Shown: positions 1 to 64,000 of the stretch, piece by piece
Numbering within the stretch: position 1 is the first letter of the stretch
Layout of the letters: every line of letters starts with the position of its first letter
From: Bryum argenteum
Lineage: Eukaryota; Streptophyta; Bryopsida; Bryales; Bryaceae
DNA: 64,000 nucleotides
Direction of reading: 5' to 3'
NCBI GenBank assembly: GCA_037043015.1
Contig: CM073322.1
Span: 23,836,364-23,900,363, forward strand
Program-made: the position numbers and the translations under genes
The notes under the pieces: generated by a model
Told to the model about the DNA's origin: nothing
Database searches by the model: none
Seen by the model: only the letters and a program-made list of their open reading frames with translations

Positions 1-1147
1 ATGTGCACAAACAAGTTCGTTACATGATCCTAAGGTTACATACTTCATGATATGTCAAAGATTGAGAATTTGCATCGTACATAGAAAGAAGGTAGTTTTG
101 AGGGTTTTTGGCAGTTTTGAGGCTACTCTCCTAAGGGATTTATCCACAAATTTGTTAGCATGTGCAACAATCTCTGCACAAGCTTCTTTTTATTTTTTTC
201 ATTGAGAAGCCACATGCAAAGTATATAGCAGTTTTAAACACTTGGTTTTGATTTTTGGTTGATACTATGTAAGTGTATATGGTGAAATCAAGGTTGTAAC
301 TTTTGAAAAGTTATACAATTCTAACATTGTAATTCATTGAATATACAAAGACATCACAAAAAAAAACCTACAGAAATCAAATTGATAAGATTGGATAAAT
401 ATGGTATGGTTTTGATTGACTCTATGATCTTGATTAAGCTTATTGATAAATGAGACCAATATGCATAGTAGTTGAAAAGAAAAAGAAGTGCATAATAGAA
501 AATCATAAAGGTTTGAACAGATACTTGTAGGAATGCATTCCACTCTCTTCAAATGCTGCTATCAAAGGGCATTTGAGGGGAGTGGAAAGGGATACAATGG
601 TGAAAGCTCTTTCAAGGTATCTTAATGCAACTGGTTGGTAAAGAGAGTGTTTCTATAATTTTGGGACAAGTCGCGTGATGTTTAAGCATAGGTCATGATA
701 TTCTAAGAAAACGGGAACCATGGAATCACATTGATTGTTATTTTTGATTTACCTCAACGTTTGCAATTAGCAAGCGAGCCTCACAACAAATAACAAAAAT
801 ATATAAAATAACCAGGAGTACTTTCTAGTGAGAGCAGTGAATCTTACCACATAATAAAGCCTTGAATGTATTTTGCACCCAACATGAAGTATTGCCAAAA
901 TTAGTACCATTTGCATTGCAAATACTTTCTAAGATGAAAGAGGTTTGTGGGTGAAATGATAGAGTTTTCTGATTTTGAGGCTCAAAATAAATACCTCAAG
1001 TGTAATGCAATCCTTTTTAACCACAAATGTTAAAGATGATGTTTAAAAAATAATGAGCGTATTACTTCATGCAATATAATAAATTTCCCCAATTGAATAA
1101 TATTGAACCATAGAAAAAGCATACAAATTATTATTCTATCGAAGCCT
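1..1147. other. AT-rich spacer, no gene seen
   Basis: I see no convincing coding sequence, RNA gene or repeat with clear ends. Stop codons are frequent in all frames and the base composition is AT-rich. It lies upstream of the small transposon in front of the TIP41-like gene. Confidence 0.6.
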
Positions 1148-1381
1148 CTTGGGAGCGGGCAATGGTTCGTGGTAGCTACCAAGGAGGCACCCTAAAATCC
1201 ATGGGGACCTCCTAAGGCCGTTTTTGATAATTTTGAATTCAAAATTTCAGGTCTGCGACCCCAAGTTACCATTGAAAGCCTACTCCTTGACATTTAATGT
1301 CTATACATCAAAAAATTAGGGGGCTCACTACCCCTCCTCCATCCTCCTTGGTAGCTGCTACGAACGTTACCCCTTGGGAGC
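1148..1381. mobile_element. Mutator-like MITE with 9-bp target duplication
   Basis: The 9-mer CTTGGGAGC occurs at 1148-1156 and again at 1373-1381. Between them is a 216-bp element with inverted ends. The left end begins GGGCAATGGTTCGTGG, and the right end read on the other strand begins GGGTAACGTTCGTAGC. Both continue into the same AGCTACCAAGGAGG block, so the terminal repeats are about 30 bp with a few mismatches. It has no coding capacity. A 9-bp target duplication is the hallmark of Mutator-like elements, so the non-autonomous MULE label is inference from that length. It lies about 200 bp upstream of the likely ATG of the TIP41-like gene, in its promoter or 5' UTR. Confidence 0.8.
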
Positions 1382-1580
1382 AAATATGAATTACTTCTTA
1401 TGGTAATTTAGCATAGTCTCGTTTCTATTTCCGTATCGACGTCAACAACCAATTAGGGTTTCGTGTGATGAGGGAGATGAGTTTATGAAGAAACAGAGTC
1501 ACTGTATCCCGTCTATCTGCAAGCAACAGTCAGGAAAATTTCGAGTGCTTCGGATCCACGTCAGTTGCAATCAATCGAGC

Positions 1581-4116
1581 ATGGCCTGTGACGGATGCGC
1601 ATGCGGCAACGTCGCCGAACAAATTGATCAATCACAGAAATTGCAGCCGAAGGATTGCCTGGAGGTCGACGACGAAGCGGCCCGACGCAACAAGGCCTTG
1701 CAATCCACGGGCGCACAGCTCATCGATGGCGATTTTGTTCGCGGCATTCGCGTCGCCGGATGGTCCATCCTGACGCGCAAGGCGCCCATTCTCAAAATGG
1801 GACCTCGAGAGAAGTAAGCCAACTCAATCTCCCATTCCCTTGCTCAGATTCAGGGCCACGTGACAAATGTCTGATAGCCGGAAAGTGCCGTAGCAATTTG
1901 CGTTTGTTTCACGGAAGTCCAGAGCAGGACTAGGGTTTTGCAAATTTCGATGATCAGATGAAATTGCGTTCGGGTGGAACTTTTCGAGCCCTGGTAATGA
2001 GCGGTGGATTGTCGCTGAGCAGGTTGGAGAAAACCCTGGGAACAATTCACTTACCGGAGATGGTATTCGGCGACAACTCCCTGGAGCTTCTGCACGAAGC
2101 TACAGGCGCGAAGATCCATTTCAATGCTTTGGATGCTCTGCGAAGTTGGCGCCAGGAGAGTCTTCCCCCCGTACAGATTCCTGCTGCTGCAAAGTGGAAG
2201 TTTCGCACGTACGGTTTGTCATCTTCCCGAACTAAGCAATGGAGTTGTATAGGGCAACTCTTTATATAATGGCGATGGTTGACAGTCCTTCGTTGTGCTG
2301 CAGGAAGCCAGATGAACAAGTGATATTAGACTATGACTATACATTCACGACACCGTATGCTGGAAGCCAGTCTGTTGATAATGAAGAGGTTTGTTTCTTA
2401 TGGATCTACTCGCTACGGTTAATTCGCTACATTCAGATACTTGTCTTCTTACTACTCTTTTTAAGGTTCCGTGATTTTGTTATGTGCTAGTTGTTCCCGA
2501 CCTCGCGATGATTTAGCAATAAGTGATGACATTATGACCAGAACGGTTGGGAATGGAACCAGACCACGTGATTCAGCTCGTAAGTCCTCAGTTTTTGCAT
2601 TTGACCTAAAGGTAAAGCTTAACACGGAAAAGAAACCTTATCACGATGAGGTGAATGATGTAAGTTTCTGATTTGAATGAATAGGGCGCAGTGGAGTGGG
2701 TGGAATGTGAAGAACGAATCGATATGGCCGCGCTTCAAGCAAGGGATCCAATCCTATTCTATGACGAGGTAATGAAGTCACTGTTCGACCTAAGCCGATT
2801 AAAGTGGCTACTTGCATTTGTGAACTGTCATTGTTAACTCTCCATATTTACTTTTTAATGGCATGCACTACCTGTTTCTACATAGTTTTTGCTTGAGATC
2901 TGCGTTTGCTGTCCAGCCAGAATCAGGTGGTCACGTTTTCTGTAACCAGGGTCTTATTTGAGCCTGTGCTAATCCTGTATGTTAAGACGAACGGCTGCAG
3001 TGGCTGCGTGTAAAATGAAGCACCTGCCCTTATTTGGTTGTCTGCTTTACTTATATCTTGGAAGTTCTTACAGGTCGTGTTGTATGAGGACGAGTTGGCT
3101 GATAATGGGATTTCCCTTCTGACTGCGAAAGTGGTAAGCCATCGAATTGAACATGCAGCTTGAAATTACCATGTTACTTGATCTCTCGAGTTACACCTGG
3201 TTTGCTTACAGTTGTTTTCTTATTGGAGACGTGGTCATGTTACAGAGAGTAATGCCTAGCTGCTGGTTTCTCTTGCTGCGCTTCTGGGTAGGTCTCATCA
3301 ACCCCAAGTGGCACTACTGATCTGTTCAGATTTTGGGTTGTTAGTTTCAACACCTTCCACCTTTATACGAAAATTATTTCTTATTTCACTTATTGAATAT
3401 CGTTCGAAAAGATTTTCAATATAATTGGAAACGAGATTGGACTACTTTGTTCCTATTTGTTCCTTCAATGTATAGCATGAAAGTCATTTCAAGTCTGGTG
3501 CACTTTCTAACGGTAGTGGTTTGGTTTATCTGTGGGCAGATGCGAGTTGATGGAGCTCTCATGCGACTCAGAGACACGCGGATGTTTTGTCGAATGCAGA
3601 GTGGTTCCACTGCATTTCCCATGGTTATAAGGGAGCGCAACATCAAAGAGGATTCCTTTGAGGCTCTAGCTTCTGTATGTACCGTGTCTCATAATCTGTC
3701 CATCTTGGTTGCTATAACTTGGTTCCGCTTTTAGTTCCTCGGTTCTGCTGCGAAGTGGTTACTCACCCTTACCCGTCTTGGTCTGAACCAACTGGTATCC
3801 GGTCATGGTCCGAATTGGTATATGCTGGGACGCAGTAGACGTTATCGATTCCTTGTGGGTACCAGGGTTTAGGATTCAAAGTTTGGTCTCGTGCAATATT
3901 TGAAGTAGTAGCACTACCAATGTGAAGCTGTTTTAGGTTCATCTTAGTACTTGTCTGCAATGTGGAGTGCAGCCATACTTACAGATGTGTCATGTGTTGC
4001 AGAAAGGGTATCCAAAAGATTCTGCCACGTACAACGACCCAAATGTTGCAGGAGAGAGGCTTTCACTGAAACACCATGTTTGTGAGAAGTTGACACCGAA
4101 GTCCAATTCGAAGTAG
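1581..4116 (+). CDS. TIP41L: TIP41-like protein, PP2A/TOR-pathway regulator (8 or 9 exons)
   Basis: Exons seen: 1581-1813, 2023-2208, 2304-2388, 2685-2768, 3074-3133, 3246-3287, 3540-3674 and 4003-4116. Phases match at every junction, giving 312 aa. Family blocks in order are GWSILTRKAPIL, HLPEMVFGDNSLEL, KIHFNALDALRSW, LPPVQIPAAAKWKF, VILDYDYTFTTPY, DPILFYDEVVLYEDELADNG, RVMPSCWFLLLRFW and MRVDGALMRLRDTR, ending with KGYPKD. TIP41 proteins bind the catalytic subunits of PP2A-type phosphatases and act with TAP42/alpha4 in TOR signalling in the cytosol. An in-frame ATG at 1485 would add 32 residues; I prefer 1581 because family members begin close to this point. A 39-bp phase-0 micro-exon at 2612-2650 is possible between exons 3 and 4. 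The C-terminus after KGYPKD is short and diverges from the family. Confidence 0.93.
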
Positions 4117-4771
4117 CCCTATGCTCCCAGACTAGCCCACTTGATTGACATGGTTCTAAACCAAAACATAGACATTGTTGTGAATGTTTTATATCATAGA
4201 AGCTTTTGTTCAGAATCTGACCTCTGAAGAATCATCATACAACCTTTTTGAAGTACTCTCGCAGATACTCGCAAGATTTTGATGTCATGAATTTACCAAG
4301 ATGACAAGAAATTTGACTGTTCAAAAAGCTCTTCAACTGTGTTATGTGCTTGATAATCCTTTTAGCAGTGAATACTGTCCCAATCCGTAGTATGGTACTT
4401 CCTTTGGCCCTTAGTATGAGGCTGGTATGTTGTCTCAAAGCTATTCATTAGAATAGATTGAAGACTACGTATCAGCCTTATATTAAGGGATAGTGGTAGT
4501 ATATAACCTGGACTGGATTGTATAAAGTAGTTCATCATAGACTGTCTATGATGCATTTAAATTAGGAATGTTGGTTATGGCCTTGGAAGCAGAAACCAGG
4601 AATGTTGTTTATGACCTTGAAAGCCGAAAAGTGCAACTCTACGACCATGGATGCGTTTTTTTGAGTCGTTTGAACATGAGTGATTCTTCTTCTATTTTGC
4701 GACGAACCTACCACAATATTACAGTATTCAACAGTATTCACGACCGCTGCCAGGCACATTGGCTTCCGGCA
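4117..4771. other. Spacer between two convergent genes, with a 34-bp tandem repeat
   Basis: It holds the 3' flanks of the TIP41-like gene (+) and the alpha-glucosidase gene (-). At 4564-4631 a 34-bp unit beginning AGGAATGTTG is repeated twice in tandem with several mismatches. No gene is seen. Confidence 0.5.
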
Positions 4772-7700
4772 TTACAGTGTCGGTGAGCGATCAATCAACT
4801 CGAAAGCAACAGCAGGATCCGGAACAACAACACTCGACGTCGAGTTCCATAGAATTTCGAAGTCTTTTCCTGCTGACAAATGCAATCCCGAAATCTCCAG
4901 CAACGAGAGTGTGGCATTCCATTCCATTTTCACACTCGCCGCTGCCACTCCATCCACCATCAGCGCCACCGGCATCGTCTCCACTCCCAACACTTTAATC
5001 TGGTGCACGATCAAGCCCTGCTGCTCCGCCCATTCGCCATGTCTCACCACGCTGCGAATGGCGCCACCCATCGCAGAAAGCGAGCCTCCCAGTTTCAGGA
5101 ATGTCGAGTTTTGGGGTCTCACATTCATATCGATGTCGTCGTCATTGTCGAGGAAAAGCTCACCAGAAGCGGAGGAAGAGGATTCCGAGTCGAATACCGC
5201 TAAGAAGGTGATGGGGCTGTTGCGAACTAAGGCAGTGGTGTTGGCGTACTCTTGCATCGGCACAATCGAGCCTGCTCGGATGTGCACATTGATGGAGTCC
5301 CAAGGCGCGTCCAGGACGAAATGGGAGCCTGGCGAACAGATGCGAGAGAAATCGAAGATATTGTACCATGTCCCGCTCGGAAAGTACGCTTTCACAGAAG
5401 TTTGGCCACCGCTGAGAACAGGCGAGACGAGTAACGCGTCACCGAGTAGGAACTGATCATTGATGTCGAGCGTGACAGGGTCTTCCGGGAAGACAAAGAA
5501 GACCGCTCGCGCCACAGGCGCGCCCGTGACGTGCGCTTCGTGCAGGAGCGTGTACAGAAATGGCAGGAGCTTGTAGCGGACCACGAGGACTTTCTTTGCT
5601 GAGTGCGTGACGGACTTCCACAAATAAAGCTCCTGTGGACCGTAGTGCACGTCGGAGTGGTCGCGAGAGAATGGATAGAAGGCACCCACTTGAATCCAGC
5701 GGTTGCAAAGCTCCTCCCATGTCGCTGGCCAGAACCCGCAGATGTCCGCCCCAACCATCGGAATGCCGAATAGACCAGAATTCAGAATGCTCGCGATTGA
5801 GTACTGAAGGTCTTTCCATGAGGCACCGTTGTCGCCCGACCAGTGCGCTGTGAAAGCGCCCGTGCCGGGAAACAACGAGCGCGACATCACAAACGGCCGC
5901 TTCTTCGTCACCTGGCACAGCAAGCTCAAAAGTCAAGCTTATTCTTTAGCAACTGGTGCCACAGGACAGCATTTGTTGGATCGACTCTTGGTCATTACCT
6001 CTTTCAGGGCTTTGAAGGTAGCGACAGTCTGGACCGACCCGTAGATATTATGAACATCGTAGTGCTTGACATCGTTGTAGTGGCGAGCAGTCATGGTGAT
6101 TGTTTTCTCATAGAGCTCCGTGTCCCAGTGTGTATGGATGTGGTAGGGTGGACGGTCCCAGCGCGAGACGTTCCTGTTGTCACACACCATGCAACAGACA
6201 TCGAGCGCTTCGGGACACACAGTGTCAGGAGGGTAATAGCAATTGGGCCCGGAGCAGAAATTCGAGGGCTCATTCATGTCCAGCCACAACCCATCGAAAG
6301 GAAATTGCTGGTAAAAGTCGGCGATCTCTTTCGCCCACCACTGCTTGGCATTCGGGTGGAGGAAGTCGGGGAAGTGCACTGCCCCTGGCCACACTTGTCC
6401 CAAGTAACTCTCTCCATTTTCCATCTTCACGAACACGTCCAGCTCCTTGCCGCGCACATACGGAAGGTAGCCCTCATCAATTTTGATGCCTGCGGAAACC
6501 AATCCATCTGTAAACCCTTGCAGCATTTATAGAATCGGGTACCTTGCAGTCAAGTGAACTCACTCACCTGGATCAAGAATCATCATGAACTTCTGGTTAT
6601 TGGCGTGCAGGCTGTCGATAAACTTCCGAAAACTGACGAGCGGGTACGCCGCGGAATCCACCGTGAAATCCATGAAGCGGTCCATGTAGTCGATGTCGGA
6701 CCACATACATTCTAGCGGTAGATCAACTCCTTTGTACTTCGCCACCACCGTTTCGATTTCTTTCAGAGTCTTGTAGCCATAGCGAGATTGGTGAAACCCT
6801 GAATCAGCAATGATCATATCAGTGCTTGAGGTCTATGGTTAATGGGAGTTCGATTGGCGTGAGCTTACCGAGAGTCCAGAACGGCATTGGTGCGGGACGC
6901 CCAACAAATTGCGTGTACTGGTCCATGACAGCACGAGGTGACGGCCCGGCGAAGAAGTAAAGATCAAGAACACCGCCAATGATGCGAAATGTGAGTGCCT
7001 CGTCGCCGTAGACGCAATCCATGCCATTGCTGTTGACGAGCTGCACTCCATGCACCAAGCCGCCCTTCCTGACGTCCAAGTAGAACGGGTAGCTCCCATA
7101 CAAATCGATGTCCACATTGTAGCTGCCGATGTCGGTCGCCCACAACGTGTACGTGTGTCCCTTGGCAAGACGAAGCCCATCTTGGTGAGTGCCCTCTCCC
7201 AGCCCATAAATCGCGGAGTCTCGAGGCAACTGAGTGGAGAGCTCGATGTACTGATCCTTGAACACAAGATTGGTGAACGAAGTGACATCATTAGGCGTGC
7301 TGTTGAACAAAACCTCCCCGTTTGCTCTTCTCGTGATGGCGAACCCGAACGGCTCGTTCGTGTAGGAAAACTCCAGTGGATGCTCCGTGTTCTGTGCTGG
7401 TATCGTCAACTTCGGAAGCTTGAGTTTGCGGCATGCCGCTTTGGAGGATTCATTGGACTTTCGAAGCTTGTTAAGCTCTTGCGTTGTTGCTCTCGGAATC
7501 AAGTCAGCCGGCACTTCCCATCGTGCAGAGTTTTGATCTGTAAGATGCACTCGGATCCTGTCCTGGTTGTCATACCTGCAGCCATCACGAATTAACAAAT
7601 GTACGTTTTGTGGAGGAAATAGGAGTCAGTATATTCAGAAATGGAACCTGACGGTGAGTTGCAGATGTTCGATATCAGGACCGTAAACATCCGTCTGCTT

Positions 7701-7958
7701 GATGAGGTCGAGATCAGCAAGAATGGCATTGCCATTCAGCACTTGGTTGACGCAGACAACGCGGTAGCCATAGCCGACTTGATTTTCATCCACCCCTGTC
7801 GGCGATCGACTTAGCCACACAAATGTGAGAGAGCTGAGCAGCAACCCCATGTTGACAAGCAAGGTGGTGACCGGGTACTTTCGCACAGAAGCCATGATCA
7901 TACCGAATGATCTCCGTATGGCTCCCGAGTCTTCACTCACACGAGAACCAGTCGACAT
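4772..7958 (-). CDS. GH31 alpha-glucosidase, membrane-anchored (5 exons)
   Basis: Exons on the minus strand: 7958-7648, 7575-6869, 6798-6568, 6489-5999 and 5911-4772. The total is 2880 nt, 959 aa, with all phases consistent. The catalytic nucleophile lies in GLWLDMNEPSNF (Asp about 487) and the acid/base in HWSGDNGASW (Asp about 607). The N-terminal beta-sandwich (GYGYRVV..., YGPDIEHL) and the late beta domains are complete. The block MWSDIDYMD with ILDPG is of the plant alpha-glucosidase type rather than the alpha-xylosidase type, so hydrolysis of alpha-glucosyl ends is expected. Residues about 30-50 form a hydrophobic helix after a basic stretch (SVRKYP). This looks like an uncleaved signal anchor rather than the usual cleaved signal peptide. 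The open frame extends further upstream, but without an ATG, so the start at 7958 is chosen. Confidence 0.93.
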
Positions 7959-9197
7959 CCTGATTCTGTTGCCTCCAATTTCCCCATAAAAAAACTGGTG
8001 CTCATGCACAGACCAAAGCGAGTCCTGCCACTACAAGTTGCAGAATTTCCTCGGGCACAAAGATCAATTCATCACCACCAGAGCTAAACGATCAACTTCA
8101 ATGTCACACACCCACTCGTACGTTGCACTTAAACCTCTGCCTTACAAGTGCAACTAGTCATCGCAATATGCATTCTTCAGCTCAAACTGGAAATTGTCCC
8201 GAGCGTACGTATCAGCGGAGAATACTCACAAGAGATAATCCTTCAGACAACTCTGCTAGTTAGTGTAACATTCGTGACAGAATCACTGACGTCTCTAAGT
8301 CAAGACGCATCCCGCATGGATGGTCGAGAACTTCGTCGATGTGAAGCACTTATATTATGATGCTCTTCTTTATTCCATGCCGGAAAAGTGTAAAGGGCAC
8401 GTGTCTCCGTTTCATTCTCGTCTCTGCAACCGTGACTGCCTCAACTACTGCAGCAAAACGAGGACTGCCGACGAAAGTAAAGCATCGATATTGCAATTCA
8501 GGGCTCAGATATTCTCTGAGCGGTAGAAAGTTCGCTTGCAGGCTCCATATTCTTGTTTCAGTTCCCAAGAGATCGTGGATTCTGCATGGGGACGTCCATG
8601 CTGGTGGGTAACTCAAACCAACGGTGTACAAGACAAGCACACTTTTTTCCGAGAACTAAGTCCAAGTAATTGCCACATGGATGATTCGAATTCATTGCAA
8701 GTAATTGCTCTGCACCATCCTCAGAATTTGTGTGAGGAAGACATTCTCAACCCCTGCTTGCCGGCATTCACGCTCTCTGCGCCACGATCTCTTTGATCGC
8801 AGACTCCTCGTAAGTATCGAATCACATTGATGTTTTTTGTAATTTCAAATCATTGGTACTGCTTTTGAACTTGCTGTCCAGAGGTAAATTTTCGCTAGAA
8901 CCTTGAAAGAGAAATCAAAACCTATGGACGGACAGGACGTTGCTGTCGACCGATGTTCTTAGCATACGGAGGATACTTTCTTATGGTGGTCCTATGATAG
9001 TACTTGAATGTGACCATTCTTTTGGTTCTCTGAAACTGAAGTTGATGGTTTCCAACTTCATTCTCTTGATATAGATGTACTTTTGAAATCATGTGGATTG
9101 TTCTTGACTTATTTTATTAAGTGGATGGGGAGTAGAGAAAATGGAAGGTGCTGATAAACACCTATCATGATATTTCGTACATTAGTTTTTTGAAAAT
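7959..9197. promoter_or_regulatory. Upstream region of the alpha-glucosidase gene
   Basis: This stretch should hold the promoter and 5' UTR of the minus-strand alpha-glucosidase gene. Open frames up to about 96 codons at 8350-8800 lack an ATG start or any recognisable motif. I cannot point to a TATA box with confidence. Confidence 0.35.
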
Positions 9198-10182
9198 TCA
9201 ACCCCTGACCGTGTCGAATGTCGAAAAAAAAACGACATTTTGGATGGAAGGCAACAACTTTGAAGAGCCATAACTTCCTCAGATGGGATGTGTTTTGAAT
9301 GAAGTGACTTGGTGTAGGTCCCAAATCAAGTCTAGTTTGTGTGATAAATATTGCAGACCAAGACAAGAAATTATGGATTTATGGCATGATCTTATGGATT
9401 TGTGGCAGCTCTTGTTTTGGGTTTTCTAACATAAGGCATACATTACTGGTCATTGCAAGCCAATTATATAAAATCCAATTGAGTGTTTCATGAATTCTTT
9501 TGCACAAGTATGTTCTCGAGATGAAATTCAACAACCTCGTAATTGGAAAATTTTGCATCTGAATAATTTAGGTATTGGATTTGCAATGATATTTTTGTAG
9601 AGAACTTAGTAAAACAAAGACATGGTTTTTGAGAGGTTGTTTCTCCTTCATCCACCCAATGTTGAGTTGGACTCCAATATGACTCTATTTTTAGTCATCA
9701 AAACCTCAAACTCATCTAGGGTGTGAGGATTGCATGGCATGGCACACATTCAGTGTAGGGCGCTCAACTGTAAACATCTTTTTCTTTGTAAATTTCAAGG
9801 CAGTTTTCACTGATGCAAGGCTATTATTTGAGCCAAGAAATTTCTTTGATGATTTTTTACAAAAGATAAAGGTGATATTGAGATGAAAGTTAACATTTTT
9901 ATAGTTGGTAATTTTTTCATTGCAATAAGTCTATTGGTAACAATTTCACTCCTAAGTGAAACTATTGAGATTTTGTGATTATTTTTTGAGTACAAATATG
10001 TTATGATCTTGCAATCTATGAGGCGTCATGACTCAAAATTTGACCTACATGATGTACAATATGTATACAAAAAGATTATACAATTGAGATCTGAAAAACT
10101 TTACCTAAATTTTCCATTCATGACACCTTTTTGAGAATGTCTCACTTTTGGTACATATGAGTCAAAGCATTTAGGGGTTAAG
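9198..10182 (+). mobile_element. TTAA-ended 1-kb element, copy 1 (degenerate)
   Basis: About 985 bp. The left end is decayed (TTCAACCCCTGACCG) and the right end reads CATTTAGGGGTTAA. It aligns along its whole length, in opposite orientation, with 39388-40369. Shared landmarks are TGTCG-A(n)-CGACATTTTGGATGG near the end, AAATCAAGTCTAGTTTGTG, CATTGCAAGCCAATTAT, GTATTGGATTTGCAATGAT, GGTAATTTTTTCATTGCAAT and ATATGTTATGATCT. The ends match those of the piggyBac element at 18401-23864 over TTAACCCCTAAA, so a non-autonomous piggyBac-family element is likely. It shows no open frame of its own. Confidence 0.7.
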
Positions 10183-12328
10183 CACCTCTAAGTATCTGTA
10201 GATTTCCACAATTACTAAAACTCTTAAGTGTGTTGATGTTTTAGAGTACTAAAGTAATAAATGAAGTCATACTCAATAAGTAAATAGCATTATACCTAAT
10301 TGATAATGTGGTTTAAATCTTTGGCAAATATCATTTTGATTGTCAAACGACAACTTGAAAATTTAAACCCTAAGAGCCCAATCGACCATTTTATGGTCGA
10401 TCCCGAATTTTGAGGAGCTGTACCTGGATTGAAAAAGATTTTTTTTTTGGAATTTTTTTTAACATTCCAGAAGTTTGATAAGTTGGGAACCACATCAGAA
10501 CCATGTTTGGATTCATAGATTGTTCAGAATAAGCCTTCAAACACAAACATGGCAAAGTTTTCTTAGTGTAAGAAAACTTACTATTTTGGGAAACTAATAA
10601 GGTTCCTCATAGGTTACTTGTGGCCTCTCTCCATTTTATCATGTAATATGTGATTTTAGCCAATCATAGCAATTTCCTATTACTAATAATAGAAAAAACA
10701 TTTTATATTGATTTTCAAAGTTTTACTCTCTTTAAATCTTACAAATCTTACTTATTTTAGGAAATTTAACCGTATAGATCTAATTTAGGGTTTAAGGTCT
10801 TTATACTATCTTTGGAGCGCTACTTCATAAGGGTTACCAAATCCATATTTTATAACACATCTAAGTTTTTCTTCAAACCCCTCGGGCCTTTAGGGGTTAA
10901 AGAGTCATCATTTCTTAATCTATTTTGATTTTCCAACAAAATTTGTTAAGTTGCATTCCAAACAAAATTTAAGATTCTTGGTATTAATACTTGGATTCAA
11001 AATCAAGCCTACTTTGTATGGTAAAAATGGCATATCCATCTGATATAGTATGAACTATGGTATGCATTCTAGTAGAGGCAGACTCCTAAAAGGCGGAGCT
11101 TGTTATATCAATGTAAGTCAGTTATGCGGAATCAAGATTAGAATTCAATAATATTTCTAGCATAAGTATCATCCTTGTGAAGAATTCCAACAAGAATTTA
11201 TCCAAAAGATTTTTCTTGCCAAATCCCCCAATACTTGTTCTAGGTTTTATGAATCTCTAGGAGTCAATTGACTCAATTCTCTAGACCTTTTATTTATATT
11301 TGTTTGAACACTCATGAAAGTTGGAAGGGGACAAAAAAGTATATTTTTGTTGTGAAATAATAAAAGATATGCTCTCTAACGTAATTAATTATCAGTGTAA
11401 CAGATTAGAGTGTAAAGTGTACACACTTTGATAATTTCTTACTAAGATTATACTCGTGAAGTCAATTGATGAGAAGATCTTGAAGTTTCAATTTTCATCT
11501 GTTAAACTCTCTTCACTAACAAGTCTTCTCAAATCTCTAAAATCTCATCATTTGTATCCTTCTCACCTAAATTAAATTCTCAATATGACATTTAAAAATA
11601 TGTCTCCTCAAAAATACTTGAAATAATAACTTCATGAACCCTTAAATAAATCTTTCACTCATCAACTCACATAATTCACTTTCAAAATCAAAAGCGTAGT
11701 TTTTATCTATGTGCAGTGATAAAAAAAAACAACATCATCCTGTAACGGAAGTAGCCGGGGTGCGAGCATAGAGCAGTGAGGGCACAATTTCTGATTTTAG
11801 AGCTGTGATTTTGTATTTTTAGTAAAAAAAATTTAAAATTTGTTTAAAAAAAAAAATTAAACGAATATTACTAAGAATATTCGGATATTCTTGACTTATT
11901 ACCGTTGATTTTAGAGCCTAAACCCGTGGAATTGGGAGATAGAATTCTGAAATTATGCATGCTTGAGATGCACATAGAGACATTCCTGAACTCTAACGAT
12001 AAGATTACATGTGCATGATAACTACTTACAAGCATATAATCTGTTAAATAGGAACATAGTTTTTGGAACATGTATGATTATATATATTGATTTTCACTAA
12101 ATTGTGAAATCATACTACATAAGATAGGAAAGACACATTATTATAGTATAACATATAGAGTATGTGTAGGGTGTCCTCTAGTCTGTTGCATGGTCTAGCA
12201 CTCCACACTCTAGAATCCTTTTCACATCATTGAAAGTGAAGGTAGGCGTGTGGATAAAAAGGTCTCTATCCGCATAAAAATTATAGACCATATCAAAGAC
12301 ATAGTAAAGGTGGTTACAGGGTCTAACT
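10183..12328. other. AT-rich spacer; possible third TTAA-type remnant
   Basis: No gene is seen. A motif close to the right end of the TTAA family (CTCGGGCCTTTAGGGGTTAA) closes at about 10902. A decayed left-type motif, TTTAAACCCTAAGAGCCC, lies near 10360, so a 540-bp relative is possible but weak. The rest is AT-rich with short homopolymer runs. Confidence 0.4.
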
Positions 12329-12723
12329 CGATATTCGTTATTTTGGGAGATTTTGAATCTCCCAATTTAATGACAGTTTAGCTCGACTCGAGCTAAACTA
12401 CACCCTAAGAATGGATACTTCACGGAAACTAGCCAAAACAACTAATTGTTCAAACTTTAAAATGGCCATAACTTACTCAAATGTTGTCCAAATAGGGCAT
12501 ATGAGGTGTTTTCTGACATCTATGTTTCCTATAGATGTCAAAAAACACCTCATATGCCCTATTTGGACAAAATTTGAGTAAGTTATGGCCATTTGAAAGT
12601 TTTGACGATTGGTTGTTTTGTGCAATTTCAGTGAAGTACCCTATTTGCTGGTGCAGTTTAGCTCGACTCGAGCTAAACTGAATTTTCCCAAATCATGGAA
12701 TTTTTCCAATTTAATGAATATCG
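12329..12723. mobile_element. Long foldback (hairpin) element, about 395 bp
   Basis: The two halves are inverted copies of each other. Outer ends read CGATATTCGTTA and TTAATGAATATCG. Each arm carries the palindrome AGTTTAGCTCGA-C-TCGAGCTAAACT (12375-12399 and 12655-12679). The inner arms share CAAATAGGGCATATGAGGTG, and the turn is GACATCTAT-7 nt-ATAGATGTC near 12526. The arms are nearly identical close to the turn and diverge outward. Transcription would give one long hairpin RNA. No coding sequence is visible. Confidence 0.8.
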
Positions 12724-15700
12724 TATTGTCTATATGGACATTCTTTTCTACCCAATTTAGCAATTGTGTCCTTCATCACTGGGCAAGTACAATCAGACAA
12801 TGCACTTGTTGAAAGTTTATAAACTGACCCCAAATCCGAGTCTAAATTGACAATACAACCAAAACCACGCTGCGGTATCATGGTCACGTTGAGTATGCTC
12901 GCTTGCAAAGCTCGAGCCAAATCGACTCCCTTTATATGCTTTGGTGTTGCAAAGGTGACTAAACGGAGATTCTTGGATTTTCTTGATTTAGGGAAGACGT
13001 TCGCATCGTCCAACACCGGAATGTGTGACAAGTCTCGTAGAGGGACAATGCTATTCAATGTGCGGTTTAAGGGAAAGCGCTCCTTCTGTGGGAGTTGGAA
13101 TCCTGCATTCTCTAACGCCTCGATTTCGCTACGTGTCAGATTTGTCCCTAATTTCACGGGCCATACTGAAGGGATAGGTGGTCGATCTTGGGTCCAAGAG
13201 AACCCATCTCTGACGAGAATCCTTTATACACATCTCAATATCGTTTACAATGAAATAGAATTGTTCCTCCACTTTGCGGCTGCGCTGAGGAGGCTGCCAT
13301 ATTCCAGTGTAAGTAGTAGCCAGAGTAGCCTTTCCGTTCTTGACTATGCGTGATTCACATTTCTTCTTGGTCACAGCCATATTTGCCCAACAAGCCTTGG
13401 AAGTCTTATTCAGTCGAGAAATGTGCCACAACTTCTCGTTTACTTTAGTCTCTTGAACTGCGGTTACACATTGTATATGTGGTATAAGAGAAGTAGATGG
13501 TTCTAGTGGGCATTCTTGAACTTCGTCTTCTTCATAGATAGTACCTAAACTCGAAGCACAAGCACGGGTAACTCTTCTCCCAATTTTAGGATGTGGGAAG
13601 CTCACGATGTGAGGTTGATGTGTTTCTTCTTCTGCTCCAATTGGAACATTTGCCTTTTGGGTAACTCTTCTCCCAATTAGAGGATGTAAGAAGCTCACGG
13701 TTTTAGGTTAATGTGTTTCTTCTTCTGCTCCAATTGGAACATTTTCCTTTCATTTCTTGGTACCAAAGAGCTCAGCTCCCTCCAAGTGTGCGTCAATAGT
13801 ACAGAAGACTTGACCTTCCGGAAAATTCAGTACTGCCTTGTTGATATCTAGTAGATTCCTTGTTCAATTAGCTTTGCGTTGGGCGATGTGAAGAGCTTTG
13901 CGCCGAGCAGCGCGAACGGTTGAAGTTCTTCTATAGAGGGGCTATAACTACCTTTGCTGCCCTTGTTGAATTAATGATAAGCCACTACTTGGAGGAATGC
14001 GCAAACGTAATCATCAACAACCGCAACATAAAGGTCCCCCCCCCACCTTATTGCCAGATGCTTGTCACCATTTGTTGTGTACCGTCTCAGCTAAGTTACA
14101 GGACGGCATCTCCGCTAACTCTTCTGGAGAGTATTTTTTTTTTCCCTGCATTGTATCAAGTGATGTCAATTCAATACATGATTGAACATTTCTATTTTTT
14201 GTTATAAGCCTAGTATAGGATAGAGGTGCAACACAAGAGTTCTAATCTATAATTTATTTTTCTGTTAATTAATAAATTCGTAAATGTTCGGAATAAAAAA
14301 AAAGTAACTGAAACATTTACCTACAGAATAAAAAAAATAAATAAATAGGAAATCATTTATAAGTAATAAGAAATACAGGAAAGAAAACTCACTAATTTCA
14401 TGAATCCTCTCCATTGCCTGTACCAGAAATGTCAGTACGCAAGCCAATGGCCTAAGTGTTGTAGTCCACTTTCGGAAGTGGCATTCAATAACGACCACCA
14501 CGCTCTGATGGCCCAGTACCGAGTCTTAGTCTCTTCCATGGTACGGACATCTTTATACTGCTTACACAGAACCTTGTCTTGATCTTGTAATTTGTGAGCG
14601 ATGTATTGTTTGGTATGTTTCTCAAGGGAATGCGTCCAATGAAAGTAACATGTCCATTTGCGGCCAACCATGGGGACTGCTGGCTTTCCACAGCCGTAAA
14701 TGATGCGCACGGTGTTCAAGTTGGCTTGAGCGCTGTCAGCCATAAAACCTTGGAACTTAGGCTTCGGTACTCCGTACCTAGCCATAACATAGTTCAAATT
14801 CTTCTAAAACACATGTTGAGCTTCTCTATCCTCTAACTGGAAATCACAACGCACAATAGTGAGAGTGCGTTGGAATCGAGAGTCGTACACGTGGCATGCC
14901 ATCGTAGTCCAATTTGAGACTCGTTTGACGTGGTCGAATATTATCCAAGCATGGGATACATTGCCACCAGGTTGCATTCGGCGGACAAGGTCAACACCGC
15001 TAGCTAGGCCGACCTCGGACATCTTGAAAATGAAGACTTTGTCGGAGTCATCTCCTTAGGCTGGAAACATGTTACGTTGTACGTAGGCTCAGTTGCTCAG
15101 CCCTCTGAGCTTAGTGATCCCATCAAGAACTCCATACCTGCTCAGATATCTGAAAGTATAGACACGGTGCGTTATGGCAGGAGAGTTCAAAAACATTGCT
15201 CAAAAACTGGCTCTAGCTCTTGAAGAGAAAGCTGCGAGGTTATAGAATCACCCTCATTACGGAGAAGGATATTTCCCAATAGATCTTTGCTTGTTTCCAT
15301 GACAATTTAGAAACTGTTGCTTAGGGCTTTCGGTCGACATGCTCTTCTAATGACTCATATATCTTCTTCTTTGTGCATCTATACACTCCGACCTTGACAG
15401 GATGTTCGTGGGTACAAATATGAATACAAACACGCTCCTGATCATACTCACCGAAGGCATAGAAGATTCTAGCGGAGCACTGAGTAACACAGGCTGGAGG
15501 TTCTTTACAAATCGTACAGACAATTGTAGAGGAGAGCGGAGGCACTTCGCCTACTGCAAATGGATCTTTGGTAATGCCTTCAAACTCCACCTCGTCCACT
15601 CTTGTAGCACGATATGGTCGTTGCAAGAAGTCGCAATTTTGATTGTGACACTGCAGATGACCGACATAATTTAAATAGCAAAAGGATAAGCCTAGTGTGT

Positions 15701-16448
15701 TGCTGATGTTTGTAATCATCTTTCTCGTCCACACATGGCCATCAAAGCGCTTGTCCATTCCTTCCATAGACTTGGCAGTTTTGTAAACGGAAGAAGGAGT
15801 TGCGGGTGGTAGACTGTAGAAAACATCTCCATTGAAAGAGGGAGGAAGCGAAGGTGTACAGACAGTCCGGATGGAATCAAACTTAATCTTTTTCAAGATG
15901 TTTTTGCTACCTGACATGGAACCTAATCAATAGAAAGAAGGTAGAATTTTTTTGGGTTTGCTTGTATGTGAAGATGGGAAAGGAGGAGTTAAATCTAGAA
16001 AGGTGTTCGAAAGTGTAGTGTGTGAATGGAGCTTCAACGCAGGGCGACGGGTTTGAACAAGAGACTGTTTCTCGTCGCTAGAAGAATCTGAAAAATCTAT
16101 ACTAACGCAACGGTCTGGTTTGATTTTGACAGGAGCAATGAGCGGAGCTGCAGTTGAGATAGTAGAGGAAGTACGAGGAGTTAAGAGAATAGTACTTGCG
16201 TTCATAACGGACTTTGTAATTCCAAAGAGGCGATATTTGCCTAGTCTAAGTTTCCAAATACTAGTATTGTTATTGAGAAGTACATGTGCTTTTAGCATAG
16301 GATACTCAACAAGAAGAGAAGTTGGATCCAGGACCTCACGCTCTAACCACAAAGAAGACTGATCGTAACTGTTAGCCAGGGTATGGGTATGGAGCTGTTC
16401 GAGGTACGGAAAGAGGGGTAAGAACAAGGATCGTGGTTCTGAAGCCAC
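12711..16448 (-). pseudogene. Decayed DDE-type (MULE-like?) transposon protein genes
   Basis: Read on the minus strand, open stretches follow one another: 16448-15927, 15917-15321, 15022-14804, 14797-14432, 13698-13129 and 13157-12711, with stops and frame changes between them. The second stretch has cysteine pairs (LQCHNQNCDF; VCTICKEPPACV) that could bind zinc. The third and fourth join across a shift into a block containing KFQGFMADSAQAN and CYFHWTHSLEKH, then a Trp-rich stretch (RYWAIRAWW, LGHWLAYW). That resembles the RNase-H-like core of plant transposases, with the Asp of MADS as a candidate catalytic residue. The exact superfamily is not certain. Frameshifts and missing starts make it non-functional as it stands. 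Confidence 0.6.
13568..13753 (-). repeat. 93-bp in-frame tandem duplication
   Basis: The segment starting at GTAACTCTTCTCCCAATT (13568) is repeated from 13661 with about 90% identity. The unit is 93 bp (31 codons), so in the minus-strand frame it gives two copies of HPxIGRRVT plus following residues. It is the only internal duplication seen in this transposon remnant. Confidence 0.75.
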
Positions 16449-17825
16449 GGATATCCCAGGGTTGCCAAGGTAAAGATGGACGTGGCGTAAGTTGACTTAT
16501 CGAGCTACAAGCGTGGGTTGACTTATCGAGCTTAATCATAGGTTTATTAGCACTATCGTGGCCATGTTAACTCGGAAAAGTGTCTGGGCGTGGGTACAAA
16601 CAATCAGTGACCCGAGGGTTACCCTCTCGTGGCTCTACTTCCTCGTTCGTCTTCCACGGCCATGGCGCTATCCGTGCGTCGTGGCTATGGCCTCAGTGCG
16701 GCGGAAAGCCTCAGTTACAAGTTCCTCGTGACAACGCTGTCTCCCGCAGTGGCCCGCGGACTGAGATACAAAGACCTTGGCCTGTAACGATCGACGACAC
16801 CACGGCCCATGAAGAGATTAGAGTATCCAGAGTTTGGAGGCATGGAGAGAAAGAGGGTTTTAGCAAGAGGAAGAAGAGTGAGGAAAGCTCGTCCGTGTTT
16901 GCATTGAATGAGTAGAAGTCAATCGCTACACAGATGTACGATAATGCACTCGTGGAACTACTACTGCACTCATGCGAGAGTGCGAGACATGGAAGTGTGA
17001 ACTATGTAATCTATCCTCTATTTATATTGCATTAAAACCTAATTTTGCCCTGGCGTTCAACTTTAACTGCGGTCCTCGGTCTTGATCCCCATGGTCGCTG
17101 TGGTCTTTGGTCTTGATACCCGGGGGTACTGTGGCAGGTAACAATAACCAAATCAAATCGTAAGCTATTGGGAAGTGACTACAGCCATGCCATTTGGATC
17201 CGGAAGAATTCGTGCAGGAGCAGACAAACTGCTAGAACAAATATCTATAACGTTTGGATTAGAGGGATGGGAATCGAAGGAAGCCATTATACCTGTGAGT
17301 AAGCGAAAATGGACGTGGAGTGTGAAGAATCTGAACCCGTAGGATTAAAGCAGTTTATGATGGAATGGTGTGGCTAGTAGGAGTCCCTATTTAGTTGAAT
17401 AGGACGGGAGCGTTAATGATTATAATTCGGCGGGTAAAGTAACTGTTTATATTTTCTTGTTGGTAATAGTTATAAAGTAAGAACATGTTAAATAAGGGAC
17501 AAGATTAGACAGTATTATTAATTTGCGCAATCTTAAATTTTGGAAAAGTGATGGTGGCCGTCTTTGTCAGAGTAGTAGAATTTAAATATAAATAGTAGAT
17601 TAGCAACATATGTCAGATACCGTCATATATGGCAATTTCTGAACCGTCATTGTGGTTCTGATAATTATTGAAGAAATAAAGAAATTAGGTCATAGGGAGG
17701 CTAGTGGAAAGTGTTTAAATAGGTTTAGGACGACAATATCAACCATTTCATTCTTTGTTTTGTTTTTGTAGATTCAGGGTTTATGACGATCCGAGTTGTG
17801 CCCGATTGTACAAAGACTAGACGCC
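16449..17825. other. Spacer with a GC-rich island and a 16-bp direct repeat
   Basis: GTTGACTTATCGAGCT occurs twice, near 16490 and 16510. From about 16570 to 16900 the sequence is much richer in GC than its surroundings. A 41-codon plus-strand stretch starting at an ATG at 16663 (MALSVRRGYGLSAAESLS...) ends at a stop without a recognisable domain. The final 400 bp before 17826 are AT-rich and could be the promoter of the interrupted gene. Confidence 0.4.
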
Positions 17826-18404
17826 ATGGATGCAGTAAGCCTCAATTCCGAGAAATCCAACGACGGTATGCCTAAGAAGAGGAAGAGGAAGGGTGAAACA
17901 CGATTTAGTAACTTTAAGGCGCTGAAGCGAAGCGCATTGCGTAACGGGAGACCGTCTCGGTCAAGTGGAGACGAGCGAGGCGCTGCTCATCTCGAAGGGG
18001 ACGATGAAGAGGTCGGGTTAGAATTTCGGCGAAATGTGAAGATGCGCTCTATCAATCTTGACACGGTTGTCGAGATCGAAGAGACCGAGAAAATGGAAGC
18101 AGTATTGGACTGGAAGAGTTTTGTCAAAGAGCTGGAACGTGATAGACGTACTTCAACGTTGAGCAATTCTTTGAGTTATTACATAGGAGGTAAAGGGGTA
18201 GCCGTTGATTTTGACTAACAGGTATGCTCCTACTAAACAAGTTTGCTAATAAATTATTGTAGTTTGTATCTATTGATTTCTTACTTGATAAGTACTGTGA
18301 TGTGGAGAGAGATCTCAAAGACGGTTCAGAAGATTTAAGTGTTGGATATGGCGATAACGCTGTTGCTGGCAGTTTTGAAAACGAAGAGCTGATAGATTCA
18401 TTAA
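17826..18404 (+). pseudogene. 5' part of a host reading frame split by the piggyBac element
   Basis: The ATG at 17826 opens a frame of about 130 codons with a basic, nuclear-localisation-like run (PKKRKRKGE) and an acidic, helical C-terminal part (VLDWKSFVKELERDRR). The frame closes at 18217-18219. A likely intron runs from a phase-0 donor within the GGGGTAGCC context (about 18195-18202) to the acceptor at 18261-18262. The next exon, starting at 18263 (FVSIDFLLDKYCDVERDL), runs open to the TTAA at 18401 where the transposon begins. I do not recognise the family. The frame continues beyond the element at 23865. Confidence 0.55.
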
Positions 18405-18823
18405 CCCCTAAAGATCTTTGCAAGCCGAATCGGCTTTTTGACGTCCTGGTCAGCTACGGTGAAGGAGTTAAAAAACGAATTTAGGGTCGGGATTTTTACT
18501 GAAGGTGGGTAAATATGTAAGGTAGGTGTGGTAAAAATTGCAACGGTAAATTCCTATTTTTGAGCCTAAATTTGCATATTTTCAATATTCAGTTTGGGGA
18601 GGGCAAGGTGGGCAGGGCTGTGAGCCAACGAGGAGCGAGCTTAGCGATCGGGCAGTTTTGCCGGTTAGCACATGGAATTAGGTAGGGGTAGGGGGGGTTA
18701 GAGTGGGCTTTGTCTGAACCCATGATTCTTAGAAGGGAAGGTGGCAAACACTGTTAGCGAGCCTCATAAATGGTCAATCCGTTGGAGTTATTACGAACAT
18801 AGCCACCAAAGCCACCACTTTTC

Positions 18824-19909
18824 ATGACTATTGGAATTGCTTCAACTTTGAAATTTCGATCATCCAACAAACATTGCAAGCACCACACAGATAAGATGGA
18901 ATTCACCAATTGCTCCTATTGCGCCAAAACAAACTTCCTTGCGTGTAGCAAATGTTCAATTCTCAACAGGGAACAGGGTCATGAACTACAGATTGAGCAA
19001 GCATCAACTTTGAGAGAAACTAGTGAGATCAGATTCGGTAGCTGCATAGACATATGTCATTCCTTGCAACTCGTCTAGGCAGTTCATGTTGATTTCGGAG
19101 GGATTGCAACACATGATGCTTTAAGATCCAATTTGCAGGAGACAGTAGCAAACAGGAGCCTCACATTGGTGGCATCGACCGACAGCTTCAAATCGGAGCT
19201 TCAGATCGGTCTAGGAGGGCGAGACCTTCAGATCGGCACTGGGAGACAGATCCAGGGAGGGATCCGCCGCAACGTCACAGTAGCAGACTCCCGGGACTTC
19301 ACGTTGACATCCGGCGGTGCTGACCGGATCATTGAAGGAGGGATCATCGTAGAGCCTCCGATCCAGGGAGGGATCGAACGAGGTGAGACGGTGAAGCCTT
19401 GCATCGAGTTGGTACAGCCAGGGACCACGTCAAACTTGGGAGTGCGGCAGATCAGGGACTTCGGCGCTTCTGACCTGGGAGTGCGGCAGATCAGGGATCT
19501 CGGCTGCGACGGCCTGGGAGTGCGGCAGATCAGGGACTTCGGCGGCAACAACAGCAGCGACGAGCTTCCTCGCCCGGGGCTTCAAGCTCATGATCGACAG
19601 CCGCAGATCGATTCATGTACGGTGGCATCAAGCGAAGTTGGCCTTGAGGCTGTACAGCAGTTGCGTAGATGGGCAGTTGAGAGAAATCTTGGAGAAGATC
19701 GCATTCGCATATTACTTTCTTTGCTTGATCCCACATACCTTCGTAGTCTTCATGTGAGGAAAAAGAGTAGAAAGTGGCCTACAAATCCACAAGCACATAC
19801 ATTCAGACATCATTTCTACCGCCAAGCTGCACATGTGTTAGGGTGGAAAGAAAAGCAGAGTTTTGATTCCGAGTTCCTTAGCATTGTAAGATTTGTTTGG
19901 CAAGAGTAA
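18824..19909 (+). CDS. Accessory gene of the piggyBac element, unknown function (2 exons?)
   Basis: The first open stretch, 18824-19078, starts at ATG and contains CSYCAKTNFLACSKC, a Cys2-Cys2 pattern that could be a small zinc-binding motif, preceded by HCKHH. The second, about 19140-19909, has no Met in its 258 codons, so it is probably reached by splicing to the acceptor TTTGCAG ending at 19138. It carries QGGI repeats, then three copies of LGVRQIRD, and ends with a basic-hydrophobic region (LHVRKKSRKWP, HVLGWKEKQSF) closed by FVWQE. I do not recognise a family. It ends 4 bp before the transposase ATG (19914) on the same strand. The exact intron donor (about 19030-19073) is not resolved. 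Confidence 0.45.
19431..19560 (+). repeat. Three tandem LGVRQIRD-coding repeats
   Basis: The block GGGAGTGCGGCAGATCAGGG starts at 19438, 19480 and 19516, at spacings of 42 and 36 bp. Both spacings are multiples of three, so the accessory protein frame is kept. The segment is GC-rich compared with the transposon termini. Confidence 0.7.
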
Positions 19910-19913
19910 TAAA

Positions 19914-22628
19914 ATGCCGAGGCGTCAATCGCACAAGAGGGGGAAGCAGGTAATCCCTATTTCAAATGTCAACCAAATTCATGACAAAGGAACTTTCTAC
20001 TTACAATGATTTTGTATTTTCTTCTTGCTAGATGGAGTGGGATGAGATCCCTCTTCGAAAGAGTGGAAGATTGCACCGCTCTCCACCTCCAAGCCTACCT
20101 CCACCGGAGTCGCCACCTCCTGAAGTGCACGTTCCTGTACCAATCACAGATCTCCCTGACTTTGGATCAGAGAGTTTGATATTCCAATTCAATGACACAG
20201 ATGAAGCATTCAATGGAGACTACTTGACATTACAAAATCCTCCTAGCATGGACTATGGTAGTGATGAACTTGAATGCTCTTGTGAATCTGATACTAATCT
20301 TGGTGGAGGAGGTCTAGAAGACATACTGTGGCCTCCAGAGATGCTTCTTCAGGCAAGGAATTACGGAATGAGGGGATCGAAGAGGCCGCTGGAGAGTGAT
20401 AGGGAATGCTTGGACGCAAATGAAACTGCTCGTCTAGCGATGCGAGCTATTGAACGGGTAGGAGGTGCTAGATCGAGCGCTGAAGGCGGCTTCGCAGGAG
20501 TCGCCGAGCGCGCTTACGGAGATGCCGAAGTCGGCGATGCATGCGGTGGCCCTCACGTCAGCTGTCCAGATCGGCAACTGGAGATCAGCGCGCCTTCGCT
20601 GGGGTTCGTTCGGGATATGGACGGGTCAGGCTCCCCGGCCGGCCATGTAGGCGATGGGCTGAGCCTCTCAGGCCCGGCCCCAAGCAGCTCCTTACCGGCT
20701 CCAAGCAGCTCCTTACCGGCCGCAGCAGCTGCGATGCAGGCAGGCGGACCGGCCCCGCACGCTACCGTGGGCGACCCAACAAGTTCATTTTTCCACCACG
20801 ACCAGGCAACAGGTATGTTTCCGTTTCCTAACTGGGATTATTTGGCTGAAGACGTAAATGAAATAGAGGATGATGCTAATGAAGAAATTCCATACCAAAG
20901 AACTAATGAAGTAAGGCAAGGAAATGATAGTGAGGAATGTCCCGATTTTGACGTTGAATATGGAAGTGATGGGGAAGATGGAAACATTGGCTTGCAAGAT
21001 AATCAAACCGGCCTAAAGTGGGAATTTAGAGACGAAACATGGAAGGATTCAAGTTTTTACTACCAACCCAACCCTTTGCCTTTTAGTGGAAGACCAAAGG
21101 GTCCTTCCACAAACTATCGTGGTGTTCCAACTTTCAAGACCTTGTTTGCTCTTTTTTGGACCCCGGTCATGTTACAGTCCATTGTAAGAGAAACCAACCG
21201 CTATGCCAATGAACCACTAGATCATCAAGGTAATACAAAAGGAGGCTCTAAGTGGGAGGATATGACTATCAAAGAACTAAAGGCATTCATGGCACTAGCA
21301 ATTTACATGGGTTTGAAACACCAACCCAACTACCACACATATTGGATGCAAAATAAATTGTATCGATGCCCGGTGATTTCTTCTATCTTGACTAGAGCTA
21401 GATTCCAAGAACTTAGAAGATGCCTACATCTAACTAATATGAATGGAGTTTCTAGAGGTGACCCGGGCTATGACAAAATAGGACAAACTAGATGGCTTGT
21501 AGATGCCGTTAGAGAAAGATGTAAATTGGCATGGTGTCTTGGTAAGTATTTGACTGTCGATGAGATGATGATTCGCTACAAAGGTACATACTCCCCTATT
21601 CGTCAATACATGCCTAAGAAGCCCCAAAAATGGGGCGTGAAGGTATGGTGTCTTGCTTGCTCCATTTCGAAGTATGTGTATAACTTTGAAATTTATTGTG
21701 GTAAGGAAAACATTGTGCTACCTCCTCTTGGTGAAACTGTTCAACCAGGTCCTACAGTTGGTGAATCTAACTTAGCCCAAAATGTGGTTTTGAGGCTAGT
21801 TGATGGTCTTTGGAATTTAGGACATTGCATCACTATGGACAATTTTTTCTCGAGCATTAGCCTATTCACCTCTCTTCTAGCACGTGGCATGTATGCTACA
21901 GGTACGGTTAGGCAGAATCGTGTTGGACTTCCCACAGATTTGAAGAACTTGGCAGCATTCAAGAATGTGCCTCAAGGCACAACTCTATGGAGAATGCATG
22001 TAAGTCGTTCCATTTCTTCTGTAATGTGGAAAGATAAGAAACCTGTTCTACTAATTTCTACTCACAGCATGCCAATTCAAGCTCCATGTGAATTTCCCGT
22101 TGTCACCGTGCCTCGCCGAAATGGTGCCATTCGGGAGAAGGTCCAAACTTCACCTATGTTGAAGGACTACACCACCCACATGCGTGGGGTGGACGTAGCG
22201 GACCAACTCTGCGCCTCTTCTCGTGTCAGGTACGAAGCCACAAGTGGTGGCATCGAATCTTCTTCTTTCTTTTGGATGTCACCGTTGTAAATATGTATAT
22301 TATTTACTTGGAATGTGTGGCAAACTATAACCCTCGTAAGCCTGTCACTCCAATGACGCATCTCCAGTTCAAGCAAGGTCTATGTGAGTAGTTATTGGCA
22401 GATTGGCCAAAAAGAACTCCACAACTTGCAGACATAATTCCGGGACCACAACGACCGATAATTTGTGTTCCTACTCATACCACATTGCGTAGACAATGTG
22501 TTGTATGCAAGGTGAGGCAACCACATTATTTTTGTCGCAAATGTGGTGACAAATGGATGTGTCTAAATGAGGGATGCTATGAGAAATGGCATACGGCTTT
22601 GGCATTACGACAACAAGAACGACGTTGA
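19914..22628 (+). pseudogene. piggyBac transposase (DDE_Tnp_1_7 type), frameshift plus nonsense codon
   Basis: Exon 1 is 19914-19949 (MPRRQSHKRGKQ), followed by an 82-bp intron; exon 2 starts at 20032. After an acidic, low-complexity N-terminal half, the catalytic domain runs from about 21050. The three acidic residues are visible: TVDEMMIRYKG, HCITMDNFFS and MRGVDVADQ. Directly after this block (about 22226-22242) the frame changes. The expected HKWWHRIFFFLLDV is found in the next frame and runs to QGLCE, where a TAG at 22389-22391 interrupts it. The same frame then continues through the C-terminal Cys-rich domain (CVVC...YFCRKCGDKWMC...C...WH, 22495-22590) to the stop at 22626. Two lesions in otherwise well preserved sequence imply recent inactivation, or an error in the assembly. 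Confidence 0.85.
20440..20800 (+). other. GC-rich insertion inside the transposase N-terminal region
   Basis: Within an otherwise AT-rich open frame, about 360 bp become strongly GC-rich and encode Gly, Ala, Ser and Pro stretches (GPAPSSSLPAPSSSLP). A 21-bp unit ending CAGCTCCTTACCGG is duplicated in tandem at about 20681-20722. The frame stays open across it. Similar GC-rich blocks occur at 19190-19620, 22860-23090 and, outside the element, at 24301-24560. Confidence 0.6.
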
Positions 22629-22717
22629 CTATAGGTACGTTCTCATAATTTAGAATATTTTTCATTCAAAGATTTCTATTCATTTCCATGGAAAAATAAT
22701 TTTTAGTTACATCCACA

Positions 22718-22849
22718 CTTACATTTTATTTCCTCCAATACTGCAGGGGTTACTATTAGCCCTTACATTTTATTTCCCCCAATACTGCAGGGGTTACTAT
22801 TAGCCCTTACATTTTATTTCCACCAATACTGCAGGGGTTACTATTAGCC
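22718..22849 (+). repeat. 44-bp tandem repeat, three copies
   Basis: Units 22718-22761, 22762-22805 and 22806-22849 differ only at one position (CCTCC, CCCCC, CCACC context). Each contains AATACTGCAGGGGTTACTAT. The array lies between the transposase stop and the GC-rich segment at 22860-23090 inside the piggyBac element. Confidence 0.9.
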
Positions 22850-23860
22850 CTACTGCAGGAATTACAGGGAGCCAGGGGCCAAGTCGAGCTGTGAGCTCAG
22901 GGGTTTACCGGAGCCGTGGGTAACGGCCGACAAGCTGCAGCGACGGGTGGAGGACGAACCGCTACAGGAGGGCGACCCGCTACAGCAACGGGGGGAGGGC
23001 GACCCGCTATAGGGCGGTAGCGTCAACGGCCACAGCAGGCATTTTACGAACGAGGTGGCTGGCATCGGGCGAGCTGGCATTGTGACCTAGCAGGCTTCAA
23101 ATCGGAGCTTCCTCCCAATCAAACTGAACCCATTTTAGATACTCTTATCTATCTATAAATGCATTGGCCCCACATCTGACAATTAGTCCTTGCAACTCAT
23201 AATTGATTGAATGGCCCGGGGAAAGAATGAAGGGCTCCAGTATCACATGGCTGCCCACTTCGTATTACACTATATTCTCATGTACATGGCTTCCGTAATT
23301 CTTAGAAATTTGAGATTTTGGAATTTTTCAAAAAAAATTGGATGTAAATTTTTGTCACTCATAAGGCAAAAATCTCACCGTTGAGTTTCTCTAAATTCAA
23401 AAATTTCATTGTGTTACGCAAGTTTTATCCTAATGAAGGTACAAAGTGTAGTTTTTGACCTCCGGTTACGCCACAATTTTGATGAGGGTTCAAAAATCCA
23501 AATCGATGTCTCAAATTTCGCATGTGTATACTCAACTTGGTCTTCCACATGAAAAAAATTTTGAGCATGAAGTTTGAGGTAATAAGCATGCATTTCCACT
23601 TGGCACAAGATCATAATGCCTCCCGGGCAAGGGCAAAAAAAAGTTTTGAGTCAACTTTGAACGTTATGATCTCACACATGAAAAACATCCAACGGTTGAA
23701 ATTTGGATCAGTCCTTCTAAACTAGGTTAGGTTCAAGATCTTACGGTTCAATTTCTAAATATAGTAAAAAATTTTGGATCACACCCCCGGGAGTGCATAG
23801 AGGTAGAAAAAGGCAGTTTTTGGCCATTTCGGCTTCTTGCAACTCAAGGATTTTTAGGGG

Positions 23861-23992
23861 TTAAAGAAGATTACTGTTGTTGAAGAGGGAGATAACATAA
23901 CTGATCAAAATTTAGATGAGGAGGTACATGACATGTCATATTTCTTGAGTGTCATGAATGAAACCGGCCATATTTTGGCATATGTGGTATAG
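23861..23992 (+). pseudogene. 3' continuation of the split host reading frame
   Basis: If the element 18401-23864 is removed and one TTAA is kept, the codons run on without a break from ELIDSL into KKITVVEEGDNITDQ, then acidic residues, to a TAG at 23990-23992. The stop sits in a GTATAG context, so an intron donor at that point (GTG|GTATAG) is also possible. Acidic composition and lack of stops over 42 codons support real coding sequence. The function is unknown. Confidence 0.5.
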
Positions 23993-24169
23993 ATATGCGA
24001 TTATGTCTTTAGCGTACGCAATTGCGACATTAGTTGAAGTGTTCAAGTGTAAAAGAAATTTTTTCTATCTATTGACTGTATGTTTGTTTTGTTATGATGC
24101 ATATCAACCTTCTCAATATATTATGTAGAACTTGTGAATAAGTCGAATTATATTCATGTTCAAATAATA

Positions 24170-24580
24170 CTTTTTTTTTTTTTTTTTTTCATAGATGGGG
24201 AATGTTAGTATTTGGGGAGTCTGTCACTATTCCCAATACAATTATAGTATTTTAGAATACCGTAGCCACTGTAAGTCAAACATGACAAGGTTTAAAGGCC
24301 ATGGTTGATGAGGACCGGTTGGTACCGGCTGGGCAACAACTTCCTTTGCAGAGCCTATTGCCGGCGGGACTGTTGCCGGCAGGGCTAGACCGCATTCGGC
24401 GGCAGGGCAGCCTCCATAGCGGGGCCTACCGAACAAGGCCGTCGGCGGCCGGGTCGGCGCATCGCCGGAAAGGCCGCGCTCACCTCGCAGGCGATTGTAT
24501 GGCCAAGGCTCCGCTGGATTTAATATCAGCGTCAATTCTACAGCTGGGGGCGATCGGCCGTTTTTTGAAACCCTAAATGC
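24170..24580. other. Poly-T run followed by a GC-rich island
   Basis: A run of 19 T ends at 24189. From about 24301 to 24560 the sequence is GC-rich with repeated CCGGC motifs and ends near GAAACCCTAAATG. A 91-codon open stretch is compositionally biased and has no recognisable domain. It resembles the GC-rich blocks inside the piggyBac element. Confidence 0.4.
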
Positions 24581-24829
24581 TCATCACAGTTCGGCAGGCA
24601 GCTAATATTATGTAGAGACAGAAGAAACCTCTGACAAAGAGATGCTGAAAGATAGTACTATCTAGAATAGAATGTGATCTTTGATTTAGATTATATGTTT
24701 TGTCTGGTAGTGTTAATTGTAACACATGAACTATGTAGAGTTTAACGATGTCAAATACAATCTATAGGAAGGAGCTGCGATTGTAGAGCAAGAAGAAGTG
24801 ATGTGAACGAAGTAGAAGAGGAGGTGACG

Positions 24830-24985
24830 ATGGAGTGCGGTAGAGAGGAGGTCGAAATGAACTTCGAAAATGTGAGTTCGGAATGCAGTTTGTTTTCCGC
24901 ATTTTACAAAGCTCATCTATATGCACCAGGGGAAGGTCTTAGCACACGTGAAGAACTGGAGATGTTCTACTTCCGTGGTTTCAAG
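24830..24985 (+). CDS. Small coding-like exon, unknown protein
   Basis: The ATG at 24830 opens MECGREEVEMNFENVSSE, followed by LFSAFYKAHLYAPGEGL and a Glu/Phe-rich stretch to FRGFK, where AAG|GTGTGT can serve as a splice donor. Composition is protein-like over about 52 codons. I do not recognise the family. It could be a further exon of the host gene split by the piggyBac element, or part of another mobile element. Confidence 0.35.
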
Positions 24986-25369
24986 GTGTGTGTTCCTTCA
25001 AGAAAAAAAGGAAAATATGTTATTTTGTCAAATTCCTGTATTACAATCCCATGTTCACAATCTTCAGATTTTGTGGCTACAGCTAAAACTTGCTTCTATC
25101 CGGTAGGAAATGTAAATGTCGATAGAGTCGGAAGCCTAGCCTTTGTGTGCTGAATCCTAGTTGAGGACTTGAGGTCCGTCCAGTGTGAGTCAGAGGGTGG
25201 TCTTCGATACTGTGGAGGAGGTTGGTCGTTCATGAGCAGAAATTGCTTCTGTCCCAAAGCCAAGCTGCTGCATGAGTCGGATGGAGTCTTGTATGTGCGG
25301 ATTAGTGGTCTCATTTGTACCAACATGATGGTTTTTTGAATGCCCCTTTCAAATTTGACGTGATTGGTG

Positions 25370-25800
25370 TTAGACTTGCGTCGTCGCAAGGGTGGAGTGC
25401 TGGACCGCATTCTGATGATAAGAGGAATTTGCATGTTTATTTTGTAAGCTTGCCATGATTTTGACGACGAAGCTTTTTTTTTTGCCGAGCCGGTCCTCTG
25501 GTTGTCTCACGCCGGTCTTGTGTGAGCCAGAAGCTGATCCGGCCAAGTTGCAGGTGGGTTCTGCATGAACTTCCGAGATCTAGTCCCTAAGCTAGTGGCT
25601 GCTGTAAGAGCTGGAACGGATTGTCTTTGTGTGGATCGTTTATCTCGTTTGTCCTAGAAAGAAGGTATTTTAAATGTCACATTCGAATTTCTACCAACAG
25701 GTGTTAGACTTGCGTTGACGCAAGGCTGGAGCGCTGGATCGCATTCTAAAGCTTGTCCTGTTTTTGGCGACGAAGCTTTTGTTTTGCTGATTTTGGTTCT
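25370..25800. repeat. Diverged direct duplication
   Basis: TGTTAGACTTGCG near 25367 is followed by GACGCAAGG/TCGCAAGGG, then GCTGGA(C/T)CGCATTCT and CGACGAAGCTTTT. The same order recurs from about 25702. The two copies lie about 335 bp apart and diverge by indels. Parts of 25150-25330 likewise recur at 26090-26220 (CATGAGCAGAA/TATAAGCAGAA, TATGTGCGGATT, CATTTGT). Confidence 0.5.
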
Positions 25801-25912
25801 CTGATAGATGTATGGAAGGTCCTATATGAAGCAAAAGTCTATTTATTCTGTAAGCGTGTGTTGTTTGTCAAGGAAGGTTATATTTTTGCCCAAAATGGTC
25901 CGCTGTTAGTTG

Positions 25913-26118
25913 AGGCCAGTCCTATGTAAGGCAGAAGCTGATCCCCAATAATCCGGGGAAGTTGGTCGTATATGAGCGGAAGGTTAGTCTTGTGTAAGCC
26001 ATAGGCGAGTCCTCAAAAATCCGAGGGAGGTTCGTTGTTTATGAGCTGAAGGCCGGTCCTGTGTGACGCAGTGGCTGGTCTTTAATTACCCGGGGGAGGT
26101 TGGTGGTTTATAAGCAGA
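25913..26118. repeat. 68/69-bp minisatellite, three diverged units
   Basis: Units are 25913-25980, 25981-26049 and 26050-26118. Each begins AGG-C/T-AGT or AGGCCGGTCC, has TGTGTAAG-like and CCGGGG/CCGAGGGAGG motifs, and ends in TATGAGCxGA or TATAAGCAGA. Identity between units is moderate, so this is an old array. Confidence 0.65.
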
Positions 26119-26877
26119 AGGCTTTTTCTGTTCAAGAGACTAAGGCTGGTGAATGAGTCAGATAGGGCCGTGTATGTGCGGATTGCTGGTTTCATTTGTG
26201 CAAACGGCTTTGTTGGTTTTGTTAACGGTAGTTTAATTATGTTTTTGCGTCAAGCAAGTCATTTTTTTGCTGAGTGTTGTCCTTCTCTGTCAATTGTTAG
26301 GCATCTTTGTGCTTCTTGGTTCTGTTCATGCTTGCATAAACTTGAGTAACGTCGTGTATGTTTAGTGATGTTTTTTGTTTTTGTATTGTTCTTCATATTT
26401 TATTTGCTGAAGGTTTTGAGTGGTATTGGAGGACTCTGTTAATTAAGTACGAGTTGTTCCAAATGAGGAATCGGATGCTGATAGCGACCTATCCGCTATG
26501 AAAGTCCATGCTCAAGGAATCGTTGAGTTATAGCATTTTCTGCAGTCCCAGTAACGCCCTCTCCTACAATTCCTGTCCGCTACACCTCTAGTGATGACAT
26601 TGATCGGGTTGCACGAGCGAACTGCAAGAGATCAAATTATTATACGCAGGGGAAAGCATGTCATATCGAAGCAAAAGCATTGTCTTGACTTAAACCACGA
26701 CGTTCCCATGACTTCTAGCAAAGTCTACATCTAAATATATATCTCCTTAGAGTATATGATACTCATTTGATTATTTTTATTATCAGAAAATTTTATATTT
26801 CTAATCATATTTTTTTTCACTTTGGCATATTTTTATTATGTAGGTGATTTGTTGTAATTGGTTTTGGATTGTCAGAT

Positions 26878-27700
26878 GATTGTATCTCAAGTCCCTTCCC
26901 TTCAAGATAGACAAGACGTCCATCTGCCTCTCAACGATTTAGTCACTTCAGGGTCCGATGGAGATGATGTCATCATTGATGATGATACAATTCACCTACC
27001 ACAATAAAATGTTGAAGGTATATGCAGTGCAATTCCTCTGGATATTTCTCCGGAAACTGAAGATTTTCATCAACCAACTCAAGATTACGACAAATACGAC
27101 TCCCTTCCAGATGATGAAGTAACACCATTGATTCGAAGTGTCAACGTTGGAATCATTCACATGTCTCTACATCTTCAAAACAAGTAACCGGATTGGAGTA
27201 CAAACGAGATGCGTATGCTTCTAAAGAGTGATTTAATTGCAACTATAAACAGGATACGTTACGTACCTGTTAAGAAATCTCGTATGCTTATTCCTTTGTG
27301 TCCCCTCGTTTGTTATCCGAAAGTTCGACCCATCTCATAACAAGATGTCAGCAAACAAAGGTTACTGAGAAGTCGATCGGGTAATGTACGTATCTCTTTT
27401 TTATTGGAAAAGCAAAGAAAAAGTGGTTGACAAAGAAAATGAAATGTGAACAAACCCGCTTGAAGAGTTGCTAATGGATAATTTGAGAAGACGCTGCGGT
27501 CAGATTCGCATCTTCATCATCTTAATGACAAATACTATTATGTTTACAAAGGTAATTACCGTGTTACAACATGGATGCGACATATCGAGAGGTACCAGAA
27601 GAAGGAATCCTTTTGGTACATCTCCGTTAACTACATCGTACATGATACTCGTGGAGAGAGCAATCTCCTCCTTGATGCTATGAACGACATCAACTGGTAA
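26878..27700 (+). pseudogene. Remnant of an unidentified protein gene
   Basis: Coding-like stretches are broken by stops. The first begins near 26878 (MIVSQVPSLQDRQDVHLPL, then an acidic run DGDDVIIDDDTIHL). The last, at about 27485-27700, reads TLRSDSHLHHLNDKYYYVY, TTWMRHIERYQKKESFWYI and ends LLDAMNDINW before a TAA next to a GTAAGT. The final stretch looks like real protein for about 70 codons in one frame. The family is not recognised; decay and context suggest a transposable-element gene. Confidence 0.4.
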
Positions 27701-30700
27701 GTAAATATAGCATTTAAATCACATGTTTCAATGTGCAATAATCATCTTACATTTTAACTTATAAAAAATCACAAAATAGATTATGTTTTTCATGAGGGAG
27801 GCTATGACTTGAGCAGTGAGCCATGCACTAGTAACTATAACAACTTGTCAATTCGAAAATAATTCTAAGTTTGGTTAAATATAACAAAATTAAAACTAGT
27901 TACCAGTATCAAGAAAATTGGAGATTAAAATCTCAACAAACTTGTCTTACAGTCTTAAAACCCACTAAACTTAATTTCAAAATTGCATCAAAAAATAAAA
28001 ATGATATTTTACACCAACTACATTTTTTGGGCAAATACGTAGAGCCTCATTGTTTACACAATAAGACACTCTTGTACGCTTCGTTGCATAAACACTTTAT
28101 GATATTATTGTATATTTTTTCAACATATATACCTACAATTATCAACAAAAAAATAAAGTGGTATCCACAATCCTGCTGATTCATAAAAATTTCATTAATA
28201 TAGTATTATAGTTTATTGAGAGTTTCACAGTAATAAATGGTATTCAACTCTTTCAACTTACTCTCACTTATTTTTAAAAGATGTTTTTTAGTTTTTTTTA
28301 AAATGTTGAAAACAATATCGTTACATACACGTGTAAATCTTCAACAAGAATTGTACAGTACAATCCCAATTTTACGGTTTTATCAAATTTACAATTTTTT
28401 CTTTTCTTTCTTTTATTTTAAACGCTAAAGTTTCTTAAAAGGTCTTAAAATATACATCACAAATCCTATACAATAAGTCAATTTCAAACAATACATGCAC
28501 ATAAATGTTAAAATAGTATAATTTAATAACAAAAAATTAAAAATCATAATAATGATTGTTGGCTAAAAAAAATGAAATATATTAAGTAAGTCGAGCGCCA
28601 AGTCTACTGTCTTCTTCTTCGTAAAAACACAAATTATGTTTGATTCTTGACTTTAAAATTTTTAGAAGAATACAATTTGCAAATATTTTTTAATAAAAAT
28701 GTGAAATACATAACCATGTAAAATAAAACAGATTTTAGACATTATCTATAAAACTAAGAAATCTAACGAAAAGAATATTTGATATTTGAAAAAAATGTTG
28801 ATTTTATACAAATTTAAAACTTTCGCTTAAAAATTAAAATAATCACAATTTTTTTGGAAAAGCGCAATATGTTGCAAGATTCGAATGATCTTTTCAGATC
28901 ATAATTTTTTATATCAATTTAAATTAAGTTTCGCAATGATAATATAATGTAACTTAATGATAATAATTGATAGAATAATATTAAAATTTGATAATATAAT
29001 TACTACATAGAAGACTCTATTGCTACAAATTATTTAATCTTCTATATACATAGATATAAAATTGAAGATTCCATAATAATTAGTCTTAACCCATTATAAG
29101 ACTTTATTTAATGCATAATTTTTAACTTCTGACAAGATGAGCACCTAAAAGTAAAGAATCGAAAATGTAATAGCTCTATCAAAAGTTGACTTGTTATGAC
29201 AGAGACTCTTAAAAACTTAAATCTACTTAAATATTTAGGCATGTACAAATTAGCTTGTATGTCGGGACAAATAGCACTTTCGAATGAACACGCCCGAGAA
29301 GACAACCTTTAAAAGGATCAAATTCAGCACGTAGGCGGCCCACCCAGAACATCTTTTCCGCCCAGTTTGCTCACCCGATTACCTCAACATGCCCGATATG
29401 ACTTCCTTGAACACAAGTGTTGTCCGGTAAGAATATAGATAATTGCCATTACCTCGACAACTCGATGCCACCTCGTATTCTAGTGTAGAATCTTCAACAT
29501 AATATGAAACTCATGGCGATGCGGGTCAAATTTATTAATGTTGATGACGATTTGAAGCTGCCGGCATATTGTCGCTAGAAAATCGCAGAAAACTGCCGCC
29601 CCAAAGTAGACTAAACCGCACATACGGCTACAGATTTGCGATCACAACCTGACACTCAATTGCCAACACTTAGCACGGTTCATCAATTCAAAGAACGACT
29701 AAATAGGCAATTTAAGCGCACGGATAAGTGAGCTCTGCGGTTTAGAGTGAGAGGTTTGTGCAGCCTCTTGCTCGATGAATGCCATGAGCAATAGGCTAAA
29801 CAGAAAAAATCCAAATCTATGACTAAGATTTTCAAGAGTCTAGTAAGTGAGTTTCTTGCAGGCGATTAGGTTTAGGATGACGTTTTGTCATCCGTTGAGG
29901 CTAAGTAGAGAAATCGTAGGAGCAAGTATCGCAAGATGGCAGAAAAATGTGAGCGAATGCCAGACAATTGCAGAAAGCGAAGTTGAGATGAGTTCATGCT
30001 GGAGGTTGCAGTGCACCGTGCGAATTGAAATAGAAATCGTGCACAATGCGTTGCTGCATCTACACGCAAGCGGAAGGACCTTCTTGGCAGTTGAGGAATC
30101 GATAGTTTCAAATCCGATTTTTTAAGTGAATATTTAAATTATTAATTCATATATTTTGTGCGTTGAAAGAGATTTGAAGAATGCAAACTTAAATGTTCAT
30201 TGCTGGTCATTAAATAGAACGGTATGACATATGCCCGCCATACAAAATTAGAAATACGTGCATCGAATCAAAGAGATTGGTAGGGAGCGGTTCTAGGAGG
30301 AATTTAATAGATCTGGACTTGCAGACGTGCACGTCAACGTGAAGGAAGAGGCATCTACGGCTGAACCTTCAGAGTACTAAAACAAAAAACCTGTGAATAA
30401 ACATCAATGATGCATTCTTATGCCAATTAAGAGAAGCAAAATGTAGAGTTGTCGCCCCTGAGTGTCTGTTAGGCATTGGTCATGCTGGCCGCGAGGGCAA
30501 ATGGAATGACAGTGATACATATTTTTAAGTGCATCCAGATTCATGAAGATGAGCTTAAGTACCAACTCTCTTTGCATCTCGTGAAGAACGTGCTGGCTGA
30601 TAGAACTCATAGAAGCGCTGCTAGAGGCCCAGAATTTGCTCTTGCTACTCTTGTTTGGTTCGATATATAACTGAGTACATCACTATTCTCACACATGAAT

Positions 30701-30921
30701 GTCGATAACATCTCCTTATTTCAGGAAACAAGTTCTCCAAGATCACATTGTATGCTTGGATTATGGTACGTGACTGGATACAGTTAATCTGATAGATGCC
30801 CCAATTTCTTATTTAAGCCTCAGTTTACACAATGTGATTTGTTAAGAAGCAATTGTCGGTACCTGCAGTCGTTTCGCTACATTGTCATCTTCTCGAGTTT
30901 CTTATTCTTGCTCGGAAGCTC
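27701..30921. other. Very AT-rich spacer
   Basis: From 27780 to about 29330 the sequence is extremely AT-rich, with many A and T runs and only chance open frames. From 29330 to 30900 composition is more balanced and short open frames appear (for example 29847-30125). None has a motif or splice context I can defend. Confidence 0.5.
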
Positions 30922-32375
30922 TTAACCTCTAAACGCCCAAGGGGAGGTAAAGCTCCAAAAAATCATGCAGGTCAGGCCCTAGATCTCTGATTTCTCTCTG
31001 CCGATAAAGGTCTGCAACAGTGCGCCGTCGTGTTCAGAAGCGGATGATAAGGACAATGTTGGTATTAGAAGGGGACGGGAAGAAAGAAAGCAATGGCGAG
31101 GAGGAGCGGAGGACGAAACAAGCCTCCCAAAGCACTAAATCCCACAACTGCGTGGGCGTGTTTGACACTTAACCTCGTCAACGACGTTTAACAACAATCA
31201 CAAGCCTTGCTTATGTTTTATCTGATGCTAATTAATGAATCATTGTCACCTGGATGCAAAAGAAATCTGTACTTTTTATTGAGGAGATGATGCCAATTTT
31301 ATGCTCAATTTTAGGACATTTTGTGGTGAGATGGACTACATGTTCTGTTTCAAAGGTTTTCTTGGTTGATAGAGTGTCAAAACGTTGTTTTGAGGTCAGT
31401 GATGTTCTTTGGTTTATGCTCCAGGTTATGCATTAATTTTGCACAACAAAACTTAATTAACCACTAAAGTTACAAGGCTTGATTTGAACTGTTCGCCCTC
31501 AAAATTGTCGTCTCTCAATGCAAGCATTTATTTTTCACATTGTAATCGAATTCCAAGATTTTAACCGTAGGATCTAATGTCTAACTTGTATATGATCTTT
31601 TACACCAAATCTCAAACTAAATCTCTTCACTATTTGTGAGATCATAATCTTCAAAGTTGAAACAAAAGTTTTTTCCCTTGTTGTTAAAAGGGAAATCAGT
31701 AAGCAGGTCTATACTGGACATTTACAAGCCTGCCTCGGTCGTGTCGGCTGCGTTCTGATCATGGTAATGCAACTGTCCGCGTGCCAAAGCTCTTGCAGTG
31801 TTCATCCGGGTGGATGCATGCATCTGAGCACACCTAGAAATGCCAATGCTGTTCTACTCATGCAGATTCCAAGATCCAAAATCCATACAGAAAAGAGGTG
31901 AAAAACGCTCTAAAAAAAGGAGAGGCAATAAGTATTACTTTACTTTAGGCTAATATTACTTTTTTTGAGGGCCTCGGGTAAAAATAATTCCTTCTAAAGA
32001 AAGGAAGATAAGAAAGCAAAGAGAAAGAATCTGAAAACGGAACGTGAAAAAAAAAATTTAAATAGCGGCAATCCACCTTGCAAAGCAAGGTGGTGAAATT
32101 GTGGTCTACAATTCTCTTCCCGTTTATTTCCCTGCCTACTCAATTTCTAAGCAAAATTTTACATTCCAATGCAAAAGCTTTCATACAAAAAGTCTACTGC
32201 TCCCTCTTACAATTCTTACTATTTACCCAACTGCCCAGCAGAGTAAACCCGATGGAGAGGCGGTCAAATAAATCTCGGATGAAAAAATGATCGGATGAAA
32301 GCACGGGAGCTGTGCAAAGATGACGGAGTACATCCAGAATGTCAAAAAACGACATTCTGGATGTTTAAGGGTTAA
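30922..32375. mobile_element. TTAA-ended element, about 1.45 kb
   Basis: The left end reads TTAACCTCTAAACGCCC at 30922 and the right end ATGTTTAAGGGTTAA, closing at 32375. These are the inverted ends seen in the 39388-40369 element. A subterminal hairpin lies directly inside the right end (32330-32364), at the same place as in the other copies. The interior does not visibly align with the 1-kb copies, so this may be a different internal sequence between the same ends, or two unrelated ends. No coding sequence is recognised. Confidence 0.5.
32330..32364. repeat. Perfect 14-bp subterminal hairpin
   Basis: ACATCCAGAATGTC (32330-32343), 7-nt spacer AAAAAAC, then its exact inverse GACATTCTGGATGT (32351-32364). 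It sits 8 bp inside the right TTAA end. The corresponding place in the other copies keeps a shorter stem, ATGTCG with CGACAT, and the same CATCC/GGATG flank. Confidence 0.85.
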
Positions 32376-33778
32376 GGTACGTCTTAGAAACATTAGGAAA
32401 TTTTTTTACACTTGAATCCGCCAAGAAGTTAAATACGGGCATCATGTTTCCCTGTCTATGTTGGCTTTGTAGGCAGCCTAAATACTGGAGCTGAGCAGTA
32501 AACCGTTGCTAGAAGTTTTCAAGGAGAGGAACTTTTGTATGCAGGAGAACCGACTGATAACAACCATCAACTGAAAAGCTTCTGGAGCTCAAGAGCAAGA
32601 GGTATCTAAATATCATCAGGCTATTAACAGGAAATATATCACAGTATTATCGATTCTTGCTTTTATCATACAATTTCGGTCTCTTCGTTTCTGCACTTGT
32701 CTTTGTGGTAACACATATTTATAATTTTGCATTTGTTGAAATGATCGCAGAATGGTTCTTTTTGTGATGACACGACGGAAGGATAAATGCCACCCTTCAA
32801 AAGAAGAAAGCTGCCATTGAGATAATTGCTAGAAAAGATTTTTAAGTAGAAGATAAATCAAAGAAGAGGAGATGGAAATAAAAAATATATGTTCTTATTT
32901 TCAAATTTTCAATGTTACAACTTCTATTTATGTCACCGTGGTTTTTTTGCTTTATTGATTGGATTTCGTTTCGTTTGGTTATTCTTGTGATTGCTATTTT
33001 GTGTATTTAAAGGATTTGTGTTATGAATTGGATTTGCTCTTCTACCCATTCCCATTTTTATCACGGTACAAAACTATTCTAAAATTTTATTAAGTTTGCC
33101 AATGAAACATGAGCACAACAACGCAATATCATCAAAAAAGTGATCCAATGACAATCTCATTGAAAAACTATTTGCAATGTGTATCACAAAAGCATGCAAT
33201 ATAAATTATTTAAACAAACAAATTAGATATGAAGCGTTTCTAATTATCTTAAAAGCGTCTTAAAGATTATTATTGTAACATAGAATTGTTTGTTAACGAT
33301 TATATTGTAGCACTAAACAATTTCCAAACGTTACAAAGTTCTAGCAAAGTTCCAAAATAATGTTTTGCTAATGCTATGATTTAGTTGTACACGTATATAA
33401 AATGCCTATCAAAAACGTTTTAAAAACGTCATAAATATGTTTTTGTCAAATTTTATAACGTTTTTTTATAGACAAATGTATGACATTTTTGTTTTATCTT
33501 TAAAACGCAAATCTGACATATTTAAAACGTTTTCCACCCGAAGAGATTTTCATAATTGTTTTAAAAACGTCATAAATACGACACAAATATGTTTATATAT
33601 TGGCAACGTGTAGTAGTTCTAACTAGCCAATTCACTGCTTTATAAGTAGGTGGTGACAACTTGAACTCACATGTACGTCGAGTGTTCCGGATCGTTAAGT
33701 TGTCTCGTTGCTCATCTGTAATTGTATTTTGTAGCCTCTTGTATACCCTCTACAAATTGAAAACGTAGTGACTGTTAT
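32376..33778. other. AT-rich spacer with AACGTTTTAAAAACGTC repeats
   Basis: Between about 33410 and 33590 the segment GTTTTAAAAACGTCATAAATA occurs twice in direct orientation, with further AAAACGT and ACGTTTT motifs between. This suggests a small palindromic element. No gene is seen. Confidence 0.4.
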
Positions 33779-35606
33779 TCAATTTGTCTTTCTATGGCTT
33801 ATGCTAGTGTCTCCCGCTTCATTACGTTGATGACGAGCAATTGGATAGCCGCTGCTGTAACACGTCTTGATAGTCGAATTTCCTCTTTTAGTTTCGTGAA
33901 CACTTTTCTTACTAAATTCAGATAATTGCGCTTTCATTATATCGTCGAGTTGCTGAAAAATGTTTTGGTGGTTGTTAACTCGTACTGGTGTCACGGACAT
34001 GCCATACTGGGTATTATCCACACCCCATGAGTTTACCGTGATCAGCCCTACTTCTCAAAGATTTCTTAGATTCCGTATATTTTGCAAGTTCAAGTTTTCT
34101 GGAAGGTTCTAGAACCTTCCACTAGTTTCCGAAAGCTTCCTCAAGCTTCCGTATAGCTCTAGTAATTTCCGGAAGCTTCCACAAGCTTCCAGATAGTTCT
34201 AGTAGTTTCCGGAAGCTCCTCTAAGCTTCCGGAAGGTTCCATAAGGATCCAATTGTTTCCGGAAGGTTCCATAAACTTCCGGAAGGTTCCGCTTGACCTT
34301 CTTAGATTCCGGAAGCTCCCACGAGTGTCCGGAAGGTTCCATAGGAGCTTCCCAAGGCCTCTAAGACCTTACTCCGGAAGTTTCTTCTAGCCTAGTATAT
34401 ATAGAGAGTTGAAGGTCGTTGTTCTTCACTCTCTTCAACACCAGTTGTACCTACTCTTCCAGTTATCAATACTACTCTCTGTTCTCTTACTTTGAGTGCC
34501 GTTCTGAGTCTTGCGTGAGGAATCCCCTCACTTTTAGTCTATCTTGGTATCCTTTTGGAGTCTCCCCTCAATCTTGTCTTTGATCTTGCCTTGGAGTTGC
34601 TGTCCGCAACAACTGACCTTACTTCAGAAGTAGCATAGTCAAATTGCCGTTGAACTGCTAGTTGCTTCCACAATCGCATATAATACAAAAGCGTTTGCAT
34701 ACCCAAATCGACAATTGGGTGATACAGTACATTCCAATCATCAAGTGTCAAATCGCTTGGTACCAGTACTTCACACAACAGGTTCTGCTGATTCTCAATT
34801 GAATTTATCTTCTTCCAAACTTGGGCGAATTCGGTGCGGGTCAATGCAATATCCTTATCAAAATCAATGATCTTAAGCAATACATCTCTCTGCAATTCGT
34901 AAACTCGAAACTACGAGTAGGATGGTCGCGACTTCACTTGTTGCGTCCATAATGCGTCTTGTAGACTAATTACAACTTTACAAGGCTATTTTGCACCTTT
35001 AGCTGATTATGCAAATCGTCATTGGCCACTGGAAGAGTTCGCAAATCCGCTTGTGTTGAATCGGTCAAGGTGGTAGCATGTCTCGTACAGGATTCTTCCA
35101 CCAGCTTCCTCTTCAATTCGTCTTATAGATTCTTTATTTCCTTCTCAAGTTGTTTTTGCGCCTCCTTGTTCTTTTGTCATATAGCTTGCAAGTTGGCTTG
35201 GTATGACTTCACCTCCTCTGCTGCTCTGCAGGGCAATTAGCTTTTTGCCCAACACCTTGCATTCCTCAACCTTGCTCGAATAGCATTGCTCTTGTAATTC
35301 GATCTTTTCTTTTCTTTTCTTTTTAACTTGCTCAATCGTCCCTCTCTGTTTTTATTGTTTGTTGAAGAGCTGTCAACTCGTCTGCTTGCTACTCGCATTG
35401 CTGCTACAATTTGTTCCTACTTTGAGTAATCTTTGTTAATTCGATCTGCATCCGAGTTTGACAATCTACAGTTCTACACTTGTCATCCACTCCTGTTGAA
35501 TTGTCCTCTCATGCTCTTATTGTTGGCTGAGCTGTTGTTTCAACCCGTGCAGCAATGGTTCTAACGGCAACTCGACGTCTGATGTGTTGGGTCTTGGGTG
35601 CTCCAT
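33779..35606 (-). pseudogene. Decayed coiled-coil protein gene, gag-like?
   Basis: On the minus strand an ATG at 35606 opens MEHPRPNTSDVELPLEPLLH, followed by Gln/Glu/Lys-rich sequence (KQQLSQQ, HERTIQQEW, KEAQKQLEKEIKNL, DELKRKLVEES) with several in-frame stops, consistent with a long coiled coil. Two better stretches follow: 34895-34539 (LLKIIDFDKDIALTRTEFAQ...) and 34021-33779 (QYGMSVTPVRVNNHQNIFQQ...). Between these two lies the regulatory array at 34097-34404, read from the other strand. A retroelement gag-type protein is possible but not shown. Confidence 0.45.
34097..34404 (+). promoter_or_regulatory. Phased heat-shock-element array upstream of a TATA box
   Basis: TTC triplets recur every 10 bp from 34107 to 34337 (18 of 24 positions exact), and GAA triplets occur 5 bp later at 34112, 34172, 34212, 34232, 34262, 34282, 34312 and 34332. 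This is the nTTCnnGAAn pattern bound by heat-shock factors. The strongest site, 34097-34119, has five perfect alternating units (TTC, GAA, TTC, GAA, TTC). A TATATATAG box follows at 34396-34404, 16 bp after the last GAA (34378-34380). The arrangement is that of a heat-inducible promoter. It may be the U3 part of an LTR, but I could not define LTR ends or a second copy. Confidence 0.65.
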
Positions 35607-35664
35607 GATGAACTTGCTCATACGAGGAATGTGGAACCGGCGGTTCTACCTGTATAGTCAAGGC

Positions 35665-36473
35665 TCGGGGGGTGCACTAGGTGGTAGAAGTAGAAAAGTA
35701 CGTGCGAAATAATGTAGAGTGTCAAATAAATCTTTGAGCTAAAAATTACAATTACTTTAGATCTAGAATAGCATATCAAAATATGCATTGAATGCCCTTA
35801 TAACTAATATAGGGTGATATTTAATTCTACCAAAGTAGAAAAAAGTAGAAATAGTATAGTTTATGGATTATTCAGAATTTATGCCAGAACGTCAAATAGT
35901 GGCGCAGTGCTAAAAATGGAGCTCTAGTAATCTTCAGTCAGAGGTACATAATAGCTCAATTTTTAGCACAAGAAATCTACAGGGATGTCACCAGTACAAG
36001 CAATTTTTTGTGCATGGGGAAAATTAGAAGAAAGATAGAGGAGATAGAATCATCATTTTTGGATTCTTCTACAATGAGTTATGAATTTTTGAAGTTAGAA
36101 ATATAATGGTGCCCTAAAGTGATACCCTATAATCTCTGTAGTGAGTGCATGATACTATTGCATGGGGAAGCTATTATGTGCCTCTGACTGAAGATTACTA
36201 GAGCTCCATTTTTGGCACTGCGCCATTATTAAACACTACCATAATCACTTGCTTTCCATCTGAAAAATGAAATTTCAAAGTAATATAGCATATGATATAT
36301 AGATAGAAATCAAAAATTACAATTAATCTATGCCCTTACTTTAATGACCCAAAGTATCAAATTATGTAATCATAGGGTGCCAAAAATTAGAGAAAAGGAA
36401 AATAATAGCCCCCATTTAAATACTCCATGATCGCACCTATATCCTTATTTTTTTCAAGGAGTGCACCCCCCGA
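35665..36473. mobile_element. 809-bp TIR element with an inner 62-bp foldback
   Basis: The terminal inverted repeats are TCGGGGGGTGCAC (35665) and GTGCACCCCCCGA (ending 36473). Inside, 35895-35956 and 36169-36230 are inverted copies with three mismatches (ATGGAGCTCTAGTAATCTTC core). No target duplication is obvious and there is no coding sequence. Part of the centre (CAAGCAATTTTTTGTGCATGG ... TCATCATTTTTGGATTCTTC) recurs at about 41712-41815. Confidence 0.65.
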
Positions 36474-39387
36474 AAGCTAACGCTTGGTCTGGAAAATTGA
36501 TTGTGGCAAGTGGTTCTACCACGGGCCCATGGCCAATCGCTGAATGGCAAGATTCTTCGGCAGGTGTGGGTCACATAAGACAGAAAGATAGTGGGCTGAG
36601 AGAAGAGCAAAAAAATTCTCTTCTTCTTTATCTTCAATTCGACTTTAATATGCTTCGAGACAATTTGACCCCAGTTGAATTGTACTCCCTTCCAAGCAAC
36701 AAATCCGGCTATAAGGGCTTTCGTTGTTGTCAATCCGAACGACTCGCCAAGAATAGTTGTTGAATGACAATTTGTAACCACCAAGATAGTGGAATGGCCA
36801 ATACCCTCGCACTGCTGCAGACGAAAGAGAGTCTGCTCTTGTCTGAGCGTCTCCAACTCCACCAGCAGGGCTCCGACTCCAAGGCAGCTACCTAAACAAG
36901 GCTACACTCACAAGTATCGCAGCAGCCAAAACACAACCCTTGGAGAAGGTCTAGCAACCCCCCAACAACAAGAATCGAGGTTGCAGTACTGTAAAGCACA
37001 CATTTCCGAAAATGTCTGCTTTACAATACTCCTCAGTATTGTCGAAAATGCCTGCTGACTTTGAGGCTAGAGCGTCGGCAAGTCAACTCTTGCCTCGACG
37101 TCAGCAGACATTTCGGATGGTATTTTTGCTGCTCTGAAGAGCACTCACGCTGTTGCCAACATCATGCCATCGTCGCCAAGGAAGGTCGCACAATTTCGAG
37201 TAACAAGGAGCAGCATGCCGACTCTCTCACAAGATCCTGCAGAATGTTGGAGCGCGAGCTATGAGCAGCCAACATCTCCAAGCTCCAGCCACGGAAAGCC
37301 AATTAAAAGAAACAACAACACCTCCGCAACCAGACATTTATAGACGACGACGGGGAAAGATGGAAATTTAGAGTTTTTTAACTCTAGTTTTTCAACTGTT
37401 TTCAACTCTAACAATTTTCCGTCTGACTTATACAAAGACAAATTGGCTCGCAGAGAAGCCCGATGTAACAGGGTTGTTGACCAAGTGGAAACTACCAAAA
37501 ATTCTTGCAGCCAATGTATTTACAAAAATTTAGAGTATTCCGCTTCTACAAAAATGAATACTTTATCACATTCTAGTGCCTTACAAAAATTAAAGAAATT
37601 GCAATATCAAAACCACTTCTTACAAATCAAGGTTAAAAATTAAGCACGGAGGAAGCCTCTCATGCGGTTATGCGGAGTACTTTATAAGAATTAAGAAGCA
37701 AGGTACAAAAACAGCCCCTTTCGCCTTCCAACATTTCCAATCAAATAAATATAAATCAAGAAAAAGACAAATGTTACTTTAAAAGAATATTCCATAATTT
37801 GCAATGCTATTGTTTTCCACCCATTTCATTACAAAAAAATATGAAATGACTAAATATATTTTGTTGGGTTTAAATGGTCTTGCCCATTTAAATTCTAAAA
37901 CTCAAATTTGACATCATGAATTTGACCAAATATGGGCAAATGTCAATCAAGAGACAATAGACATGATTGTTTTCATGTGGCACTTGGTGGATTTGTGGAT
38001 TCAAACTAGAGTAAATGTACTCTATACAACCGCTCCGGTTTGCTACATTATAAGACGTATAATTCCCACATATAAGATGATCATTGAACATCACAACATA
38101 TTTTTTGCTAATAAATCCTTAACTAAAACCTCTGAAAAATCAAATTACATATGACGAAGTACAACAAAAGTCTACTAACACTTTGATTGACACGAATATA
38201 ACATATTTTCACAAAAATATAGCCAAGTTGCTTACTATTGACAACGGCCTTTATCATCATATAAAAGAAGGTGGACTTTACTATTGGAACATAAACATGC
38301 TCATTTTCCTCTTAGAATTCGCAATGTGGACTTTTTGGAGGGATAGGGAAAAGGCTCCAATAACATACAAACGCATATGCAATAATATATGACATTTGAT
38401 TTCAATGCTTTATACTCATAATTTAAACATTCCATCATTTGATCTGAGAGCTTTCCATTATATTAAATAAACCATGTGGACATGATTCTTTTTAGAAGAG
38501 GGGGTAAATGTCAATCCTTAATTCTACAAGAAGTATTCTAGAATTATATATTTTTTCCCCTTTCGAGGAGCCGTCAAATATTCCTTTTAACCTATATACT
38601 AGAGTATCAAAGATATTCAAAGAGAATATACATTATTCTACCATTTCCAACAATTTTTATACTAATTGAAGCATTTATATGCAAGATATGATATTATAAA
38701 AGTAGTTAGTTATTACAGTTTAGAGAACCATTTTAGAATGGATTAAGTTCTAGAGAGGTAGTTATAGAGTTGGTTAGGTTAAAAACATAAGGTAGTTAGG
38801 TAGTAGTTCTAACTCCTATCATGACCATAGAAGACTATAAATTTATAAATAGTCTTCAAAGCTTGCATCACGGTACTTTTCCATATAAATAAAAAACTAC
38901 ACATTCTTCTATTGCAAGGTTTCTACTTCTTCACATTTAAGACAATAAACAAATAACTCTAAGGTTGTCTACTAATAATACCAAGATAGCACAATCCAAA
39001 TGCACAAGACAAGGTTATTGTGAATATTAAAAATCATACGGAAGTCTAATTTCCGAGGAACGGAAATTGGCTTTCATCTTCATAAGACTTGAAACATCAA
39101 AACTAAGAACTTACATGGTGATATAACCAGATAACCTATACTTCCTCTTTCTTTGACTTCAGTCAGTTTCAAACATAAGCACCGATCTAGTAATGAATAT
39201 ATTTTCAAAAAAAATAGTTTAAAAGTGCATTTTTAAGATCCCAAATTTCAGCTCACAAATGAAGGAATGTCCTAAAGAACTCAAGAATCGGAATTTGACT
39301 TTACAAATTTTACCACATACACTTTTGCAGTGTAAGGAGTACTTCGTAAAAATCTTGGGCAAAAATATTTCTTCAAACACCTTCATT
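36474..39387. other. Repeat-rich spacer without a supported gene
   Basis: A 34-bp imperfect palindrome (GTAAAGCACACATTT ... AAATGTCTGCTTTAC) lies near 36990-37025, with a related inverted piece near 37100. A minus-strand open stretch at 36862-36437 has no ATG and no domain I know. From 37650 to 39387 the sequence is AT-rich. CTACCACATACACTTT-like sequence at 39310 recurs at 41218, flanking the next elements. Confidence 0.4.
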
Positions 39388-40369
39388 TAACCCCTAAACG
39401 CCCGAGCCTATTTTTAGCAGAAAAGCACATATCCATAAAAATTGTCATAGATGAAAATCAAGAGAAGCTATCAAGATCTCAACCGTACAAACTTGTAATA
39501 GACTTATCGAAGATTATGTGGACCAAAATTTGAGTCATGAGGCCTTATAGATCGGGAGATCATAACATATTAATATCAAAAACAAACTGCAAAATTTCAT
39601 CATTCTCACTTTGAGGTGGAAATGCTACCAATATACCTATTGCAATGAAAAAATCACCAACTAGAAAGATGTTCAACTTCATCTTAATAAGTCCTTTACC
39701 CAACAAAAATTCATCAAAAAAAATTCTTGGCTCAAATAAAAGCCATGCAATGGTAAAATCTACCGAACATTTTACAAAGGAAAAATAGTCCAAAACTAGA
39801 CCCTTTGCATTCAATTTCATCCCTTATCTTCAAAACATCTTCGATCTTGTTAAGATTTCTACCACTTAGACTAGACTCTAATTGGAGGCCATCCCAAAAA
39901 ATTAAGTTGAAATCCAACGGTGGATGAGGGAGATATAGCTCCTCAAATATCATCCATTTTCTCACTTTTTCTGTTGACAAAACATCATTGCAAATCCAAT
40001 AGCAAAATCATTTGGATCAAAAAACTTCTCACTACAAAGTTGTTAAGAATCACCTTAAGATCATGACCATGAAAAAAAAAAATCATGAAAAACTATTTTT
40101 AATGTCACATAATTGGCTTGCAATGATAATACATGCCCCATGCTTGGAAACCCAAAAACAAGAGTTGTCTTCACTAAAGTGCATTCCATTAATTCATACT
40201 TTATTGTATGGGCTTGAAAATTTAAGAACACAAACTAGACTTGATTTGTAACCTAATCCAAGTGATTTCATCCAAAACGGACCTCGGATGAAGAAGATAC
40301 GCCTCTTCAAAGTTTCTAATGTACATCCAAAATGTCGTTTTTCGACATCGTGGGCGTTTAAGGGTTAAG
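39388..40369 (-). mobile_element. TTAA-ended 1-kb element, copy 2
   Basis: It is 982 bp with well preserved inverted ends: TTAACCCCTAAACGCCCG on the left and GGGCGTTTAAGGGTTAA on the right. The left 12 bp equal those of the piggyBac element. It aligns in reverse over its full length with 9198-10182. A small stem, AATGTCG-TTTT-CGACAT, lies inside the right end. Open stretches of 70-86 codons on the minus strand are not shared as proteins with copy 1, so I regard it as non-coding. Confidence 0.75.
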
Positions 40370-41060
40370 CTGCCCGAGATTGCAAAAATTATTTTGTGTC
40401 TAAAGTAGCTTAAGGTGGTAACAACTAATAGCACATAATTATTTTAGACCTCTAAAACCAAAAACTGCGATTTTTAACCACCTTGTACATGATTCACTTT
40501 GATGCACATTTTTTGTATCTTGAACATTAACTTATTAAACTAGACTACTTGCACTAAAACCAAGTAAAATTCCAACCGTTGGACCTTTACCAAATGTAAG
40601 ACCATAACGTTCAAAAACAACTGAATAGTTTTTTGGGCTTCACTTGAAAGGCATAGTCTATATGTGCCAAGGAAGACTTCATGATTATTACTGCGAACAC
40701 TTTGTTCATATTTATTTCTATGAAGGTAATTGAGTTGGCTCTGCTTTTTCATAATTTAAGAGACTCAATCCGCTTTTTTGACCTTCATGTATATTATTTC
40801 TAAATGACGGTCCAAAAACAGAGATATAGTAAAACATGCATTTCATTAGATATATTTGGTTCAATTAAAGATCCAAACGGCGAGTAGGTGACTTTATGAT
40901 TTTGTGAATTTTGAGAGAAAAGATTTCAAAAAAATTCAAAATCTCGAATTTTCACAAACATTGTAATAGATACTTTAGAAAATTCCTAGAAATTGTGAAG
41001 ATTAGTTTTGTAAATTTGGAGGCTGTCCTTGTGAGATTGACAAACTTTTTGACTTAGGTG
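40370..41060 (-). repeat. Sequence related to the right arm of the piggyBac element
   Basis: In reverse orientation this stretch follows 23270-23860 collinearly. Matches include CCAAAAACTGC near the end, GAACGTTATG(A/G)TCT, CCAACGGTTG(A/G)AATTT, CTTGGCACA, and GAGATTTTG/AGATTTTGGAA. It is diverged, but the order is kept over about 600 bp. It looks like an old, partial relative of the large element, with copy 2 of the 1-kb element sitting at its TTAA end. Confidence 0.5.
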
Positions 41061-42376
41061 ACTTTGGAATTTGAATAAAAATTTAGTTATGAACATATTT
41101 ATATAAAAAAATTAAAAAATCCAAAAAAAAGTCTAAATTTAAACTGCCCTTTCTTGAATTAAAATCTCAAATTTCTATATGAAGTTTTTTAAAATTTAAA
41201 TTTAAATTTTGCAAATTCTACCACATACACTTTGCAGAACTGCAGTTTTAAAAGCACTCTCTAAAAATAATAGGAAACAAATTTACACGCACCAAGAAAT
41301 GTTAAAAACAATATGAACTTCGTGTGTTGAATATTTACATAATTGGTTCGTTTTAGCCTATGAGTCGCACAAAGTCTTAATGTAATGGTTTGTGTGGTTT
41401 GATATATATTTATTTATTTCTTCGTTAAATTGTGATATAAGATGAACTTAGAGAAAAATGTGAGGTAAAATTGAGAGAAAAAAAAATTGAGCTCAAATTT
41501 AGTATAATATTTGTGAAAATATTAATGATTCCAAAACGGTTGTGTGAATATGGGGAAACAAGATTGTGTGGATCAATTACAAATTGGTAATCAAGTTCTA
41601 AACCGCAATATCTTTGGTTCTTTAACCTTCTTCACTCAATTTTTCAAGTTTAAATATCAATTGATTACTTATACGAGGCTAATTGGCATGGAAATTCCGT
41701 GATGAAACTAACAGTATAAGCAATTTTTGTGCATGGGCAAAGTAAGTAGAAGTGCAGACTAAGTTTATTCATCATTTTTAGACTCTTCTACTATTTGCTA
41801 TAAATTTTTGAAGGTGGACTTGAAGATGACCTCGTGAATGAGTAATAAGACAGACAATGATCGATTAGAAATGTAGGTTCTTATACAGAAGAGTGGGGAG
41901 AGGTGCATGATCTCCGAAGACCTAATTTCTCCTTTAGGTTGCGGCTAGCATTCGTCTATCAGAAGCTAACTGAGAAGATGAATGTTGCAGGACTTCTGTC
42001 CCCTAAGACTGCGCGCCAGGTCAGCTGCCACGCTGGAGGTTTAGAAATGCCAACAGGACTTCCAACGCTATAACAAACATGTTAACACATTCTACACCTC
42101 TTGTCACCACATGCACATTTCGAGGCACTCAGGAAAAAACAACCAGTACTTCTCATATTGTATTGCTGCGGGATTCGAATTGGGAATTATTCTGGTTTGA
42201 ACACGAAAATCTAAATGGGAAGCAAGTGAGCGATGGAGTTTGACTCAGTCACACTTTGCAAGCAAGACGAGTTAGAACAGTGGCAATGGCATTATTGCTG
42301 AGGGAACAATAATGCACAAAAGTGGGGGTAATTTGAGCGCCCCGGTGAGGATGATTGAGAAATTTGTAGTGGCTAT
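41061..42376. other. AT-rich spacer with a fragment of the 809-bp TIR element family
   Basis: At 41712-41815 the order AAGCAATTTTTGTGCATGGG, then ATTCATCATTTTTAGACTCT, then TATAAATTTTTGAAG matches the centre of the 35665-36473 element. The rest shows no gene. Confidence 0.45.
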
Positions 42377-42761
42377 GGTTGAAGTACCCATAACCACCAG
42401 CACCCCCACTATCAACATGTAGGTCTCCCAATAACCGCACCTAGCCTGAACTAGCATTGTCAGAACACTCAATTCAAACTGGCCAATCAAAACAATCAAA
42501 AAGCTGGTGGTTTTGGGTTGAATCATGAATGGAAATTTGTACCAGCTAAGGTGGTTTTTGCATACCCTATAGGTTGATTACGGGTCCTGCACTACTTTAC
42601 TGTTTGAAAATTTGTATTAATTCATGTGTTTTACAAAAAAATATAAAAAATTACAAACCTTCCTAAAAACTATCTTGCCACCCAAAAAAATTACCCACTA
42701 TAAATAGACCATTTACAAATGGGCGAATTTTCTTATGTTGGTGGTTATGGGTACTTCAACC
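42377..42761. repeat. Perfect 23-bp inverted repeat, 339-bp spacer
   Basis: The 23-mer at 42377-42399 (starting GGTTGAAGTACCC, ending ATAACCACCA) is exactly inverted at 42739-42761. Identity stops sharply on both sides. The spacer has no coding sequence that I can support. Confidence 0.8.
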
Positions 42762-43579
42762 TTAATGGGAGATTTGAGATTTAAATTTAAGCGTTGTCAG
42801 TTGAGCTTTGGCCACAGACAAACATTTGGCTTCTCCGCAAGCGTTTCATGCATGGACTTCGTCTGTTTGCCTGCACCAACTCCTGCTTTCGGGATTCGCT
42901 TTTCCATGCATTTAGCATGTGCCTTCCCAATACCATGCATGCTCCTTAGGGTTTGGATCTCATTCTTTGATTGTTTTTCTGACACAATTAAGGGAATTTG
43001 TTTTACTGGAAAGAGCAAAGAAAATTACAGAGGCGAGCCTTGGCTTGGAACTCTGATGTTCCAATATCTATGAACAATCGTTCAACACAATCTTTGCTGT
43101 GTACGAACCCAATAATTCAGTTGTCGTGTCAGTAACAAACTTAGATATCACTCAAATAAGATGCTGCTGACTAATTCTGATGATTATTGTTCTCTTCGGA
43201 GGATTGAAAAGCACAGCTAATCACTTGTCGTTCAACTAAAGTCCTTGGACTTGACACGATTCCATGGCAAACCATCAGATATGATCGAAGCCACCCTGGA
43301 AGGTTGCTTCCTGTCGAGGATCAATGCTGTATGTACGTAATAGTTTATTCATTCATCTGGTGCCGCTTTTCACGTGTGCGTCTGACATTGAGGAATTGCA
43401 ATTCTCGGAATTGTAAGTGCCAATTTCATACGCAAGCCGTTGAGCAGTATTAGATTTATGAGGAAGAAAGAAGTACGTGCACAATCCGAGCACTAAAGGA
43501 TATTATGTTATCAAAGTTTAGGTGAATAGCGCTAACTTACAGAAAAGTCAAAAGGAAGTGTACGCCCCACTCTGTAAAC

Positions 43580-44350
43580 CCATCATTCATTGATGGATCC
43601 GTGCATTGCATGCTCAACCACGAAGCGACATGGTCGTCACCATCGATGTTCGACGACATGCATGTCTTCGTATAGTTGTAAGAGATCCGTTAAAGGTAGC
43701 GGAGGTACCAACATATGGCCGGCTCCTGCCGTGTGCTTCACTGTGAGTTTATTGGAATCTAGTAGAGCAGTAACAAAGCTCAACTTGTCTGCTTCACGTT
43801 CACCTCACAAACTGTCAACCACGAATGCCAAAAATTCAATTGGGTAGATAAATACTTTATTGACAAGATTGGATCTGGAATGAAAGTGAACAGCTTGCAG
43901 TTTGGAGTTGAACGAATTGGCTTCCATTTCACTAGATCTCGGTAAATAAATGAATGGACCCTCTCCCAGTCCTAACCCAACTCGATGACATTGGGAAGCT
44001 CTTCTACCTTCACGGTATATCGGTTACCAACACTTACAGTTTAAAATATATGCAACCAGCTGACTGCTTTTCAGTATCAAGATCGAAAATAAACTCAATA
44101 AATTTCTCCCTTGTAAGTGGGATCTCCGTTGACTGCATTCTCCCCCTCCACTTTTAAAACACAAATAAACTCTTCCTTTTCAAAAATCATTGGTGGCATA
44201 AGCAAATCCTTGACGAATTCGGGAACTCTCTTCCAAGATGCCACTTTCGAATGTAACTTTCGCACCGACAATTCACTCCTAAACTTGAGGGATCAATTCC
44301 ATTCCAGAAAAGCAGCTAACTATCCACTACAGTCGGAAATTCTACTGTAA
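43580..44350 (-). pseudogene. Faint minus-strand coding traces
   Basis: Short protein-like stretches occur on the minus strand (RVPEFVKDLLMPPMIFEKEE near 44220; LTVKHTAGAGHMLVPPLPL near 43720), separated by stops and frame changes. No family is recognised. It may be a decayed gene or transposon upstream of, and divergent from, the pectinesterase. Confidence 0.25.
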
Positions 44351-44571
44351 GTTAACTATCTTTGTGATAAGGCTAGACTCAATTATGCAAGAGTAGGCAT
44401 TACTTACACGCAGTCAACAGCCGGAACTTGCCGATGCGAATGTGGAGCTCAAAACGGAACTAATCACTGGGTCCCACGGAGATCGAACACGGATTATATA
44501 GACATCTTCCGAAAACTCTTCATCCAGGCACGACTACTGATTGCTTAGTTCGATAGTTAATTCTTGGCGAC

Positions 44572-46240
44572 ATGGCCCGGCTCTCTGGATTTGTTGCCGT
44601 TGCGCTCCTGTTAATCGGTGTGGGACATGTGTGCCAGGCCGTGACGGATCCCCTGAAGAAAGCCAACCATGATGCAACTGAGGCAGACTTCTGGCAATGG
44701 GTGTCGGCGGTGGAGGCGAATCACCAAACATATACGCTGACTGTCAACCCCGAGATGACCACGGAGGCTGTTTCGAGCACTTTGTATGTAGGAAACGGCG
44801 GGTACAGTAAGGTGCAAGATGCTGTCGATGCTGCTCCTTCCGGCGGCGGCCGCACCACCATCCAAATCGCTTCTGGAAGCTACTGGTCAGCTATCTAACA
44901 TCCTCCAAATCCTCGTTTCCAGTCCGAGCACTTGCACAAACCATGTACATTTTGAATGCTATCATCAAAACATTCAGAAAGAGTCAACCTTACGTGCTCC
45001 GAAGCGTGTTTGCAATTCATCGTGGGAGTGACGAGAGTATCTTCCACGGTTTCGTGCTATGTGTGGGTATATAGTGCATCATTCTTATATTTTTGGAGTA
45101 TATGTGGTTTGGCAGGGGGAAGGTAACGGTGCCCAAGGGGAAGACGATCACGTTTGAAGGAGTGGGCAGCCCCGAGATCAACTACGATGATACGGCCTCT
45201 TCTGCAGGAAGCACTTCCAACAGTGCTACAGTGGCAATTCTGGCAGATAACTTCATTGCTAGAGGCGTTACTTTCAGGGTACGAACTTAGTCGGAACATT
45301 CATCACTTGAAGTGATGCATTCTCTAGAGCTTGATTCTGACACGTGATTTGTGCAGAACTCCGCTCCGGCTCCCCCCGGAGGCGCTGTGGGAAAACAAGC
45401 AGTGGCGCTTCGAATCACCGGTGACAAAGGAGCGTTTTTCAACTGCAATTTTTTCGGTGCTCAGGACACGCTCTACGACCAGAAAGGTCGTCACTACTTC
45501 AAAAACTGCTACATCGAAGGTACAAATCCAAACTCAGTTATCCATTCTACCATAAGCAATTAATTTCGATCATGAATAACATTGATGCTTGGATTGCTTT
45601 ACAGGCAGCATCGACTTCATTTGTGGCGATGGACAATCAATCTACCAGGTTAGTGTGCTGCTCGGGAGATCGACAACCCTGTTTGTGTTCTTCAAAGAGA
45701 ATGATCGATCTCTTGTACTCATCAGGTAATGATTTGTACTGTGTGCAGAGCTGTCACCTGAACTCCATAGCCAAGCCAGGAAGCGGATCCTTGTCAGCAC
45801 AGAAGAGAACTGGAGACTCAAGCACAGGATTCTCATTTGTGGGCTGCACGATCACTGGCAATGGACCGATTTACTTGGGTCGTGCTTGGGGTCCCAACTC
45901 TCGAACCGTCTTCATTTACTGCAACATTGCGGACATGATCTTGCCGCAAGGCTGGTACGACTGGGGTGATAGCAGCCGACAAAAGTGAGTGTGGGCTAAC
46001 CATCTGAAACTCTCAATCTCTGCCGATTCCATTCTTCCATCGAATAGTCGCTTTCATTTTTATTAAAGGGGAATGCAATCCGTGTGCAGGACGGTGTTTT
46101 TCGGGCAATACAAGTGCACGGGTGCCGGTGCAGACACAAGCAAACGAGTGGGCTGGGCCAGGGAGCTCACAGATTCTCAAGCGTCTGCTCTTTCGTCCAT
46201 GAGCTTCATCGATGGCAGCAGCTGGGTTCCATCAGGATAA
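44572..46240 (+). CDS. Pectin methylesterase, secreted, no PRO domain (6 exons)
   Basis: Exons: 44572-44885, 45116-45278, 45357-45519, 45605-45648, 45749-45984 and 46090-46240. All phases fit and the product is 356 aa. Residues 1-22 form a signal peptide ([12 protein letters not shown], cleavage before VTDP). The mature protein starts directly with the right-handed beta-helix domain, so it lacks the N-terminal inhibitor-like PRO region. Catalytic signatures: GAQDTLYD (Asp 196), [10 protein letters not shown] (Asp 217, nucleophile) and YLGRAWGP (Arg 273), with QAVALRI upstream. It removes methyl esters from cell-wall homogalacturonan in the apoplast. Usual family GxYxE is replaced by GSYWGK at the exon 1/2 junction, and DFIFG reads DFICG. 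The stop follows SSWVPSG. Confidence 0.93.
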
Positions 46241-47893
46241 ACCACATCAATGCTAATAATCTTAATGGCCTTCCCAATTGTGCACACTTTGATTCGATGT
46301 TCTTGCGGAGGCAGGCAAAGGTGTGTCTTTGCTGTGAGAATTGAGTGAGTGTCGGTAATCATCAAGGCCGGCAAGAGTGGCTCAAAAGCTACTAGAAAGA
46401 TTCCTAATTCGGAGTCTAATAATGTGCGACACTGAGGTTACTGATTGGGGTGCATCAGCTTGTTTCATTACTCATTTTTCAATAAAGAATGGTACTGTTG
46501 CTTTGATATTCCCTCCTGTTTTTTAAATAACAATGGCTTCTGTAACTGCATCGCAGATATCGTTTGTTTTCCTGTACAAATGACTACAGCCCCCTATTTT
46601 CCTTCCATACCGATGAACCTGAACAATTTACATAATCCAATCTTTCTCTCTCCAAGAGAAAGAAAGAAAAGGTAAAAGAGAGAATGATGAGGATTTATAT
46701 TGGGAAATAAGATTAAAATTGTCACAGTCTAAATCCACTTTACACTACAAAGAGTGACCCTATCAATTTTTTATGATCATTGCTCTTGACCAAGACCTAT
46801 GACCATGAAAATAACTTGATTTTCTTGGTCATGACTCTTGATCCAGTGTTAAAGGACCAACTTGGCAACCTACACCCAAGGTGAAATTGCCACCGTGGGT
46901 AGGACTCTCGTGGTTTACTCAGAGCACCATTGTAGTCGTGAAAGGGACCGCGCGATGGTGAGGGGCTTCTCGAATCTCGTTGCCACCAAGTGCCGTCCCC
47001 GCCCATTTCTCGCAACATGCGTTTCTCTAACCTCTCATGAATCCTCGCCCTTTCTGAATTCGCCACCATCCCTCCCGCCGTTCGGTCTTTACCGGGACGA
47101 AAACTGTCAAGTATTGCTCACTCGCCACTTGATCTCGCAATTCATCATGCTTCGGTTCCAAATTGGTTCAACGATCGGCTTCGATTACGGATTCCGTAGA
47201 GAAGGCCTCCATTTCGCATCTGACAAGCACTGCCATCTGGTCCCTCAATGGCGGCACTGAACGATATGACTTCCTCGATCGATCGGTGAGCGCGGTTTTG
47301 TCTTCTTGATAATGAGCTGTCTTCAGTCCAATAGAACTCTACAAATTGTGAGTAGATCAAGAATGACAACGAAAGGAGCGAGGTTGCTGTAGTATTCTGC
47401 AATTTCCCGCCACATTGCTAACGATTGTTAGTGATGTGATAATCTTATCCTTAAACGGGATTCGTTGGTTTCCGTCACTGATAAACACTTTCCTTCATAC
47501 AAAGACTGATGTTACCAGATGTGCGTACATGGACTATCGCGGTTTGCCCTGTGATATATGGACAATTATGTGCACGTGTGTGTTCAAAATAAGCTTTCGG
47601 CAGTTGAGTGCTCTGTCGAGGCTTCTTTCCCGGAACGGAATTTCATACAAAAGTCTTCAATCAAGTAGGGCAATTTCAATAAGGACTTGCATCTGGCGCG
47701 TGGTTTTGATAAAATGCCGGCATCGATCGCGCGATCGAGGTCAATCGTATTTCCAAGCTGTATTTTTAGTGCAGAGATTTCCAAATTGTGTCTCAACAGA
47801 TAGCAGTAAATTAGGTTAGAGAAAACGATGAAACAGGAGGAGAATAACAAGCTGTTCTGCAATGTGTGTATATGACCACTTCAATTTTGAACA
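46241..47893. other. Spacer between pectinesterase and the next coding segment
   Basis: The first few hundred bases are the pectinesterase 3' flank. At 46960-47280 composition is richer in GC and could include an untranslated first exon of a downstream gene. No open frame there is convincing. Confidence 0.35.
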
Positions 47894-48073
47894 GAGCTTG
47901 AACAGTTTGAACATAACAGTGTGCTATTCGATCTTCAGAAAGATGCGTCAATTCTTGAGGGCCATCTCATAGATGTTATTCCTGAGGAAACGGAACTTGT
48001 CGATGGAGGAGGAGGATCCGAGATTTTTAGGCTGAGGCACCGAAGAAGTACAATTCTTACGATGGGACAGTAG
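47894..48073 (+). CDS. Orphan terminal exon, unknown protein
   Basis: One frame reads ELEQFEHNSVLFDLQKDASI, then LEGHLIDVIPEETELVDGGG, then SEIFRLRHRRSTILTMGQ and a TAG at 48071-48073. It is preceded by a plausible acceptor (TTTTGAACAG). Composition is strongly protein-like for about 59 codons. I could not find its upstream exons, and the family is not recognised. It ends just before the region where the EXS gene should begin, so it may be the last exon of a separate small gene or a decayed gene. Confidence 0.4.
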   Translation, partial: ELEQFEHNSVLFDLQKDASILEGHLIDVIPEETELVDGGGGSEIFRLRHRRSTILTMGQ

Positions 48074-48664
48074 GTTCAAGCAGAAAGGGCATGAAGGTTT
48101 GTAAATGGCGGGGGTGAGCGAGTTAAGCGCTCCGGCAAAATGGGACTTCAAGGTAACGCTGCGATCCTGATTTTCATTTCGTCGCAGTAAAGTGTCTGGT
48201 TGTTGGCATAAATCTCCCACAAGGAGTGTAATGATGAACTTTTTAGGTGTGTAGCCAATTGAGGACTAAGATGATCAAATTGATCTTCATTGTTTATGCC
48301 TAGCGATATTGAGTAGGTGATAGAGGGACCATCCGTTATCCAGTTGTTATTGAAATTCTCTACCGGCTCATGCACTTATCAACTCATGTGCTGATTTTGG
48401 TGATATGAATGATCAAGCGAATTACTATTTATAAGCATATATTTCTCGGTCTTAGATGTAAGTGGCAAGAGTCAATTTCTAGAGCTTTTCTGTTTAATAT
48501 GTCACTTGATAAGACCAATCACTTCGTTGCCAATGATATTCGCGGTTGCAGGCAATATGTTTTGCTGCATGGATTCCCGTATGCTTGAAGGTAATGACCT
48601 TCCTCTTTACATTATTTGGCTGGACATGCAGCATTCTGAGGCAGACTGCTTCTGGCATATGTAG

Positions 48665-51600
48665 AATGCTAGGTTGTGCCCCCCGAAAGGAGTTTTACAA
48701 AAGAGAGCTAGGTTGTACCATCGTTATGTCAATACGTATCAGTGGAAACCACCGGTGAGTATCTAGAAGTCTAAGTGTTATGCCCATGCAAGTAGTTGTG
48801 CTACTGCGTGTTTTTTCACGGTCTAACGTCCTGGTTTTTCGATTGAAAATGGGGGTTGTCTTGAGAGTGCAGATTGCATACGAGTCTATTATTCTCCTGC
48901 AAAAGCCAGCCGAAGACCCTTTCTTCAAAGAAGTGTATCTATATTACAATCCATTTGTATTGATTGTAAGTCCGTACAAAAGGAACCCTACAAAAGTTTG
49001 TACTAGCACACTGCGAACTAAATTACATACTACGCTAGTTTTCTCCATTTTTACTTCAGACCCATTTTCGAGGTTATCTGATAAAATATTGAAGTGTAAC
49101 ATGCCAAAGATTGTGGACATAAGGTGATTGAGTTTTCGTTGTTGTTGCAGTCTGCGATGGTGTGGCTGTGGGGAATAAATGTCTGGGTGTTTTTGGCCTT
49201 GCGTTTACCCTATGCCCAAGTGTTTGAACTGGACTCAAGCCACATTAATCATAAAGATATCTGGAAGGTGTGTGCCGAGTACCAATTGAGTTGCTTCGGT
49301 GAACTCTGGTCCAAGCTTAATTCTGGTTTGCTTGACTCGTACGTACATATATGTGAAGTTACTTATATGTACTCGTTCGCTTTCATTTTTCATAGATAGC
49401 ATCATGGATGACCGCGGCTGTGACTACAAGCATGACAGCATACCTTTATCTCTATGCACACGGCATGGTTTTTTATGCAGCCTCGCAGCCAGTAAGCTCA
49501 TGACATCTTATACTCCTCTTATGAGAAAGAGTCTCAAAGAAAAGTCTTGACTGATTTTTTGATACATGAGTAGCAATTCAGTTCTCACCGTTGATGAACT
49601 GCTGCATGCTTGACAGATCTTGCTCTACCTGATGGTGCCGTTGGTGATGGGACTGCCTCGAGATATATTGTATAAGCAGACCCGATTCTTCTTCATGAGG
49701 ACTCTTGTTCGCCTTGCATTTCCAATACAGGTATGTTGTAGAACCTGGAAATAGAGGGACAACTTAAATAGAGAGGAAGCCAGTTTTGATCTTCCTTACC
49801 TCATCACAAACTACTGTCATGCAATTTCTCTTTGATAGATTCAATGCCTTTTACAAGGTTAGAGGTTTCAGGGAATGTCAGGTTAGCTACTCTATCACTA
49901 TGATGGATTTTGTTCAGATAAGGCTCAAGTTCATTCGTATATTTGAAGCTACTTTCGTACAGATATCTGGCTCCAGTCCGTTGTTGAAGAGCCCAATTTT
50001 ACAATTCAATATTTCTGTAACAGTCGGACTGCTGCCATTGACATTTTGTCATCTCTTCTGCTACCCAAGATACTTCTCGAGAAAGTGATTGACTTAGGCA
50101 TTCATCATAGCTGGTGTTTTGTCGAAGCTTGTTACTTTCGACCTAGTTGAGCAGTCATATGTGCTTCTAATGTTAAGCGGTTCTAGAGCAGGCTCTGCCG
50201 ATAGCCTACCAGAATGGTTTGGAAGTAACAAAGTTCATATTCATAACGGTCTCTCTTTATTTCCGTCTTTTGCAGCGGATAGCCCTTGCAGACGTCTTGT
50301 GGCGGACGTACTGACCTCCATGGTCAAGTTAGGTGACGTTACGTTCTGATGATGCTGTGCAGCCTGTGTTGTTTGCTGACTTCTTTATCGGTGACGTGAT
50401 AACATCCATGGCCAAAGTATGAAAGCCCGTTCCATCAAACTTGAGCTGGCCATGTGCCCCGTTTATTCGATAGTCTTGTAATAAATCCACCTAAATATAC
50501 TTCTCGGAGTTGTTGTCGAGATGGCTTCTTGTGGCGTTCAGCATTTAGGTTTAGCTTCCAATAGTTCTTTTACCACTGGGTATTCGAGAACACAATTTCT
50601 GGTCTTGATGTTTTACATCAAATGCCAATATATGTCCTTGGTTTGAAATGCTGAATGATCTTCCAAGGGCACCTTCAGGCTTGGAATAATTTGGGACAGG
50701 AAGAGGGATCCTTCAAGCAGAGGTCTGATGAGAAGGTCCACATCCTGCAGGTTTTGTCCGACTTGGAGCGCGCTATTTGTAGGATGTATCACGGACAGGC
50801 AAGTGCTTCTTACCATGTAGGCAGGTCATTGCTGCCCTTGTTTATCTGGATGATCTTTTATCTGGATTATCTGGATTATGAGCGACTAGCTACATTCGTC
50901 ATTCGACCAATTTTGAATCATAATTTGTTTCCATGTTTGTGATTCCATTCGAAATTTTGAGAAATCTCGAATCATTATCGAAATTGTGACTCGAAATCGA
51001 ATCTTAATTGAAATTTTGAGAAATTTTCTGTAATTTGGTCATTGAGGAAGGTTTCATCCTGTCCCGCACTCTTCTCAAGCTGCTAATATTGCTATGATCA
51101 GGAATGCAGCAGGCTTGCATCGAGCGCGAAGGATTCTTAGCAGCAATTGTTTCTCATGAGTTTCCTGCTCTTGTGGATCAGGTTGCTACTGTCGCATCGA
51201 TGGATGCAAATGATACCTGTGGGGGTCACTCTCTTTACGTGCCGGTCGTTTTGGCTTTTCCCTTCTTCTGCAGACTCTTACAGTGCTTACGACAATATAA
51301 AGACACCAAAGACAAGACAACTCTTCTTAATGGTGTGTATCTACTCTGCTAAGATTACGAATGGTTTGTCAGCTGTGAATTCATTTCTTCACCTCTGTAG
51401 TGTTGGACTGTGGGTGGAAACGATGAACAATAACTACATCATCGTCATGTACAGTCGGGTACCACCTGTGAGAAATTTCGTTAACGGGTGGTACCTGACT
51501 GTACATTAACTATGTAACGATTACAGATTCTGCTGTGAATAATTTACTTGTTGCAACTATGTGTTGGGGAGTACCCACCTCTTGTGCGAAGGCTAGCGAT

Positions 51601-52617
51601 AATCTCCTAAGCACAATTACTGTCGATAGAAACCAAGATTTATGGTGGTTTGATGTGGTGGGTGCAGCGTTGAAGTACACTACAACATTTCCGGTTATAT
51701 TTCTTTCTGCCCTTAAGTATCACGTGCAATCAACATTCTGGTATAGCACTTTGCGCCCAGTGTGGGTCCTCTTTGCCATTATCAACTCCGGCTACTCATA
51801 TTGGTGGGATATCACCAAGGACTGGGACCTTGGGTTCGAGACTGACCCTCTGACTTATCTACTCAACACTTGTCTTATGCTGCTCGCTATGTTGTGTTTT
51901 GCGAACTAGCTGTAGTAAGCAGTGCTCTGTATTTGGCGAGTTGATACTTTGAAAAACAGTCCGTCTCAACTTGTTATGCAATTTTCGTAGCGTTTGTTTG
52001 ATTCTAATTACTTAAGTCATTTTGAGTCTCTTCGGTATATAGGATACTACCTCATTACGTAGTACAATATTCTCATTTTTGGTATTTTAGAAGTTACTGA
52101 TGATTGCAGGTGGATGAGTGGTCCATGGAAGCCTACAGAACAACGTCTCCGAGCCACTTTATTATATAGTAGCCCTTGGGTAAGTGGTAAAAGCGTAGGA
52201 CAGCCTGTGCAAGAGGTGCCACTCTTCTTAGGTAGGAATGACTTCATATATGATGCAGATGCTTGTAATGTACCGTAAATAGTATATGTTCCTTACAACA
52301 AAGCTCCTGTAATGGTCCAGATATATTACTGGTCAATAATCAGCAATATGGTGTTACGAGGTGCATGGACGTATAAGCTTTCAGCCGAATTACGGAAAAA
52401 TTACAGGATTGTGTTTCTTTTCTCCTACTTGGAGATGATGCGTCGGTTTCAGTGGATCTTTTTCCGAGTGGAAATTGCAGTACTCAAGATTTCGAGTAGT
52501 TCCACTCCCAGTTCTCTTACTCAGGTATCTTCAATCCCCTTGCAAGGCATTATACCTTCTGCGAGACGTCACATACTCCCAAGACGACGTCACCATGTAG
52601 AAGACGTCACCATGTAG
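48665..52617 (+). CDS. EXS (ERD1/XPR1/SYG1) domain membrane protein (about 11 exons)
   Basis: Exons with consistent phase: 48665-48754, 48873-48965, 49151-49267, 49396-49491, 49617-49730, 50363-50416, 50751-50798, 51182-51332, 51668-51833, 52110-52179 and 52321-52617. Hallmarks are SAMVWLWGINVWVF, TSMTAYLYLYAHG, TRFFFMRTLVRLAFP, DVITSMAK, VLSDLERAICRM, RLLQCLRQYKDTKDK, PVIFLSALKYHV, DITKDWDLG, NMVLRGAWTYKLSA and RRFQWIFFRVE. It is multi-pass. The EXS region is the core of XPR1/PHO1-type phosphate exporters and of yeast Erd1. This gene shows no SPX domain, like the short plant EXS proteins. Intron 7 uses a GC donor. Possible earlier exons are 48105-48152 (MAGVSELSAPAKWDFK) and 48552-48590, so the start is not fixed. 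The C-terminal 35 residues are unusual, and an extra intron at a GTATCT near 52525 is possible. Confidence 0.85.
50276..50328 (+). pseudogene. Dead duplicate of an EXS exon inside an intron
   Basis: The 53-bp stretch after the acceptor TTTTGCAG matches the 54-bp exon at 50363-50416. Allowing one missing base it reads like RIALADVLW, then DVLTSMVK, against VLFADFFIGDVITSMAK in the working exon. The donor is lost (CAAG|TTAGGT instead of GT). It lies in the intron between 49730 and 50363 of the EXS gene. Confidence 0.65.
51447..51506. repeat. Intronic hairpin with 20-bp arms
   Basis: ATGTACAGTCGGGTACCACC (51447-51466), a 20-nt loop, then GGTGGTACCTGACTGTACAT (51487-51506). The arms pair with one mismatch. 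It lies in the intron between EXS exons 51332 and 51668. Confidence 0.85.
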
Positions 52618-53702
52618 ATTTTCTTTCTGAAGCCTCTAAACATCTGAGCAATCTTTCCTGGAAGTCTACTATCACTCTACCACCAAATTTTTCAAGTTCT
52701 GCAACACGTCGAATCCCGGGGATGCCTGAGCACCAACTTTTCCAAACAGATTTCATATCAATATCTGGAGCATAAAGCACTTTCACAAGCATCATAACTA
52801 CCCATCAACTTCACATAAACTTTAGAGGAGGAGCACATTACGAATAATAACCTTGGTCATTATCTTCTGTTATTTTCTGTTGTATTCTCATGCTCATCTT
52901 GATAGTAGTTTAGTGTTCCTGTATATATACTACTGATATTCTTCTGTTCAAGTTCGTTCTTCTCAGGACGTTATTGTTCTGGGCATATCTCACGCAGTAT
53001 ATGATCTTTGACTGGTAGGTAATGCCTGTTCTACTTGGATGTTCTGCTGGAGCTCTTGCTTACTACTTATGGAACTCATAATTTGCCGTAGGGGCCTAGA
53101 GCCCGTGGAAGGAGCAAGCCTGACGGCAAAAGATTGAGATCCTCTATTACACGTGAAAAAAAGGTTAGAAACGCACGTTGTAAGACTGTCTTATTGTGAT
53201 GGTAGATATTGTGTCCACTGTCTATATTTACGTTACAAAATTCACATCGTCAAAGTCGCTTCCAGTAGCATGTTCGTTCTACCTCCTACGTCGGAAGTAT
53301 TATCCTAAGATTATTTAAATTGCTTTCAGTATCATACTGTGCATGTCACTTATTTTCACGACCTTTGATCACAGTGATATAGTACTGCCAGGCTATGATC
53401 CCCAAATTCAAACTGACAATTACAAATGAATATGTTGAAACAGAGGGAAATGTCACCAACGAAAAAATCAAGGAGTCGTTGAGAGAACGGAAGAGGGCGA
53501 CAAAAGAGAAGTACGATCTTAGTGCTTCTACAATGCAACGACATTTTATTTAATTCCTGCAGAGCAGTGAGAAGCCTTGAGCAATTCAGCACAATTCCAG
53601 AATGACGACATTGGCTTGTTAGGCAGTTCATTACACACCTGAAGCTGGTAGAAATCCAGATTCCTAACACTCCACGTTCGATGTAAATGGGGATTTGTTC
53701 TA
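52618..53702. other. Spacer between convergent EXS and FKBP genes
   Basis: GACGTCACCATGTAG is repeated in direct tandem at about 52588 and 52603, overlapping the EXS stop. Beyond that the stretch holds the two 3' flanks. No gene is supported; the open frames at 53356-53758 on the minus strand have no domain. Confidence 0.4.
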
Positions 53703-54479
53703 TTAAGACGGAGCAATAGAGGCTTTTTGAAGCTCCACAACATATTCGAGCGCTTCATTCCCTGGAATTTTGACTCCCAAATTCAAAGTTGCCCCCGTCT
53801 CCCCAAATGCGAGCGCCGGTGGAATGGTGACTCGCCTCTTCCCGCCGACTCGAGTTGATCTCAGCACGTACTCCAAGCCGTCACACATCCCACCCGAGTA
53901 AGGTCGAGCTCCAAAGATGAAAGCCACCGGTCGTTTGCCTTTAGCATTTGTGTCGATGAAAACGTCCCCGGTGCTGGCCACCAGCCCTGTGAGGCTAACC
54001 ACCACTAAGTCTCCACGTTGGGGGGTGGATCCTCCACCCTGACGAAGCTCCGTGTACCTAATCCCGTTGGGTAGAGTCACTTCCGCAGAGCCCTCTACGT
54101 CGCGAGTGCCCTGCTCTTCGCGGAACACTTCGTTCCGAGTCTTGACCTGCTCGGAAATTACCCCGAACGCCAACACTCCCACCCACGCCAATCCCGCCCC
54201 GAGCCCGAATCGCCGCGTCAAATTGGACGAGATCCAGTCGGTGGAATCCGCAACGCGAGGAGGATTAGGGTCGGCTTTCCTCTGTCTGGGAATAGGAATC
54301 ACCGGTTCTTCTCGTGCGGTGCTCTCCTGACCACTAGTGGACGTTTCACCGTCCTCCAACGACGCACGACACAACAGCTGCGAATGCCTGGTGCCCACGA
54401 TGGCAGGTTTCGGGTTAATACTCGCGAAGGCGAGGGGCGCGGATAATACGGTCATGACTCCGTGGATCGCCATGGCCAT
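53703..54479 (-). CDS. Plastid-targeted FKBP-type peptidyl-prolyl isomerase, intronless
   Basis: A single exon encodes 258 aa from the ATG at 54479; codons upstream lack another ATG. Residues 1-40 are Ser/Ala-rich and basic, as in chloroplast transit peptides. A hydrophobic segment (GAGLAWVGVLAFGVI) lies at about 95-110 and may be a membrane anchor or thylakoid signal. The FKBP domain follows: LPNGIRYTELRQGGGSTPQR, GDLVVVSLTG, DVFIDT, VAFIFGARPYSGGMCDGLEY, VGGKRRVTIPPALAFG, and ends LEYVVELQKASIAPS. It is closest in my memory to plant FKBP17-type chloroplast proteins. Several canonical active-site aromatic residues are not at the usual places, so isomerase activity is uncertain; folding assistance in the plastid is the likely role. 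Confidence 0.88.
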   Translation of the reverse strand: MAMAIHGVMTVLSAPLAFASINPKPAIVGTRHSQLLCRASLEDGETSTSGQESTAREEPVIPIPRQRKADPNPPRVADSTDWISSNLTRRFGLGAGLAWVGVLAFGVISEQVKTRNEVFREEQGTRDVEGSAEVTLPNGIRYTELRQGGGSTPQRGDLVVVSLTGLVASTGDVFIDTNAKGKRPVAFIFGARPYSGGMCDGLEYVLRSTRVGGKRRVTIPPALAFGETGATLNLGVKIPGNEALEYVVELQKASIAPS

Positions 54480-55817
54480 CAACACAACTGCTCAGTGCTG
54501 CCCCTTCAGAGCATTGCTTCTGTTCCAAAAAGTGTCACTTATCACCTTTTCCACCCAATCCTCACCCTCAAATCCTGATTGGCTAGCGGGTTATTAGTCG
54601 ATCATTGGTGACTACCATGTGATTTTCAGTCTCAGCAATGCAGTTGCAGTAATCAGATAGGGCAACCAGATTCATTACAACAGAGTGCGCTTGTGAATCG
54701 ATTTGAGAGCCAATGCGGAATTACTGAAGTGGAGGTAGCAACCGATCGTAAACGTACTCACGAGCAGGCCGCGGCGTCGGCTTTGGTTCCCTCCTTTAAG
54801 TCTGCATTCGCTATTTAAATCCCCAATACTCTTGCCGCTATCTCTACAGTTTCTGGCATCAATCGCAAGGTGCGAACTTTATTGCCTCCTCTTGGCGCTT
54901 TCTTCAGGTATCGGCATTGGGTCTGGGCGCGAAGGACGCTGAGGTTCTGTAGGCAAGGTTTCCGTCCGTCTCGCTTTTCAACTCGCCTGTCCCATCATAG
55001 CCACCCTGTAGACCTGAACCCATCCTATTCAAATTCTTAGGGCTAGGTCCCTATGTTTTCGAGAGCCTAGATATCTTTCTCCAATTGAAGTCGCATAACT
55101 TCTCAAAGTTCCCTGCGTTCTTGAAGATAAAAGGATTGGGAAAATCATCGAGAAAATCTCGTGTGACTTGTCAATTAGGCATGTTCCGCGAACAAGGATC
55201 CGTAAACCTCACTTCCCTACATGTGTTTGTTTGATATGCTTCCTTCGGCAAGGTGGTAAATTTACAACCCATGACGGAAGTCGTTTTAATATGTGCATGT
55301 GCTAAATTTATTATCCCATCAAGTAGAGAAACAGACTCAAAATAACTGAAGGGATTGTTCATGATTGTAAGAGCCACTCCTGTATCTGATGTCCAGTCAA
55401 CGACAGATTTAAAACAACTAACCAAAGGGCATGAAACAATGTGACCAAAAAGGTACCGATGTTGTACACTGGAACTTTCTTTTTCACAGAATACATATCA
55501 GACTCACTGATATTGAATAACTTCTGAGCCAGCAGCTCTATTACTAAACCAGTAGCCCTCTCATCTATATGAATAAATTCCTAATGAAAGCGCAGAGTCT
55601 AAAAACTCATCCAGGAGATTAACGATGCCGCTTCGGGCCCACCCCTCAGGGTTATCTCCAGAAGGGAATCAGATTGTGAGCTACTAAGAGGAGAATCACG
55701 TCTCTATGTTCGGACATGAATGCTCTTGATCACAGCGGACCCAAAAATGTGTTTGGTCGTTTCCTTAAAAGATGGATATGACCTGATGCTCTGGAGAATC
55801 TGAACTAAACTGATTGC
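54480..55817. promoter_or_regulatory. FKBP upstream region and RPOT 3' flank
   Basis: The first part should hold the promoter and 5' UTR of the minus-strand FKBP gene. From about 55000 it is the 3' flank of the RNA polymerase gene. No other gene is supported. Confidence 0.4.
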
Positions 55818-58800
55818 CTAATTAAAGAAATAGGGTGCTCGTAAAACCTCCTTGAGATCCAAGTCTCCTCTCGCTGGTACTTCTGGAAATTTAAGGTGTG
55901 GAAACCGCTCCCTAAAGTCCCTCAAAAGCTGCACCCCGACGTAAAAGAACAGCTCGTCAGGATCAAAACCAAATAAAAATGTAGTCAAAATCAGTGAAGG
56001 TAACACTTAAAAAGGGCAATTAGCTCACATCCTCAAGCACTGGTTGCTCATAAAGCTCCACAAACTTTTCACGTAGTAGACGTTTCAATTCGTCTGCATC
56101 TCCCGCATGTGTCCAATATGAGTCATGTACACCTGGAGTTAAATTTACCACAAAAAATTTGTAAGTATATGGTAAAAGTAAACAAAGATCGACAGACAAC
56201 GGACTTCGACATATTTCGGGAGTGCATCTTTTACCTGCAAAATTAATGTTGGCCTCTTGGCAAGCCAGAGCAGTCATCATCATATGTGTGCTGTCGAGAG
56301 AATGTACAAAATTTGGAGGAAAAGCACTTTTCTGGCGTTGCACTAAAACAGGTTGGTGAGCATCCAAGTTTCGTAAAGCAAGAATTTGCAATGACGTCTT
56401 GACCTGTACACGAATACACAGCCAAAGTTAAATAAGGGATGAGGTACTCTTGAACTCCAGTGAATGTGCTTCATTGACAACTGCAGATAACCAATAATTT
56501 CTGAGGAAACCATACCAAGTGTCTGCCAGGCTTGCGATACGGCTGCACCACTGGAAGCCCAAGTGGAGTAGTCCATTTCACAGTTTCTCCACTTGAGGCA
56601 ATAACCTGTTCAGAACACATAAATTGGTGTGAAAAACTACCAACAGACAAGATATAAAGCATTTCAACTGTAGAGAGATCAGTAGTGCTTGTGAGGTTCC
56701 AATGTGATTGACGTCATCTACCAAGTAAATACGTAATCAAATATTTAAATATGAGATCTTACCTTCGCACAGTCTCCAAGCCAGCTCATAATGCAACGGG
56801 CTTCTTTGAACATTTCTCCCAGGGCGTTTAACGTGGTCTGTGTGTAGAAAATAAAATACGAATAAGCTCCCAATTGCCGTAGCTGAAGCAATAGTCTCAA
56901 GCAGTCAAGAGTGCATGGTCAAATAAAATTTTCTATGTAAATTTCAGCATAGATGACGAAGTTTAAAACATGATCTCACCTTCGCAGCATAAGATGCAGC
57001 CCTGTACATCTCTACTTGCTCTGTGATATTCCCACGTTCCCTCAATCTGTTAAGAATCTGCATACGAGCACCGACGAAGGTAACTCCGTACACTGATGTC
57101 ATGACCGTCTGTTTGACAAGCTTCCTGTCAATCTGCTCAGACACGACATGGAGAGGTCAGCACTGGAAGAAGCTCACCAGAAAACGAGAGTTACGAAGAT
57201 GATCACGAGCCAAATAACGAGGTGTGTGATGCATACTTCGGGGAGTAGAATCCTGGCGTTAGCAGCGTTGCGGCTTGTTTTGGGATCTTTCAGAGCATCC
57301 TTCTCCATGATGATACGAACCCTGTCCAACAGTAGAACATATTTAGAATACAAGAGTTAAAACAGATCACAACCATCACCTCACTGCTTGTCGAGCTTCA
57401 CGATTGGAATGTGACAATACCTCGCTGCTATGCCTGAATAAACATCTGCTGGCTTATCCCCAGCTATCAAATTGACAGATTCGGCCCCAATCTGAAAGTT
57501 GAAAGGAATGTCAATAACGACCAACATGCGCCCAATCATAAACGATTGCCTAAAAAACGAAACTCAAGAACTCAAAAACCCAAAAAGCAAATGATTTGCC
57601 TCAACGTGCTTCAGAACTGCTCAAATGCTCACCTTGTCACGTCCTAGTGCTGCATAATGCTGTAAGCCATTGCATGAACCGTCCTGATGCACCGGTAAGT
57701 GCGAGACAAATGTCTCCGGGTTACCAGACATAACAGCATTTCGAATATCCAGGCATGTTGCCAGGCACTGAAAAGGATCCTCGGCTTCTAGCCACCATCG
57801 GCTCCCTTCCAGAGGTTTCTCAGCAGAATCACACACTTTTTCTAGCATCTCGTCCGCCCAAGCAACTCGAGCATCAAACGACATCTTCCCTACTTTTCCA
57901 CCGTACACATTTGCAAGATGAATTTTGAGCCATCGCAAGCCCGAAGGACCCAGCGGTCGACCTTCCCCGAACTGCAGTATGCCTCGGCACATATCTGACC
58001 CCAAATGGTGCAAATGCGGATGGATTGGGTAAGCTCTTCCTCTGAAATCTAAGTTATGGGGGTAAAAGAATCCATCTTCATTACGTAGCTTTCGAGCTAC
58101 CTGCAGCAAAGAAAGAACAATCCAGACTATCTTTAGATCCAAGAACACTCTTCATTTCCAAAAATCAACACTATAAAGAACGTGATATCATTACTGAAAC
58201 CTCAACATTCGAGGAAGGTAAGTGAACGATCTGCTGGTGGTTTACCGCTAGCTTGAGTTCAGTGTCGCAACGCAGGGAATGCCGTTCACTGTTTATGCGC
58301 TTGACTGTAGAAGTCTGTCGTCTCCAGTCCCGTACCTCATCAACATTATCTGAATCGGGTTTCTCTGGAAGAGGAATCTGAAAGCAGAATGCCCCATCGA
58401 TATGAGTTCACTCTCGAAAGAAAAATTCAGTCATAACAAGTACTGGAAGGTTCGACAAATTGAAATTAGATCAATCTGACAAAAAATAAGATGATCTTAC
58501 ATCATCCTGATCGACTAGATCTGCCAAACGGCCACCAGCACCCCATATCTGCTCCACCACGTCTAGTACGACAGTATTCAAACTCCACTTCGTTACGCCT
58601 AACGCATCCAAGGCCTGAAATGAAATATCACCGGTAAAAAATTAGTCACTAACAACTTTACAGTGAAAAATCTTCAAGAGCAGAAGCAAACGACATTCAA
58701 GCAATAAAATGTAGAGGCCGTCACCGACGTACCTGAACAATCTTAGCCATATTTTTCCTAGGAGTAGCTATGATAGTATCACGCAACTCCTTGGCTCCAT

Positions 58801-60953
58801 GTGTACGCATGATAGTCGACTTCAGATGTAGATATCCACCATCACAAAACCTGCATGTCCAGATCACTGCTTGAGCACATGAAGAACCAAAGGGAGACGG
58901 TAGTGAAAGTCGAGATCATCCTATAAGTGCAATTACTTTTTATCACCACTCGAGGAAACTTAAAAAATCACCCAGTCGGAGCAAGGACATCAAAAGGAGT
59001 GTGAAGGTGTACCCAGTCCATGCACGAGGCTTCACCAACATTGGCATATAGGGCATCACCATGTGCTGCACCGACTTGTCCAACATATTCATAACAGCTG
59101 GGTCACACTCGATTACACCGTATATTCGATTCACACTGCACAGGTAAGGAACAGAAGAAAGATTGAGTTCCGACCAAGACTGTATGATATGGATAGTTTA
59201 AGGCTTCAACGAAGTATCATCAGTGACGCTAAAATAACGCAAAGTATACAACTTACTTGCTTTTGTTCTTTACGGGGTAGTTCCTCAGAGCGTGTTTGAA
59301 CGCTGGGCGCAATTCAGTCATATCTTGGGCACTTTGGTCAGCGGGAGGCCGCAAAACAGCAGTTTCTAACATAAGTTCGAGTAACCTACTCCCAACCTGC
59401 AATGTCCTTTCAAAAAGAGTCAGTATTCCATCTGAAGATAGACTGAGTATGCGAACCAGGATCTACTCCCATATACAAAGAAAAAGAATCAGCATTATCC
59501 GAATAGTGCACCTTGACGTGAATAGCGGGTCCCCAAGGCTCGTCACTATTAGCTTGCTGCACTAGCTTGCCAACTAACCGCAACTTCTGTTGCTTCACTA
59601 ACTTCTTGACCTTTTGCTGAGTCATCTTCAAGTGCAGATTAGCAGCTTCAAGAGCTAAATTCTCTTCATATTCAAGAGATCCAGGTTCAATCGTTTCCAG
59701 ATCAATATCCTTAGGTGCAACAAAGACTTCCTTCTTTCTCTCCTTCTTCTTCTTCCCTTTAACCTTCGCCTTCAGTAGTTTATATATACCAACCTGTAAA
59801 GGAGGAAACTTAAACCACTCAGGCCTCAGTCAACAACTACAAGAAACAAATTGGCGCAATACTTTCAAAAAATCAGCGACGCTCACCAGTTAATGACACG
59901 AAGATTCTGGACATAGAATGCCTCAATTCCTACAATGGTATAGTTACAGATAAGAGATAGAAAAGGACCTCTTGCTCCACAGCCTCTCCAATTTGCAGAG
60001 CGGCATACAGTACTTTAACATAACCGTGTTCCTGGTCACTCATGAGGAGACTCATGAGACGATGCATAGTGATTACTGCTAGCATGTCAGCTGGAAGCTT
60101 CGAAATGTAGGGACCATAAACGGCACGATGCTCACGAAAGTTCCGCTCATCGTAATCCTTTTGTTCTTGCGCGATAGCATCTCTGCAATCCAATGACAAA
60201 AGTTAGTGCATCGTCAACCTCGGTGTCGAGATGATCGTATGCAATGCCAGGCAATTTTGCAGGAGTACCATTGGATTCTTTGCCAGCATTTTTGTACCTC
60301 AAGGGCTCGAACCAGCCAAGGAGAAATGACCGAGTAGCAGGCAAATTTGGGGCTAAACTTTTCTTGCACATGTCTTTGACAAGCTCCCTGTACTCTGCCG
60401 CCGCTTGTTGCCATGCTTCCGTTTCAATCTTGAATTGCCGCTTGTACAGTTCCCTCTGCTTCCGCTGGGCCTTTCGGCGTTCCTGAGCACGCTCAACTTC
60501 TTCGTCAAACTCAGGGGCATACACTTCGGGTTCACACTCGTCTTCAATTACGTCCTCATCTTCAACTTCTTCAACTTCCGCCGCACTAGATAAGGCACGG
60601 GTGTAATCAAGCGCTGACCTATCCCTAAGCTGGTTTGAAGCATCCTGGTTTGGTACACCCTGCATGAATAACCAAGGAAGATTGACCACATTGTACAAGG
60701 CAGCATCCAATGTCTGATCGAAACTCGATTCAGCTGGTGATCCAAAAAGATCCCTCGTGTGCCATCGAGCGTCTCCATTGACGTCTTTATCAACCGCCCT
60801 GTCAAGGGCCTGACCCGCAGCAGCCACCGTCGACCCGGAAGTCCATCGAGAAGTCGAGGATTGCGACCAAAACGGCGACAAGGAGGACTTTCCAAACCCC
60901 AGACCTTGCGTGGGATTCTTTCTCGACAGCTGCCGCACTGCCGCCCTCCACAT
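55818..60953 (-). CDS. RPOT: Phage-type organellar RNA polymerase (RPOT), 17 exons
   Basis: Exons on the minus strand: 60953-60298, 60182-59969, 59793-59512, 59396-59257, 59135-59013, 58850-58733, 58614-58501, 58377-58246, 58100-57633, 57491-57421, 57321-57237, 57132-56980, 56837-56763, 56605-56516, 56403-56235, 56132-56029 and 55928-55818. The sum is 3105 nt, 1034 aa, every phase checked. Catalytic residues are in place: HQDGSCNG (Asp 733), [14 protein letters not shown] (Lys 808, Tyr 816) and VHDSYWTH (Asp 967). The protein ends [12 protein letters not shown], as family members do. The N-terminus ([17 protein letters not shown]) is Arg-rich with few acids, which suggests mitochondrial import; dual or plastid targeting cannot be excluded. 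It transcribes organellar genes without a sigma factor. An acidic stretch ([18 protein letters not shown]) lies at about 126-143. Dual-ATG spacing of the type seen in dually targeted enzymes is not obvious. Confidence 0.96.
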
Positions 60954-62973
60954 TCCGCCCCCTCAGTGATCAACCACCGCTTCGGAAAAGTTTCGTCCGC
61001 TTGCGCATCTGAGATCCCGCTTCCTAACACCCCGCGGAATCAAAACCAAAACCATAAACCCCTCAATGCCTCCACAAAAAAAGACGCAGCGGCGTACGAA
61101 ATCGGCTAAGTAGCAAATGCCCAAAGTGTTTGGGCTTAGGGATCGAGAAATTAGGGTTTAAAACTCAACAGTCGATGTGACCGACACGGAGAATCCCGCA
61201 AAGTCGATAGATGGAGAGGGGCAGGATTACGATGCAATGACCTAATACTCCTAAATCGCCGCCCGCTCAAAAATGATCAATCTATGTCGAATTCCGAAAT
61301 TTCTAGAAAGGTTACAATCTTGAAGAAGGCCTGTTTCCCGATCAATGGCGTGTGCGCCGCTATTTTCCGAATTCGCGACAAGCCGCAATTGCTCGAGGTC
61401 TCCACTTGCGAAGCTTTGGGACAAGAAGCACGAATCTGGACATTAGGGTTTAAGCCCCTGTAATTCACCAGTGTGAACAGCGTGTTAGGGCTTTATGTAT
61501 ATATTTGCCGAGCTGGACAGATTCACCCGCCATTCATTCCCTTTATAGTATGTGGCTCAAACCCACACAACACCCCATAGGCCAATTCAAGGAGGTTGTA
61601 GATATAGCTTCTAGTTGTAGATTTTGATGTACTCACGGTGTACATATTAGGTTGAGCAGTTTTGGGTACACCTACACATTCCACTTCCAAAGTTTACACG
61701 TATTTTAATTTTAGTCCAAAATTAATGATTCCACTTGGTCCAATCTCTTACATACTTTGCCCATTTACTAAAATTATTTCACTTAGCCACTAATCATGGC
61801 CACTCATCAATGAGTATGTCAATCTGAAAATCGAGCGGTTTCTTGAGCCACTTACTACACATGGACTTCTTTCTTTCTAGGCTTTCACTCAGCGAGAATG
61901 ATGTAGAACCATTTCATAGAACAATGACAAGTGAAGTGGGGGGGGGATATTGAGACCCTTAATCAGTTGTCTTAATCCCCTCTCAACCTTCTCACTTTGT
62001 GCGGTCTTAATTCGTCCTAATTTTTAAGAAATAAGTGCAATCATGGAAAAGATAATATCAATATTGTAAGAGTATTGTGAGCCTTTGCACACTGAGGGTT
62101 TTACAGGCAATGTTTTGATTTGACCCTTTAATCCCTAGATTTTCAAGTTTTTATTGTTTCTATTGAAATCTTTATGATATTCTATCAATAAAAAAATCTT
62201 GTATAAGGAGGTGATTCTAGAAGTGATGCAAGTGGACAAATGAGTAATTGGTTGGGTGAGAGCTAGAGGGCATGAGCATGTAAAATCTATATTTCTACAT
62301 GGCCTTGAATTGATCACAAAACTCAAAATTTTTATAGCAACATAACAACAAGGGTCTTATAGCAACATTATAGGAAGGGTCTATTACATGAGATTTGTTG
62401 TCAAGGATTCGAGGTGTGGCTAACTTGGCTGAAAGTAGAAGGAAGGGTATAGGTTATGCAAACAACGCAAGATATTGAAAATAGATTTGCACGACACGTT
62501 GGCAGTGCAACGGGAGGCCACATCCACTGTCAATCATGACACCATCAGATTGTGGAAAGGCATGCAATGGTGTATCAACATTGGAGCATCTACCTCTTTT
62601 TTATAGAACCGTATTGCAGTTTGAACCATAACTAGAGTCGAACTATAAAAGAGTAGGGGTTTTATGGCAATTGAGCGTATCAGGCCGTTGCATGAGTTTT
62701 GTCTTTTTGTATTTTTTGTATTTTTTCTTCCCAGGTCCAACTATAGGTTTTATGTAATTAGACACATAGCCCCATTTATATGCCATGATTGTCAATAATT
62801 TGATGGTACCTTTGACTCATGTCATGGTATTTTTTCATCATTTCTTTTTACAAAACTTAACCCCCCTCTACTCTTATCTTTGTCCACGAATCCATAGGCA
62901 GATCTTAAATATAACAATGAGAAATGATTTTGCAATGTGTATTTGCATTGTAAATAGATTTGTCTTTAGAGCG
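60954..62973. promoter_or_regulatory. RPOT upstream region and spacer
   Basis: A GC-richer 500-bp stretch directly upstream (60954-61480) is probably promoter and 5' UTR of the RPOT gene. Beyond it the sequence is AT-rich, with a G9 run near 61939 and a short direct repeat, TATAGCAACAT, at 62335 and 62358. No other gene is seen. Confidence 0.4.
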
Positions 62974-63002
62974 TTTTTTTTTTTTTTTTTTTTTTTTTTT
63001 TT
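62974..63002. repeat. Poly-T tract of 29 bases
   Basis: An uninterrupted run of T follows GAGCG and precedes GAAATTTT. It could be the poly-A tail of a retroposed minus-strand sequence or a simple repeat. I see no flanking duplication. Confidence 0.8.
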
Positions 63003-64000
63003 GAAATTTTTTTCCCAACCCAAATATACGATTGTCCTTGTGTTACCACTTTTGCATTGTTGTATCTCTGTAGTATGAATATTTTGCTCAACGTTTGGGG
63101 AAAAATTGCCCCTCCAATTCGGCTTTCACTTCTTGCACTCTGCTAAATTGATTCACCTAATTCAAATCCCAAATGCAAAAGTATTTGGTACACTAGATCT
63201 CTGAGTCACCCCCAATTAAGATCCTATGGTTGGATTTTCGGTAAAATTAGTCCACTATATATTACAAACCCTCAAATTTGTATAATTAGTATTCATGCAC
63301 ACTTCACATTATTTTAGCATTTAAAAATAAAATTGATCATTTTCATGCAATTTTGGAATAAGTAGATTCCTTAGGGTTGGGGTTGCGTTCACAAGTGACT
63401 ACATTTTTGTAAACTTAGTACCATGTGGAAGAAATTGCTTCATGATATGGCAAAGTATCTTCATGTTTTTCTACCTTTTAGAGGATTTCCTACTTACTCT
63501 CAAATTGCAAAATAAATTAAACCCATGGAGGTTGATAGACCATTCTTGATTGGAGAGATTCTATCCATCTTGGAAACCATCTACGGATGAAATACATCTG
63601 GCTATTTTCTGCCCGTCCTCACTATGCTGCTCTAAGTGTCGTCCTTAGTTCCACACGGAATTGTCATCGGTGTCTCCGTGGCCGAAGCTGCTCGACGATT
63701 GTCACCGGCTTGTTGCTTTCCGCATTCGATCTCATCATTGCTCGCAAGTTCATTGAATTCAAAGATCGAACGAGCTAGTGCCTCTTTCAAAGGCGTTGTC
63801 CTTTAGATTGCCGCTTCCCTTAATCTTGAAGACCCTCTGTCGAAGCTGCTGTCGTCGACTAAGGATGATGTGCTGCAGAGCTCTTTTGTGTAAGTTCCCG
63901 ATTCGTCTCAATTGTAAAGGATGGAGCATTGATGCACAGAGGAATCATATCATGGACTATAAAATGCGCGTATTTCTCCCCTTCATTGTTCTACTTGTGA
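63003..64000. other. Spacer; weak open frame at 63587-63778
   Basis: The ATG at 63587 opens 63 codons with a Cys/Arg-rich centre (NCHRCLRGRSCS) and no recognised domain. The last 400 bp are richer in GC than the preceding spacer. It may be the edge of a gene that lies beyond the window. Confidence 0.3.

What the first reader, a model, noticed from the sequence alone, without database searches (positions are those of the whole stretch)
34097..34404. A 240-bp array of heat-shock half sites phased at exactly 10 bp, next to a TATA box
TTC occurs at 18 of 24 consecutive 10-bp steps, with GAA offset by 5 bp at many steps. This is the HSF recognition grammar on one helical face. One site (34097-34119) has five perfect alternating units. 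A TATA box follows 16 bp after the last GAA. Gene promoters usually carry a few such units, not about 24 decamers. The array lies inside repeat-rich DNA and interrupts a gag-like pseudogene on the other strand. A heat-activated retroelement LTR, comparable to the known heat-responsive copia element ONSEN, is my inference. Such a sequence could also place heat control on neighbouring genes wherever it inserts.
Basis: partly seen in the sequence, partly recalled or inferred. Interest (0 to 1): 0.82.

Follow-up and report, generated by a model that had tools for sequence, protein, structure and literature searches.

The report
Retrotransposon promoter built of heat-shock sites
A stretch of plant DNA that looks like a long ladder of heat-shock switches is the promoter of a jumping gene, left behind as a single end-piece; related jumping genes in this genome carry such ladders too, which probably tie their activity to heat, though no experiment has yet shown it.

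Summary
In detail: 28 TTC/GAA units lie on one 10-bp lattice at 34097-34339 (18 of 24 TTC steps; at most 6 in 2,000 shuffles), before a TATA box at 34396. The array is in a solo LTR (33989-34611) with a 5-bp duplication (ACTGG/ACTGA); a paralogous empty site is shorter by 628 bp, LTR plus 5. Paired-LTR copies about 6 kb apart exist, three of eight differing by 1 mismatch in 613. Just inside the 5' LTR, TTGAAGAGAGT is complementary to 11 nt starting 32 bp after TATA: a Tf1-type self-primer that independently marks an RNA start near 34428. Two related families (B, C) have their own arrays, the same spacing and a compensating primer change. Four more distant relatives lack arrays. In family C, GAA cells are conserved beyond linkers (p=0.0001, base-stratified). 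Best reading: HSF-driven promoters of Tcn1-like self-priming chromoviruses, probably in a moss; they would work like ONSEN but are not ONSEN. Heat induction is untested. New variant of a known kind.

The parts
33989..34611 (+). Solo LTR of family A (623 bp, TGTCACGGAC...GTCCGCAACA)
   Evidence: Extent shared with 7 other copies; ends and flanks in 8 paired elements; 42 fetched copies at 39 other places
33984..33988 (.). Left target-site duplication ACTGG
   Evidence: Sequence; 4 of 5 bases match the right copy
34612..34616 (.). Right target-site duplication ACTGA
   Evidence: Sequence; insertion of 628 = 623 + 5 against the empty-site paralogue L091
34097..34339 (+). Heat-shock-element array: 28 TTC/GAA units on one 10-bp lattice in U3
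   Evidence: shuffles
34097..34119 (+). Five perfect alternating HSE units (TTCnnGAAnnTTCnnGAAnnTTC)
   Evidence: a longest run of 5 in 34 of 40 family A places
34396..34403 (+). TATA box TATATATA
   Evidence: Sequence; 32 bp before the self-primer sequence in 36 of 40 A places, no exact match in 4
34428..34438 (+). Inferred RNA 5' end and 11-nt self-primer ACTCTCTTCAA
   Evidence: Complementary to TTGAAGAGAGT just inside the 5' LTR in 8 of 8 paired elements; RNA start inferred, not measured
33621..35581 (-). Older repeated sequence into which the LTR inserted (521-aa frame in paralogue L091)
   Evidence: best Pfam match far below cut-off (Spc29, E=0.023)

Best explanation
Window 33989-34611 is a solo LTR of a Ty3/gypsy, chromovirus-type, self-priming retrotransposon family (A). 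Its U3 is an enhancer of tandem heat-shock elements 10 bp apart, that is on one face of the helix, upstream of a TATA box. Inferred mechanism: on heat, host heat-shock factor trimers bind the perfect five-unit site and then, cooperatively, the step-type units beside it. Polymerase II starts 32 bp after TATA, and the first 11 nt of the RNA pair with the site just inside the 5' LTR and prime reverse transcription after cleavage, as in Tf1. Two related families, B and C, use the same plan. Shown here: LTRs, duplications, arrays, TATA-to-primer spacing, primer covariation, excess conservation of GAA cells in family C, and HSF genes in the genome. Inferred: HSF binding, heat induction, the actual RNA start and the priming.
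For: Copies and pairs. 6 of 8 paired elements have identical 5-bp duplications; LTR pairs differ by 1 to 8 mismatches and 0 to 6 gap columns; 8 of 23 further LTR places are solo with exact duplications. Empty site: insertion of 628 bp. Self-primer: 13-14 nt complement in 8 of 8 A elements; shuffles of the 20 nt inside the LTR reach that length in 0 of 2,000 for each of two A copies, and B's 11 nt in 2 of 2,000. The A and B/C primers differ on both sides, as pairing requires. Spacing from TATA is 32 bp in 36 of 40 A places (4 no exact match) and 18 of 33 C places (31 bp in 3, no exact match in 12), and 12 of 14 B copies. Arrays: A 29, B 21, C 22 lattice units per LTR against shuffle maxima 11, 10, 8 of 1,000; four relatives have 2-5, within shuffles. 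Six perfect units occur at 241 places, reversed control 12; five units at 797, control 200. Family C, 32 distinct copies: GAA-cell diversity 0.065, linkers 0.183, p=0.0001 stratified by base. Five HSF DNA-binding exons in the genome.
Against: No RNA, ChIP or heat data. In family C the TTC cells are on the whole as variable as linkers (0.184 and 0.183); stratified by base they are lower than linkers (p=0.0057, but only 3 linker C columns) and not lower than linkers plus the rest of the LTR (p=0.97). So much of the array is step type, and step and gap sites were mostly not sufficient for heat induction in Brassicaceae COPIA elements (PMC5059998, passages). The conserved block is GAAG: a frame moved by one base is as low (0.058). 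GAA cells against the rest of the LTR give only p=0.02. Between B and C, GAA and TTC cells taken together do not differ from linkers (p=1.0; GAA alone p=0.04). In family A core against linker was not significant without stratification (p=0.067, or 0.16 without CpG). Array indels look phase-keeping when counted per copy (49 of 70 of 10 or 20 bp), but as distinct events only 7 of 24 are, against 3 of 21 of 10 or 20 bp outside the array, so they are no support. Only 19 of 33 C places keep a run of five. RLG1, the most abundant transposon of Physcomitrium and a chromodomain element, is repressed by heat (PMC7466625, passages).
Confidence: 0.76

Rival explanations
1. The array is a decanucleotide minisatellite that grew by slippage inside an ordinary LTR; its likeness to HSF sites is incidental and the promoter is driven by something else.
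For: Tandem Repeats Finder calls parts of the array as 20-, 30- and 40-bp repeats; the array changes by 10 bp between copies (623 against 613 bp in A); TTC cells in family C vary like linkers; distinct indel events show no clear excess of 10-bp steps.
Against: The unit fits the HSF grammar in three families, with perfect runs of 5, 9 and 5; GAA cells are conserved beyond linkers after base stratification; four relatives have no such array.
Confidence: 0.17
2. The arrays bind HSF, but their main effect is not transcription of the element: hundreds of copies act as an HSF reservoir or shape chromatin.
For: 202 places match the A start region (control 22) and 222 the B/C one (control 0), against 41 and 107 5' LTR junctions, so many are solo or broken; 241 six-unit sites.
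Against: The fixed array-TATA-start layout is that of a promoter; selection at the level of the element explains conservation more simply.
Confidence: 0.1
3. The lattice binds another factor, for example a GGAAG-binding protein, and responds to another stress.
For: The best-conserved block is GAAG rather than GAA alone.
Against: Perfect alternating runs of 5 to 9 units are the HSF signature (recalled; PMC3907296 and PMC5059998, passages); HSF genes are present.
Confidence: 0.08

Closest known systems
Tcn1-clade chromoviruses of mosses and club-mosses (PMC6317226 and PMC2864245, passages; PMC3350952, passages)
   Same: Ty3/gypsy order, chromodomain with the aromatic residues (family B), self-priming; PMC6317226 reports that most plant Tcn1 elements are predicted to self-prime
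   Different: The word heat does not occur in PMC2864245, PMC3350952 or PMC6317226 (count 0 in the listing); the spikemoss SM-Tcn1 LTR is described with TATA and CAAT boxes and no identified primer site
Tf1 of Schizosaccharomyces pombe (PMC7175516, passages)
   Same: First 11 bases of the RNA complementary to the primer site; transcription induced by short heat stress
   Different: Fungal; no HSE array is mentioned in the passages seen
ONSEN/COPIA78 of Arabidopsis and other heat-responsive Brassicaceae COPIA families (PMC3907296, PMC5059998; passages)
   Same: Heat-responsive elements in the LTR recognised by HSFs; recurrent gain across families
   Different: Copia; clusters of four (ONSEN) to six (TERESTRA) nGAAn motifs rather than 21-29 lattice units; [quoted passage not shown]
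Cryptococcus TCN3 and TCN12 (PMC12810828, passages)
   Same: LTR elements mobilised at 37 deg C with putative HSEs
   Different: Two (TCN3) and one (TCN12) putative HSEs; fungal
HSE-bearing Helitrons of Caenorhabditis (PMC6927752, start of abstract in the listing)
   Same: A transposon disperses HSF sites through a genome
   Different: DNA transposon in animals

Membership tests
LTR retrotransposon | Paired direct LTRs, TG...CA ends, short target duplication, polypurine tract | tested here: met
   8 of 8 fetched pairs; TG start in 15 of 16 LTRs and CA end in 15 of 16; 6 of 8 identical 5-bp duplications; AAGGGGGGG-TGA tract before 7 of 8 3' LTRs, altered in L028
Ty3/gypsy | RT upstream of integrase | tested here: met
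   A: RVT_1 in L014, Integrase_H2C2 downstream in L015; B: RVP_2 and RVT_1 in L049, rve and Chromo downstream in L050
Chromovirus, Tcn1 clade | Chromodomain with aromatic cage residues after integrase | tested here: met
   Family B only: PF00385 E=8.9e-14; Y, W, Y align with CDYL and CDY1 chains (cage assignment recalled). No chromodomain was found in the frames of the one A copy scanned
Chromovirus, Tcn1 clade | Self-priming instead of tRNA primer | tested here: met
   Sequence signature only; the site starts TTG, not TGG as pairing with a tRNA CCA end would require
Chromovirus, Tcn1 clade | Placement with Tcn1 on an RT tree | not tested
   No named reference RTs were at hand
Chromovirus, Tcn1 clade | Host is a moss or club-moss | tested here: inconclusive
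   Plant genome (90 Lhc-family matches); after 9vfj, whose two stretches are summed, the best Lhc chains 7xqp and 8htu are, as I recall, from Physcomitrium; the genome carries no name
ONSEN/COPIA78 | Copia domain order | tested here: not met
   Ty3 order; not a member, though it may work like one
Heat-responsive LTR retrotransposons | Three or more adjacent nGAAn motifs in the LTR | tested here: met
   Runs of 5 (A), 9 (B), 5 (C) plus arrays
Heat-responsive LTR retrotransposons | Heat-induced transcript dependent on HSF | not testable with these tools
   No expression data
Tf1-type self-priming | First 11 nt of RNA complementary to the primer site | tested here: inconclusive
   11-nt complement at 32 bp from TATA found; the RNA 5' end is not measured

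The most novel reading that the evidence does not exclude
A sub-lineage of self-priming chromoviruses in a non-seed plant has turned its U3 into an HSF-binding ladder of 20-30 phased sites, larger than any in the papers I saw; by spreading hundreds of them, many as solo LTRs, it has become a main reservoir of strong HSF sites in the genome and can hand heat control to host genes, or draw HSF away from them.
Probability: 0.2. Interest if true: 0.8.

Novelty: new variant of a known kind. Interest (0 to 1): 0.62.

Why it matters
It would link two things known apart: capture of HSF by retrotransposons (ONSEN) and self-priming Tcn1/Tf1 elements. Because the primer site inside the element is complementary to the RNA start, the sequence itself records where transcription should begin, so the promoter can be mapped before any RNA is sequenced. 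Three families with the array and several relatives without it give a ready comparison for how many HSF sites a promoter needs and whether stacking them pays for a transposon. In a plant that probably dries and heats often, it would tie genome change directly to stress.

Tried and rejected
ONSEN-like copia element: rejected, the domain order is Ty3. Chance: rejected by shuffles. Minisatellite without function: weakened, not excluded. Phase-keeping indels: first taken as support, withdrawn after counting distinct events (7 of 24 in the array are 10 or 20 bp); for this I lowered the best explanation from 0.78 to 0.76 and raised the minisatellite from 0.15 to 0.17. Array against U5 diversity in family A (0.023 and 0.148) is not used, since those copies were found with an array query. 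Rows: family A 43, of which L003, L004 and L008 refetch L027, L028 and L021, leaving 40 places. Family C 34; L120 is the same place as L087 (33) and L119 duplicates L118 (32). In one search, L083/L084 and L085/L086 gave no LTR pair and L079/L080 matched best in another repeat; these three of ten were not used, and L081/L082 (55% group, 4 units) was not carried into. The start of the 60% element on C4 was not resolved to a TG end. The 55% LTR holds one three-unit run. Species: published moss genome sizes were looked at, none settled it. An RT tree with named references was not tried. Absence from print rests, in an open-licence library only.

Full report
WHAT IS THERE. The reported array is present as described. 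Between 34097 and 34339 there are 28 TTC or GAA triplets on one lattice, TTC every 10 bp and GAA 5 bp offset. TTC fills 18 of 24 steps; in 2,000 dinucleotide shuffles the most was 6. The strongest part, 34097-34119, has five perfect alternating units, the only run of four or more in the 64-kb window. TATATATA is at 34396-34403, 16 bp after the last GAA, though that GAA is off the lattice.

IT IS A SOLO LTR. A search of the window's own genome (259 Mb, 25 contigs) with 34080-34420 gave 40 long matches (339-341 of 341 bases, 94-100% identity) among the 40 scored of 288 first-look candidates, several in same-strand pairs about 6 kb apart. Fetched pieces of eight such pairs show LTRs of 609-626 bp, TG start in 15 of 16, CA end in 15 of 16, 1 to 8 mismatches between partners, identical 5-bp duplications in 6 of 8, and a polypurine tract before the 3' LTR. 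In the window the same LTR runs from 33989 to 34611 with ACTGG before and ACTGA after, and a self-comparison of the window showed no partner LTR. A paralogue of the flanks on contig C6, 67-69% identical, lacks it: 658 bp in the window stand against 30 bp there, a difference of 628, equal to the LTR plus 5 bp (at that identity the alignment ends could be off by some bases). Of 23 other fetched LTR places, 8 are solo with exact 5-bp duplications. In the genome the A start region matches 202 places with up to two mismatches (reversed control 22) and the 5' LTR/primer-site junction 41 (control 0), so solo or broken copies are numerous.

WHAT KIND OF ELEMENT. Scanned piece by piece, one A copy gives reverse transcriptase and, downstream, the integrase zinc-binding domain; one B copy gives protease, reverse transcriptase, integrase and a chromodomain, whose tyrosine, tryptophan and tyrosine align with those of CDYL and CDY1 (their role as an aromatic cage is recalled). 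That is Ty3/gypsy, chromovirus type. The A and B RTs are 74% identical over 210 residues.

SELF-PRIMING MARKS THE RNA START. Just inside the 5' LTR (2 nt; 3 in L009 by the boundary used) all eight A elements have TTGAAGAGAGT, complementary to LTR sequence over 13-14 nt. Shuffles of the 20 nt inside the LTR reached that length in 0 of 2,000 for each of two A copies tested, and B's 11 nt in 2 of 2,000. The complementary 11-mer ACTCTCTTCAA starts 32 bp after the first T of TATATATA. In family B the primer site is TTGTCGAGACT and its complement AGTCTCGACAA again starts 32 bp after TATATATA. The spacing is 32 bp in 36 of 40 A places (no exact match in 4) and 18 of 33 C places (31 bp in 3, no exact match in 12), and in 12 of 14 B copies. 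The primer has changed between A and B/C on both sides, as pairing requires. Tf1 uses this device: the first 11 bases of its RNA are complementary to the primer site and are cut off after base 11 (PMC7175516, passages). The site begins TTG and so does not pair with a tRNA CCA end. So TATA box and start are placed by two independent signs. That the RNA really begins there is inference.

THREE FAMILIES WITH ARRAYS, RELATIVES WITHOUT. A genome search for six perfect alternating units found 241 sites (control 12); a nine-unit run gives two overlapping sites, so LTRs are fewer. The listed ones, the first part of the list only, are variants of one type. Seven such pairs of LTRs about 5.7 kb apart were fetched: family B, LTR 487 bp, nine contiguous perfect units in the intact copies. 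Five units are less specific: 797 matches, control 200. LTRs of elements with other RTs gave family C (LTR about 403 bp), again with an array. Lattice units per LTR are A 29, B 21, C 22 against shuffle maxima of 11, 10 and 8 in 1,000; three elements at about 60% RT identity and one at 55% have 2 to 5, within shuffles. Across 33 C places the count runs from 10 to 25. Two of the three 60% elements have a 10-11-nt self-complement 1 nt inside the LTR, the third a 14-nt one 19 nt inside; the 55% element has TTGGTATCAGAGC, like the initiator-tRNA site (recalled). So among the elements looked at the array belongs to one group. A is mainly TTC on the plus strand, B and C mainly GAA. B and C LTRs are 88% identical over 326 aligned bases; A aligns to them only in patches, so a common origin with A is possible but unproven.

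SIGNS OF SELECTION. In 32 distinct C copies GAA cells have mean diversity 0.065, linkers 0.183, TTC cells 0.184 and the rest of the LTR 0.111. Stratified by base, to allow for cytosine deamination, GAA against linkers gives p=0.0001 and against the rest p=0.02. Against a simple reading: TTC cells are as variable as linkers overall (stratified against linkers p=0.0057, with few linker C columns; against linkers and the rest p=0.97), and a frame moved by one base is as low (0.058), so the conserved block is GAAG. In A the unstratified core-linker difference was not significant (p=0.067); stratified, GAA against linkers p=0.011. Between B and C, GAA cells differ at 2 of 51 sites, linkers at 11 of 68 (p=0.04), TTC cells at 14 of 51; GAA and TTC together do not differ from linkers (p=1.0). 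Indels in C arrays are 10 or 20 bp in 49 of 70 cases counted per copy, but only in 7 of 24 distinct events, against 3 of 21 outside: no support.

HOW IT MOST LIKELY WORKS. HSF trimers recognise nGAAn units in alternating orientation (recalled). In Brassicaceae COPIA elements sites of four adjacent units correlated with up to a thousand-fold heat induction and sites of three with up to a hundred-fold, while gap and step types were mostly not sufficient (PMC5059998, passages). By that rule the five-unit (A, C) and nine-unit (B) sites are strong sites, and the step-type remainder may add cooperative binding, which is inference. The genome holds at least five HSF DNA-binding exons. Heat would then start RNA at 34428-equivalents, and the RNA would prime its own copying. 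Precedents: Tf1 transcription is induced by short heat stress (PMC7175516), and in Physcomitrium the gypsy family RLG2 is strongly induced by heat while RLG1 is repressed (PMC7466625, passages). The window copy, a solo LTR, cannot move but could still act as promoter or enhancer. I did not annotate its neighbours exon by exon; the three frames of 120 aa or more in 26000-45000 include one that I scanned, 34539-34910, without a Pfam match.

HOST. The genome is a plant's (90 Lhc-family matches). After 9vfj, whose two stretches are summed, the nearest Lhc chains in the PDB were 7xqp and 8htu, which I recall as Physcomitrium. Among plants, Tcn1 elements are reported from mosses and club-mosses (PMC6317226, passages). 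A moss is likely, the species unknown.

NOVELTY. Heat-responsive LTRs and self-priming Tcn1 elements are both known. I found no report of HSE arrays in Tcn1 elements, nor of arrays this long in an LTR, in searches of an open-licence library. Hence: new variant of a known kind, with the heat response still to be shown.

Noticed in passing
G000 C1:19.777-19.836 Mb and C6:11.223-11.289 Mb: Family A LTRs recur about every 5.9 kb head to tail, in runs of up to seven, first on one strand and then on the other across a gap of about 17 kb; this mirror-image cluster might mark a centromere or a place of unequal exchange.
   Followed up: no
L052 608-705 against the family C LTR: The family B LTR is a C-like LTR preceded by about 98 extra bases that begin with a second TGTCACGGACAT, like the A start, and carry another four-unit HSE; it looks like an LTR that gained a new 5' end.
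   Followed up: partly
window 34404-34438 and equivalents in B and C: Between TATA and the inferred start all three families have sequence complementary to the start region (for example GTTGAAG...CTTCAAC in A; a longer stem with a GCAA loop in B); role unknown.
   Followed up: no
G000 C5:8.16-8.41, C5:14.73-14.76 and C2:25.06-25.09 Mb: Tandem arrays of many Lhc-superfamily frames of about 235 aa with partial profile match, resembling the ELIP expansions of desiccation-tolerant plants (recalled).
   Followed up: no
window 20032-22290 (+): Open frame of 752 aa with a DDE_Tnp_1_7 transposase domain (PF13843, E=7.6e-73), piggyBac type as I recall.
   Followed up: no
L091 1367-2932 (-), and window 33621-35581: The insertion target is a low-copy repeated sequence (4 other places at 67-68%) with a 521-aa frame in the C6 copy and no significant Pfam family.
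   Followed up: partly
L071-L076: RT relatives at about 60% identity, some of that group with very long open frames (up to 1,380 aa), short LTRs and self-complements, but no heat-shock lattice.
   Followed up: partly
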